Below, in pieces: positions 1 through 64,000 of a stretch of DNA of 64,000 bases. Within the stretch, counting starts at the first letter, position 1, and the number at the start of each line of letters is the position of its first letter. Origin of the DNA: Zanthoxylum bungeanum (lineage: Eukaryota; Streptophyta; Magnoliopsida; Sapindales; Rutaceae); NCBI GenBank assembly GCA_019454045.1, contig SKCR01034761.1:101813-165812 (forward strand), read 5' to 3'. The notes below the pieces were generated by a model, which did no database searches, was not told the DNA's origin, and was given only the letters and a program-made list of their open reading frames with translations. A program made the position numbers and the translations under genes.

Positions 1-378
1 CTCCTTATATTTTTTTTTTAATTTTTATATTTTTTGTCTTTGTTTTTTTTTTCTTTTTTCTTTTCTTTTGTTTTGTTTTATATATTTATGTAAAATGCAT
101 ATATTTAAATACATCATAAGCTTATTTTTTCGCCAATCTAAACATGGTGAATGCTTTCCAAGTTCGATTAGAATCTAGTTGTCACGCTCTTTTGGATTTT
201 TGGGTCTTGGAATTTAGATTTCATATCCATTTTCCTATTAAGCATCCAAAGCAGTATTTTACCTACACAAGAAATAAAAATCACAATAAAAATATATAAA
301 ATAAAAATTTAATTATTATTTCACAAATGTGCGAAATTAAGGGGATAGTGAAATTACAAGTGTAAAATGATTAATTTA
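1..378. other. T-rich unassigned flank
   Basis: No supportable gene. The first ~90 bases are almost pure T/A runs on the plus strand and the rest is AT-rich sequence without a coding frame. It borders the solo LTR that starts at 379. It could be part of an older repeat truncated by the window edge, but nothing identifies it. Confidence 0.6.
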
Positions 379-780
379 TGTAACACCCTAATAATTCTGA
401 TGACTACTATATTACAGGTGGTTTAATACATGACATAAATCATGCTCGAGCGTGTATGTACCCGTGATTTAGTTTTGAACATTCGATGAATTCTTTACGG
501 ATCCGATACGGAAATCATTTTATGTACCACTATGAATAGCCCTTAGTATTTAGGCCATAACCTTTCCATACGATCTCTCATTTTTATGCATTTTACATCA
601 TCGAAAATATAAGACCGAGGTCTACAACTTTCGTGTTGAACAATTTCGTAAATTCAGAACCAAAAAGGTTCAAAAAGGCAATTCAAAAATTTGGATGAAT
701 AATACCCGAGGACTAATCTAGAGATTTCTCAAAACTTATGTTTTTTTTCCAATTAATCATTAAAAAATCAGCTTCTTACC

Positions 781-788
781 TATAAATA
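781..788 (+). promoter_or_regulatory. TATA box of the Tekay-like LTR
   Basis: TATAAATA on the plus strand, ~400 bp into the LTR. The related LTR that starts at 4605 has TATATAAATAG at the matching place (about 5018-5030), so the position is conserved within the family. It marks the likely start of the LTR transcript, running rightward. Confidence 0.6.
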
Positions 789-1350
789 AGACACTATTTA
801 CTCATCTCTCTCAATAGCCAAATATATGAGCTTGATTCTAGGAAGCTCTCCAAATTTTTTTCCACTCTCATGGAAATATTGAAGGAATGGTTATGAATTC
901 TCAAGCTTTTCTTGGTTAAGTAAGTTTCTTCTCCTTCTCCTTCTTTCTTCTTCTCATTTAGGAAAATGAGCATCAATTATTCACTTCCATTCTCACACTT
1001 AGGAACCCTACGAAATTGGGGATTTTTTGTTTGAGAAGATTAAGTAAAATATAAGCCTCAATATATGTTTATGATGCTGTTTAGAGTGAATTAGGCTTAA
1101 GTCTTGGTTGGAATAATGTCAAGGTGTAAAATGGGTATGAGGGCCGAATTCTTAGCATGTTGGGGAGTACACTTTGTAAATTGATGATACTAGATAATGG
1201 CCTGTTATGAGTGTAATAAGAAGTGCTCGTGTGAAGGTTATAGTATGGGAGTGTTGGAATTGCTTTGAGCAGTGAAAATGAAGAACTAGTATTGGCCGTG
1301 AAATCGGGCTAGCGTCGCGATGCGTATGGGCTAGCGTCGCGATGTAGAAC

Positions 1351-1706
1351 ATGTGAATACCCTTTACCTTGGGTCGGTGCGTGTGGAAGTCACATTGAAC
1401 AATTGAATGCCCTCTATCTCGGGTCAGTACGTGTGGAAGTCACGTTGAACATGGCAATACCCTCTACCTCGAGTCGGTGTATGTGGGAGTCACTTTGAAC
1501 ATACCATCTACCTCGGGTCGGTTATGTGTTTGCCTTAGGTCGGTAGTGTGGAAGACTCAAGTCGGTCATATAGAAGACTCGGGTCGATCGTGTGGAAGAC
1601 TCGGGTCTGTTGTTTGGAAGGCTCGGGTCGGTCATGTGGAAGACTCGGGTCGGTTGTTTGGAAGGCTCAAGTCAGTCATGTGGAATACTCGATCGGTGAT
1701 ATAAAA
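1351..1706 (+). repeat. Two-level tandem array inside the solo LTR
   Basis: The first part has three units of 50 bp, starting near 1351, 1401 and 1451, with the core CCTCTACCTCGGGTCGGT followed by GTGTGGAAGTCAC. From about 1546 to 1706 it changes to roughly seven shorter units of ~23 bp with the core GTGTGGAAGACTCGGGTCGG. The short unit looks like a contracted form of the long one. The array is open in more than one frame, which is a by-product of its periodicity and not evidence for a gene. Confidence 0.8.
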
Positions 1707-2282
1707 GTCAATACGCTCAGCGTCTGGCATCGCGACGTGAAACATGAAATACTTTCTGTCTGAGTCTGCTTGTATGGACGTCAGGACACTCTCGGCCTTG
1801 CGTCGCGACGCATAACAGAAACAATTTCATTTCATTTCTATTACAACTTAGGATATTAGAGGCCACCCTAGGGGTTTTGTATCAGCGCATGTACATACAT
1901 TGTGTCATGTTACAAACATAATTTATGACTGGTATACTAATTAATTTTATCAATTATAGATCATCGCAGGAACCATAACTTCCTCCAGTGAAACAAAGTA
2001 ATGTCAGCCAGATTCCAAATCTGTGAGTGGACCATTTTCTCAAATTGATTTTACTTAATTGCTTTTTGATGTTAGACTTACTTTTCAGTATATTTGGCAT
2101 TAGCTGAAATGATTTCCAGTTGTTTTTATGAATGAGCATGTTTTAGAAGTGTTGATTTGAAACCATGATTTCTTTGATTTTTGGAGGCATGGGGAAAAAC
2201 CCTCCTCATATGTAACTTGGTACAGTTATTGGAATTGACAGTTTCTAGAATTGATGGATTCAGAACATGTGCACATGTAGAG

Positions 2283-2605
2283 CATGACTAGGGGTGGTGA
2301 TACGTAACTCCCCTAGATCCTAGATTCCAAGGCTAGGGGACGGTGATACGTAACGTCCCTAGACCCTAGATTTAGGGACAGGATGGCGGCATGCATTGGG
2401 AGATGACAATAAGTAACGCTTCAATGGCATGGATTTTCATATCGGGCTCTAATTCAGTGGCTTGGGGGACGGCGATACGTAACACCCCAAGACCACTAGA
2501 TAGGCGTACGGGGTGACGGAGATACGTAATGCCTCTATACGTCAGGTTTTCTTCAGATTTTCTAGGCGTATATGGGGACGGCGATACGTAACGCCCCCAT
2601 AGGTC
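2283..2605 (+). repeat. Degenerate GATACGTAAC repeat array
   Basis: About six imperfect units, each with GGGGACGGCGATACGTAACG or a close variant and spaced 45-100 bp apart (near 2295, 2342, 2400, 2470, 2515 and 2580). Each unit centres on the palindrome TACGTA. It lies in the downstream half of the solo LTR. No function is evident. Such arrays are common in large plant LTRs. Confidence 0.7.
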
Positions 2606-3294
2606 AGGTTTTCTACAGATTCTCAAAGATATGATTTTCAGAAAAGATGGTTTTATGAAAGATTTTTAGAAAAAATCAGTTTTACGAACAGAGTTTTAGA
2701 AAGATTTTAGTTTTATAGACATAAAAGAGTTTCCAGAAATTTTCTCAGAGATAGATCGTTTTCAGATATGAAAACGTTTTCAGAAATGATTGTTTTCCTG
2801 AAGATGATTTCGATTTCTGAACAATGAATGTTTTACAAGTATTTCAGTTCCCATTTTTTACTGTCCACTCACTAGGTCGTTCAAACGATCTAACCCCCCA
2901 CTTTCAGTGTCTCTGTTTTGCAGGTATTCTCGGAGGACGAGCTCGAGAGGACGGATACTGATGGCAGTCATTAGGATATTGGTTCCACCAGGTCAGGTCA
3001 GAGATAGAGTTCAGTCATAGTCCAGTAAAGTCATGTATCAGATATTTGTATAATTAAGTTTGTGTGTATAATAAGTTAAATTTTCATAGCATAGTTGTAA
3101 GTGTATTGTATTTGAGTATACGGTAATACATGTTGAAGTACATTTTAAGTTATTGAGATGGGCAATGGTTCCTATGCATAAGTTTGTACATGAGTTGACA
3201 TTAGTAGAGATTATAATTGTCAAAAATTCAGAGGCTCGGGGGGATAGATCAGTCTATTCCCTACCGGTAGCATCTTCTGGACAGGAATGTTACA

Positions 3295-4604
3295 ATTTCT
3301 CTTTTATTAAATGTACAGTTTTAATATTAATTAATGTTTAAAAGATGAAAACATGAAATTAGGAAAAAACATTTTAAGCATGTCATCTAGTTCAACTACT
3401 TGTGATTGCAAATCTTTAAAAGAAGATAATGGTGCACTAAACAAAAAATTATAGATTTTTATAAGATTGTAAGTAAATTTACTTTAGGAAAAAAGAATTT
3501 TAAAATGTTAATTTATTCCCAAAGATGTGTATTTAATAAAGAATGATTGTGATATAGGCCTTACATCAAACAAAAATATTTGAAAAATTATTTTGTTAAG
3601 GCATCCATCTCATCATATACAGATATCTCTAGTGATGCACATGTCATATGTCATGCATGCAATAGGAAATGACATAAAATATATGATTACATGTATAGGA
3701 AGGCCAATACTAATGTTGGATTGGTTCCAAAAGGAACTAAGATTAACTCTGAATGACTCAAGAATGTTTGGGTACCTAAAAATTTGTGATTTACCTTGAA
3801 TATGTGAAGAAGAATAAGATCAAGGGAAAATGGTTCCTCAATATTGAAAGAATATAGTTTTGAGTAGTCCACTGTCATATGCCTTGAGCATGTCACATTT
3901 GGTGACAATGGTAAAGGTCAAATTTTTGGTTATGCAAATATTGGTACCGTGTCCGTCACCAAGATTGAAAATATTTTACTTGTTGATGGCCTTAAGCGTA
4001 ATTTGCTAAGTGTTAGTCAATTATATGACAAAGGATATGTGGTTGAATTTGATGCATCAAAATGTAGGATTATTGACATTAAATCACATGATATATTATT
4101 TCTAGGTCCTATGAATCAAAATATTTATTTGATTGATATTGAACATGACATGCATCATAAGAAATGTTTGAGTTCGATAGAAGATAATTCTTGGCTTTGG
4201 CATAAGAGATTGGGACATGCACACTTGAAATTAATTTCCACCATCTCTAAAAATGATTTAGTAAAAAGACTTTTTAAGTTAAATTTTGTAAAATATCAAC
4301 TTTGTGAACTATGAAAACAAACCAAAAACGCTTTCAAAACTAAAAATAATTTTTCTTCTTCAAAACCCTTACAACTATTACATATAGACTTATTTGGACC
4401 ATTTAAAACAACAAGTTTTGGTCGCAAAAACTATGCATTTGTAATAGTTGATGATTACTCTAAATTTACATGGATTTTCTTCTTATCTCACAAAAATGAT
4501 ACTTTTAAATCATTCACAAAATTTTGTAAACAAATTCAAAATAAGAAAGACTCTAAAATTGTTTGCATAAAAAGTGATAATGTGGGAGAATTTGAAAATC
4601 AATC
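3295..4604 (+). pseudogene. Ty1/Copia gag-pol relic (SIRE/Maximus-like)
   Basis: Translation in shifting frames gives, in order: a zinc-knuckle-like stretch near 3640-3690 (CHACNRK, then His, last Cys lost); the linker motif VWVPK near 3765; a scrambled protease motif near 3840-3890; the gag-pre-integrase domain, uninterrupted at 3949-4314, with the motif WLWHKRLGHA; and the start of the integrase core from 4315 (HIDLFGPF, then VDDYSKFTWIF, then KSDN). This is the Copia order (gag-protease-integrase before RT). The zinc knuckle plus WVPK linker recalls the SIRE/Maximus branch. Stops and frameshifts show it is dead. It stops dead at 4604, where the next LTR begins; RT and RNase H are absent. 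Confidence 0.85.
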
Positions 4605-5330
4605 TGTAATACCCCGGTTAGATCGGTCAAACAGATTGAATCGTCAAGCATAAAATTTTAAAATTCATAAATTAATAGAAAAATAGGATTCATATCTTAG
4701 GAATCTCGTCCGGAGGTCCTAGACAAGTTTTCAGTTTCAGCACATTTACTATTCATCGGATTCAATAGGCAATTCTTTCGTATTCCAAGCATATATTTTT
4801 CATACGAACTATGATTTTTATGAATTTTATATCCTTAAAAAAATAAGACCAAGACCTACAACCTCTGTGTTGAACGATTTCTCAAATTCGGATCCGATTA
4901 GGTCAAAAATACAAGTCAAAATCGCGTGAAAAGTAAAACTCGTGACTGCTCTTTAAATTACAATATTTTTCCTTTTTTTACATTATTTTATTAATAAAAG
5001 CAGCCCCTTCTATGTCTATATAAATAGTACTATTACTTCATCTCTTTCAATATAAAAAAAAAGTGAATAAGGAAGCTCCCTCAAGCCATTACTAATCCTT
5101 GAGCTTCTCTCCATTTCTCAAGCAACCAATGAAGATACTTACCTCATTCTTCATGAAAGTAAGCTTCTTAACTCATTTATCTTCTTTAATTTCAATTTTG
5201 GGCATAGAAAATGAAAGCCCCAATTCATATATAAACCCTAGCTTTTCATGATTTTGTATTTTTCTTGTAATAGAGTTTGTAGCATGCATTTTCATACACT
5301 TTATGATAAATTACTCATGCAGTGAGCTTC
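4605..5330 (+). mobile_element. Truncated Tekay-like LTR inserted in the Copia relic
   Basis: Starts TGTAATACCCCGG directly after in-frame Copia integrase sequence, so the left end is a true insertion point. It shares stretches with the solo LTR at 379, including the region around TATA (5018-5030). The right end is lost: by ~5374 the sequence is Athila gag. Bases ~5330-5373 are a short unassigned junction. With the right end missing no target duplication can be tested. Confidence 0.65.
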
Positions 5331-5373
5331 CTTTTGATGAATGCCCAAATTTTTTTCTTTCCCATAAGAGGCT

Positions 5374-5722
5374 GCTCGGTTGTAATTGAAAGTACCGCAA
5401 ACTTCTAGGAAGTTGCTGATGTGGGCATTAGGATCTTCAGTTGCATTTCCCCCAAACTGTACTGACTGCTGAATCATCTGAATGCATGTTTTGATGTCAC
5501 CCGCATTTGCTGGTAAGGGAGGAAGTATATACAAGAAATGAGTCTGTCAACCACCAGAATGGTTCTGTCTCGAAAGGGAATCGGTGGTGCAACGTTCAAA
5601 GATTCAGGTTCCATGTTAATGATTGCTTCTTGGCCTTCTCGCCTTTCCCTTCTCAACTGTCTGATGGTTTTTTCAATCTCTGGGTCAAGCGGTTGAAGTT
5701 CAATGCTTCTGGTTCGTCTCAT
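5374..5722 (-). pseudogene. Athila copy A: 5' part of gag
   Basis: The minus strand encodes the start of the gag polyprotein. ATG is at 5722 (MRRTRS, with a Glu/Arg-rich stretch after it), then a region ending in FNYNR where similarity to the gag of copy B stops, near 5374. Frames shift near 5590-5600, so it is broken. It matches copy B at about 27625-27971. The rest of this gag is at the far end of copy A (14531-15352), not next to it, which makes the copy circularly permuted. Gag would form the cytoplasmic particle in which the element RNA is copied. Confidence 0.75.
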
Positions 5723-5737
5723 ATAGTGTCTGAGAAC

Positions 5738-5755
5738 CTGAAACACAATAAAACA
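5738..5755 (-). promoter_or_regulatory. 3' splice-acceptor-like site before gag (copy A)
   Basis: On the minus strand a pyrimidine-rich tract ends in TTTCAG|GTTCTC, 15 nt upstream of the gag ATG at 5722. The same site occurs at the same distance in copy B (27987). It suggests an intron in the leader. No donor was identified with certainty. Confidence 0.45.
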
Positions 5756-5830
5756 AAAACAATAAGTAAAAAGAAAATTAGATACAAGTAAAGGTATCTA
5801 ACCTTAAAATTAATACTGAAAGATAAATAA

Positions 5831-5849
5831 GTCCCCGGCAACGGCGCTA
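5831..5849 (-). other. Athila primer-binding site (copy A)
   Basis: Reads TAGCGCCGTTGCCGGGGAC on the minus strand, the plant Athila-type PBS (usually quoted as complementary to a tRNA-Asp 3' end) with one change at the start. It lies six bases inside the LTR edge at 5856, the position expected for minus-strand DNA priming. Confidence 0.75.
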
Positions 5850-5855
5850 AAAACT

Positions 5856-7873
5856 TGACCGGCGCGTAATCACACACGTATAATGCAAGCGCACGTATCG
5901 TTCAAGTAGTATAAAAGTATCGATCCCACGAGGTCTTAAAACCTTTTTTTATTAATTATGAAGTTAAATGTTTAGAAGTATCTAATGGATTGGTTGTTTG
6001 ATTTGGTGGTGACTTTAAAACTTAAAACAAGTAAATAAAATTGCTTGAAAGTAGATTGAAGAAAATTCAAATTTATAAAACTATCCAGGTTTAAGAATCC
6101 TTCCAATATCTTTTTAAAAGATGAAGTGGTTATTTTACATTTGTGTGATATATTGGTTTATTAACTTGGAACACGAAATTATGTAAAAGCCTCTTCCGAT
6201 GGTCAAATACAAATACCCAATATAACCCAATTAATCATATTCCTATGTTAACCAAGTTATCTGAATTCATTAAGATTAAGTTCCAATTATGGCTACCCCC
6301 ACCCGATAGGTATATTCCTATCATCTAAGGAAATCTCTTAAACGGTTATTTATCCTCAATGAAGATCGTGGGCTATTAAGTCTAAGGTCTTAAACTTAAA
6401 ATCTCTTTTCCAAGTTCATTTTAAGTTTACCGAATCAATCTTATTAATTGGCCAGTTAACAATATGCATTAAGACTAAGGCTCAATAAATAAACTTTTAT
6501 ATTACCCAAACCATAATTTAACCCCTTATAAACCGGTGATATTGGACTTCATCACAACCCTAAATAATTGGTTTAGTTACGACACATATTTACGGCTAGT
6601 AAAAATAAAAGACATAAATTAAATGCTGAAAGTAAATGCTGAAAAGTAAATGCTGAAAGTAAATTGCTGAAAAGTAAATGCTGAAAGTAAATTGCTGAAA
6701 AGTAAATAAAGTAAAAGTACAATAAAAGAAAATGATGAGGTAAAAGGATCAACTTTTATTACTTTTATTTTTGATATCTCCCTTAATATAATATATTAAC
6801 TTTGCATGATAATTACCAACCAGCCATATAAGTGGTATCTAGATTAAGTCAAATTAATAATTAATTACCAACCGACGAATCAGGCGGTATCCAGTTTAGT
6901 CAGGTTAAAACCAATTTAAATAATTACCAACCAATAAATATGGCGGTATCCTCGTTAAGTCGGGTTTCAACTAGTTTATTTATTATAATTAAAAGAGATT
7001 AATCTAAATATTAGTAATAAAAGTTTTACATTTTACCCCAACAATGGGGAGTTACCTCTTCATTACTGAAAAGTAAAAACTGAAAATTAAAGAAAGAAAA
7101 GTATTGTGCGTAAAAGTAAATTACAGAAAGTAAAAACTGAAAAGTAAAGAAAAGAAAGTGCGAAAGCTGAAATTAATTACTGAAAACTGTAAATAAACAA
7201 ACAAGATACAATCATCTTAGTATTCTTAAGGAATTCCTTAGAAGAAAGTATGAATTTACAAATGAAATGGCTTGGTATTTATAGGCAAAATTTTGCCTCC
7301 ATCAAATGCTTTATTAATTGATCCACTAATTGCTCCACCAATCCATTATTAATTGCTCCACTAATTGCTATCATGTTTGGTGGGAGTTTGACTATTTTTA
7401 TTATTTATTTATTTATTTATTTTTTGCTTTGAAAATGACTTTAATAATTACACATAACACACTTCCGGATGTTTAATCACTTTCGGTCATGAAATATTCC
7501 GAATTCGAAATTATTTTGTCTTTCAAAGTTGTAGATCTTTGAGTCTTCTTTAATTTGGAACTTGAATCAGCTCAAAACTGATAATGGAGTAAAAGGTTAT
7601 TTCCAAAATACGACAGATGCGCAAAATTGGAATTTCCAAAACTTCACTTCGTTAAAACGCCCTTTCAAGTTTCTAATCTCCAAAATTAATATGTCAAGTC
7701 CAATATTTGCCCTTATTTGACCCACATTTTGTCCTAAATGATTTCATTGAGTCCTAATATTATTTTATCTGCAAAATAAACTAAAACATATCAAAACGTT
7801 CATCAAACCCGAGAAACTAAACAAAATATTAAGTAAAATGGGCAGTAAATATTGATATATTTTCTGCACATCA
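5856..7873 (-). mobile_element. LTR of Athila copy A
   Basis: A 2,018-bp LTR, TGACCGGCG to CACATCA on the plus strand. It is flanked on the left by PBS plus gag and on the right by PPT plus 3' genes, so it serves as both the 5' and 3' LTR of what surrounds it. A TATA-like CCTATAAATACC is on the minus strand near 7275. It carries the conserved array of AACC-GCCATAT-GGCGGTATCC units (6820-6985) between inverted arms. Unlike the LTRs of B, C and D it lacks the GCGTCGCGACGC palindromes and the ACGT-core cluster. In their place (7310-7370) are short AATTGCTCCACTAATTG repeats. Confidence 0.85.
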
Positions 7874-7892
7874 CACCCCCAAACCTAACATT
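7874..7892 (-). other. Polypurine tract, copy A
   Basis: On the minus strand AATGTTAGGTTTGGGGGTG abuts the LTR start. The same motif abuts the LTR in copies B (19798) and C (45946). It would prime plus-strand DNA synthesis. Confidence 0.75.
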
Positions 7893-9125
7893 TTGCTAGT
7901 CCTCGAGAAAAAAAATAAAATAACATAACATAAATAATAAAGTTAAGCCACTTTCATAGGGATCACGATTGCATTTAGTGTATGCAACAAGCCTTTAAAC
8001 CCCTAGGTGTCCCTAGTGGACGAGTTGTAGTCTCGTGAGGGCTTACAACAACGATACCCACAAACGTTTTACAAAAGTAAAAAGATAATAAAACTAATGC
8101 ACACAAAACCAAAAAGACAAGAGAAAATAGAATAAAGAAGTTAGTGACTAAACAGATGAAACATATAATCCAAGTCAATAGTTGTTTTGTTTCATTCTAA
8201 ATTATCGAATAAGTAAATTCTTCGATTATTTTTACCAATCTCCATATACACAGTCGACAAAATATTAATCAACTCATTTTTTCCACAATAGTCACAAGTA
8301 CAGTTGAGAAGAAAGTAATATTTTTGTCCTAAAGTTATATCAGATTTCACACCTTTTTTTTAAGCAATGGAATAATTTTTCTGATTTTTTTCTTTGATTT
8401 ATTTATTTATATACAAAATCATCCATCTATGTAGCGAGTTTTGGGTCAGTGACTCCCAAACCAGTTGCTTTAGGGCACTCGGTGTTAAGACACCCATACG
8501 GACTTAATTACTCAGACTTCATATATATATATATTTGGCAACATCTTTGATCCATGTAACGAGCTTTGGGTCAGTGACTCCCAAACCAGTTGGTTTTAGG
8601 GCACTAGGTGTTAAGACACCCTTACAGACTTAATAACTCGGATCTCAGACATTTTTTATTTTCTTATACATTTTTTTATTTTTTATTCCTTTTTTTTTAT
8701 CCCATCGCTTTTTTAGATGCTTCCTCCAATTAAACTAGAGCACTTAATATTACAAACTTTTCAATTATAGCTCATGTATGTATGTTACTATGTATGTTGA
8801 TAGTACCTGTCAACTGAACATATGAAGATTCATTTTAGTCAGTATTATAGAGAATTCACAAATTAAATTATTCAAAAGGAAATAAACAAAAATTAACTTG
8901 TTCCGAAATAGGTTGAGATACGTCTCAGTAGTGGAATTTCCTTACACAACTATCTCTTACACCAATTTCACCCGATTAATCAAATTTAAAACATAAAAAA
9001 ATAAAATATTTTTGTAATTTTTAAAATTTTTCAGTTTTTTTTGTATTTTTCGAAAAATTTTAGACTAAAAATAAAACAATAAAAACAAGATCAAATTAAC
9101 TATTCCCTTGCCCCAAACCTAAATG
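7893..9125 (-). other. Non-coding 3' region, copy A
   Basis: No gene. It holds a strongly conserved block near 7950-8060 (short inverted repeats CTAGG...CCTAG and CGAG...CTCG) and two direct repeats of ~110-120 bp (about 8429-8520 and 8555-8640). Each repeat contains the hairpin-forming GGTGT-TAAG-ACACC. A second PPT-like motif (CCCCAAACCTAAA on the plus strand) sits near 9110. The same arrangement is present in copies B and C, so it is part of the family and not random filler. Confidence 0.7.
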
Positions 9126-9145
9126 AGACATTGTCCCCAATGTCT
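9126..9145 (-). other. Conserved GNRA-type hairpin, copy A
   Basis: In the element RNA this reads AGACAUUG-GGGA-CAAUGUCU: eight perfect pairs closed by a GGGA loop, which fits GNRA. It lies ~70 nt after the LOG stop codon. It is identical in copies B (21072-21091) and C (47168-47187). Confidence 0.65.
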
Positions 9146-9212
9146 TAAACAATAGAATAATAGTTTAGAAAATGGTACCTGGTTAGCTGAAATTCTACAT
9201 CTAAGTGAAAAA

Positions 9213-9862
9213 TTACAGGTTAAGATCCAGATTTATCCGACGCATCTTACCACGATCATCATCGGACCAGTTTATCTTGGAAAGAATGGGGTCAATTTGT
9301 GGTTCAAAGGCTAAGATTTGATCAATTAAATATGGGGCAGTTCTGGCAGTTTAGAGAAGTTCTTTTACAGGTTTTGACACGAACCCATTTCTACGGGCAT
9401 CATCAAGAAACACACATAGATATCATAGAATCCTTCAATGTTAAACAGTCCAAGTGGTTTCTAGTGTATGTTCAGGTTTGCCCAAGATAACACTGTAAAA
9501 ATTTCCTCTATTGTGCCCAAGCCACTGGCAAAACAATAAAAGCATTAGCACGGTTAATCATTTCTACCATTCGTTCAGAAATACCTGGCATAATTAGTTT
9601 CGTCGTTTGATGATCCAATAAGATTCGCCTCTGCCAAAGGTTTTGGGATGAATCCCAAAACTTGGCTGCCTTCATCCTGTACAGCCTTTGAAACGATCCC
9701 CATTAGTCCAAGATTGCCACCGCCATATACTAACTGCATATTCGTTGCAGCGATGACTCGACCCAATTCCTGTGCTGCTGCTACATATTCTGGTTTAACA
9801 CCAACACTAGTACCACAAAACACACAAATGTTTACAACTCGTCTTCTTGAAGTGGCTTCCAT
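9213..9862 (-). pseudogene. LOG-type cytokinin-activating enzyme, broken (copy A)
   Basis: Similar to plant LONELY GUY (LOG) enzymes, cytosolic phosphoribohydrolases that cut cytokinin riboside monophosphates into free cytokinin and ribose phosphate. The ATG at 9862 opens a clean frame for ~85 residues, with NICVFCGTS at the N-terminus and the nucleotide-binding YGGGNLGLMG. It then loses frame near SSN (about 9605). A base is missing exactly in the PGGxGTxxE active-site motif near 9525, so no active enzyme can be made. The remainder, to the stop at 9213, is recognisable in other frames. No introns are visible although plant LOG genes have several, which fits capture from an mRNA. About 84% identical to copy C over the first 86 residues (by eye). 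It follows the Cys-rich ORF, same strand. Confidence 0.85.
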
Positions 9863-9930
9863 ATTTTTGTGTTTCTTTTTTCAGCTCTAGATGCCTTCAA
9901 GAGTGCAATGATGAGTTGAATTTATAGAAC

Positions 9931-9955
9931 CTGAAAGGGGTGAGTAATAATAGCA
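9931..9955 (-). promoter_or_regulatory. 3' splice-acceptor-like site before LOG (copy A)
   Basis: On the minus strand TTACTCACCCCTTTCAG|GT: a branch-point-like TTACTCAC, a pyrimidine run and CAG, 68 nt upstream of the LOG ATG. The same motif stands before LOG in copies B and C. Confidence 0.5.
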
Positions 9956-10115
9956 CAAGTATATTCCAACGGACGATTAGTGGCAAAATAGTAAATCGTG
10001 AAAGGTCAAAAAGTAACATGGATCCTGTCGGAAAAAAATAACAAAATAAATCACAATTATTAAGAAAAGACAAAGAGATATAATAATTACATTAATGTAA
10101 CGGCTTGAATGACGT

Positions 10116-10604
10116 CTATCCGTCAGGGACAAGATTCCCATCCAATTTTCTTATAAATTGGCAAACAGGGTCTTTTAGAGTCAAATTCCCGAGACTTAAC
10201 TGTTGTCTTTCTTTTCGGAGTTGTGTATGTAATTTGCGGATGGCTATATGAACATATCCACTGGGATGCATATCAAGAGTCGAAGATATATCATCTAAAG
10301 ACTCTTTACTCAAGCCATCCCTAATGAATTTCATTTTATCTTCGCGATTATCAAACACCATTCCTAAAGAATGACAACGAGTATTACAATTCCAGCGTGC
10401 ACATTTGTAACAAACACCCATTTGCTTAGCTCTACGTTTATTTGCATAGGTGCTTTTTCCAAAACCAGGCAAATAAGAATTATAAGAATCAGAATACTCA
10501 CCTGCTAATCGGACCCGTGCTTCGATTACCCAATGAATGTCATTAGGAATACCTTTGATCATCAGAAGTCTCATCCGTTCCAAGCGAGTTTTGTAGACTT
10601 TCAT
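10116..10604 (-). CDS. Basic Cys-rich putative nucleic-acid-binding protein (copy A)
   Basis: An uninterrupted 162-aa frame lying between integrase and LOG. It has a basic N-terminal helix-like region (KVYKTRLERMRLL), then ANKRRAK at about residues 54-60 followed at once by CYKCARWNCNTRC (spacing CX2CX4CX3C), then a charged C-terminal part ending in FIRKLDGNLVPDG. In copy B the protein starts ~20 residues earlier (MEEALANL). Here one base is lost just after that ATG, so the first usable start is 10604. A basic run followed by paired cysteines and a downstream N...KFIRDGL recalls the cysteine-rich nucleic-acid-binding proteins of carlaviruses, though cysteine spacing is shorter. This is a resemblance of pattern only. 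A zinc-binding RNA/DNA-binding role is inferred. It is the only copy here with its body intact. Confidence 0.65.
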   Translation of the reverse strand: MKVYKTRLERMRLLMIKGIPNDIHWVIEARVRLAGEYSDSYNSYLPGFGKSTYANKRRAKQMGVCYKCARWNCNTRCHSLGMVFDNREDKMKFIRDGLSKESLDDISSTLDMHPSGYVHIAIRKLHTQLRKERQQLSLGNLTLKDPVCQFIRKLDGNLVPDG

Positions 10605-10681
10605 CAGAGAATTTTGAGGGAGAGAAAGAAATTGCTTGTGAAGATTTGTGAGAGCTTCAACATCCTAAAATGCGTCTTAAC

Positions 10682-10700
10682 CTGTAAAAACTAAACACAC
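10682..10700 (-). promoter_or_regulatory. 3' splice-acceptor-like site before the Cys-rich ORF (copy A)
   Basis: On the minus strand GTTTAGTTTTTACAG|GTT, just upstream of the position where copies B and C start this protein. The matching site in B is 22621 and in C 48724. Confidence 0.45.
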
Positions 10701-10783
10701 AAAAATTAAAAACACACACATCACAATATATACAAAAATTGCTTGGGTTGCCTCCCAGCTAGCGCTAAGTTTAATGTCATTAG

Positions 10784-12049
10784 CTAGACATGATTTCCCG
10801 AACGGTAGGCTGGATCTGAAAGTGTGACACTTTCTTTTTGTCGCTCAAATGATTCTCCCAGTAGTGCTTGACACGCTGGCTGTTAACTTTGAATGTGTTA
10901 CTCGACTTGGGATTGTATATCTCAATAACTCCGTAGGGTAACACCTGCGTAATCACAAATGGACCTTACCATTTTGATTTCAGCTTTCCAGGAAAAAGTT
11001 TCAACCTTGAATCGTACAACAACACTTGCTGCCCTGGTTCCAAATTTACGCACTATTTTTCGGTCATGCAATTTCTTGGTCTTCTCTTTGTACAGTTTGG
11101 CATTCTCATAAGCCTGTAGGCGAAATTCCTCCAACTCATTGAGTTGGTGAATTCTTTTCTCTCCTGCAGCTTGTGGATCAAGATTCAACTTCTTCAGTGC
11201 CCAGTATGCCTTGTGTTCAAGCTGAAATGGCAGATGGCATGCTTTCCCGAACACCATTTGATATGGGGACATACCAATGGGTGTCTTATAAACTGTCCGG
11301 TAGGCCCATAATATGTCATCTAGTTTTTCAGACCAGTCCTTCCTTTTTGATCCAACGGTTCTTTCCATGATTCGTTTGATCTCCATGTTTGAAACTTCAA
11401 CTTGCCCGTTTGACTATGGATGATAGGTTGTGGCAACCTTATGAGTAACTCTGTATTTGGATAGGAGTGCATCGAAGTATCTGTTGCAGAAAAGAAATGT
11501 GAGCCACCATCGTTGATAATTGCCCGAGGTGTCCCGAAGCGAGTGAAAATATTCTTTTTAAGGATTTTGATCACCACTTTTGAATCATTGGACGGCACTA
11601 CAATCGCTTCAACCCATTTGGAGATGTAGTCTACTGCAACCAGTATGTACAGGTTTCCGAATGATGGAACAAATGGTCCCACAAAAATTAATAACACATA
11701 CATCAAATATCTCCACTTCCAGAATGTTTTGCAAAGGTCCTTCATTTCTTCTGGAAATATTTCTCGTTCTCTGGCACCTGTCACATTAAATAGCAAATAG
11801 ATAAGCATTTTTAAAAAAAATGGGCCAGAACAAACCTGATTGTAGGACTTTGGCTGCAGTTTTGTTTCCACTGAAATGTCCGCCGTAAGGTGATGAATGG
11901 CAATGCTGCAGGACACTATTGACCTCCTCTTGTGGAACACACCACCTCAATAATTGATCCGCACAGCGTTTGAATAGGTATGGCTCATCCCAGACATAGT
12001 GCTTGACTTCTTTGAAGAATTTCTTCCGTTGCTGAGTTTTCCATTCCAA
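10784..12049 (-). pseudogene. Athila integrase, broken (copy A)
   Basis: The minus strand holds a degenerate integrase. It has the zinc-binding N-terminus ([16 protein letters not shown], with the paired cysteines of the second half out of frame), then the catalytic core ([18 protein letters not shown], then SKWVEAI, then INDGGSHF for the second Asp). The third acidic residue region is only seen in another frame. The C-terminal domain ([20 protein letters not shown] onward) is at 10922-11386. At least three frameshifts break it. Integrase would join the DNA copy to the chromosome. About 90% similar to copy B in the readable parts. Confidence 0.8.
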
Positions 12050-13757
12050 CGGCCATTTTCCTGATACTATGTAGTTGACATAGTCAGCATACCAAGGGAC
12101 TTCTTGTTGTTTAATGGCAACATCTGTTTATCTGGAAACGTTTCTTTGATTATTAGTTCTTTGCCAGCTGTATCTCCATTCTCAAGCCTCGATAAATGAT
12201 CTGCCACTTGGTTTTCTGTCCCTTTCCTGTCTCTGATCTCAACGTCAAATTCTTACAGAAGAAGCATCCAACGGATCAATCTAGGTTTGGCATCTTTCTT
12301 CGCGATCAAATACTTGATTGCTGAATGATCTGTGTAGACAACCACTTTGGGACCCAGTAGATAAGAGCGTAATTTATCAAAAGCAAACATAACTGTAAAC
12401 AACTCATTTTTAGTGGTTGTGTAGTTGAGATGAGCTTCATTAAGAGTTCTGCTGGAATAATAAATGGCATGGAAGATCTTTGCTTTCCGCTGTCCCAAAA
12501 CTACACCTACAGCAAAATCACTAGCATCGCACATCACCTCAAATGGAAGGGTCCAGTCCTATGCTATTATGATAGGGGCAGAGACCAGCTTCTGTTTTAG
12601 GATCTCAAAGGCTTCCTGGCATTCTTTGGTGAAGTTGAAAGACACATCTTTCTCTTGAAGATTGAAAAGAGGTTTTGCAATTTTTGAGAAGTCTTTGATA
12701 AATCTCCTGTAAAAGCCATCATGTCTGAGAAAACTTCTAATTCCTATGACAGATGTGGGTGGAGGTAGTTTTTCAATTGTCTCGATCTTTTGCTTTGTCT
12801 ACCTTGATTCCCTTTTGTGAGATCCGGTGTCCCAGGACGATGTCTTCTTGTACCATAAAATGACATTTCTCCCAATTGAGTACCAAGTTTGTATCTTCGC
12901 ACCATTGTAACACATGTTCCAGATTTTACAAGCAGTGGTCAAAAGAATCTCCAAACACAGAGAAGTCATCCATAAAAACCTCCATACAATCTGATGGCCA
13001 TCATGCAACGTTGAAATATGGTAGGTGCATTACATAATCCAAATGGCATTCTGCGGAAAGCAAAAGTACCATAGGGACATGTAAAAATGGTTTTCTCCTG
13101 ATCTTTTGGGGCGATGGCAATCTGATTGTACCCCGAATATCCATCCAGAAAACAATAGTACTCATATCCCGCTAGTCTGTCTAACATCTGATCAATGAAT
13201 GGCAGTGGAAAATGGTCATTCTTCGTTGCTTTATTCAGTTTTCTGTAGTCCATGCATACTCTCCATCCAGTCACTGTTCTTGTTGGAATCAGCTCATTCT
13301 TTTCATTTGTGACTATAGTAATTCCTCCTTTCTTTGGTACACACTGGATAGGACTCACCCAGGTGCTATCTGAGATAGGGTAAATGATGCCAGCATCCAA
13401 CCATTTGATGATTTCTTTCTTCACGGCCTCCTTCATGATTGGATTAAGTCTCTGTTGATGCTCCACTATGGGTTTGTACTCATCATTCATCAGAATCTTG
13501 TGCATGCAAAATGATGGACTAATGACTCGAATGTCTGCTTTAGTCCAGCTAATGGCTTTCTTATGTTCACGTAATACTCCCAGCAACTTTTCTCCCTGCT
13601 CCAATGTTAGCGAATAAGAAATAATAACAGGTAATTCAGAAGAGTTTCCAAGAAATGCATACCTGAGATGGCTCGGCAGTAACTTCAGCTCCAGCTGTGG
13701 TGGTTCTTCAATTGAGGGCTTGATTTGATCTTTCTTCGGAAGTTCCAGACTTTCCAC
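12050..13757 (-). pseudogene. Athila reverse transcriptase-RNase H, broken (copy A)
   Basis: The RT is readable at 12966-13757: YPISDSTWVSPIQCVPKKGG, VCMDYRKLNKAT, CFLDGYSGYNQI and FAFRRMPFGLCNAPTIFQRC. The frame breaks at the MDD active-site region, near 12960-13010, where a short deletion removes the FSDMLEQSMEV stretch seen in copy B. RNase H is at 12253-12537, with the catalytic-type motif [10 protein letters not shown] and later [10 protein letters not shown], followed by the [19 protein letters not shown] end in another frame. These are Ty3/Gypsy motifs of the Athila type. Confidence 0.8.
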
Positions 13758-13775
13758 TAGTGGTGTCGATTTGAA

Positions 13776-14558
13776 TCAAAATGGCTTGTCAAGATAGTTG
13801 ATACATTCCATAATTTCAGTATCTAGCTCGCTATCAGTCATGTTGGTGATGCAAGCTTCAAGTTTGTCCGTGGGAATTATATCAGTATCCTGAACGATAT
13901 TATCAACAACATCAATTCTGAAACATTCTTCTTCCTTTTCATCGCTCGAGAATTTCATGGCTTTGAAAACATTGAAAGTAACTTCTTGGTCCTAAACTTT
14001 CATGGTTAGTTCTCCTTTTTGTACATCAATCACAGTTCGACCTATAGCCAAGAATGGTCTCCCAAGGATGATAGAAACATATTTATCTTATTCCATGTCA
14101 AGGATTATGAAATCTGCTTGGAGAATGAGTTTGTCGACTTTGACCAGCACATCTTCAATGACACATCTAAAAAATGCGAGCGTTCGATCAGCAAGTTGCA
14201 GAGAGACTCAGGTAGGCATTGCTTCTCTGATTTGTAGTTTCCTGTAAATAGAAAAAGGCATTAAATTAACACTTTCACCTAAATCACATAAAGCCTTACC
14301 AATATAATGTTCTCCAATGGTGCAATGAACTGTGAAACTGCCAGGATCTTTCAACTTCATGTGAAGTTTCCTCTGAATGATGGCGCTGCATTCCTCCGTC
14401 AATGATACTGTCTCGTAATCTCCCAATCTCCGTTTTCGTGAAAGAATGTCTTTCATGAATTTGAAATAGCTGGGCATTTCTTCCAAGGGTTCTGCAAATG
14501 GAATGTTGATATGCAGCTTTTTGAACACCTCTAAGAATCGAGAAAACTGTTTATCCAA
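13776..14558 (-). pseudogene. Athila protease region (copy A)
   Basis: The minus strand encodes the aspartic protease segment of the polyprotein: FTVHCTIGEHYIGKALCDLG followed by ESVNLMPFSIYRKL. The active-site Asp-Leu-Gly is present, but the next residue is Glu where copies of the family are expected to have Ala. ILGRPFLA-type sequence lies in another frame near 14040. An acidic linker (DEKEEECFRIDVVD) at 13776-13958 leads to RT. Two frame breaks are visible. Confidence 0.75.
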
Positions 14559-15352
14559 TTTGTTTTTCTGGAGTCGTTGAGGAAAAAGTGGAGGTAAAGT
14601 GATTCTTTCTTGATCTTTTTTCTTTGCTTCTTTTTCCTCAATTTATGGAACTGCATCTTTTGGAACTTCTTCAATGGTTGCGTTGATTCCAACATCTTTG
14701 TTGATTTCAATACCACTTTTCAAGGTAATGGCTTGACATTGCTCCTTCCCTCGATTTCTTGGATTTGGTTCTGTGTTGCTGGGAAGATTTCATGGCGATA
14801 TGTAACTCTGTGCATTGGCCAGTTGTCCCATTTTATTTTCCAGTGCTTTAATAGAGGATGAATGGCTTTGATTCAATGCTACTTGATTTTGAACCATAGC
14901 TGCTAAATCATCGTATTTTGCTTCTTGCTTCTTCAACTGGGCCAGCACTTCTGTTATTCCTGGTTCTTTTTCATGCTCCTGGCTTTTATTTGGTTGTTGG
15001 AATCTATGTGGTGGGTAGTTATTTTGCCCTTAATTGTTGCTCCATGCAAAATTTGGGTGATTCCTCCACACTGGGTTATAAGTGTTTGAATATGGATTGT
15101 TCCTCTATCTGTTGAAATTATTGACATAGTTCACTGTCTCTTCTTTTTGGTTGTAAGATTCTGACTCAGATACTCCTCCAAATGGTGAACCTGTGGATCC
15201 ACCATTAAGTTTCATGTTAAGAGTTTCCATATTTTTTCAAATCACATCCAGCTTGGAATTCAGTGCTGTGTTGGCTCCAACTTCATAAATTCCTGCAATT
15301 CTTTGGATCATGCTACTTTCTGTTGGCCATAAAGAATTATTGTTGGCCATTT
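14531..15352 (-). pseudogene. Athila gag, 3' part (copy A)
   Basis: The minus strand shows the C-terminal gag in broken frames: MANNNSLW near 15350, YNQKEETVNYVNNFNR, NPYSNTYNP, an Asn/Gln-rich stretch, SSSIKALENKMGQLANAQSY, a Lys/Glu-rich stretch, and KLDKQFSRFLEVFKKLHI leading to the protease. Similarity to copy B stops within GGCCATTT at about 15352. Eight bases later the LTR of element P starts. Confidence 0.75.
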
Positions 15353-15360
15353 TAAATGTC

Positions 15361-16164
15361 TGATGGTGTTTTCAGGCACTATGCTATTTAAGCAGCACGA
15401 CATGGTAAAAAAGGTAATTCACTTCTCAGTCAAGATTATTAATGCCGACCCGACCACTAAAGAGTCAACAGTAAGAGGCCGGGAACTTTACGGTTAGTGA
15501 CCGAGCACTTGAGTTCAAGATGACCGGGCAATTATCAGGTCGACAGCAGAATTCTCAGTACAAAAGACTATTATGACCGACCACATGAAGACCGAGCATA
15601 GGGCAAGACATGTTCGGGAAAATAAGGCATTCTATCCATACAAGATAAGATAATAAGTTATCCTACCTTCATGGGGTAAACTGGTGGGTCAAAGTCCTAG
15701 TAGGATAAAGAAAGTAAAGGTAGTTTTGACTAGGAATCCTTATGGGAAAAAGGAATAGTTTCAACTAGGAAATTCTTGTACAAATAGGAATATGATTTCT
15801 TCACCATTATAAATAGGAGGGTAGAGTGAGTGAAAGAGAAGAACAACAAAAAGAGAGAATAAAAGGAAGTTGAGAGCAAGGAAGATCAGGATCAGAATCA
15901 TTACCATCAGACTTGTAAAAACAAGAAGCAGAGCTGATAATCGTGTTTGAGTAATAAAAGTATCATCCTTTTTGTGCCCGTGGACGTAGGTCGGACCAAG
16001 ATCCGCCGAACCACGTTAAATCTCCTTGTCAATTGGCGTATTTATCTGTCTTTTGCTAAGTTTGCTTTTGGTCCCCCATAACCAAACAAATTCACTATTG
16101 AGGGAGGATTGTCTCGGGAGTAATATTCTCATATTGCCCCTGAGACCAAAATCAGCCGTCAACA
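15361..16164 (+). mobile_element. Left LTR of element P (pol-less Gypsy)
   Basis: An 804-bp LTR starting TGATGGTGTT and ending GCCGTCAACA. TATA (TTATAAATAGG) is near 15805, plus strand. Its first ~515 bp match the right LTR (31813-32618) with about five differences. After ~15877, near the expected transcript start, the two diverge strongly for the rest. The flanks ATGTC (left) and AGTTT (right of the other LTR) do not match, so there is no target duplication. Confidence 0.85.
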
Positions 16165-16165
16165 G

Positions 16166-16184
16166 TTGGCGCCGTCTGTGGGGA
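16166..16184 (+). other. Primer-binding site of element P
   Basis: TTGGCGCCGTCTGTGGGGA, one base after the LTR end. It is a PBS common in plant Ty3/Gypsy elements of the Tat group and fixes the orientation of P as plus. Confidence 0.75.
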
Positions 16185-16216
16185 ACTGAAAAAAAAGCGG
16201 TTCGCGTAGTGAGACG

Positions 16217-17100
16217 ATGGCAGAAGGCGGAAATCAGCAATCGTCAGGGAATCCGGCCACATATTGGATGAAGAAGATAGAAAAAAACATAAGGAATGAC
16301 AGAGAGGATAGTCAGGCCCTCCTAAAAACCATGATGGACCGACTGGGGAGAATGGAAGGGGGAACCGCGAGAAGCCTGAAACCAGAGCTAATCAAAGAAG
16401 AGGAGAGATAGCAGATGGAAAGAGGGTTGTGGATACAAGTGAGGACGATGGACCTAGGAGGAGGGAGCCTTACGGGATAAAATCCATAGTTGTGGAAAAA
16501 GATTCACAAGCAGATGCCACATGGGAAGAAGAAGAAGAGAGACTTTCGACAGATTCCTCTTATGATAGTCTCCGCTACACTAGAAGAGGAGACACAGAGT
16601 ACGACGAAACTGTGCGGGAGATTCCAAGGCGTAAGGAACATCGCACCCGGGGCAACAGACATGAAGAAGAGCACAGAAGGCGACATGGCGGCCCAAATAG
16701 CGAGGTAAAATTGGTTAAAGAAATAGATGGACAAGTGGAGGACAAGCCTCAAAACAGATATATGAGACACCTGGGAATGGATCGGGATCACATGCGGAAG
16801 TCAGAAGGCAGCCCGCAGCTGCTTTGCAACTCTCTCACGAGAAACCCTCTGCATTGAGGAGGGTACCAAAAAACGGCAGAGGAATGAAGACGGAGGAAAA
16901 GCCAGTGGAGATCCTAGTCCTCGGCCAAACAGAATAGCCCGGCTAGCGGCGGTTGAGGAATTAGAAGGGATAGAACTCTTCGGACCGGAAAAAAAACATA
17001 AAGATAGGGGGAGGCTTGGACAAGACCCTGAGACAGAGCATACTAGAATGTCTAAAAGAGTATATGGACATCTTCGCGGGGGACATACTCGACGCCCATT
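16217..17100 (+). pseudogene. Gag-like remnant of element P
   Basis: The plus strand opens with MAEGGNQQ and a charged helical stretch (16217-16411), breaks, and resumes at 16429 with a very Arg/Glu-rich segment of 142 aa (EEEEERLSTDSSYDS, RRKEHRTRGNRHEEEHRRR). After a further break, near 17040, there is KEYMDIFAGD, which resembles the stretch just before RT in Tat-type polyproteins. No protease, RT or integrase follows. P is thus a non-autonomous internal-deletion derivative that would need proteins from a relative. The function of the charged region is not clear; RNA binding is possible. Confidence 0.55.
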
Positions 17101-17124
17101 ACATAGGACAGTTGGCGCCGAGGC

Positions 17125-17795
17125 CACTTCAAACAATCGGCTCGGGGCTGGAGTTCGTTCCGCCGATGCCACTTCAATCATCGGCTCGAGGCTGGAGTTC
17201 GTTCCGCCGAGGCCACTTCAATAATCGGCTCGGGACTGGAGTTCGTTCCGCCGAGGCCTCTTCATCGGCTCGGGGCTGGATCTCGTTCCGCCGAGGCTGC
17301 TATACTATTTGACTCAGGGGTCGGGTTACATCCCACCGAGTCGTGCTTATTGGCCTGGGGACGGAACATTCCCCCCAGAACCAAATGTCTCTTTAGCTCG
17401 GGGTCCTCAGAATATTCAGGGACATACTCGATGCATAGGATCCGTGAGAATCATAGCACGGGGATGGATGATACCCCCGTGGCGATTGCTTACTCCAGTG
17501 TTACCGAACATAAGGAGGAACATGCCCTTAATGTGTCGAGTACTTTTTTGATCCTCACTTACCCGATGTAATGGATCCGTGGGAAAGCATAGCACGGGGG
17601 ATGATGATGCCCCGTGACGATTGCTATCAGTCAGTGATGTCGGACCTAAGGAGGAATATACCCTTAGTATCGCAGACACTCTTTGATCCATTCATCATTT
17701 GTATCCAAGAGAGGCGCAGCACGGGGATGCGTTACCCCTGTAGCGTGTGCTGCTCCAGCGTGGTAAGGAGGAGCCCTCGTACAATACACAGGCTC
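17125..17795 (+). repeat. Tandem repeats, left internal part of P
   Basis: Four units of 40-44 bp (near 17139, 17183, 17227, 17267) with the core GGCTCGGGGCTGGAGTTCGT. Then comes one unit of the type that dominates the right part of P (ACATCCCACCGAGTC, 17300-17385). Then about three units of ~125-130 bp (from about 17448, 17573 and 17703) with GGATCCGTG and ATAGCACGGGG. Ends at the insertion point of copy B. Open frames through the array are products of its periodicity. Confidence 0.75.
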
Positions 17796-19797
17796 TGAAC
17801 GGCGTAAACACACACGTATAACGCAAGCGTACGTATCGTTCAAGTAGTATAAAAAGTATCGATCCCACGAGGACTTAATACCTAAGTTATTAATTTTATG
17901 AGGTTAAATGATTACTAGTATCTAACAGGTTGTTTAATTGATTTGAAATGACGACGATTCTAAATTTAAAGATTAGTAAATAAAATTGTTCGAAGGTAGA
18001 TTTTAAGAAAATTCAATATTAAAAAATATCTAGGGTTGTGATTTATTCCAATATTATTTAAAGATAAAGTGGTTATTTTATAATTGGGTAATATATTGAT
18101 TTATTAACCTGGAACACTAATTTATGTAAAAGCCTCTTCCGATGGTCAATTACAAATACCTAGTATAATCCAATTGAACCATATGTATATGTCAACCAAA
18201 TTACCTAGATTCATTATGATTAAGTTCCAATTATGGCTCCCCCGCCCGACAGGTATATTCCTATCCTGTAAGGAAATCTATTGAAAGGGTTATCTATCCT
18301 TAAGGAAGATCGTGGGCTATTGAATCTAAGGTCTTAAACTTAAAATCCATATGTCTAGTTCATTTTAAGTTTACCTAATCAATTTAATTTATGGACAGTT
18401 AATTAAAGATCATTAAGATTAAGACTTAATAAATAAATCTTTATATTACCCAAATTATAATCTAACCCTTATAAACCCGTGATATTGGATTTCATCACAA
18501 CCCTAGATAACTAATTTAGTTACAACACATAACTAGGGCTAATACAAACTTAAAAGACATAAAATGAAAATGCTGAAAAGTAATTGCGGTGAGTAAAATG
18601 CTGAAAAGTAAATTACAAATGAAATAAAATGCTAAGGCAAAAGGAATTACTTCTACTACTACTAATTTAGATATCTCCCATAAAATAATATATAAACTTG
18701 TGATAATATTTTACCAACCGACCAATCTGGCGGTATCCTGATTAAGTCAAATTAAGTCCAACCAGCCATATAGGTGGTAATTTTTGTCCATAATCCAGCC
18801 ATAAAGGCGGTACCAAAGTAAATTTTTCAACCGACCAATCTGGCGGTATCCTTGATTAATCAGGTTTAAACCAGATTAAATTGAATTGTCAACCGACCAA
18901 TATAGCGGTATCCTTTATTAATCAGTATTTTAAATAGTAAATATATCATTTTTAAGAGAGATTAATCTAAATAGCAATAGTAAAATAATTACCTTTCACC
19001 TTAGCATAGGGAAGTTACCTCCTCATAGTGAATAGTAAAAACTGTAAAATAAGAAAGTAAATTACTATTATTACAAAAAGTAATTAAAATTATTACAAAA
19101 CAAAAATTAAAACGAAACTTAGAGAGAGAAGAATTCCCTATTTACATCAAATAAGAGAGAGGGAATGGTACACTGAAATCAAAAATTTCAAGCTCTATTT
19201 ATAGGCGCGAGTAAGGTCCCAGCGTCGCGACGCTGGGTACAATTCAGCGTCGCGACGCTGGGTACAGTGAGACGTGGCCCATTCTCTGCTTGACACGTGG
19301 CAAGGCGGCTAAGAGGATAAGGTCGACACGTGTAATGGCGGCTGGAACTCAATTATGAAGCTGACGTCATTGATGACGTGGCACTGTTCATGATGTCATT
19401 GGTGACGTGGCACTGTTCATGATGTCATTGGTGACGTCATGATGATGTGGCATGCGCACGTTAGCGGATCTTCTGTGGTGGTGACACGTGGCACGGCGCA
19501 TGTTAGCAAAGTCAAACTTCTCAAATTCTGACCAGTTGACCAGGCGCATGTTAGCAGATTCGGCGTATGCTGGGCGTTGCGACGCTGACGGTCTGGGCGT
19601 CGCGACGCTGGAAATTACCAAAATGCCCTTTTTCGCCAATTTTCACTATTTTGCCCCAAATCACCTCCAGAATGTCCTGAAACTTTATTTATCTATAAAA
19701 TAACACAAAACACATCAAAATATTCACAAGACTCAAGAAATTATACAAAATACTAGGATAAATGAGTGGGAAATAGTGATAAAAATACCACTCATCA
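17796..19797 (-). mobile_element. 3' LTR of Athila B
   Basis: 2,002 bp, TGAACGGCG to CACTCATCA on the plus strand. Contains the AACCGACCAATCTGGCGG array (18715-18925) between inverted arms (about 18649-18700 and 18930-18990). The minus-strand TATA box CTATAAATAG is near 19195-19205, GCGTCGCGACGC palindromes are near 19220-19260 and 19575-19610, and the ACGT-core cluster lies at 19265-19500. Confidence 0.95.
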
Positions 19798-19816
19798 TAC
19801 CCCCAAACCTAACATT
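19798..19816 (-). other. Polypurine tract, Athila B
   Basis: Minus strand TGTTAGGTTTGGGGGTA directly before the 3' LTR; same sequence and place as in copies A and C. Confidence 0.75.
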
Positions 19817-21070
19817 TTGCTAGTCCTCGAGCAAAACATAGAATAAAATAACATAATTAAAATTTAAATAAGCCACTTTCGTAGGGATCACGGTTGCATT
19901 TAGCATATTCACAAGCCTTTAAACCCCTAGGTGTCCCTAGTGGACGAGTTGTAGTCTCGTGAGGGCTTACAGCAATGATACCCACAAACATTTTAAAAAG
20001 TAAAAAAAAGTAGTAAAACTAATGCACACAAAAGCAAAAAGACAAGCGAAAAGAGAATAAAGATGTTAGTGACTAATTAGGTGAAACTTCTACTCCAAGT
20101 TACTAGTTGTTTTGTTTCTTTCTAAATTACGAATAAGAAAATCTCCGATTATTTTTACCATTCTTCATATACACAACCAACAAAATATTAAACAACTCAT
20201 TTTTGCCCACAACAGTCACAAGTGCAGTTGATAAGAGAGTAATATTTTTGTCCTAAAGTTCTATCAGAATTCACACCTTTTTGTAGCAATGGAATAATTT
20301 TTCTCATTTTTCTGATTTTTTCTTTGCTTTTTCTGAATTTTGACTTTTTATTTATATACAATACCTTCCGTCTATGTAACGAGCTTTGGGTCGGTGGCTC
20401 CCAAACCAGTTGGCTTTAGGGCACCAGGTGTTAAGACACCCCTACGAACTTAATTACTCAGACTTCAAATATATATATATTTTGTAGCATATTCAATCCA
20501 TGTAGCGAGCTTTGGGCCAGTGACTCCCAAACCAGTTGGTTTTAGAGCACTAGGTGTTAAAAACACCCATACAGACTTAATAACCCGGATCTTAGATACT
20601 TTATTTTTTTACATCAGAATTTTTTTTTTTTTATTCCATTACTATTTATAGATGCTTCCTCCAATTAAACTAGAGCACGGAATATTACAAACTTTTCAAT
20701 TACGGCTCATGTCTGTATGTTTCCATGTATGTTGATAATACCTGCCAACTAAGCATATGAAGATCCATTTTAGTCAGTATTATGGAGAATTCACAAATTA
20801 AATAATTTAAAAATGAAATAAACAAAAATTAACTTGTTTCAAAAATAGGTTGGAGATACGTCTCAGGAGTGGAAACTCCTTACTCGGCTATCTCTTACCA
20901 ATTTCACCTTTTTAGTCAAAATAAAAAACACAAAAATGCAAAATATTTTGTAATTTTTGAAAATTTTTCAATTTTTTTTGTATTTTTCGAAAAATTTAGG
21001 ACTAAAAATAAAATAACACACAAACTAAAAACAAGATACTAATCAACTAATTTCTCCCCCAAACCTAAAT
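19817..21070 (-). other. Non-coding 3' region, Athila B
   Basis: About 1.25 kb without a gene. It has the conserved block near 19870-19985, two ~120-bp direct repeats (about 20375-20460 and 20500-20595), each with GGTGT...ACACC hairpins, an A/T stretch with TTTTTCGAAAAATT near 20990, and a second PPT-like CTCCCCCAAACCTAAAT at about 21053-21070. The layout matches A and C. It probably serves RNA functions (export, packaging or priming), which is inference. Confidence 0.65.
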
Positions 21071-21092
21071 AAGACATTGTCCCCAATGTCTT
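21071..21092 (-). other. Conserved GNRA-type hairpin, Athila B
   Basis: Nine pairs here (one A-U pair more than in copy A) closing a GGGA loop in the element RNA, ~50 nt after the end of the LOG frame. The core 20 nt are identical in all three copies. Confidence 0.65.
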
Positions 21093-21140
21093 AAACAGTA
21101 GAAGAAGAGTTTAGAAGGTTGTACCTGGTTAGCTGAAAAT

Positions 21141-21801
21141 CTACAGGAAATTAAAGGTAAGATCCAGATTAATTCTACGCCTCTTACCACGATCGTCCTC
21201 GGACCAATTTATCTTTGATATGATAGGGTCAACTTTTGGTTCATAGGCTATGAATTGGTCAATTAGATCTGGAGCAGTTCTGGCAGTAAAGAGGAGTTCT
21301 TTTAAAGGTTTTGACACGAACCCATTTCTTCGAGCATCATCAAGAAACACACAAAGAAAATCATAAAACCATCAACGTTGTACAGCCCAATTGGTTTCTG
21401 GTGTATGTTTAGGTTCGCCCAAGATAGTACAATAAAAATTTCCTCCAATGTGCCCAAGCCACCTGGCAAAGCAATAAAAGCATCAGCACGGTTAATTATT
21501 TCTATCAGTCGTTCAGACATACCTGATACGATCAGTTCCTCTCCGTTTGATGGTTCAATAAGATTTGCCTCTGCCAAGGGTTTTGGGATGATTCCCAAAC
21601 GTGACTGCCTCCTTCCTGTACGGCCTTTGAAACAATCCCCATTAGTCCAAGATTGCCTCCTCCATATATTAAGTGCATATTCCTTACAGCTAAGACTCGA
21701 CCCAATTCCTGTGCTGCTTCTATGTATTGTGGTTTAGTACCAACAGTACTACCGCAAAACACACAAATGTTTTCAACTCGTCTTCTTGAAGTGGTTTCCA
21801 T
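21141..21801 (-). pseudogene. LOG-type cytokinin-activating enzyme (Athila B)
   Basis: ATG 21801. Readable in order: NICVFCGS at the N-terminus, YGGGNLGLMG (residues ~45-54), GIIPKPLAEANLI, MSERLIEI, the active-site motif PGGLGTLEE (near 21455), NVDGF, DDARRNGFVSKPLKELLF, and a C-terminal KINWSEDDRGKRRR tail. The full length of about 215-220 codons matches LOG enzymes (roughly 200-230 aa). The active-site residues are all present, but single-base deletions (near 21600, near 21375 and at the very end) split it over three frames. There is no intron. LOG enzymes act in the cytosol on cytokinin nucleotides. It is in the sense direction of the element, 255 bp after the Cys-rich ORF. About 90% identical to copy C over the first 68 residues. 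Confidence 0.9.
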
Positions 21802-21853
21802 TTTTTACTCTGGATGTCTTCAAAAGTGCAATGATGAGTTGAATTTATAATAC

Positions 21854-21880
21854 CTGAAAAGGGTGAGTAAAAATAGCACA
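21854..21880 (-). promoter_or_regulatory. 3' splice-acceptor-like site before LOG (Athila B)
   Basis: On the minus strand TTTTTACTCACCCTTTTCAG|GT, 52 nt before the LOG ATG. Conserved in all three copies with small length changes in the T run. It would allow LOG to be read as the first ORF of a spliced mRNA. Confidence 0.55.
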
Positions 21881-22055
21881 AGTATCTTCCAAATGACGAT
21901 TAGTAGCAAAATAGTAGTAAAATAGATCGTGATAGTCAACAAAATCTGGATCCTATCGGAGAAAATAAAAGAAAACAACAAAACAAATCACAATTATTAG
22001 GAAAAGACAAAGAGATATAATATTTACAAATAAAAAATAACGGCTTGATTGACGT

Positions 22056-22604
22056 CTATGCGTCAGGGACAAGCTTCCCATCAAATTTTCTTATAAATTG
22101 GCAAACAAGGTCTTTTTGAGTCAGATTCCCGAGACTTAACTGTTGTCTTTCTTTTTGAAATTGTGTATGTAATTTGCGAAAGGCTATGTGAACATGTCCA
22201 CTGGGATGCGTCTCAAGAGTCGAAGATATATCATCTAAAGACTCCTTACTCAAGCCACCCCTAATGAATTTAATTTTGTCTTCGCGATTTTCAGACACCA
22301 TTCTAAAAGAACGACAACGAGTATTGCAACTTCATCGTGCACATTTGTAACAAACACCCATTTGCTTAGCTCTACGTTTCTTTGCATAGGTGCTTCTTCC
22401 AAAACCAGGCAGAGTTGAAATAAAAGATTCAGAAGACTCACCTGCCAATCGAACTCGTGCTTCAATTACCCAATGAATATCATTGGGCACACTATGGATC
22501 GTCAGTAGTCTCATTCGTTCCAAGCGAGCTTTGTAAACTTTCAATAGAGATTTTTGTGGGAGAGAAGGAAATTGCTTGCGAAGATTTGCGAGAGCTTCTT
22601 CCAT
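22056..22604 (-). pseudogene. Basic Cys-rich putative nucleic-acid-binding protein (Athila B)
   Basis: Start ATG at 22604 (MEEALANLRKQF), chosen because it lies 16 nt after a conserved splice-acceptor-like site and matches the start in copy C. About 182 codons. KVYKARLERMRLL, a VPNDIHWVIEARVRLAGE segment, YAKKRRAK then CYKCAR, and CNTRCRS are all visible. A TGA replaces the Trp codon of copy A directly after CYKCAR (near 22334), so the chain would end in the middle of the cysteine motif. The C-terminal part to 22056 stays open in the same frame. Nucleic-acid binding is inferred; see copy A. Confidence 0.7.
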
Positions 22605-22620
22605 CTTGAAATGATTTAAT

Positions 22621-22636
22621 CTGCAAAAACTAAACA
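22621..22636 (-). promoter_or_regulatory. 3' splice-acceptor-like site before the Cys-rich ORF (Athila B)
   Basis: On the minus strand GTTTAGTTTTTGCAG|ATT, 16 nt upstream of the ATG at 22604. Conserved in A and C. Confidence 0.5.
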
Positions 22637-22744
22637 CACCAAATTAAATCACACCAAATCACAATATATATAAAAATTGCATGGGTTGCCTCCCTGCGAG
22701 CGCTAAGTTTAAGAGTCGTCAGCTAGACTTGACTTCTCGAACGT

Positions 22745-23886
22745 TTATGCTGGATCTGAAAGTGTGACACTTTCTTTTTGTCGCCCAAATGATTCTCTCC
22801 AGTAGTGCTTGACACGCTGACTGTTAACCTTGAATGTGTTGTTGGTATTGGGATCCAGTAACTCAACAGCTCCATATGGTAAAACCTGAGTGATCACAAA
22901 TGGTCCAGACCACCTAGATTTCAACTTTCCTGGGAAAAGTTTCAACCTCGAATTGTACAACAACACCTGCTGCCTTGGTTCCAACTGTCTGTGCACTATT
23001 TTTCGGTCATGCCATTTCTTTGTCTTTTCCTTGTATAATTTGGCATTGTCATAAGCATGTAGGCGAAATTCTTCCAATTCGTTGAGTTGGTGAAGTCTTT
23101 TCTCTCCTGCAGCTTGTGAGTCAAGATTCAACTTCTTCAGTGCCCAGTACGCCTTGTGTTCAAGCTCAACTGGCAGATGGCATGCTTCCCAAACACCAAT
23201 CGATATGGTGACATACCAATGGGTGTTGTAAGCTGTTCGGTAGGCCCATAATGCATCATCTAGTTTTGTTGACCAGTCCCTCCTTGTTGATCCAACGGTT
23301 CTTTCTAGGATTCTCTTGATCTCTCTGTTTGAAACTTCAACCTGTCCATTTGACTGTGGATGGTAAGCTGTGGCAATCTTGTGAGTAACTCCATATTTGG
23401 ATAGGAGTGCATCAAAGTATCTGTTGCAGAAATGTGAGCCACCATCGCTGATAATTGCCCGAGGTGTTCCGAATCGAGTGAAAATGTTCTTCTTTATGAA
23501 TTTGATCACAACTTTTGAATCATTGGATGGCAGTGCAATTGCTTCGACCCATTTGGAGACGTAGTTACAGCAACAGGATGTACAAGTTTCCAAATGATGG
23601 AACAAATGGTCCATGAAATCAATACCCTATACATCGAATATCTCCACTACCAAAATGTTTTGCAACGGTCCTTCATTTCTTCTTGAAATATTCCCTGTTC
23701 TCTAGCACCTGTCACATTGAAAAGCAAAAAGATAAGCATCTTTAAAAAGTGTGGGCCAGAACAATCCTGATTGAAGGACTTTGCTGCAGCAGTTTTGTTT
23801 CCGCTGAAGTGTTCGCCGCCGTATGGTGATGAATGACAGTGTTGCAAAACACTGTTGACCTCCTTCTGTGGAACACACCATCTCAA
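22745..23886 (-). pseudogene. Athila integrase (Athila B)
   Basis: The N-terminal zinc region (HCHSSPYGG...HFSGNKT) is at 23647-23886, broken by two small insertions. A long frame, 22745-23614, carries the core: [34 protein letters not shown] (second catalytic Asp), [20 protein letters not shown] (catalytic Glu), then [10 protein letters not shown]. The C-terminal domain has [15 protein letters not shown] and ends in TLSDPA at a natural stop. The first catalytic Asp region (near 23625) falls in a frame break. An extra frame slip near 23230 alters the stretch just after the core. Confidence 0.85.
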
Positions 23887-23925
23887 TAATTGATCAGCAC
23901 AACGTTTAAACAGGTACGGTTCATT

Positions 23926-25701
23926 TCAGACATAGTGCTTGACTTCTTTGAAGAACTTCTTCCGTTGCTGAGTTGTCCATTCCAACGGCCATTTTCCTGA
24001 CACAATGTAGTTGACATAGTCAGCATACCAAGGGACTTCCTGTTGTTTCATGGCGAACAGCTGTTCATCTGGAAAAGTTTCTTTGATTGATAATTCTTTG
24101 CCAGCTGTTTCTCCATTCTCGAGCCTCGATAAGTGGTCTGCCACCTGGTTTTCTGTTCCTTTCCTGTCTCGAATCTCCACGTCGAATTCTTGCAGAAGAA
24201 GTATCCAACGGATCAATCTGGGTTTGGCATCTTTCTTTGTGATAAGATATTTGATTGCTGAATGATCTGTGTAGACCACCACTTTAGGACCCAGCAGATA
24301 GGAGCGGAATTTGTCAAAAGCGTATACAACTGCGAGCAACTCCTTTTCAGTGGTTGTGTAGTTGAGTTGAGCTTCATTCAGAGTTCTGCTGGAGTAGTAA
24401 ATGGTGTGGAAAATCTTTGCTTTGCGTTGTCCCAAAACTGCACCTACAGCAAAATCACTAGCATCACACATTACCTCGAATGGAAGGGTCCAATCTGGTG
24501 CTACAATGATGGGGGCAGAAATCAGCTTCTGTTTTAAGATCTCGAAAGCTGCCTGGCATTCTTTGGTGAAGTTAAAAGGCACATCCTTTTCCAGAAGATT
24601 GCAAAGAGGTTTAGCAATCTTGGAAAAGTCTTTGATAAATCTTCTGTAAAAAACCTGCATGTCCAAGAAAACTCCGAATCTCTTTGACAGATGTTGGTGG
24701 AGGTAGTTTCTCAATTGTCTCGATCTTTGCTTTGTCTACCTCAATCCCTTTTTGTGAAATCCGGTGTCCAAGAACAATGCCTTCCTGCACCATGAAATGA
24801 CATTTCTCCCAGTTGAGTACCAGGTTTGTATCTTCGCACCTTTGTAATACCTGTTCCAAATTTTGCAAACAATGGTCAAAAGAATCTCCAAACACAGAAA
24901 AATCATCCATAAAAACCTCCATACTCTGCTCCAGCATGTCTGAGAAGATGGCCATCATACAACGCTGAAATGTAGCAGGAGCATTACATAATCCAAATGG
25001 CATCCTGCGGAAAGCAAAAGTACCATAGAGACATGTAAAGGTAGTTTTCTCCTGGTCTTCTGGTGCGATGGCAATCTGATTGTACCCTGAATATCCGTCC
25101 AGAAAGCAATAGAACTCATGTCCTGCCAATCTGTCTCTCATCTGGTCAATAAATGGTAGTGGGAAATGGTCCTTTCTTGTGGCTTTATTGAGTTTCCTGT
25201 AGTCCATACATACTCTCCATCCAGTCACTGTTCTTGTTGGGATCAACTCGTTCTTTTCATTGGTGACCACAGTAATTCCTCCTTTCTTTGGTACACACTG
25301 CATATGACTACCCAAGTGCTATCTGAGATGGGGTAAATGATGCCAGCATCCAACCATTTGATGATTTCTTTCTTCACAACTTCCTTCATGATTGGATTGA
25401 GTCTCTGTTGATGCTCCACTGTGGGTTTGTATTCATCATTCATCAGAATCTTGTGCATGCAAAATGATGGACTAATGCCTCGAATGTCTGCTATAGTCCA
25501 GCCAATGGCTCTTTTGTGCTCTCGTAACACTCTCAGCAACTTTTCTTCCTGCTCCAATGTTAGTGAATAAGAAATAATAACAGGTAATTCAGAAGAGTTT
25601 CCAAGAAATGCATACCTGAGATGGCTCGGAAGTAACTTTAGTTCCAGCTGTGGTGGTTCTTCAATCGAAGGTTTGATTCGATCTTTCTTTGGCAATTCCA
25701 A
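23926..25701 (-). pseudogene. Athila reverse transcriptase-RNase H (Athila B)
   Basis: RT is in two overlapping frames (25243-25701 and 24611-25315): ELPKKDRIKPSIEEP lead-in, QCVPKKGGITVVTNEKNE, VCMDYRKLNKATRKDHFPLP, CFLDGYSGYNQIAIAPEDQ, RRMPFGLCNAPATFQRC, the active-site FMDDFSVFG and [13 protein letters not shown] frame break lies at STWV (about 25310). RNase H is at 23926-24714: [42 protein letters not shown] and [10 protein letters not shown] stop replaces a Trp codon after EVKHYV (23926), cutting integrase off. RT copies the RNA; RNase H removes it. Confidence 0.9.
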
Positions 25702-26444
25702 GCTTTCAACTGGTGGTGTGTTGCTTTGAATCGGAATGGTTTATCAAGGTAGCTGATACATTCCAGGATTTCAGCATCTAGTCGCTTGTCAGTCATATTG
25801 GTGATGCAAGCTTCAAGTGTATCCGTGGGATTTGGCTCAGTATCCTGAATGATACTATCAATAACATCAACTCTGAAGCATTCTTCTTCTTCCTTTTCAT
25901 CGCTCGGAAATTTCATAGCTTTGAAAACATTAAATGTCACTTCTTGGTCCTGCATTTTCATGGTTAGTTCTCCTTTTTGCACATCAATTACAGTTTTACC
26001 TGTAGCCAAAAATGGTCTCCCAAGAATGATAGGTACTTCTTTGTCTTCTTCCATGTCAAGATGATGAAATCTGCTGGAAGGATGAGTTTGTCAACTTTGA
26101 CCAGCACATTTTCCACGACTCCTCTCGGAAATGCGAGTGTTCGATCAGCAAGTTGCAAAGTACTGACGTAAGTAGGCATTGCTTCTCCAATTTGCAGTTT
26201 CTGTAAATAGAAAAAGGCATAAATTAACACTAGCACATAAATCACATAAGGCATTACCGATGTAATGTTCTCCAATGGTGCATGGAACTGTGAAACTGCT
26301 AGGATCTTTCAACTTCGGGGGAAGTTTCCTCTGAATGATGGCGCTGCATTCTTCCGTCAAAGCTACTGTCTCGTAGTCTCCCAATCTCCGTTTTCGTGAA
26401 AGAATGTCTTTCATGAATTTGACATAACTGGGCATTTGTTCCAA
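25700..26444 (-). pseudogene. Athila protease region (Athila B)
   Basis: FTVPCTIGEHYIGNALCDL then CASVN: the active-site Asp-Leu is followed by Cys where Gly is expected (DLGA in the family), and the frame slips soon after (near 26205). Downstream in other frames: ADRTLAFPRGVVENVLVKVD, then KEVPIILGRPFLATGKTVID (second protease hallmark) and the acidic DEKEEEECFRVDVIDS linker. The protease would cut the polyprotein. As written it is inactive. Confidence 0.8.
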
Positions 26445-27971
26445 GGCTTCTGCAAATGGGATGTTGATGTGCAGCTTTTTGAATATCTCCAGGAAACGAG
26501 CAAACTGTTTGTCCAGTTTATTTTTCTGAAGACGCTGAGGAAATGGTGGTGGTGGAGTGATCTTTCTTTTTCTTCCATCTGTGGAACTGTAACTTTTGGA
26601 ACTTCCTCAGCAGCTGTTGTTTTGACTCCAACGTCTTTGTTGATTTCAGTACCGCTTTTTAAGGTAATGGCTTGACATTGCTCCTTCCCTCGGTCCTTGG
26701 ATTTGGTTTTGTGTTGCTGGGAAGATTACCTGGCGGTCTGTAACTCTGAGCATTGGCCAGTTGGCCAATTTGATTCTCCAGTGCTTTGATGGAAGCTGAT
26801 TGGCTCTGAATCATAGCTTCATATCTTTTTAATTGAGCTAACATCTCTGCCATCACTGGTTCATTTGTCTACTCCTGGCCTTTATTCTGTTGCTGGAATC
26901 CAGGTGGTGGATAGTTCCGCTGTTGGCCTGAATTGTTGCTCAATGAAAAATTAGGATGATTCCTCCACCCTGGGTTGTAGGTGTTGGAATATGGATTGTT
27001 CCCCTGCCTGTTGAAATTGTTGACATAATTCACCATTTCTTCATGTTGATTTGATTCTGGTGCTCCTCCATATGGTGAACTTGTGGATCCAGTGGTAAGA
27101 GTCTCCATGAATTTGCAATATTTGATCTAGCTTGGTGTTGACTGCTGTATTAGCTCCAACTTCATAAATTCCTGCAATTCTTTGAATCAGACTTCTTTCT
27201 GTTGGCCACAAGGAATTGTTGTTAGCCATTTCTTCAATTAGTTCCCAAGCTTGATCTTCTCCTTTTGCCATTAAAGCTCCTCCAGCAGCAGCGTCAATAT
27301 GGTTCTCATTATTCCAGAAAGTCCATTATAGAATGTTTGGACTTGAAGCCATTTTGGAATCTCATGGTGTGGACATTTCCGGAGTAAATCTTTGTACCTT
27401 TCCCAAGCTTCGTAGAGAGTTTCTGAGTCTTGTTGCACAAAGGATGTGATGTCATTCCTCAGTTTTCCAGTTCTGGCTGGTGGTGGAAAATACTTTGCAA
27501 GAAATTTGGTGGATAAGGTGTTCCATGTTGTGATAGAACCTGCTGGTAATGAATGTAGCCAGGCTTTAGCTCTGTCCTTCAAGGAGTATGGGAAAACACG
27601 CAGTCTCATTGCTTCTTTAGCTTCTCGGTTGTAATTGAAAGTACCGCAAACTTCCAGGAAGTTGCTGATGTGGGCATTAGGATCTTCAGTTGCATTTCCT
27701 CCAAACTGAACTGACTTCTGAATCATCTGAATGCAAGTTTTGATGTCACCAGCATTTGCTCGTAATGGAGGGAGTACAATACATGAAATGAGTCTGTCAA
27801 CCACCGGAATGGTTCTGTCTCGAATGGGAATTGGTGGTGCAACTCCAAAGGTTCAGGTTCCATGTTGACTAAAGCTTCTTGGGCTTCTCGCCTTTCCCTT
27901 CTCAACTGTCTGATAGTTCTTTCAATTTCTGGGTCAAGCGGTCGTAGTTCAAAGCTTCTGGTTCGTCTCAT
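26445..27971 (-). pseudogene. Athila gag (Athila B)
   Basis: ATG 27971 (MRRTRSFELRPLDPEIERTI), 15 nt after an acceptor-like site. The main capsid-type part is at 27271-27804 (MIQKSVQFGGNATEDPN, NFLEVCGTFNYNREAKEAM, FPYSLKDRAKAWLHSLP, FLAKYFPP, ETLYEAWERYKDLLRKCPHH). Then come MAKGEDQAWELIEEMANNN, an Asn/Gln-rich stretch, SIKALENQIGQLANAQSY and a Lys-rich end leading to the protease. Frames break near 27840, 27285, 27100, 26865 and 26600. No CCHC knuckle was seen, as is usual for this group. Confidence 0.85.
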
Positions 27972-27986
27972 GAAGTTTCTGAGAAC

Positions 27987-28003
27987 CTGAAACACAATAA
28001 ACA
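27987..28003 (-). promoter_or_regulatory. 3' splice-acceptor-like site before gag (Athila B)
   Basis: Minus strand TTTATTGTGTTTCAG|GTTCTC, 15 nt before the gag ATG; matches copy A at 5738. It fits a leader intron between PBS and gag. Confidence 0.5.
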
Positions 28004-28077
28004 ATAACAATAGGTAAAAAGAAATTAGATACAAGTAAAAGTATCTAACCCCTAAACTAATAATAAAAGATAAATAA

Positions 28078-28096
28078 GTCCCCGGCAACGGTGCCA
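28078..28096 (-). other. Primer-binding site of Athila B
   Basis: Minus strand TGGCACCGTTGCCGGGGAC, six bases inside the 5' LTR edge at 28103. It differs by one base from the usual Athila PBS (GGCGCC). Confidence 0.85.
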
Positions 28097-29506
28097 AAAA
28101 CTTGACCGGCGTAAACACACACGTATAACGCAAGCGTACGTATCGTTCAAGTAGTATAAAAAGTATCGATCCCACGAGGACTTAATACCTAAGTTATTAA
28201 TTTTATGAGGTTAAATGATTACTAGTATCTAACAGGTTGTTTAATTGATTTGAAATGACGACGATTCTAAATTTAAAGATTAGTAAATAAAATTGTTCGA
28301 AGGTAGATTTTAAGAAAATTCAATATTAAAAACTATCTAGGGTTGTGATTTATTCCAATATTATTTAAAGATAAATTGGTTATTTTATAATTGGGTAATA
28401 TATTGATTTATTAACCTGGAACACTAATTTATGTAAAAGCCTATTCCGATGGTCAATTACAAATACCTAGTATAATCCAATTGAACCATATGTCTATGTC
28501 AACCAAATTACCTAGATTCATTATGATTAAGTTCCAATTATGGCTACCACCCCCGCCCGACAGGTATATTCCTATCCTGTAAGGAAATCTATTGAAAGGG
28601 TTATCTATCCTTAAGGAAGATCGTGGGCTATTGAATCTAAGGACTTAAACTTAAAATCCCTATGTCTAGTTCATTTTAAGTTTACCTAATCAATTTAATT
28701 TATGGCCAGTTAATTAAAGAGCATTAAGATTAAGACTCAATAAATAAATCTTTATATTACCCAAATTATAATCTAACCCTTATAAACCCGTGATATTGGA
28801 TTTCATCACAACCCTAGATAACTAATTTAGTTACAACACATAACTAGGGCTAAACAAACTTAAAAGACATAAAATGAAAATGCTGAAAAGTAATTGCGGT
28901 GAGTAAAATGCTGAAAAGTAAATTACAAATGAAATAAAATGCTAAGGCAAAAGGAATTACTTCTACTACTACTAATTTAGATATCTCCCATAAAATAATA
29001 TATAAACTTGTGATAATATTTTACCAACCGACCAATCTGGCGGTATCCTGATTAAGTCAAATTAAGTCCAACCAGCCATATAGGTGGTAATTTTTGTCCA
29101 TAATCCAGCCATAAAGGCGGTACCAAAGTAAATTTCCAACCGACCAATCTGGCGGTGGTATCCTTGATTAATCAGGTTTAAACCAGATTAAATTGAATTG
29201 TCAACCGACCAATATAGCGGTATCCTTTATTAATCAGTATTTTAAATAGTAAATATATCATTTTTAGGGAGATTAATCTAAATAGCAATAGTAAAATAAT
29301 TACCTTTCACCTTAGCATAGGGAAGTTACCTCCTCATAGTGAATAGTAAAAACTGTTAAATAAGAAAGTAAATTACTATTATTACAAAAAGTAATTAAAA
29401 TTATTACAAAACTAAAAATTAAAACGAAACTTAGAGAGAGAAGAATTCCATATTTACATCAAATAAGAGAGAGGGAATGGTACACTGAAATCCGAAATTT
29501 CGAGCT

Positions 29507-29516
29507 CTATTTATAG
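29507..29516 (-). promoter_or_regulatory. TATA box of the Athila B 5' LTR
   Basis: CTATAAATAG on the minus strand, ~600 bp into the LTR. The matching box is present in the 3' LTR (near 19195-19205) and, with small changes, in C (near 45265), D (near 63284) and A (near 7275). Confidence 0.7.
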
Positions 29517-29524
29517 GCGCGAGT

Positions 29525-29830
29525 AAGGTCCCAGCGTCGCGACGCTGGGTACAGTTCAGCGTCGCAACGCTGGGTACAGTGAGACGTGGCCCATTCTCTT
29601 ATTGACACGTGGCAAGGCGGCTAAGAGGATAAGGTCGACACGTGTAATGGCGGCTGGAACTCAATTATGAAGCTGACGTCATTGATGACGTGGCACTGTT
29701 AATGACGTCATTGGTGATGTGGCACTGTTCATGACGTCATTGGTGAAGTCATGATGATGTGGCATGCGCACGTTAGCGGATCTTCTGTGGTGGTGACACG
29801 TGGCACGGCACATGTTAGCAAAGTCAAACT
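29525..29830 (-). promoter_or_regulatory. ACGT-core (bZIP-type) motif cluster upstream of the TATA box
   Basis: Just upstream of the TATA box in element sense lie repeated GACACGTGGC (G-box/ABRE-like), TGACGTCA (CRE/C-box-like) and TGACGTGGC motifs: about ten ACGT cores in 300 bp, together with GCGTCGCGACGC palindromes at 29534 and 29908. Plant bZIP factors in ABA, stress and light responses bind such cores. The same cluster occurs in the 3' LTR, in C (45330-45650) and in D (63350-63660) but not in A or F. Confidence 0.55.
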
Positions 29831-30109
29831 TCTCAAATTCTGACCAGTTGACCAGGCGCATGTTAACAGATTCGGCGTATGCTGGGCGTTGCGACGCTGA
29901 CGGTCTGGGCGTCGCGACGCTGGAAATTACCAAAATGCCCTTTTTCGCCAATTTTCACTGTTTTGCCCCAAATCACCTCCAGAATGTCCTGAAACTTTAT
30001 TTATCTATAAAATAACACAAAACACATCAAAATATTCACAAGACTCAAGAAATTATACAAAATACTAGGATAAATAAGTGGGAAATAGTGATAAAAATAC
30101 CACTCATCA

Positions 30110-30440
30110 GGCTCCACAGTGACCCGACGTATAGAGGATGTGCCCTTACCATTCAAACGCTCTCCTGATCCAAATCCTGGTTCGCCGGGACACTGAATTG
30201 AAAGATTCAGAATTGTGTTTTGGAAACCTCGGGCAGGACGCTGTTTTGAGGCATCCGTGTTGTTGTTTATACTTGCGAAACGTTTTATTTTGGGACAAGC
30301 GCTAAGTCGCCCCCGCCCTTTAATTTTATTTTTCAAAGTTTTGTTTTCGTTTTCCACTGGTCTGGTAGGGGGACGCCAGTTCCGGACTCAGTAGGGCTTC
30401 AAAAGGTTGATTCATTTCCCTTCTAAATAAGTCCAACCTG
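30110..30440 (+). other. Internal sequence of P, right of the B insertion
   Basis: Continuation of P after the GGCTC duplication. No supportable gene. The minus strand is open for ~80 codons (to 30357), but this frame has no recognisable motif and part of it runs into the LTR of B. Confidence 0.5.
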
Positions 30441-31405
30441 ATTAATCTGTTCGAGGCTGGATTCGTTCCGCCGAGGCCACTTGATTAATCAGCTCGGGGT
30501 TGGATTCGTTCTGCCGATGCCACTTGACTAATCGGCTCGGGGCTGGATTTTGTTCCGCCGAGGCCACTTTGTTCTTCTCAGCTCGGGGTCGGGGTACATC
30601 CCACCGAGTCAGCCCTTCGGACTGGGGACGTAACATTCCCCCAGGTCCAAATGCATTTCTCAACTCGGGGTCAGGGTACGTCCCACCGAGTCAGCCCTTC
30701 GGACTGGGGACGTAACATTCCCCCAGGTCCAAGTGCCTCTCTTCACTCGGGGTCGGGTTACGTACCACCGAGTCTACCTCTTTGGACTGGGGACGTAACA
30801 TTCCCCCAGGTCAAAGTGCCTTTCTCAGCTCGGGGTCGGGGTACGTCCCACCGAGTCAGCCCTTCGGACTGGGGACGTAACATTCCCCCAGATCCAAGTG
30901 CCTCTCTTCACTCGGGGTCGGGTTACGTCCCACCGAGTCTACCTCTTTGGACTGGGGACGTAACATTCCCCCAGGTCCAAGTGCCTTTCTCAGCTCGGGG
31001 TCGGGGTACGTCCCACCGAGTCAGCCATTCGGACTAGGGGCGTAACATTCCCCCAGATCCAAGTGCCTCTCTTCACTCGGGGTCGGGTTACGTCCCACCG
31101 AGTCTACCTCTTTGGACTGGGGACGTAAAATTCCCCCAGGTCCAAGTGCCTCTCTTCACTCGGGGTCGGGTTACGTCCCACCGAGTCTACCTCTTTGGAC
31201 TGGGGACGTAACATTCCCCCAGGTCCAAGTGCCTTTCTCAGCTCGGGGTCGGGTACGTCCCACCGAGTCAGCCCTTCGGACTGGGGACGTAACATTCCCC
31301 CAAGTCCAAGTGCCTTTCTTCATTCGGGGTCGAGTTGCGTCCCACCGAGTCAGTCTCTCGGACTGAGGACGTAACATTCCCCCATGTCCGAGCATCTCTC
31401 ACAAC
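30440..31405 (+). repeat. Large tandem array in P (82/83-bp units)
   Basis: Three GGCTGGATTCGTTCCGCCGA units (30440-30570), then about ten units of 82-83 bp starting with (C)TCGGGGTCGGG near 30582, 30664, 30746, 30829, 30911, 30994, 31076, 31159, 31242 and 31323. Each has CCCACCGAGTC and GACGTAACATTCCCCCA. Two unit variants (CAGCTCGGGGTCGGGG and TTCACTCGGGGTCGGG) largely alternate, giving a ~165-bp dimer. Frames are open by periodicity only. Confidence 0.9.
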
Positions 31406-31812
31406 TCGAGACATGATCACATGCCATCGAGCACATCATTGTTAGCTAAGAGGCAAAATTTTCTCCTCACAATCAAGATTGGATCAGTCAGAGGTCAGGA
31501 CCTCTAAATCTCTGGTACAGATATTACAGAGGAGGAGTCATTTTTAGTTTGGACAACAAGAGGAACTTCATCTCCTTATGGAACGACCCAAGTAAGCAAT
31601 TTGCTTTGAGGTGGAGAATCATTCTGAATAGGGTCAGCATCTCCAAATAACCGAGGATATGAAGATAGAAACAAAATACTTAATTGATGGCGAATGCAAT
31701 TTCTCTGTGATTTCTGGAGCGACCACCAGCAAGGCGATCAGCACACCATCTTTATATAGTTCCCGGCACCAACTTGCATACTCGTTGGAACCGAGAACTA
31801 GGGGACAGATGT
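31406..31812 (+). other. 3' internal end of P with PPT-like stretch
   Basis: No gene. Ends in GAACTAGGGGACAGATGT directly before the right LTR; the purine-rich part is the likely polypurine tract. Confidence 0.55.
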
Positions 31813-32618
31813 TGATGGTGTTTTCAGGCACTATGCTATTTAAGCAGCACGACATGGGTAAAAAAGGTAATTCACTTCTCAGTCAAGATTATTAATGCCG
31901 ACCCGACCACTAAAGAGTCAACAGTAAGAGGCCGGGAACTTTACGGTTAGTGACCGAGCACTTGACTTCAAGATGACCGGGCAATTATCAGGTCGACAGC
32001 AGCATTCTCAGTACAAAAGACTATTATGACCGACCACATGAAGACCGAGCTTAGGGCAAGACATGTTCGGGAAAATAAGGCATTCTATCCATACAAGATA
32101 AGATAATAAGTTATCCTACCTTCATGGGGTAAACTGGTGGGTCAAAGTCCTAGTAGGATAAAGAAAATAAAGGTAGTTTTGACTAGGAATCCTTATGGGA
32201 AAAAGGAATAGTTTCAACTAGGAAATTCTTGTACAAATAGGAATATGATTTCTTCACCATTATAAATAGGAGGGTAGAGTGAGTGAAAGAGAAGAACAAC
32301 AAAAAGAGAGAATAAAAGGAAGTTGAGAGCAAGGTAGAGTTGAGATCAGAATCACCAAGCTCTGACTTGTAAAACACAAAGAACGGTCTGAGAAGCGCAT
32401 TTTGAATAATAAAAGTACCATCTTTTTTCTTTCCGTGGACGTAGGTCGGATCCAAATCCACCGAACCACGTTAAATCTCCTTGTTGATTGGTGTGTTTAT
32501 CTGTCTTTTGCTAAATTTGCCTTTGGTCCCCCATAACCAAACAAATTCACTATTGAGGGAGGATTATCTCGGGAGTGATATTCCAATATTGCCCTGAGAC
32601 CAAAATCCGCCGTCAACA
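31813..32618 (+). mobile_element. Right LTR of element P
   Basis: 806 bp, TGATGGTGTT to GCCGTCAACA. TATA box near 32258. Near-identical to the left LTR up to ~32330, then clearly different (about 80% by eye) to the end. The next bases, AGTTT, do not match the left flank. Confidence 0.85.
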
Positions 32619-33023
32619 AGTTTTGAATATCAATTTTATTAAAATTATTGTTGAGGAAAACTAGTTGAGAGTCTAGTTTTGAGGCATGTACAACACTATC
32701 TTATACTAATATTTGTCGTCGCTATGTGTTGTAAGGGTTGTAGACAAATTCACTACAGGATACAACAAAACTTCTTAGAGATGTAATACAATACTTTGTT
32801 GAATCTCTACCTAAGAACATTGATAAAGACAAAATGTATTATCTTATTAATTCTAAAAGGAATCGTATCCAATTTATAGGCGATCAAATATTGCATCTAA
32901 AATACATGACTTTTACGATAAAAAATCATGTCTTTTAGCACCAAAAGTTAAAAAAAAAGTTAGGTCGGTCCCCGATGTATTATCGTAAGATAGTAACTGA
33001 ACCAAGATGAATTTATAATATTC
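32619..33023. other. Unassigned AT-rich stretch
   Basis: About 400 bp with no coding frame and no match to other parts of the window that I can see. It ends at the LTR at 33024. Confidence 0.5.
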
Positions 33024-34329
33024 TGATGAGTTGTCAATATGTCTATATTTACCCCCCCTTTATCATGCATTTTGTGTGTTATCTCGAGTTGTATGAACGT
33101 TTTGATGCGTTTTGGATATGTTTTATAGGTCAAAATCATAAGACGACTCAATTAGAGTCAACAAGGGATGAAACAACAAATTCAAAACGAAATCATCGCA
33201 TATTCCAAAGTTTAGCATGGGCATCTCGACTCTGGCCAGAGCGTCGTGACACCCACTAGCGGAAATTCAAGACAAAACCAAAATTTAATGTGCATCACAA
33301 CACCCGATTAAAAGAGCCAGAATCGTGATGTTGCACTCTGCGCGTCATGACACGGACGCGATTGTGAAGAACTCTGATTTCTTAAGAAAGAAAGCTCACA
33401 TGGCCTCCTATATAAACAAAAGATCTTCCAATACCTGAAAATAGAAGACTGATAACATACTTTGGAGCTTCAAAGCATTAGAAGAACACCTAGAGTAAGA
33501 CAAGAACAAGTGCATCAACCGATATTGGAGATTGAAGCCGAATACTGCGGATGAGAATTCTTTCTTCCATTCCCTCTATAGCTTATTCTTTATGTATTCT
33601 TGTTTTGTAATAATGATTAGCATGTGTTTATTGAATAATATAAGCATCTAAATCATTAATCTATGATTGTAATGGATCTTAAGTATAATATTTAATTAAT
33701 TTACATCTTTTGTTCTTTTGGGATTGTTATTGAATTATTTATTATTATCTAAGTTTGAATGTATGTTTTATTGTCTACCAATAATAGAATAGTCGTCATA
33801 AATCATTAGGAACTCAAAAAATGAAATTTGGGTTAGTTGTGAGAATAGTAGCGCATGATTCAATTCTTTGAATAGACTTCCATACATGATAAACATATAC
33901 CTTTAGAACCTAATCTTAATGAGTTTGGTTTAACTTAGTTAACATAGACATATCGTTAATTGGCTTAATCTAAATATATCTACCTGATCATCGAAAAAGG
34001 CAAGTAGAAAACTTAACGTTCTAGGTTAATAATTCGTAACAATAACCCAATTGAACATGAACCCATTGTTTGTGTGCTTAGGTGAAGTTACAACCTTACA
34101 TTCTTCTAACATACAAGGTTTTCGTCAAAAGCTGTTATTTGTTCATTTAGATTTTTAGTATTTAGTTTAATCAAATCTCTCTCCACTATTTGTTTAGTTT
34201 TACTTAAAAACGTTATTTTCAAAATTAATAAGAGAACTAATAAGTTCATGTGGGTTCGATATCCGACCTATTGTCACTATATTACTTGAGCTATACGTAC
34301 GTTTGCATGCTATAGTAAAATCACGATAA
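33024..34329 (+). mobile_element. Old Athila-type LTR (E), plus strand
   Basis: Begins TGATGAGTTG and ends next to a PBS-like sequence. The first part resembles the start of the other Athila LTRs read in their own sense, and the end (ACGTACGTTTGCAT, then CGATAA for CGGTCA) matches their ends. About 1.3 kb, i.e. shorter than A-D. The terminal CA has become AA. Degenerate forms of the GCGTC-GACGC motif occur near 33235 and 33345. Confidence 0.7.
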
Positions 34330-34462
34330 AGTTTTTGGCGTCGTGCCAAAACTTATTTTATTTTTCCTTATTTTTATTAGGACAAACACTCTACTTGTTT
34401 AGCTAAACATCCATTTCTTTTTATTTCTTATCTTTCTTTCTGTTTTCTTTGTTTTCAGTCAT
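34330..34462 (+). other. PBS and leader of element E
   Basis: TTTTTGGCGTCGTGCC at 34332-34347 is a degenerate Athila PBS directly after LTR E, followed by a T-rich leader. The leader is cut at 34463 by the next LTR, so E was a full element before truncation. Confidence 0.65.
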
Positions 34463-35628
34463 TGATGAGCGGAAAATATATCAATATTTACCGCCCCTTT
34501 TACTTAATATTTTGTTTAGTTTCTCGGGTTTGATGAACGTTTTGATGTGTTTTAGTTTATTTTGCAGATAAAATAATATTGGGACACAATGAAATAATTT
34601 AGGACGAAATGTGGGTCAGATAAGGGAAAAAATTGGACTTGACATATTAATTTTGGAGATTGGAAACTTGAAATGGTGTTTTAACGAAGTGCAGTTTTGG
34701 AAATTCTAGTTTTACGCATCTGTCGTATTTTGGGCATAACTATTTACTCCGATATCGGATTGAGCTGATTCAAGTTCCAGATTAAATAAGACTTAAAGGT
34801 TCACAACTTTTAAAAACAAAATAATTTCAAATTCTGAAGATTTCATGCCCGAAAGTGATGAACCATCCAGAAGTGTGTTGTGTGTAATTATTAAAGTAAT
34901 TTTCAATCATTTTCAAAGTAAAAAAAATAAATTAATAAATAAATAATAAAAATTATCAAATCACCACCAAACATGATAAGAAATTAGTGGAGCAATTAAT
35001 AATAGATTTGGTGGAGCAATTAGTGGAGTAATTAGTGGAGCCATTAATAATGGATTTGGTGGATGATTTGATGGAGGCAAAATTTTACCTATAAATACCA
35101 AGCCATTTCATTTGTAAATTCATACTTTCTTCTAAGGAATTCCTTAAGAATACTAAGAAGATTTTATCTTGTTTGTTTATTTACAGCTTTCAGTAATTAA
35201 TTTCCGCTTTTGCACTTTCTTTTCTTTACTTTTCAGTTTTTACTTTCCGCAATTTACTTTTACGCACAATATTTTTCTTTCTTTAATTTTCAGTTTTTAC
35301 TTTTCAGTAATGAGGAGGTAACTCCACTTTGCTGGGGTAAAAGGTAAAAATTTATTACTAATATTTAGATTAATCTCCCTTAATTATAATATATAAACTA
35401 GTTAAAACCTGACTTAACGAGGATACCGCCATATTGGTCAGTTGGTATTATTATTTAAATTGGTTTTAACCTGACTAAACTGGATACCGCCTGATTGGTC
35501 GGTTGGTAATTAATTATTAATTTGACTTAATCTGGATACCGCCTATATGGCTGGTTGGTAATTATCCTGCAAAGTTAATATATTATACTACGGGAGATAT
35601 CTAAAATAGAAGTAATAAAAGCATGGGT
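34463..35628 (+). mobile_element. Truncated Athila LTR (F), A-type, plus strand
   Basis: Starts TGATGAGCGG inside the leader of E. Reads as the reverse complement of LTR A (7873 down to about 6746), including the GTGGAGCAATTAGTGG repeats, the TATA region near 35090 and the array of ACCGCC-TTGGT units. It breaks off after GTAATAAAAG at about 35628, where unrelated sequence starts. No ACGT cluster, like A. Confidence 0.75.
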
Positions 35629-38600
35629 GGCAATTTGGGTCAGGATTCGTTTATTCGTTCGATTCGATTCGCTTTAAAGCGAATACGGGTTTGAAAAAAT
35701 GGATTCGTTTAATAAATGGGTCAATTCGATTCGATTCGTTTATTAAACGAATCGAATACGAATTTAAGCTCATTGATTTGTTTATTCGTTTAGAATTCGT
35801 TTTATTACTTTTATTTACTAGTTCTTGTTAATTTTCAATTAAGATTCGAGAAATTATAGCTAATTATCATAGAAAAAGTAATATTTTCGATATTTGGCGA
35901 GATATTCACGGGGTCCACCTTTATAGCTGTGATTCGAAATATATTCACGGGGTCCACCTCCCATTATGGAATTCGATTTAATTATTGAATTCTCATTTTC
36001 CGTTGGGGATCACGGTATTCCATAAAATAGTGGAAGGCACTGCTGGGTTAAAAATCCATAACTAAGGTAGTGTGTAATATTATGAAACTTGCCGCTTATG
36101 TTTCCTTTATTATATTGTGTATATAGAATTAAACTTTTGATCCACTGCATGTATATTTATCTATATGTTTTCTAACTTCACTTATGGTTACAGATTTCTA
36201 GAATAGGTTCTAGATTAAGAGTAGACCTGGATTTTGTTAGAATATTCTAAACCATCGGGAACTATTGTTCCGATTTTCATGAAAAATCAAGATGGTTATT
36301 GACTTAGTTTCTAAGTCACGATAGGTAATCTAAATAGATATCCATTTTAGGATATAATTCTGTAGAGAGAATAGTTTTTTTTTACAGTAAGAATTTACGT
36401 GAATTAGTTAATGTCTCGAGATTCTTGACTGGCATTAAAAAAAACCCATTAAGTATTTGTTTATCTGATAATGATGTTTCTTAGCTTTAGTGACCTTTAG
36501 AGGTAATGTGTCTGACACAGTTTGCTAATCAATTATTTGCAATTGTTGTGAATAGTTGAAGGCAAATTATAAAGCTAAATAAAGGAGATGTGTATAGTTG
36601 TGTGTAGAGAATATTGATTCTCACAATAAGACAACTGTAGGTATTGGATACCAGATATCCCGTATAGTTATTTAAAATATTTTTTAATGATTGTTTTGAT
36701 ATTTGATATCAGAACTTCCGACTATTGGATAGTTACTTGTTCATTATAAACAGTTGTTACATATTTTAATATGACTAGTAGTTTCATTGATGAAGAGATA
36801 AATATTAAGAAAATATTTGGTTAAGTAAATAACTTAGAACGATGCTTTACGAGATTATATCACTTAAGCATTAGATGATTATTCTGTATGGTAAAGGATG
36901 GTCTGATACGAGATCACACCACATATCCTTATCCATTTAATGAATATTATATTCGTGAATGTGAATAAATCTCATTTAACCAATGATTGTCATTGGACCA
37001 TAAGATTTATTAAACCGATACATTAGATGAATGTAGTTTAATGAATTATAAATTACCTTGGATAGTTTTCTTTACTTCGTAACTTAGTTAATGAGTTGTT
37101 ATGACTTAATTACGTGTTTCTAAAAGAATACATATTGAACGTCTTGAATGGTTCGAGAACTTTCAATATGTTTCTGATGAAATGCGGATAGAATATTTTG
37201 ACTCGTTCAAAGATATTCAATTTGAAGTTTTTGAAAACTGTATCATTAAAATTCATCATAAATCTTTGAATTGTTCAAAGATGTTTGATGCAATCAAACA
37301 GATGAATTTATGGCAATTAGTTCTTAGGTTATTCAATGAATATGATTCTTACTCAATATTATTCTTCTACGATTCCATCGTGATGGAATTGGTTGGTGGG
37401 AGTAATTGAATCTTATATAATTTGATTTGTTTGATATTAAGTGTCACCGAATTAGTTTCAATACTCTTAGGGATATGCTCCAGTAACACTAATTCATCAT
37501 TTTAATTAATGTTCCATTAGTTTCTACAGTTATATATATGATATGTATAGGTAGAAAATTTGAATCTTGAAAAGTTTGAGATTTGAATTTTTCTTTTGTA
37601 TAATGGTTATATAATTGAAAAGTACTTGCGCCTCGGAGGTACAGGTAAAAATTTATCATTTATTCTATTTAATAGAATATTATATTCTATTTGATAGAAT
37701 ATCTTTTCTACGATCCCGAGTAATAAAATTATTTTATTACATGGCGTGTAACATCAGGTGTTGACTATTGTAGAAAAGACTTTACTTATTGAAGTCAAAT
37801 GTGAGAGTGATAAACTATAACTGGAACTACATAATTAATAAGATGAAAAAGACCCTTAGACATCTTTCCTATAAGTCCAATATAATGTCAGAATCATTTG
37901 CAAAGCATTTGATATTTAATGGTTCTGTTGTTTTCTTATCGAAGAAAATTATCTTATAACTTATAGTGGGAGCGATATTTGATATCAATTTTGGAAGTTA
38001 GCATTAAACAATAGATCTAAGATTGTTCATAGTTTACTACCATCAAGTTTGGACTTGATTAAGCTTTCATTATGAATCTTTCATAAAGTGTGCAAATGGT
38101 TTGCGCATCAAAATCAAAGTGATCTTGTTAAAGGTTTGACCTTTATAGTATGACAATGAGAAAAGTTATACGCATCAATCTATTGTAGATTCTGAGGAAA
38201 CTTGTCTCTAGTCGCACTAATTGAATAATTAAAAATCTGTTGGTTAATGTTGATATTAAGCTATGTATTTTAGCTAGGAATACAAAGTGGTGTTCCTGAA
38301 TGGTTTCTTCGAAGAAGAGATCCATTGTGATTTCTTTGCTTGAAAAGTTCGTTCTGGAATGGCCATAGAGTTTGTATTATGCTAAGATCACAATTTGATA
38401 TACTAGCTTATAGAGCCAATTGTAGACTCAAATGAGCTTTCTGGAAATCTTTGTTCTCTAACTTTGATAATAGTCAGATTGTCTGATTTTATCAAAGCAT
38501 AGAGGATACAAATGTGATAGTGGGAGCGTACATATTTATCATTATTAATGTAATAATGAGATGGTTGTGAGGAAAAATGTTTACCTAAGTCTTCTTTTCT

Positions 38601-39680
38601 CCATGAAAGCAGTGTGAGTAGTCTTTGTTATAGTTGATATAAAGTCTTATATATGATATAAAACTAAAAGACTTGTGAGATACTCATATTAGTCATGCAT
38701 TAACTATGATCTAATAAAGGACACAACAAGACTATCTGTGTGAAAGCAGTGTGAGTAGTCTTTGTTATAGTTGATATAAAGTTTTATATATGATATAAAA
38801 CTAAAAGACTTGTGAGATACTCATATTAGTCATGCATTAGCTATGATCTAATAAATGACACAGCAAGACTATCTGTGTGAAAGTTAGTGTAACTGTTTAA
38901 CAGTTAGTATAACGGTTTGAGAGTTAGTATTTCTCTTGTATATAGTATTTATCTTTCGTAAAGTATGATTCCTTTGTCGAAAGAGAAATTGATTAGAATG
39001 TCTAGTCAATTTTATGCATCATAGGATGATGACATAATGAATACTATATTATGTGCGATTAAAGATATCAATTTAATCATAATTGTTACAAGCTATTTTT
39101 TATACCTTGTAGACCATATGATGGGTCTTGAAACATGTTCTTTGTTATCTTTGAGATATTAAGAACGAGTTTCTTATTCATAGAGAATATAATCTGCAAC
39201 CATTAGGGTCAGATTAGGTTTGAGTCTAATTATGACGTTAGATGATCTACGTCATATAGAGTTAGAAAAGATGCAGTGGGAGTGTCACAAATGATTCTAC
39301 TATGTTAGTGGAATTAATTGTAACTTATGAAATATTGACTTATGAAGTTATAAAGAGACATTATAGATTAGAAGTTTTGATATTAGTGTCGTGCTTGCGA
39401 TTGTCTCATAGTATTTGGATTTGATCCCTAAATACATAGACAACTAAGTAGTTGTAGCACAATATTGATGTCGCGTCTGATTCATATTGATGTATAACTT
39501 AGGTTATACAAAATATGAATGATGTTGGCTAAGGGAAACGATTCGGTTTGTTGGACAAACTCAATATATTATAGCGGACCTATTTGTTATTGCCTACCTC
39601 TTGAGTACTAGGTGAACTCTTAAGGGCCATGAGTATGTGATACACATTGAGATGTGTATATGTTATCATGGATTGGCACT
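35629..39680. other. Unassigned degenerate DNA, probably an old Copia-type interior
   Basis: About 4 kb without a supportable gene. It opens with GGGTGGCAATTTGGGTC and a GATTCG-rich stretch holding two perfect or near-perfect palindromes (35667-35684, 35733-35753). The rest is AT-rich with scattered GTGGGAG motifs (near 37396, 37969, 38520 and 39273) and a 137-bp tandem duplication. The 75-codon plus-strand frame at 37182-37409 has no motif I recognise. Because a Copia-like PPT follows at 39683, part may be decayed Copia. Confidence 0.4.
38604..38877 (+). repeat. 137-bp direct tandem duplication
   Basis: Two adjacent copies (38604-38740 and 38741-38877) starting TGAAAGCAGTGTGAGTAGTC, nearly identical, followed by the first bases of a third. 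Few differences, so it is a fairly recent local duplication in old DNA. Confidence 0.9.
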
Positions 39681-39682
39681 AG

Positions 39683-42100
39683 AGCAAGTGGGAGAAATTA
39701 TTAGGGTTGGTGCTCAAAGTGCCAATCCGGATCGTATTCATGTCCGATTCATGAATACGAATAATTCTTTTTTCCATAATATTAATATTACTTACTTAAT
39801 GGTAGGGCCTCTTATTTTTATATACATATTCGATCTAATTAAGATTAAATTGAAACTAAATATGATTTAGTGATATGTATATATTAGACAAAGACCCCGG
39901 GACTTATAACATAGTGTGTAGTTATAATGTAGTTTGTAATTGACATTGGAAAGCGTCACTATAAGTTGTATATTCTCAAATAAAGCTCCTGGTTAAAATT
40001 TTTTGACACGGGTCAGTTAGTAAAATTCGCGGAGACTAGTATATATCGTATATTGTGACTTGGTCCGATGGTTTATCCCAATGAACCATGAGTCTTGGGA
40101 GACTTATATAAATGTGTAGGTGTTTATTTGATAAATAATGAATGACTCACCGAAGATTTTCTAATAGATGATACACCAAAGTCAATAGGAATCTTATCGA
40201 GTCGAATAGCTTAGTGGTCCTTCGACTTGAGATACCGCTGTGGATATATGAGACATCCTCCATACTTTGATGGCAGTCACGTCAGTGATCTATTTAGATC
40301 ATATCTCTGCATGTTCGTTGGGTGTGGACTGATACTCATGATATCCTGTGAGTATCAGATAGAATCTGTCAGTCCTATGTACAGGGCATAGGTATCTTGA
40401 ACGTGTTTATGATCTTGTAAATCCATGATCGTGGTATACTTCGGAAGTGAGTTCCGAGTGTTATTTTGAGATGAAAAATCTGAAAGTCGACTATATTATA
40501 CCTTTGGGATTTGACGTTCATATCTATATCCCCAGTATAATTTTAATAGCCTGTGACGGAGGGATTATATGTATGCAATGACCTCGACTTGCATAGTTTA
40601 GCGAGATTATCCGTGATCATCATAATTAAGGAGTGGGTGAACTATGGACATGAAATTTAATTATGTGACAGATAAACCTAAACTTTGAGAGTCCCACAAT
40701 ATGAAGTGTACTCGTTGAGCACTTGGACAACGCGTTATGAATAATATAGATTATTCATAATACTTTACCGGATTAAATGAGTTAATTCAAATTGTTTAAT
40801 CGGTTAAACGAAAATACATGCATTAGAGAATTTTGGTCAATTAATAATTAATATGTATTTATATTTGATACAAAATTTGATTTGATACATATTAATTAAT
40901 TGTCAAAGGAAACTTTGAGACATGCCATTAATATATGTATTTGTTATTTAATATAAATAAAATACATATATAATAATAATCGCATTTATTAATTATTTAG
41001 GTGTTTAAATATTAAATCTCTAGATAATTAAATTATATCAATATTACATAATTGCTATGCAATATGTTTGATTATTGTTGGTTACAAATTGGATTTGTTA
41101 ACTTAAAGCTTATTTTTATTTAATTAGATTAAATTAACCAAATGACCAAAATGCTCGTCCTAAGTCAGTCATAGCCTATTTTAAAGTGAAATTTTATTTT
41201 CTCTTGCAATGGAAGACATGGCCGAACCCTCTCAAGACGGAAAGCTCCCAAAATTTTCTTGAAGAAACAAGAGAGAAAATGATTAAATCAAGAAGAAAGT
41301 TTAAGGAAATTATGAGATTTAGAGGTAATTTGAACATCTGGTATAGTTTTAGGATTTCTTCCTTTCTTAGATTTTGGGGCTTTTGACTTTGAGGATGGAT
41401 TTGGAGGCTAGATGCATTTGTGAAGTTAGATTGAATAATATTAGTGTAATATAAGTTCAATTTTATCATTTGATGACTTTTTACCATTCTAGAGTGTTAT
41501 GACCACTCTTGTAACTCCTAGAATTGTTCTTGAGTTCTTCATTTGTGGTGACTTTGGTTGGTGTAAGTATTAATATGGTTAATGTTGAGAAAATTAGATT
41601 TAAAGCATGAAAAATAATAATTTTGGTTGAAACGTATGTACTTTTTATTTTTGGTGATGAAACGTATGTTGTATAAATGTATTGGATGTGTTTTGGGCAT
41701 TGGAACAATTGTTGGAAATTATTTCGGAGTTGAAAAACGTGAAAAACGGTGAAAAACGGCATTACCAGGTGAGTTTTGGGCTTATCGGGTGTCCGTTGTC
41801 CAAACAGTGAATTGGTCACTGTTCAGGGAGCCTTTAAACTACCCAAGTACTATTAGGGCTGACTTGGGCAGCCCTAATGTGTATTGGTTGGTCGGTTCAG
41901 ACAAAAACGTGTTTTATGCCACTTTACGGAAAAATATTTTCGTAAATATTTTATGGTGTTTCTTAATTATTTATGTCGTTATTTGATATCGAATAAATAT
42001 GTTCAGGTAAAATATGAATGAATTATTCATATTGGATATTAAATAATTTATTCGGTAAGTTAAAAATTTTAAAGTTACGATTTCACCCAAAACGCGCTTC
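39683..42100 (+). mobile_element. Copia-like PPT and long degenerate LTR (tentative)
   Basis: AGCAAGTGGGAGA at 39683-39695 is the polypurine tract typical of plant Copia elements. It is followed by TTATTAGGGTTGG (expected LTR start TGTTAGG, here altered) and ~2.3 kb of non-coding, LTR-like sequence. A TATA-containing stretch is possible near 40105. The right end is unclear: by ~42110 the sequence is an Athila gag relic. No second copy was found, so the LTR status rests on the PPT and position. Confidence 0.4.
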
Positions 42101-42109
42101 CGTCTGTTT

Positions 42110-43315
42110 CTTTGCTAAAACCCCAACAATATTTTCATCCCACGATAACAACAAGGCTGCGTAATGACATCACGCTATTCATGCAATATGAATTAGAGTC
42201 CTTATACGAGGCATGAGAGAGATATAAAGACCTTCTTCGTAAGTGCCCACATCATAAGATAGTTAAATGGCTGCAGGTGCTCTAATGGCTAAAAGTGAGA
42301 ACCATGCATGGGATCCACTGGAAGAGATACCTAATAACAACGTCATATGCCCAACTAAAAAAAGTATTCATCAACAAGCAGCAATAGTCCATGGGTTAAA
42401 GCTAAAACCAAATCTACAAATGTCTAGAGATCCTTGGTATGCAGGCTGCGAACAATGTTAGAGATACCAGTGCAGGGTGTGGGGGACTATAGAGTAGAGA
42501 AGCATCCCAATTTTGGATGGAAAAACAACCAATGGGAAATACCACAAGATAGGTCACAATTCCAACAACAGCAAGGTTTGTAATAAATTCTCTGGAAGGT
42601 GCTCACAATAAGTCAAATATGAGGCCCTTCTTTGGAGTCAGACAACAACCATAAGATCACTGGAAATTGAAATGGGGCAGCTAGACCTTAATCAAAGCCA
42701 GATGCCACAATGAGCTCTCCAAAGTAACATAGAAGACAATCCTATGAGGTGTGTAGTGCCATACTGCAAAGAACAACCACGAGAAGTACGTTCATTCAGC
42801 AATGAGAAAGCCCAAGCAGTTGAGCCAACTATTACCACTACACCAACAATGCAAAGAGAAGTATGTTAGACTATGAACCAAAACCTCCATTCCTGACTAG
42901 GCTGATGTCAAAGACAAAACTAGAGGAATATAAGGAGGGGTAAGCACATAGAAGAGCAACAACTTTACTTATAGGCAGTACTATCAAAGAGAAAAGGCTC
43001 ACAGAGGTGTGTAGTGCCATACTGCAAAGAACAGCCGTGACTAAAACAACCGTGACTAAATGTAAGAATCCTGACATCTTCAACATAGATTGCACTAATA
43101 CGGATTGCAAGTCAAAAGCATAATGTTATTTAGGGTCGAGAATAAATTTAATTCCTCTAGTGATGGAGTATAGATTGGGGTATTATAAGCTACAACCAAC
43201 CTCCATCTCCATGCAGTTTACTGACATAACCATCAAGATGTCCAAAGGAAATATCATAGACGAGATGGTAAAGGTAGCTAATTTTGAGCTTCTTTGGATA
43301 TATGTCCAAGAGCAT
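42110..43315 (+). pseudogene. Old Athila gag-protease relic, plus strand
   Basis: In shifting frames: a LYEA-ERYKDLLRKCPHH gag motif (42190-42260), MAKSENHAWDPLEEIPNNN (42285-42345), the Asn/Gln-rich part with HPNFGWKNNQW (42505-42540), and a protease piece INLIPL then RLGYYKLQPTSISMQF (43145-43230), lining up with the gag and protease of copies A and B. Many stops. A ~35-bp stretch with GTGTAGTGCCATACTGCAAA occurs twice (near 42752 and 43006). It is much older than A-C and in opposite orientation. Confidence 0.7.
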
Positions 43316-43888
43316 AATGTAATATTCAAACAGGATATCATTTTAAGTATTAAACGATGCATTTTTTCATTTATTAAAACATTAATTTTAAAGTCTCATA
43401 GCATAAATTATCATGTATTCCCTTGGATGCTAAATGTATTTTCAAACTTAGTGTATAAGTGTTATACACAAGAAGATTTAAGTCTGAAATTAGTAATCCT
43501 AAATAGTCCGTAGAGGCAAAAAATGATCGACACTTTATTTAGGGTTTATCTACAGCTACAGTCTATTCCATATTATATGAAAACTTTGATCTGGGTTCGT
43601 TCATGTGGTGACATGAAAATGGAGGCACCTTCTATGATACGATCATATCGGACTGGACCAAGATAGAAATGAATTTCTTTTAATACCTGTTAAACAAAGA
43701 AATTCGTATCAGTCTAATAGATTATCATATATCGATTGACTTAGAATCTTGAGTGTACTACTAACTCCTGCATGATAGGCTATGTCCTTTGATTTACAAA
43801 GGTGAGGTTGGTGAAGAAATCTTGACCAATAGCTACGTATTTTAGGACATGGTTTCGTGTGTAGCTGGGGACGTTTTACATAGATATG
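43316..43888. other. Unassigned stretch
   Basis: About 570 bp without recognisable coding or repeat structure. It ends at the start of the LTR of copy C. Confidence 0.4.
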
Positions 43889-45945
43889 TGACCGGCGTAA
43901 ACACACACGTATAACGCAAGCGCACATATCGTTCAAGTAGTATAAAAAATATCGATCCCACGAGGACGTAATATCTAATCTATTAATTTTATGAGGTCAA
44001 ATGATTACTAGTATCTAACAGGTTAATTGATTGATTTGAAATGATGACGATTCTAAATTTAAAAGCAAGTAAATAAAATTGTCGAAAATAGGTTTTAAGA
44101 AAATTCAATATTAAAAACTATCTAGGGTTGTGATTTCTTCCAATATCATTTTAAGATGAAGTGGTTATCTTAAAGTTGGGTAATATATTGATTTATTAAC
44201 CTGGAACACTAAATTATGTGTGAGCCTCTGTCGATGGTCAGACACAAATACCCAGTTTAACCCAATTGAACCATATGTCTATGTCAACCAAATTATCTGG
44301 ATTCATTAAGTTTAAGTTCCAATTATGGCTACCCCCCGCCTGACAGGTATATTCCTATCATGTAAGGAAATCTATTAAAGGGTTATCTATCCTCAAGGAA
44401 GATCGTGGGCTATTGAGTCTAAGGCTGAAACCTAAAATCCCTATGTCTAGTTCATTTTAGATTTACCAGATTAATTTTATTAATGGCCAGTTAATGAAAA
44501 AAGCATTAAGTTTAAGAATCAATAAATAAATCTTTATATTATACAAGCTATAATCTAACCCTTATAAAACGGTGATATTGGATTTCATCACAACCCCAGA
44601 TAACTAATTTAGTTACAACACATAACTATGGCTAGTAAAAACTTGAAAATAAAAGACATAAAAAATACGGTAAAGTAAATACTGAAAAGTAAATTACAAT
44701 AAAATAAAATGCTAAGGTAAAAGGAATTACTTTTACTACTACTAATTTAGATATCTCCCATAAAATAATATATAAACTTGTGATTCTTTTTCCAACCAGC
44801 CATATAGGCGGTAACCTGATTAAGTCAAATTAAGTCCAACCAGCCATAAAGGCGGATCCAAAATTAAATTACCAACCGACCAATCTGGCGGTATCCTTTA
44901 TTAGTCAGGTTTAAACCAGATTAAAATGAATTACCAACCGACCAATCTGGCGGTATCCTTTTTAAGTCAATATTTTAAATAGTGAATATATTATTTTTAA
45001 GGGAGATTAATCTAAATAGTAACAGTAAAAGAATTACCTTTCACCCTAGCTGTGGGAGTTACCTCCTCATGGTAAATAATAAAAACTGTAAAAAGTAAAA
45101 AGTAAAAATTAAATTACTATATTAACAAAACGTAATTAAAATTAATTACAAAACTAAAAAAACTAAAAAACTAAAAATTAAAAGAAAGTAGAGAGAGAAA
45201 CTCTCTCTTTAGATAGAATATAAGAGAGAGAGTGGTGCATTGAATTCTGAAATCTCGAGCTCAATTTATAGGCATCGGTAGGCTTCCAGCGTCGCGACGC
45301 TCGGGCCCTCAGCATCGCTACGCCAGATTTTGTCGACGTGGCAAGCTCTGGTTCATCTGTTTGACGACTCTAGATAAGCTGATAAGGTGACACGTGGCAT
45401 AGTGGTTGGGCTTCAATTATTGTGACACATGGCGGTTTCTGATTGGTCGCTGAGATTCTTATCCGCCACGTGTCAGATAAGGATTAGATACTCAATGATT
45501 GATGCTAACGTGGCGCTGACGTGGCGGTGAGGTGGCGATGACGTGGCGACACGTGGGAAAGAGACTGTCGGCACCGTAGGATTGCGACACGTGGCCACGG
45601 CGCATGTTAGCAGATCGCTGTGATGGTGACACGTGGCACGATGCATTTTAGCAAAGTCAAACTTTTCTCAGATTCTGATTTGTGGACCCGGCGCACGTTA
45701 GCATTGTTCGGCGCATTTTAGGCATCGCGACGCGGAAGGTCTTGGCGTCGCGACGCGGGAATTTACAAAAATGTCCTTTTCGTCCAATTTTCACTGTTTT
45801 GGCCCAAATCACCTCCAGAATGTCCTGAAACTTATTTATCTATAAAATAACACAAAACACATCAAAATATTCACAAAACTCAAGAAACTATACAAAATAT
45901 TAGGTTAAAATGAGTGAGAAATAGTGATATAAATACCACTCATCA
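43889..45945 (-). mobile_element. 3' LTR of Athila copy C
   Basis: 2,057 bp, TGACCGGCG to CACTCATCA on the plus strand. Same type as the B LTRs: IR-bounded AACCGACCAATCTGGCGG array (44795-44960), TATA near 45265, GCGTCGCGACGC near 45287 and 45745, and dense ACGT cores at 45330-45650. Followed by the PPT (45946-45962), so it is the 3' LTR of a minus-strand element whose other LTR is missing. Confidence 0.9.
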
Positions 45946-47167
45946 CACCCCCAAACCTAACATTTTGCTAGTCCTCGAGCAAAACATAGAGTAAAATAAC
46001 ATAAATAAATTAACTAAGCCACTTTCGTAGGGATCACGGTTGCATTTAGCATATGCAACAAGCCTTTAAACCCCTAGGTGTCCCTAGTGGACGAGTTGTA
46101 GTCTCGTGAGGGTTTACAGCAGTGATACCCACAAACATTTTACAAAAGTAAAAAAGTAATAAAACTAATGCACACAAAAGCAAAAGACAAGCGAAAAGAG
46201 AATAAAGATGTTAGTGACTAATCAGGGAAAACTCTTAAACGCAAGTTACTAGTTTTTTTTTTTATTCTAAATTACTAAATAAGTAAATTCTCCGATTATT
46301 TTTACCATTCTTCATATACACATCCAACAAGATATATCAATCATCATTTTTGCCCACAATAGTCATAAGTGCAGTTGATAAGAGAGTAATATTTTTGTCC
46401 TAATGTTCTATCAGATTTCACACCTCTTGGTAGCAATGGAATAATTTTTCTGATTTTTCTGATTTTTTCTTTGAATTTTTTTTTTATTTATATACAATAT
46501 CTTTCATCTATGTAACGAGTGTTGGGTCGGTGGCTCCCAAACCAGTTGGCTTTAGGGCACCAGGGGTTAAGACACCCCTACGGACTTAATTACTCATTTT
46601 CATATATATATATTTTTTTCAACATCTTTGATCCATATAGTGAACCAGTTGGATTTAGGGCATTAGGTGTTAAAACACCCCTACGGACTTAATAACTCGG
46701 ATCTCATAAATTTTTTTTTTTTTTTTTTTTACTCCATTGCTTTTTGAGATGTTTCCTCCAATTAAACTAGAGCACTGAATATTAAAAACTTTTCAATTTT
46801 AGCTCATGTCCGTATGTTACTATATTGTTGATAATATCTGTCAACTGAGCATATGAAGATCCATTTTAGTCCGTTTTATGGAGAATTCACAAATTAAATA
46901 ATTCAAAATGAAATAAACAAAAATTAACTTGTTTCAAAAATGGTTTTAGATACGTCTCAGGAGTGGAAACTCCTTACTCAGCTATCTATTACCAATTTCA
47001 CTTTTTAGTCAAAATAAAAACAACAAAAACACAAAATATTTTGTAATTTTTTTGAAAATTTTTCAATTTTTTTTGTATTTTTCGAAAAATTTTGGCTAAA
47101 AATAAAAATAACACACAAACTAAAAATAAGGTACTGATCAACTAATTCCCTCCCCCAAACCTAAATG
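45946..47167 (-). other. PPT and non-coding 3' region, copy C
   Basis: Same order as in A and B: PPT, conserved block near 46020-46135, two ~110-bp direct repeats (about 46511-46590 and 46635-46705, the second with a small deletion), a T-rich stretch, and the second PPT-like CCCTCCCCCAAACCTAAAT (47150-47166). No gene. Confidence 0.65.
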
Positions 47168-47187
47168 AGACATTGTCCCCAATGTCT
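47168..47187 (-). other. Conserved GNRA-type hairpin, copy C
   Basis: Identical 20 nt to copies A and B: 8-bp stem and GGGA loop in the element RNA, ~60 nt after the LOG stop. Confidence 0.65.
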
Positions 47188-47246
47188 TAAAAAGTAGAAG
47201 AAGAGTTTAGAAAATAATACCTGGTTAGCTGAAATTCTACAGGAAA

Positions 47247-47902
47247 TTAAAGGTTAAGATCCAGATTAATCCTACGCCTCTTACCACGATCGTCCTCAGA
47301 CCAATTTATCTTTGAAAGGATAGGGTCAACTTGTGGTTCATAGGCTATGAGTTGGTCTATTAGATCCGAGCAGTTCTGGCAGTAAAGAGGAGTTCTTTTA
47401 AAGGTTTTGACACGAACCCATTTCTCCGAGCATCATCAAGAAACACACACAAGAAAATCATAAAATCCATCAACGTTGAGCAGTCCAATTGGTTTTCTGG
47501 TGTATGTTCAGGTTCGCCCAAGATAGTACTATAAAAAATTTCCTCCAATGTGCCCAAGCCACCTGGCAAAGCGATAAAAGCATCAGCACGGTTAATCATT
47601 TCTACCAGTCGTTCAGACATACCTGGCACGATCAGTTCCTCTCCGTTTGATGATCCAATAAGATTTGCCTCTGCCAAGGGTTTTGGGATGATTCCCAAAA
47701 CATGACTGCCTCCCTCCTGTACAGCCTTTGAAACGATCCCCATAAGTCCGAGATTGCCTCCGCCATATATTAAGTGCATATTCCTTGCTGCTAAGACTCG
47801 ACCCAATTCATGTGCTGCCTCTACGTATTGTGGCTTAGTACCAATACTAGTACCACAAAACACACAGATGTTTTCAACTCGTCTTCTTGAAGTGGCTTCC
47901 AT
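47247..47902 (-). pseudogene. LOG-type cytokinin-activating enzyme (copy C)
   Basis: The best preserved LOG here: 180 codons open from ATG 47902. NICVFCGTS, YGGGNLGLMG (residues ~45-54), HVLGIIPKPLAEANLI, MSERLVEM and the full active-site motif PGGLGTLEE (about residues 113-121) are intact. After EEIF three single-base gains (near 47535, 47492 and 47450) shift the frame and together restore it, so ~30 residues are altered before LDDARRNGFVSKPLKELL. One base lost near 47370 then ends the frame early (TARI), removing ~35 C-terminal residues. The original stop is at 47247. No introns. Enzyme activity is doubtful because of the altered segment. Confidence 0.9.
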
Positions 47903-47968
47903 TTTTATGTATTTCTTTTCAAATCAGGATGCCTTCAAAAGTGCAATAACGGGCTGAATTTATAGTAC

Positions 47969-47995
47969 CTGAAAAAGGGTGAGTAAAAATAGCAC
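47969..47995 (-). promoter_or_regulatory. 3' splice-acceptor-like site before LOG (copy C)
   Basis: Minus strand TTTTTACTCACCCTTTTTCAG (last 20 nt considered), 66 nt before the LOG ATG; as in A and B. Confidence 0.5.
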
Positions 47996-48167
47996 AAGTA
48001 TCTTCCAGAGGACGATTGGTAGCGAATTAATATCGTGATAGTAAAAAAGGTATGGATCCTGTCGGAGAAAATTAAAAGAAAACAACAAAACAAATCACAA
48101 TTATTAAGAAAAGACAAAGAAATATAATATTTACAAGAAAAGTAACGGCTTGATTGACGTCTATGCG

Positions 48168-48707
48168 TCAGGGACAAGCTTCCCATCCAATTTTCTTATA
48201 AATTGGCAAACAGGGTCTTTTTGAGTCAGATTCCTGAGACTTAACAGTTGTCTTTCCTTTTGGAATTGTGCATATAAATATACGAATTTCATGATACACA
48301 CATCCACTGGGATGCGTCTCAAGAGTTTTAGATATGTCATCCAAAGACTCCTTACTCAAGCCATCCCTAATGAAGTTAATCTTATCTTCGCGATTATCAG
48401 ACACCTTCCTAAAGAACGACAACGAGTATTACAAAATATGCGAGCACATTTATAACAAACACACATTCTTTTGGCTCTTCTCTTTTTAGCATATGTGCAC
48501 TTTCCTAAACCAGGCAGATGTGAAATAAAAGAGTCAGAAGACTCACCTGCCAATCAGACCCGTGCTTCAATAATCCAACGAATGTCAGTAGGAATACCTT
48601 TGATCATCAGTAATCTCATTCGTTCTAAGCGAGCTTTGTAAACTTTCATCAGAGATTTTTGAGGGAGAAAAGAAATGCTTGTGAAGATTTGCGAGATCTT
48701 CTTCCAT
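48168..48707 (-). pseudogene. Basic Cys-rich putative nucleic-acid-binding protein (copy C)
   Basis: ATG 48707 (ATGGAAGAAG as in B). KVYKARLERMRLLMIKGIP, YAKKRRAKRMCVCYKCAR and FCNTRCRSLG are readable. A TGA replaces an Arg codon in EARVRLAGE (near 48554), and one base is lost after RSLG (near 48408), so the protein is broken. Weaker similarity to A and B than the LOG gene shows. Confidence 0.65.
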
Positions 48708-48723
48708 TGTGAAATGACTAAAC

Positions 48724-48740
48724 CTGCAAAGTTTAAACAC
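48724..48740 (-). promoter_or_regulatory. 3' splice-acceptor-like site before the Cys-rich ORF (copy C)
   Basis: Minus strand GTTTAAACTTTGCAG|GTT, 16 nt before the ATG at 48707; position as in B. Confidence 0.45.
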
Positions 48741-48845
48741 ACAAAAATAAATCACACCAAATCATATTATATACAAAATTGCATGGGTTGGCCTCCCTGC
48801 TAGCGCTAAGTTTAAAGTCGTCAGCCAGACTTGACTTCTCGAACG

Positions 48846-49277
48846 TTAAGCTGGATCTGAAAGTGTAACACTTTCTTTTTGTCGCTCAAATGATTCTCCC
48901 CAGTAGTGCTTGACACGCTTGTTTTTAACCTTGAAAGTTTTCTTAGTGTCAGGATCATGTATCTCAACGGCTCTATTTGGTAAAACTTTGGTGATTACAA
49001 ATGGACCTGACCACCGTGATTTTGGCTTCCATGGGAAGAATTTCACCCTTGATTTGTTTAACAGTACCTTCTGCCCTGGTTCCAGTTGTATGCGCACTAA
49101 CTTCTCATCATGTCTTTTCTTGCCCTTTTCTTTGTTCAATTTGGCATCATCAAAAGGCTGATTGTGAAATTCCTCCAATTCTTTGAGCTGTTGGAACTTT
49201 TTCTCTTCTGTTGCTTGTAGTGCAAGAATTGGCTCTTTCAGTACAAAAGACGCTTTATCTTTAGGCTCCACAGGCAA
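48846..49277 (-). pseudogene. Athila integrase, C-terminal part (copy C)
   Basis: A 143-aa open stretch with [42 protein letters not shown] and the family ending [16 protein letters not shown]. It starts abruptly at ~49280; catalytic core, RT, protease and gag are gone. Clearly more different from A and B (about 60-65% by eye) than A and B are from each other. Confidence 0.8.
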
Positions 49278-49289
49278 TTGACATGTTTA

Positions 49290-50390
49290 AAGTTTGTCAG
49301 TAGAACTTTGCATTGCAATGGAGTTCTGAATGGTATTGTGTATCACATCGAGTAATAACTGCCATGACTTTCGGTATAAAATATATCTACAGTAACGAGA
49401 GTGCAGTTTTAGGTTTTTAGTGGAATAACTTAAAGTTAATAATCAGAATATTTAATTAAAGAGTTTTAATTAATATTTCGATATTATTTGAGCTTAAAAC
49501 TGTAGATCCATTAGGTCCCAGTGTTAGCTCGTTACACTATAAGAATCCATTGAATAATTGGATAATCCAATTATAAACTCACTTGATAAATATTAAATAA
49601 TTGAGAATTATTTATTGATATAATTATTATTTGATTAATAATTATATAATATCACACTTTGTAATTATATATTAAAATATTAATATATAGGTTTCATATT
49701 AATGATTATTAGATAATCATTTAATATAGGATTTGATTTTTAATTAAATTTGGTTTAATTCAAAATCAAATATGAAATTTATATCATGATATACATTACA
49801 TGTTAAATTCTAATTTCAAATTAAATGATATTTGATATTACATTCAATTTTTGAAATTAATAATTTTATAGTGACAAAAAGACCATTGGCCAAATATTAA
49901 TATTTATATTATGGTTGGGATTAATTTTATATAAGCACGTTTTTAACCTAAATCATATATATAAATTTAAAGGTTCTATTCACATTGAAACCCTAACCAC
50001 TTTCACAATTTCAATGAGAAAAATGAAAGAATGTTGAGAAAAAATTTCTCAAGAAACAAATTTATCTCAAGTGAGTAAAATCGAGCCCACCCTCATAGAT
50101 TTTTAGTGTTGAGATATAACATGGAAGATCGAGTTGAGGACCCAATCCTATAGACATGTTTCACGGTATAAGGAAATTGTTGATCACATTATACATATGA
50201 TTAAAGGTAAAAATAGATGATCAAAGTGTGATGTGGGTGATTATAATCATATGGCAATTGATCAAAGTGAGAAATAAAGAAATCAATTGTTGGACTACAC
50301 GCATGTCACGCATATGATCAAATCTAGAATCTCATATGATCAAAAGAAAAAATCAAATGATAATCATATTGCAAAAGGACAAAATCACGG
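49290..50390. other. LTR-like AT-rich stretch, lineage unclear
   Basis: No gene. Non-coding, with a TATATATAAAT box near 49965 followed by sequence that resembles an LTR leader (AAACCCTAACC near 49987, a purine-rich stretch, then a T-rich tail). It is possibly a Copia LTR truncated at both ends, or the 5' LTR of element T. I cannot decide between these. Confidence 0.35.
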
Positions 50391-52060
50391 TTTTAACAGA
50401 AAATAAATTTCTCCCAAGGGCGAAGGGGTCGAATGAATCAAAGGACGAAGGGGATGACGTATCTGAGGATGAAAAGGCATGACGTCATTCTTTATGGGAC
50501 GAAGAAGGATTCGGCCCAGAAAAACTTAGTTTAGGGCGATTTAAAGAATATGTAAAGAATCATGAAGAAGAAAAGAGGCACCTCCAAAATGGTTAGCCAG
50601 TTATGAGATACATTCGACTAGTAATTCATAGATAAGTTCATTTCGACTAGTAATTCATATTACGAAAATATGGCCAAACACCTGAGTTCATTAAATGAGC
50701 TAATAGCTAAATGTGTAAACGGGGGGAAAATCCCACCGTGGATTACACCTCCTCCTACATCAAGTAATCAGGAGGTTGGGCCAAGTAATTTTCCTCATCC
50801 ACAAGGGACTATTGCCCCAACAATACCCTGAGGAAGGGCAAATCCTGGTGGTTTGGGCCCACACCTAGGGCCGAATATGATACAACATGAATTAGTGTTG
50901 CCCCAAGGTTTACAAGCACGGGGTCAAGACCATGTCCCATTTATAAGAGGGCCATAACCACCGCCTGTAGGGGTGTCATTCAATGGCAACGATATGTTAA
51001 GAGAACAAATGACTGAGATTCTCCAAAATCAATTCGGTTTGGGGGTGAGGCCAATTCGGCCAAGATATCAAAAACCGTATCCGGACTAGATTGATTTAGC
51101 GAATCCATGGCCCAAGAACTACAAAATACCAGAGTTTTCTTTATTCACGGGATCTGGAGAAGTTTCCACTATAGAACATATAGGGCGATTTACTCTTCAG
51201 TGTGGGGAAACGAATGATTTCCATAAACTAAGATTATTTCATGGCTCGTTGTCAGGAATAGCTTTTTCCTGGTATATCATCCTACCACCCAATTCGGTGG
51301 AGAATTGGCACCAAATGGAGCAGATATTCCATGCGCAGTTCTATAAAACCGAATCTGAAGTGACTTTGGCCGATTTGGCGAATTTGAGGCAGTTTCCAGG
51401 TGAATGGGCCGAAACATTCTTACAAAGATTTAAAGCATCCCGAGGCTGATGTTACATACCGTTGCCAGAAAAGGAATTCGTGAAAATCGTTCAAAGTTGT
51501 CTTAATTTTGACTTTAAAAAAAATTTCAAGATCGAGAATTCTGGGACCTCCTCCAACTCACCACTAGCGTAGTTCGATATGAACAATTGTTGATGGAGGA
51601 AGAGCAAATGAAGAATGCTAGAAAGAGAAATTATTATAGGAATGCAAACTATGAGATAGGTGAAATGAATTTTGAATCGGCTGACGTATGTCTGGCCGAA
51701 TTAATTAAGGCAAAGCCATATATCTGTAAGATGTGGGCCGAACCACGCCCATAAACAGAAAATGATAAACAAAAGGGGAGGAATTGTTCTTTTGACGTCA
51801 CTAAAGTTGATGCCATGTTCCATCAATTATATAAAGATAAACAAATTAAGTTGAGTGACCGCCATAAATTGCCGAGCCCCGAGCACGTTAGTGGCAAAAA
51901 ATATTATAAATGGCATAATGCATGGTCTTATTCAACTAACAGTTGTCTTGTGTTTCAGAATGTGTTACAGGATGCCATAGAATCTGGACGAATAACGTTA
52001 AAAAAAAATTGCAGTGGACGACAACCCGTTCCCTAAACCATTGGAGCTGAATATGATTAA
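50390..52060 (+). pseudogene. Gag of Tat-type Gypsy element T
   Basis: The plus strand shows a proline-rich N-part (WITPPPTSSNQ), then the capsid-type domain (YKIPEFSLFTGSGEVSTIEH, LSGIAFSWY, WHQMEQIFHAQFY, LANLRQFPGEWAETFLQRFK at 51249-51449). The C-terminal motif KYYKWHNAWSYSTNSCLVFQ (51895-51960) is a zinc-knuckle-like feature of Tat-group gag. Several stops. The gag particle would package the RNA. Confidence 0.75.
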
Positions 52061-53180
52061 TTTTGACCTTACTAAGATGAATTTGCCAAAGTTTAAGCTG
52101 GTTTTGGATGAAGATCGAAACGATCAACGACCTAGTGCTCTTGAAATGATAGAACTGCACTGAGGAAATGTTCCACAAAATTTGTGTGTTCGTTGCCAGA
52201 ATAGTATAGAATGGATGAAAGAACTGGAAGAGACTTGTGAAAGCAAGCCGCTAAGAAGGGAACTAGTAGCGTGGCAGCCAAAAACATTCGCACTAAAGTT
52301 CTATGGAGAACACTCAATCTTCGTCAAGAATATCATGACCTTTAGGCCGAGGTTTCATCGGCCCAATGTATGGCATTCGTATAATCAGCAAGGGAGGAAC
52401 TATCCTCCTGTGGATGAAATGACAAAGACGCAGTTGAGATGACATCAAAGGAATTATGGTCGAATGATGCGCCAGCGGTGTGAGGTGAAAGCCACCACTG
52501 ACCATGAAAAACGAGACCATATTTTTCCAACTGACACTCCCATGAAAAGAAAGCTAGTTGCGGACGTCAAGGATGGCGGTGGCGAAGAAAGAATCGGTCC
52601 AGGTTGTAAAGAGCAAACTAAGTTTGATCGACAAAAGAAGCGGATGAGACAGACGATGAAGAACCTAAATTGTTATTCAGTTTGGTAGCATGTCACCGGT
52701 TGTGGCTAATAATTACTTGCTGTCTGAAAAGTTCAGACGGGATAATAATGGGACCCCTGGAAGGAGTGAAGATGTCTACGACAGCGAGCAGACAGAATTT
52801 GCAACACTTACCATAGACGACATGGGGGTCTCAGATGAGGAGCTGACAGATGAAGAAGAAATAGATATAAGAACCGAAGCATAAAGAAGAGGGACGACAT
52901 AAAATCAGCTTCTTAAAGAATTGTACGAAGCAAAAAATCCGGCCCTGAGAACACTAGGAGAAGACTTAGGACGATCCCCGTATCTTATACTATATGGAAA
53001 GCCTAAAATAAAATGGATCATAACCAGAGTAGAGAAGCAGAGGATGCTCACCAATGATGCATCTCACAATGGATCGATCACGTTGCCACCTTTCGGATGG
53101 GACGAAGAGGAAGGCTCACCTCGAGAAGGTGTAAGTAATGAACAAGCAATGGAAATAGGAATATCAGGGGAAGTGACATT
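52061..53180 (+). pseudogene. Gag-protease linker of element T
   Basis: Mostly charged, degenerate sequence in several short frames. Readable pieces such as DDMGVSDEELTDEEE (52830-52870) and LYEAKNPALRTLGEDLG (52921-52970) suggest an acidic linker. No domain recognised. Confidence 0.4.
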
Positions 53181-53520
53181 TCCAAAAACGCCACAGCAAA
53201 TGACAAAGCATCTTCGACCGTTGTATGTGAAGGTAAAGGCAAATAGAATACCAATCACCAATGTGTTGATCGACAACGGGACGGCCATCAATGCTATCCC
53301 AGTTAGGATGTTGGGACGATTAGCGAAGTCATAGGATGATGTCATCCCTACGGAAGTAGTACTCATGAGCTTCAATGGGGGAGCAACAACAGCTAGAGGA
53401 GTCGTCCAATTAGACTTACAGGTAGGGAGCACCACTAAGACGATGGTATTTTTTGTTATAGATGGACCAACCACGTATAACATGCTTTTGGGATGAGATT
53501 GGATCCACGGAAGCTGATGT
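53181..53520 (+). pseudogene. Aspartic protease of element T
   Basis: HLRPLYVKVKANRIPITNVL then IDNGTAINAIPVRML, i.e. the active-site Asp with N-G-T in place of the usual G-A/S. Further on, VIDGPTTYNMLLG, the second hallmark, before a stop. One stop (after AKS, 53332) splits it. Order and motifs are those of the Tat group. Confidence 0.7.
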
Positions 53521-54159
53521 ATTCCTTCTTCTCTCCATCAGCGTCAGGGTTTTTAGAATCAGAAGGATGAAGTGGAAGTGGTACACGCCGATAATAGGCT
53601 TTTCGCAGCAGAAACAAATTTGGCAGAATATTTCATGTATGAGAGAAATTACGGACCGGCCAGAGTGTCAGATGAAATGGGGAATCCATCCATGGTGGCC
53701 CAAACACTGCAGATTTATTAAATGATTTGTTCATACAAACAAGGCCAATTATAGTGGACTTTGAAAGGCCAGCATCCGGCCACGAAACCAGCAATTCAAA
53801 TGAAGAATTACAAACGGATTGAATAACAAGCCGCACTCGCCGCCACTGAAGCTAGCTTAATGGCTTATGTGAGGGAACATGAAATTGAAATCGATACCCA
53901 GGCTGCGATTTCGGCCTTAAAAGGGAAATTGATAACGCATCAAACAGAAGATAGAATGAGAGAGGCATACGAGGTGGATTGTTTGGAGGAAAGAATAAAT
54001 GAATAGGACGAACAACCAAGGAGAAAGAAGAGAATTTAGAATAAGCTCTGAACGAATATCAAAAGGCAAACATTACAAGAGCACAGGACATCTTAGAAGA
54101 AGTGCTCCTGAGAGATGAGAGTAACAAGTGCAATACTTATAGTAGTAAGAAACTTGATG

Positions 54160-54990
54160 CCCAGGTACGCGAAGAACTAATTTCTCTCTTAAAAAAGTAT
54201 AAAGATTGTTTTGCTTGGGACTACGAAGAAATGATTGGTTTAGATAAAAACCTTGGTAGAACATAGGTTGCCTATCATACCAAACCACAAACCATATAAA
54301 CAACCCCCCCGGAGGTTTACACCCAATGTCATGCCTGACATTATAAAATAGGTCGAGCGCCTTTTGAAGGCAATATTCATTAGAACCACCATATATGTAG
54401 AATGGTTGTCGAATATCATCTATGTCATGAAGAAGAATGGAAAATTGAGAATCTATATAGACTTCAGAAATTTAAACTTGGCAACACCAAAAAACTAATA
54501 CCCTATGCCTACGGTAGAATCCTTAGTGGACTCCACCGCAGGATACCAAATGTATTCTTTCATGGATGGGTATGCAGGGTATAACCAAATATACATCGCC
54601 GAATATGACATCCACAAAACGGCTTTGAGATGCCCAAGGTCTTTAGGATGCTATGAGTGGGTGGTGATGTCGTTCGGTCTAAAAAACGCCGAGGCCACTT
54701 ACCAACGGGCTATGAATTTAATCTTCCATGACCTGATCAATGATTTTGTAGAAGTTTATGTAGACGATATAGTAATTAAGTCTATGGCCGTAGGTGAGCA
54801 TTTTAATCACTTGACAATGGCTTTCGAACGAATGAGGAAGTTCAAACTAAAACTAAATCCTGCCAAATGCTCTTTTGGGGTTAGTGCAGGGAACTTTTTG
54901 GGTTTTCTAGTCCATCAGCGAGGAATTGAAATTGATGTCAATAAATCTCGGGCGATCACGGAAGCCAAACCTCCTAGGAGCAAAAAATAA
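54160..54990 (+). pseudogene. Reverse transcriptase of element T
   Basis: KYKDCFAWDYEEM lead-in (54200), RIYIDFRNLNLATP in another frame (54445-54490), and from 54505 an open stretch of 161 aa with PTVESLVDSTAGYQMYSFMD, GYAGYNQIYI, SFGLKNAEATYQRAMN, the active site YVDDIVIKS and FLGFLVHQRGIEID. YVDD plus these flanks are typical of Tat/Ogre-type Ty3/Gypsy RT. The part before 54505 has stops. Confidence 0.85.
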
Positions 54991-55560
54991 TTGAACAGGT
55001 TCCTCGAGCAAGTCAATTTTTTAAGAAGGTTCATTTCAAATTGTACGGGAAAACTAAAGCTTTCTCGTCCTTACTGAGGCTAAAAGGAAAAGACGTTTTC
55101 GTCTGGATCGAATAGCATCAAAAAGCCTTCGAGAACCTGAAGAAATATTTAGCAAAGCCGCCGGTGATGGTACCCCCTGTGCCAGAACAGAAAATGAAGC
55201 TATACATATCTGCTGAGGAGTAGTCCATAGCTGGAATGATTGCACAGGACAATAACATTGGTGTAGAAAGAGCCATTTATTATCTCAGCAGGCAATTGTT
55301 GAAGTATGAATGTAATTACTCTCCAATGGAGAAATTGTGATTGGCTTTGTATTTTACATGTACTAAATTACGCGTCTATCTTAGGCCGACCTTTGTGTAT
55401 CTAGTTACAAAAATCAATATAGTGAAATACATGTTTTCTCGCCCCATTTTGTATCAAAGAGTAGAATTTTGGTCTCTATCGTTGTCAGAATTCAACATAC
55501 GGCATGATTTTTTATAAACCAACCTTGCTGATCTTTTAGCTTATTACCCTTATTTAAGCA
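54991..55560 (+). pseudogene. RNase H of element T
   Basis: In broken frames: AFENLKKYLAKPPVM, KLYISAEE-SIAGMI (stop at the usual Ser/Glu position), AIYYLSRQLLKYE, Y-SPMEK and the end part with LSEFNIRHDF. It follows RT directly, as in all Ty3/Gypsy elements. Confidence 0.7.
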
Positions 55561-55589
55561 CAACCAAAGAAATGGAAATGCAAATAGGC

Positions 55590-55743
55590 GAGTGCAGCTT
55601 AAAACCATGGACGATGTATTTTGATGGGTCTAGTACATCGAAGGGGGCAGGAATATGAATAGCCCTTGACAGTCCTAGGAGAATTATTCTGTTTCATAGT
55701 CAAATTGGACGAAGGTTGCACCAACAATCAGGCTAAATACGAG
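55590..55743 (+). pseudogene. Second (additional) RNase H of element T, first half
   Basis: WTMYFDGSSTSKGAGI followed, in a shifted frame, by LDEGCTNNQAKYE: the start of a second RNase H domain of the type found only in Tat-group elements. It is cut exactly after the Glu codon by the insertion at 55744 and resumes at 58990. Confidence 0.75.
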
Positions 55744-57296
55744 TGTAGGCATCGCATTTTCGCATGTGAAACTCGATGATGAGTCTTAGTTGGAGGCACT
55801 ACCTTTTTAGCTAAGGATATTGCGGGAAACGGAGGTCGGAAGGGGAAATTCAGAATAAGTACGTCATCAAGTTCATCTCACAAGTTCACTGTCTTCGTTA
55901 GTGCTGCGTTTGTTACTTCGTTCGAACATCAGGCAGATTGCGACGTTCGTGTAGCGTTTGAATTGGCGTTCGAACGGCGTCGGTGTTTCTGGTTTGCTGC
56001 TAGTCTCCCACCCCAGCCCAATTAGCCCCGCAAAGCCCATAAAACACATCCCAATTTAATTAAATTAAACATTGAATTAAATAATATATTTAAACCATTT
56101 ACCAATTAAATAAAACACAAAATATAATCATACCTAATGAAGAATATAAATAATATTAACTTCCTAACCAAACAAATCACATACTAAATTAAAAGGATGT
56201 CATGCCTAATTAAAATCAATCATAACAAATTAAATATTTTGTATTCCTAATCTAGCCAAGATTTGTCCCCCCTCAATCTTTGACTTTCCTTGCTCAAACA
56301 CCAAATCATATCTCTCTTTAATGCCAAAATCCCTTCCTTGTGAGACAAGGTGAAGCCCTAGCCCTTCTCTATATAAACAACCCCTAACCAAGACATGCAC
56401 TCCCCTAGCTCATACAGAGAACTCAAAGAAAAACCATAACACAAAGAGCCTTAGCCACTCACGGTAATAGCAATAGGAAGAACACAAACCATTCCCCTCA
56501 TCTCCTCCACTCCATAACCGAAAACAGCACCCTCCTAAACCTCTACCCATCACCGAAAATCTCCCCATATAGCAGCCCTCCATCACCGAAAATATACCTC
56601 CAAACAGCAGCCCAAACCACTCCTATTAGCCCTCAAACAGTCCCTAAAATCACTAAACCAGTAACATAGAAACTGCACTTAATATCCTTAAAATAATCAC
56701 ACAAGACTACACCAAAAACCCACAAAAAACACTCGGAACAGTCCGTTGAAACGTCAAAACAAGTGACCTGAACAGTGAGTAGCAAAACAGAGGCCGAACA
56801 GCAGCAGAGCGGAGACCGAACAACAAGCAAAACAGCAAAACAGTGGGCTAGGACGCTAAACCAGTGAACCGGAGAAGTTGAGCAGCTGTACCCTTCCGAC
56901 GTCCGTGAAACGCAAGCCTGAAAGTTGGCAAAAAGGTTAGACCTGAGGGTATTTTCCATACTCATTTTCTGTTTTATTATGTATTGAATATTGCTTGCAT
57001 GACTGTCATGTTGAAATGTATGTTGTGGCCATTGAGTAGATAAATATGCATGAATTATGAGATGTTTGTATGTTGTGGCTTTGGAATAAAATGAGAGATG
57101 TGTCAACTCTCGCGGTATATCGGATGGAAACCCGGACATAAATTTCATAGCCGATTCCGAATGGACGGTAGTATGATCTGTACTCGGGATACAACTCCAC
57201 GTACCGCTTGAGTAAACGGCACCCTCTTTTGTTTTGTGTTGCTTTGGTTTATTTATTTTTCGTCACTTGAATTCTGCATGTTGCTTATTTATGTAT

Positions 57297-57824
57297 GATT
57301 CAATCGAGCGCATGGGCTTAGTAAGTGGAATGAAGGATCCCCTATGGGGAGGGGTTAAAGCCCTTTACCACAATGCTTTGTCGCGCCGGTTGATGTGTGT
57401 TCGGTTGAATGCAAGATACGTTCAATTGGACATATTGAGTTTGATATTATTGATTTTAATCTTTGTATGCATGATTCAATCGAGCGCATGGGCTTAGTAA
57501 GTGGAATGAAAGATCCCCTATGGGGAGGGGTCAAAGCCCTTTACCACGATTCTTGCCGCGCCGGTTGATGTGTGTTCGGTTCAATGTAAGATACGTTCAA
57601 TCGGACATACTGAGTTTGATATTATTGCTTTTAATTCTTTGTATGCATGATTCAATCGAGAGCATGGGCTTAGTAAGTGGAATGAAAGATCCCCTATGGG
57701 GAGGGCTCAAGCCCTTTACCACGATGCTTTGCCGCGCCGGATGATGTGAGTTTGGTTGAATGCAAGATACGTTTAATCGGACATACTAAGCTTGACATTG
57801 TTGTCTTTATTCTTTGTGTTGCAT
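57297..57824 (+). repeat. 176-bp tandem repeat (3 copies) in LTR X
   Basis: Units start with GATTCAATCGAG at 57297, 57473 and 57649, each with GATCCCCTATGGGGAGGG and GCGCCGGTTGATGTG. Few differences between units. Confidence 0.9.
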
Positions 57825-57825
57825 G

Positions 57826-58310
57826 CATCAGGTCTGGTTCCGTTCGAACGCGTTCTCGAACGCTACACAAACGCGAACTTTCTGTTTATCGTTCGAACGC
57901 GTTCTCAAACGCTACGTGAACGCACACACACTTTCTTAGTCTCATCATCCATCAGGTCTGGTTCCGTTCGAACGCGTTCTCGAACGCTATACGAACGCGA
58001 ACCTTCTGTTTACCGTTCGAACGCGTTTTCAAACGCTACGCGAACGCACACGCACTTTCTTAGTCTCATCATGCATCAGGTCTGGTTCCGTTTGAACGTG
58101 TTCTCGAACGCTATACGAACTCGAACCTTCTGTTTACCGTTCGAAAGCGTTCTCGAACGCTACGCGAACACACACACAGTTTCTTAGTCTTATCATGCAT
58201 CAGGTCTGGTTCAGTTCAAACGCGTTCTCGAACGCTATACGAACGCGAACCTTCTGTTTACCGTTCGAACGCGTTTTAAACGCTACGCGAACGCGCACCA
58301 CTGAACTGAG
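57826..58310 (+). repeat. 124-bp tandem repeat (4 copies) in LTR X
   Basis: Units start CATCAGGTCTGGTTC at 57826, 57950, 58074 and 58198. Each contains two GTTCGAACGCGTTCTCGAAC-like submotifs, rich in self-complementary TTCGAA and ACGCGT. Open frames across it (131 aa at 57792) are repeat artefacts. Confidence 0.9.
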
Positions 58311-58984
58311 TCCTTTTCATCAGATTTCATACATAGTTTTCCTAATAGCTATCCCCACATGTATGAGTACAATGTGTTAATGTATTACAATTTATATACC
58401 TATGTCATGATAACGTTTGAGTATATTTCTTGTGGTATATCGGATGGAAACCCAGACATAAATCCGTAGCCGATTCCGAATGGACGGTAGTACGGTCTGT
58501 ACTTGGGATACAATTCCACGTACCATTTGAGAAGGTGCTCACATGTGTGCTTGTGTGGTTAGTATGTATGCTTGTGTTTTCTTGAATATAATATGCCAGT
58601 GAAGTTGTATGTTTGTCGCTCCTTTGATGTACTTTCAAGCATGCAATCTTAGATGTGAAATATATGTAACTTAGGTGTAAGTTTTGTTTTGTACATGTGA
58701 ATTTAGAAGCATGATACTCTTGGAAATAAGTGCTACTTAAGCCTGATTAAATTATTACATAAATCCTTTCATTACAAGTGGCATAAGTAAGGGACCATTC
58801 CGAACCCAACGGTTTGAGGTTTCCTTGCGAGGGGTGAGTGCGGCCTTAAATCTCATTTTCCCGGTTTACACCGGGTGGTGGCGACTCCATTATTCTTCGG
58901 TTTAGTCCCCCGTGGCTACTTCGTACTCCCACCCGGGCCGCGAGCCCGGGACAGCATGCATCGCCCAGTTTCTGTGTTCCCACA

Positions 58985-59255
58985 ACGAGGCTTTAATATT
59001 TGAGTTGGAGATACTCCTTGATATGAGAGTCAAAAATGTGCCCATTAAGGGAGATTCGCAACTAGTTGTCCAACAAGTGATGGGGGCCTTTAGATGCCAG
59101 AGTTCGTTAGTCATGGCACTGTTAGAAATAGCTTAAAAACTGCTAGATAAATTCGACTATGTGGAGTTAGAGCACGTCTCAAGGACGAAGAATGAGATAG
59201 CTAATGAGCTAGCCCAAGCAGCCTCAGGATATAAACAGACAAGTATGGATAGCAC
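58985..59255 (+). pseudogene. Second RNase H of element T, second half
   Basis: After the target duplication: ALIFELEILLDMRVKNVPIK, GDSQLVVQQVMG, then LDKFDYVELEHVSRTKNEIA and NELAQAAS. This is the C-terminal half of the additional RNase H, with one stop near 59133. Confidence 0.75.
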
Positions 59256-60520
59256 GTGCAGAAGGGGGAAATCAAACCAGCTCTAGAAATGCGAATGAAT
59301 GAAATGGATGTTATGGTCACTGAAAACCAAGACGAGGACGACTGGAGAAGAGAGATCATAGATTTCTTAAAGAACCCAGAGAACGGAGGAAATCAAAAGC
59401 TAAAACTCAAAGCCTTAAATTTTGTGACATCACGTGATACATTGTATAAGAAACGTCAGGATGGTTTATTGTTAAAATGTGTAGGACCAACAGAAGCCAA
59501 AACCATTATGGCCGAAATACATGAAGGGGTCTGTGGGGCTCACCAGGCCTGGAGTGAAAGTGATATGGTTAATCATAAGGAGCGGGTAGCTTGCCAAAGA
59601 CATGGACCCATACAAAGAGCGCTAGTAATAGAAATGGTCCCCGTCATTAAACCATGCCCATTCATGGGATGGGCGATTGATTTGATAGGAAAAATCTATC
59701 CCGCATCTAGCAAAAGACATACCTTCATCATCATCGCCACAGATTTCTTTACCAAGTGGGTGGAAGCAATCTCGGTGATAGAAATTTCCCAAGAATAAAT
59801 CATCAAGTTCATAAAATAGCATATCATTCATCGATTCGGTATTCATCATGCATTAATGGTAGATCATGGGACTTCTCTGAATGGCGAAAAGGTAAAGTGT
59901 TTCTTGAGTGAATATGGAATCCAGTTAGTAAACACAACTCCATACTACCCTTAGTCAAACGGTCAGGCAGAATCATCCAATAAGATCCTTAAAGGTCTGA
60001 TTCGAAAGATGATAACGGAAAATGCTAGGCAATGTGACGAATGTTTAAGTCAAGCTTTATGAGCATATAGGACGTCGCCTAGAACAAGTACCTCGGTCAC
60101 GCCGTTCCAACTAGTATATGGTTAGGAGGCCGTATTACCGGTCGAAGTCAATGTCAAATCTGCAAGAGTGGTGTTACAAGGGGAATTGACGAAAGAAAAC
60201 TATAGTGAAGCAATGATCCAAAATTTGTTAGAGTTAGATGATATTAAATGCGATTTCATTAACCGTTTGGAAGCATAGAAGGCAAGAATGGCCAAGGAGT
60301 ACAACCGGAAAGTCATGGCCAAATCGTTCAGAAAATGGGAGTTAGTTTGGAAGACAATACTACCGTTGGGTACCAAGAGTCCTGCATATGACAATTGGTT
60401 GCATAACTAGGAAGGCCCTTTCGAGGTGGAAAATGTATTTCCAAACGGGGCTTATCATTTGAGGAATTTGAATGGGGAAATTCATGTCAGAGCGATAAAT
60501 GGCAAGTACTTGAAATAATA
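59256..60520 (+). pseudogene. Integrase of element T
   Basis: A 180-aa open part (59256-59798) has a lead-in, a degenerate zinc region (IHEGVCGAHQAW, later CQRHGPIQ) and the core start MGWAIDLIGKIYPASSKRH (first Asp) and DFFTKWVEAIS. Further on, VDHGTSLNGE (second Asp, near 59863) and SNGQAESSNK (Glu, near 59970) complete D-D-E. C-terminal sequence such as GPFEVENVFPNGAYHL runs to 60520. Stops in the second half. Confidence 0.8.
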
Positions 60521-60698
60521 TATGCCTTCGTTATGGGAACATGAGAATGTAACGGTCTCCAGATAAAAAAAAGAGTAAAATGAAATAAATAAATAAATAA
60601 AAGTAATATACTTTTCATTGATCGTGGATGATTTAACGTCCCCAATTTACAAATAATGGACGATGCAATATCCTAACAGTAAATATATAAGTACAAAA

Positions 60699-61440
60699 TC
60701 AATCGTTAGACAAGGGCCAGTGGAAGTCTTCAGTTGAGTCATTGTTCTTTAACACCGAGAATGCTTCCATCAACCGATTCCACTCATTTTGTATCTCCTT
60801 ATCATCTTCCGTTAGATTGGCCAGGCTCTTCTCAAAATCAACCTGAACCAAATCTTCGAACTCTGCCAAAGAAGCATTCACGTCCTTTAATTCTGCAGCA
60901 ATGGTTTTCCTTTTGGCTTCTCTCCTCATTCGACTCTCCTCAATAAGGCATTGGATCTCATTCAATTACCGCTCTAGGTCCAACAATATCGATTCCTCAA
61001 TCAGCATTTCATCTGTGGTTTCTCGCAAGGACTGGCGGAGAGCGTCAAGGGAATCATGGAGGCTTTCTTTCTTTACCACTGAAGAACGAAACCCGATCCT
61101 CTGACTATGTATACTTTGGTAACGAGGAATAAAGGCTGCTACTTCGTTCTGCAATTCTTGGAGGAAGAGTTGGTTCTCCACCCGTATAGGCAAAACATGA
61201 GAAGCCAGCAAGAGAGATAGCTCAGAGGAAATATTTTCTAGCTAGAGCATATTCTCTGGCAGGGCAGCCTGACCGATGTCCAGCAAAGTGAAGGAAGCAT
61301 ATTGACCAACGACCACCCGAAGAGCTTCCAAGTATGTGGTAATCAGGTTGAAGATGAAAAAGGTTGAGACGGAGTAGAGGCTAGCTGATTGAGGTGGTCC
61401 AAAATATCCTAGACCGATTGTATAATGGATTGGGCACCTA
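60699..61440 (-). pseudogene. Antisense ORF of element T, C-terminal coiled-coil part
   Basis: Two minus-strand frames in direct succession (60966-61211 and 60699-60965), separated by a single stop, read as one helical, Glu/Arg/Leu-rich protein: LQELQNEVAAFIPRYQSIHS, LRQSLRETTDEMLIEESILL, NEIQCLIEESRMRREAKRKT, ending DSTEDFHWPLSND. Upstream, to 61440, more of it shows in other frames. It lies downstream of integrase and in antisense, the place where Tat-group elements are known to carry extra antisense ORFs. Heptad-like Leu spacing suggests a coiled coil. Function unknown. Confidence 0.55.
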
Positions 61441-61581
61441 TTTACAAAAAGGAGTTAGGAAATAAAGGCCGAAGAAGTTAAAAAAAACAAAGAAATACTT
61501 ATAGCCCGGGGCTCAAAACTAGAACTCGATGGTTCATCCACGGATGTCATAGGGACGTCACCAGGGGGGCGATACTGACTT

Positions 61582-61820
61582 TCATCTAGGAGATGAAGGC
61601 GGAGGAATATGAGATGTTGCCCGAGGAGACGACGGTAGAGAAATGGGGGATGATGGCCATTCCGGAGAATCAAAATGGGAAGAGCTCGGTCTGCCCGATG
61701 GCTGGGTCTCTGTAAAAGAATCAAAATTGGAAGAGTCAGTAATATGAATAACCTCGATATCTTCATAAATTCGGCTGATAACATTGGCTTTAAAAATGGA
61801 CCTAGCCTCTCCAATATATC
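61582..61820 (-). pseudogene. Antisense ORF of element T, middle part
   Basis: The minus strand reads GEARSIFKANVISRIYEDIE, then a Ser/Pro-rich stretch (PSSSHFDSPEWPSSPISLPS) to a stop at 61582. The frame continues to the right across the solo LTR D, as shown by the open frame at 63880-64000. A possible short intron or frame break lies between 61440 and 61580. Confidence 0.5.
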
Positions 61821-63879
61821 TGACCGGTGCAATCACACGCGTATAACGCAAGCGCATGTATCGTTCAAGTAGTATAAAAAGTATTGATCCCACGAGGACT
61901 TAATTCCTACCATTGCTATTAATTGTTGATTCTATTTATTTACAGGTATCTAAATAGAGGGAGAAGATAATGATTGCTTGATTGGTTGGTTGAATGTGGA
62001 TTTGCTAAATAAATACAAATACAAAAGAAAATACTATGGAAAATAACAAAAGACACAAAATACCTAGGGTCATGACTCCACACAATATTATTCAAAATAT
62101 GAATTTATTCTCTTATATATGTGTAATTAATTTGCTAACCTGGAACACGAAGTTATGCAAAAGCCTCTGTCGATGGTCAGATGCAAATACCCAGTGTAAC
62201 TCAATTAATCATATTCCTATGTTAACCAAGTTATCTGAATTCATTAAGTTCAAGTTCCAATTATGGCTACCCAGGCCCGACATGAATATGTCTATCTTGT
62301 AAGGAAATCTATTAAAGGGTTATATATCCTCAAGGAAGATCGTGAGCTATTGAATCTAAGGCTAAAACCTAAAATCCGTTTTCCAAGTTCATTTTAAGTT
62401 TACCACATCAATCTTATTGGTGATCAGGCAACAAATTAAAGAATTACCTATAATATAATTAAATCAATTATTAAGCCTGTTAATATTGTGTTTCATCACT
62501 TCCCTAAAATAAAAATAAAATGCTGGGGGTTAAGGGATCCACTTTTAGAAATCTCAAATTATTATAATATGGAAATTGCCAGTATTACCAAATTAAGTTG
62601 AACCAGCCATAAAGGCAGTGTTATTATTTATCCATAAACCAGGCGGTAATCATTTGTCACATAAAGACCGTCCTATAAGCGGTGTCACAATATGTTACAT
62701 AATTAAAACCAGCCATTAAGGCGGTATCAACTTTTAATCCATATTATTAAATTACAATTTCCATATTATAATTAAAGTGAGATTGATCTACCTTTACTAT
62801 TTCTAATTTAGAAATCTCCTTTATTATAATATATAAATTTTGCGTGATAATTACCAACCGACCAATATGGTGGTATCCTGATTAAGTCAAATTTATAATT
62901 AATTATCAACCGACCAATATGGCGGTATCCAATTTAGTCAGGTTAAAACCAATTTATAAATAATTACCAACCGACCAATATAGCGGTATCCTCATTAAGT
63001 CAGGTTTTAACTAATTTATATATTATAATTAAGGGAGATTAATCTAAATTATAAAAGTAAAAAGCTTCACCCTTCCCCAGTAGTAAATTAACTACTGAAC
63101 ATAAAAGAAAAGAAAATTAAATTAAATTAAATTTATTACAGAAAGTAAAAGTGAATAATTAAAAGTACTAAAAGTAAAAATACTTAATTTAAATTACAAA
63201 AACTTAAACAAATAAGATGCAATCCTTAAAGTCATTACAAAACCTAAGGAAGTCATGATTTGAATTCTGAAATCAAACTGAATTTATAGGCGTCGGTAAG
63301 CTGGGCGGGTCGCGTCGCGATAAGTTTTGCGCGTCGCGACGCGAGTAGATCATTGACACGTGGGTGATTGGCTTCGTGAGATCGTGACACGTGTCATGCT
63401 TTCGTCGGTGGCTGAATTATTAATGTCGGCAACATGTGATGACGACACGTGTCCCGGTGCTCATTAGCGTGATTCACTGAGATATTGACACATGGCAGAC
63501 GTGTTTTAACACCGATGATGATTGTCGGCAGTATGTGATGGTGACACGTGTCCGGCGCACGTTAGCATGGCGAATTTTAGCAAACGGCACATTTTAGCAA
63601 ACCTCTCAAAATGTGACACGTGTCCAGGCACATTTTAGCATACGGCGCACGTTAGCGGTCGCGACGCAGAAGGCTTGCGCGTCGCGACACCCCAAATTTC
63701 CATTTTACCCTTTTGTCCATTTTTCACTGTTTTCACCCCAAATCACCTCCAGAAAGTCCTGAAACTTTATTTATCTACAAAATAACACAAAACACATCAA
63801 AATATTCACAAAACTCAAGAAACTATACAAAATATTAGGTCAAATGAGTGGGAAATAGTGATACATTTACCACTCATCA
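61821..63879 (-). mobile_element. Solo Athila LTR D
   Basis: 2,059 bp, TGACCGGTG to CACTCATCA, with a perfect 5-bp target duplication ATATC (61816-61820 and 63880-63884). Same LTR type as B and C: ACGT-core cluster (63350-63660), GCGTCGCGACGC near 63305-63345 and 63660-63690, TATA near 63284. It has two IR-bounded repeat modules where the others have one. It interrupts the antisense ORF of T. Confidence 0.95.
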
Positions 63880-64000
63880 ATATCCAATTCGGCCAGACTA
63901 AACAAGCCATCTATGTCCCTATAACTTCCCCCAATTCCCGAGGCAGTCCACCTATCTATTAAGGGGACAACCTGCTCAGGATGAAACCGAGAAGGCTCAT
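63880..64000 (-). pseudogene. Antisense ORF of element T, upstream part
   Basis: After LTR D the minus strand stays open to the window edge (FHPEQVVPLIDRWTASGIGG and SYRDIDGLFSLAELDI). This links in frame with 61582-61820 once the LTR and one target copy are discounted. The start lies outside the window. Confidence 0.55.

What the first reader, a model, noticed from the sequence alone, without database searches (positions are those of the whole stretch)
9213..9862. LOG cytokinin-activating gene carried by an Athila retrotransposon family (three copies)
Seen: copies A (9213-9862), B (21141-21801) and C (47247-47902) hold a LOG-like gene in the sense direction, always between the Cys-rich ORF and the hairpin/PPT, and with no introns. 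YGGGNLGLMG is present in all three and PGGLGTLEE in B and C. Known: plant LOG enzymes release free cytokinin from its nucleotides and their genes normally have several introns. Inferred: an ancestral Athila captured a LOG mRNA and kept it through several rounds of transposition, so it may raise cytokinin in cells where the element is active, for example in meristems or germ-line precursors. I do not know of a description of such an element.
Basis: partly seen in the sequence, partly recalled or inferred. Interest (0 to 1): 0.88.

Follow-up and report, generated by a model that had tools for sequence, protein, structure and literature searches.

The report
Jumping gene carrying plant-hormone enzyme gene
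A very abundant family of plant jumping genes carries, and appears to keep in working order, its own copy of an enzyme gene that in plants switches on the growth hormone cytokinin, even in shortened versions of the element that have lost the machinery to jump by themselves.

Summary
In detail: three Athila-type elements in the window carry an intronless LOG-like gene downstream of integrase and a Cys-rich ORF. All three window copies are broken. Elsewhere in the genome many are whole: 16 of 20 loci fetched by LOG rank have an ORF of 216 aa or more, 8 of 20 fetched by non-coding DNA a 217-218-aa frame. A 20-mer from the LOG catalytic stretch occurs 13,788 times (control 0). Variants shared between copies are mostly synonymous (11N:31S in the DNA-chosen sample; neutral about 2.5:1; omega 0.21), so the protein is selected. 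Catalytic Arg98 and Glu120 stand in 48 of 48 copies. The gene persists in two shortened forms without pol. Six sampled element LOGs join one clade with Populus, Xanthoceras, Reevesia, Diplodiscus and Paulownia proteins, apart from the host's intron-bearing LOGs. Not found in print: a disordered basic + LxLxL (EAR-like) tail, and a partner protein matching carlavirus Cys-rich families. LOG in Athila-like elements was already noted (Steinbauerova 2011, recalled; cited in PMC9289625), so the kind is known; scale, selection, short forms, tail and pairing are what I add. Enzyme activity and effect on cytokinin are untested.

The parts
9217..9862 (-). LOG gene of element A, broken (frameshifts, stops)
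10119..10658 (-). Cys-rich nucleic-acid-binding-like ORF of element A (Carla_C4 1.3e-6)
5856..7873 (-). 3' LTR of element A; its far end is followed by a PBS-like stretch (5831) and a gag-like start, so it seems shared with a second internal region
   Evidence: outer boundaries approximate
7874..15352 (-). internal region of element A (LOG, Cys-rich ORF, INT, RT-RH, PR, part of gag), 5' end cut off
17796..19797 (-). 3' LTR of element B
21154..21801 (-). LOG gene of element B, broken
22059..22604 (-). Cys-rich ORF of element B (one stop)
22745..23614 (-). integrase part of element B (PF00665)
23926..24714 (-). RNase H part of element B (PF17917, PF17919)
24611..25315 (-). reverse transcriptase part of element B (PF00078)
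27271..27804 (-). gag part of element B (PF03732)
28103..30109 (-). 5' LTR of element B; PBS-like stretch at 28078
43889..45945 (-). 3' LTR of element C
   Evidence: boundaries approximate
47250..47902 (-). LOG gene of element C, broken; holds a 180-aa ORF at 47360-47902
48164..48667 (-). Cys-rich ORF of element C, broken
48846..49277 (-). protease-linker to integrase-tail fusion ORF, mark of the form that lost RT to INT

Best explanation
The elements belong to an Athila-type Ty3/gypsy family that long ago captured a spliced LOG transcript. LOG is a standing accessory gene of the family, kept by selection on its protein, and it also survives in two non-autonomous forms (shown). Inferred: the protein is a working phosphoribohydrolase that frees active cytokinin bases from their nucleotides in cells where the element is transcribed. 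This would promote division or meristem-like and germ-line-like states, giving the carrying copy more new insertions that reach the next generation. The benefit must be at least partly tied to the carrying RNA or cell, because copies without pol keep the gene. Inferred more weakly: the basic + LxLxL tail takes part of the protein to the nucleus and to TOPLESS-type co-repressors, and the Cys-rich partner acts against silencing, as its viral relatives do.
For: Copy number: 6,920 + 6,868 exact hits of a 20-mer from the catalytic stretch, reversed control 0 + 0; the 20-mer is in 43 of 48 aligned copies. Intactness: in 20 loci fetched around LOG-ranked hits, 16 have a LOG ORF of 216 aa or more. In 20 fetched of 39 non-window loci found by non-coding 3' DNA, 19 still hold LOG sequence and 8 a whole 217-218-aa frame. 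Selection: shared variants 11N:31S and singletons 38N:33S in the DNA-sampled set of 19 (window B plus 18 of the 20 loci; L035 and L045 dropped for too little LOG); 19N:55S and 56N:43S in the LOG-sampled set of 28; neutral N:S 2.52 at kappa 2.77, P 1.4e-9 and 3.5e-16 for the shared ones; omega 0.211 on 48 copies. By form, shared variants are 19N:40S (form I, 14 copies), 14N:29S (form II, 15) and 4N:20S (INT-bearing, 16). In form II the other ORF has 89N:52S shared (12 copies), so LOG is much the more constrained. Catalysis: Arg98 and Glu120 in 48 of 48; the PGG and GT positions in 46-48 of 48. Fold: model of relative P0001, pLDDT 82.8, best solved match Arabidopsis At2g37210, E 3.3e-19, TM 0.92 of target. 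Single capture: one clade with support 100/100 on a stem of 0.46; 10 of 10 fetched host LOG loci are split by introns, the element genes are not.
Against: No expression, enzyme or hormone data. The NCBIfam equivalog model for LOG enzymes is hit but far below its cut-off (116.8 against 300 bits); the library serves bacterial and archaeal annotation and no ordinary plant LOG was scanned as control. Of 146 full-length relatives in other sources, 26 lack the exact PGGxGTxEE string and 10 more have another residue at the place of Arg98 (6 of them Gln, P0009 and kin), so enzyme activity is not kept everywhere. LOG-ranked sampling favours whole genes, and the 15 form II copies counted were all sampled that way. 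Selection shows that the protein matters, not what for.
Confidence: 0.6

Rival explanations
1. The LOG-fold protein is kept as a nuclear regulator, not as an enzyme: the fold binds nucleotide or dimerises, and the basic + LxLxL (EAR-like) tail recruits TOPLESS-type co-repressors or chromatin factors to host or element targets.
For: Tail residues 207-217 keep their commonest residue in 40-48 of 48 copies, the three Leu of LxLxL in 46, 47 and 45; strict LxLxL in the last 14 residues of 121 of 146 full-length relatives; the tail lies outside the LOG fold (profile 4-203 against chain 8-207) and is disordered in the model; 6 relatives have Gln at the catalytic Arg; two host LOG ends read to a stop (L054, L058) and one partial end (L051) lack it.
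Against: Arg98 and Glu120 are invariant in the 48 copies of this genome, which a pure scaffold would not need; relatives around Xanthoceras have the basic stretch but no LxLxL. EAR and NLS meanings are recalled, not tested.
Confidence: 0.22
2. LOG is a passive passenger: captured once and copied along without function.
For: All three window copies are broken and 11 of the 19 DNA-sampled loci that hold LOG sequence lack a whole frame.
Against: Shared variants 11N:31S against neutral 2.5:1; the clade holds full-length open proteins from several eudicot genera.
Confidence: 0.04
3. The host, not the element, selects LOG: element copies serve as dispersed cytokinin-activating genes for the plant.
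For: Very many copies in one genome, many with an open frame.
Against: Singletons are partly relaxed (0.46-0.52 of neutral) while shared variants are constrained (0.14), the pattern of element-level selection with decay after insertion; the host has its own intron-bearing LOG set.
Confidence: 0.06
4. LOG stretch is kept for an RNA-level role (packaging, dimerisation, translation).
For: Retained in pol-less forms, where cis-acting RNA is what must be kept.
Against: Constraint is on amino acids; synonymous changes predominate among shared variants.
Confidence: 0.03

Closest known systems
Athila-like elements with LOGL4-like extra ORF (Steinbauerova et al. 2011, abstract recalled, paper not held) and YgdH-domain Gypsy consensuses of Citrus and Populus (PMC9289625, section 12 read)
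   Same: LOG-type domain as extra gene of a plant Gypsy element
   Different: Those mentions give presence only, as far as read or recalled; here copy number, selection, catalytic residues, shortened LOG-bearing forms, tail and Cys-rich partner are described
Plant LONELY GUY-type proteins At2g37210 and At5g11950
   Same: Fold, catalytic Arg and PGGxGTxEE; 52.5% identity over 177 and 45.9% over 172 residues
   Different: No introns, Leu in place of Tyr in PGGxGT, C-terminal basic + LxLxL tail, encoded by an LTR element
Orchid Ty3/gypsy elements with a captured m6A demethylase (PMC9289625)
   Same: Host-type enzyme domain taken into a Gypsy element
   Different: That one is an RNA demethylase found in two Phalaenopsis genomes; this one is a hormone-activation enzyme with relatives in several eudicot genera
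Carlavirus/allexivirus Cys-rich proteins (PF01623, PF05515)
   Same: Basic stretch + Cys cluster; both Pfam cut-offs passed by the element protein
   Different: 182 aa, encoded by an LTR element, named relatives in the listed hits are plant genome proteins; direction of transfer unknown
Non-autonomous LTR elements (TR-GAG, LARD; names recalled)
   Same: LTRs, PBS, PPT and target duplications with internal coding loss
   Different: They keep a hormone-enzyme gene instead of only structural or no genes

Membership tests
Athila clade of Ty3/gypsy LTR retrotransposons | LTRs with TG...CA ends and 5-bp target duplication | tested here: met
   Duplications read in B and in L010, L013, L015, L018, L019, L023, L027, i.e. 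8 of 9 elements looked at; the LTR ends of L020 were not in view
Athila clade of Ty3/gypsy LTR retrotransposons | gag, then RT-RNaseH before integrase, on one strand | tested here: met
   PF03732, PF00078, PF17917, PF00665 in this order on the minus strand of B
Athila clade of Ty3/gypsy LTR retrotransposons | extra ORFs between integrase and 3' LTR | tested here: met
   Cys-rich ORF and LOG
Athila clade of Ty3/gypsy LTR retrotransposons | RT phylogeny; absence of the additional RNase H that marks Tat | not tested
   No RT tree was built; the Athila name rests on layout and recalled PBS/LTR style
Athila clade of Ty3/gypsy LTR retrotransposons | Athila ORF-1 domain PF03078 | tested here: not met
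   Not hit by the ORFs scanned; PMC6317226 passages give it for only 16% of Athila elements, so it is not defining
LOG (cytokinin riboside 5'-monophosphate phosphoribohydrolase) | Pfam PF03641 and TIGR00730 above cut-off | tested here: met
   122.4 against 27 bits; 164.7 against 96.35 bits
LOG (cytokinin riboside 5'-monophosphate phosphoribohydrolase) | NCBIfam equivalog NF058542 above cut-off | tested here: not met
   116.8 against 300 bits; library for bacterial and archaeal annotation, no ordinary plant LOG was scanned as control
LOG (cytokinin riboside 5'-monophosphate phosphoribohydrolase) | catalytic Arg and Glu with PGGxGTxxE | tested here: met
   R98 48 of 48, E120 48 of 48; role of the residues recalled
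LOG (cytokinin riboside 5'-monophosphate phosphoribohydrolase) | fold | tested here: met
   Model of the close relative P0001, best match 2a33
LOG (cytokinin riboside 5'-monophosphate phosphoribohydrolase) | enzyme activity | not testable with these tools
   needs assay
EAR-motif repressors | LxLxL motif | tested here: met
   LDLNL end in this genome; 121 of 146 relatives; motif meaning recalled
EAR-motif repressors | co-repressor binding and nuclear location | not testable with these tools
   needs experiment
Carlavirus-type Cys-rich protein | Pfam Carla_C4 / Viral_NABP above cut-off | tested here: met
   28 against 20.9 and 30 against 23 bits for the L024 protein; of 5 relatives rescanned 3 pass at least one cut-off, 1 lies just below both and 1 has no hit
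Carlavirus-type Cys-rich protein | silencing suppression | not testable with these tools
   viral relatives do this (PMC12389679 passages)

The most novel reading that the evidence does not exclude
A retroelement lineage carries a two-gene host-manipulation set, a cytokinin-activating enzyme with a nuclear repressor-type tail and a virus-type Cys-rich protein, and the enzyme alone is worth keeping for non-autonomous derivatives, so that hormone manipulation is a selfish trait of the mobile element acting in cis on the cell that carries it.
Probability: 0.35. Interest if true: 0.92.

Novelty: new variant of a known kind. Interest (0 to 1): 0.74.

Why it matters
Mobile elements are usually seen as silenced cargo that reacts to host development. 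A family with more than ten thousand copies of a hormone-activating enzyme gene, selected at the protein level, would be an element that acts on development. It gives a directly testable case of a selfish element that may change its host cell's division state. It also means that LOG gene counts and transcript mapping in such genomes can be badly confused by element copies.

Tried and rejected
Chance insertion of separate host genes: rejected by the tree. Neutral passenger: rejected by shared-variant counts. Host LOG genes as the source of the thousands of hits: with a host-type exon peptide, 28 of the 150 scored hits are 67-95% identical and one 60%, the rest 49-56% (150 of 36,112 first-look candidates were scored). 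Context in viral contigs: 4 pattern matches, none confirmed. Per-form copy counts by 20-mers for the Cys-rich ORF, forms I and II and the INT-bearing form were designed but did not complete, so the share of each form in the genome is unknown. Host species not identified. A first strict regular expression for catalytic residues in relatives matched 99 of 146; it was too strict, and a position-based check gave 110 of 146 with Arg and the exact glycine-rich string. In the tree, host locus L053 was left out, being near-identical to L055, and several host rows lack a short exon that was not recovered.

Full report
What is there. The window lies in a 3.96-Gb genome of 51,709 contigs; the named relatives of its element proteins are eudicots, the species itself was not identified. 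Three Athila-type elements on the minus strand carry a LOG-like gene. Element B is complete, with 2-kb LTRs 97.96% identical, a PBS, a PPT and the duplication GAGCC. Its order in sense is LTR, gag, protease, RT-RNase H, integrase, Cys-rich ORF, LOG, hairpin with polypurine stretch, PPT, LTR (the protease is placed by position, it had no Pfam hit). A and C are truncated. LOG is broken in all three.

Copies elsewhere. A protein search of the genome scored 150 of 74,110 first-look candidates; all 150 matched at E below 1e-88, and by my count of the list 125 show no stop inside the match. That is no proof of a whole gene, since broken window copy C is one of them. In the 20 loci that I fetched from that list, 16 have a LOG ORF of 216 aa or more. 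The list favours whole genes. I therefore searched with non-coding DNA between LOG and the 3' LTR of B: 40 places scored out of 7,818 candidates, one of them B itself. 19 of the 20 hold LOG sequence and 8 have a whole 217-218-aa frame. A 20-mer of the catalytic stretch has 13,788 exact hits against 0 for its reversed control. At 8-12 kb per element this is roughly 3-4% of the genome (inference).

Three forms. Mapping on B shows INT-bearing elements; form I, in which about B positions 4266-6922 (end of protease to integrase) are missing at a shared junction, leaving gag, a protease/integrase-tail fusion, the Cys-rich ORF and LOG (9 of the 20 LOG-ranked fetched loci, and window copy C by its fusion ORF); and form II, with LTR, an ORF of about 430 aa weakly similar to the gag-to-protease region of element A, and LOG, without gag capsid, pol or Cys-rich ORF (11 of 20). 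In the DNA-sampled 20, 14 are INT-bearing (only 2.3 kb were read, so RT was not seen), 2 form I, 2 form II-like, 1 truncated and 1 without any match. In 7 loci with both LTRs in full the LTR pairs are 94.1 to 99.9% identical; two further loci, with nested or ill-paired LTRs, gave 89.3 and 79.8%. So some transposition has been recent. Duplications were read in B and 7 of 8 other elements looked at.

Selection. Variants were counted against the commonest codon in each column, separately for variants seen once and variants shared by two or more copies. Shared ones are 11N:31S in the DNA-sampled 19 and 19N:55S in the LOG-sampled 28; singletons are 38N:33S and 56N:43S. The neutral expectation excluding stops is 2.52:1 at kappa 2.77. 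Singletons are less constrained than shared variants (Fisher P 0.006, DNA-sampled set), as expected if selection acts on source elements and copies decay after insertion. Omega on all 48 is 0.211. LOG is constrained in each form, though form II was sampled by LOG rank only. Shared-variant pN/pS is 0.24 (DNA-sampled) and 0.13 (LOG-sampled) for the Cys-rich ORF, 0.13 for gag (8 copies) and 0.41 for the form II ORF (12 copies).

The protein. Arg98 and Glu120 are present in 48 of 48 copies. The AlphaFold model of P0001, a 90% identical relative, with 24 aligned relatives has mean pLDDT 82.8 and its best solved match is Arabidopsis At2g37210. The last 15 residues, which hold a basic stretch followed by LDLNL, are disordered, lie outside the profile match to solved LOGs, and are conserved. 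121 of 146 full-length relatives have LxLxL in the last 14 residues; the group around Xanthoceras has the basic part only. LxLxL is the recalled EAR repressor motif. Two host LOG ends read to a stop (L054, L058) and one partial end (L051) lack it; the other 7 host ends were not recovered.

Origin. The host has its own LOG genes, split by introns in all 10 loci fetched. In a tree of 52 sequences, 6 element LOGs of this genome join database proteins from Xanthoceras, Populus, Reevesia, Diplodiscus and Paulownia and many unnamed sources in one clade (100/100) with stem length 0.46, apart from 9 host LOGs and 2 Arabidopsis LOGs. A Parasponia protein is among further relatives (not in the tree). 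Limits: the tree holds few ordinary plant LOGs, and I did not see the genomic setting of the other species' genes, except that PMC9289625 reports the domain in Gypsy consensuses of Citrus and Populus (section 12 read). Among 146 full-length relatives, 26 lack the exact glycine-rich string and 10 more have another residue at Arg98, 6 of them Gln.

The partner. The Cys-rich ORF passes the Pfam cut-offs of Viral_NABP (30 bits, cut-off 23) and Carla_C4 (28, cut-off 20.9), and has 373 relatives among 627 candidates, including proteins of Populus, Xanthoceras, Acer, Orobanche and Rhamnella. Of five relatives rescanned, three pass at least one cut-off, one lies just below both and one has no hit. Related viral proteins are silencing suppressors in allexiviruses and potato virus M (PMC12389679, passages).

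Prior art. Paper searches led to PMC9289625 alone as a report of LOG in LTR elements, and showed nothing on the pairing, tail or short forms; other listed papers (such as PMC5425979 and PMC8087826) were seen as listings only, except PMC12389679 and PMC6256188, of which I saw passages, as I did of PMC6317226. The library lacks most subscription papers. Steinbauerova 2011 is recalled: two Athila-like elements with LOGL4 similarity.

Verdict. Observation confirmed; the capture-and-keep idea is well supported (about 0.93); the enzyme and cytokinin effect is likely but untested (about 0.6).

Noticed in passing
10119-10658, 22059-22604, 48164-48667: The Cys-rich ORF between integrase and LOG is related to carlavirus/allexivirus nucleic-acid-binding proteins; such proteins appear in several plant genomes (373 relatives).
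   Followed up: partly
5371-7876: The 3' LTR of element A runs on into a PBS-like stretch (5831) and gag-like start, so two internal regions seem to share one LTR, as after unequal recombination.
   Followed up: no
21056 and 47152: A second polypurine tract next to a GACATTGGGGACAATGTC hairpin lies inside the elements, about 1.2 kb before the 3' PPT.
   Followed up: no
P0009, P0011, P0012, P0017, P0018, P0029: Six related LOG proteins have Gln in place of the catalytic Arg, perhaps inactive enzymes kept for another role.
   Followed up: partly
61816-63879: A fourth LTR of a more diverged subfamily (about 75% identity to the others over about 600 bases) with a gag-like start to its left.
   Followed up: no
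30582-31389: Tandem array of an 82-bp unit, about 10 copies, GC-rich.
   Followed up: no
57290-58302: Two adjoining tandem arrays, periods 176 and 124 bp.
   Followed up: no
L058:257-466: One host LOG-like gene lacks the intron before KPVGLLN that other fetched host genes keep, yet is still split elsewhere.
   Followed up: no
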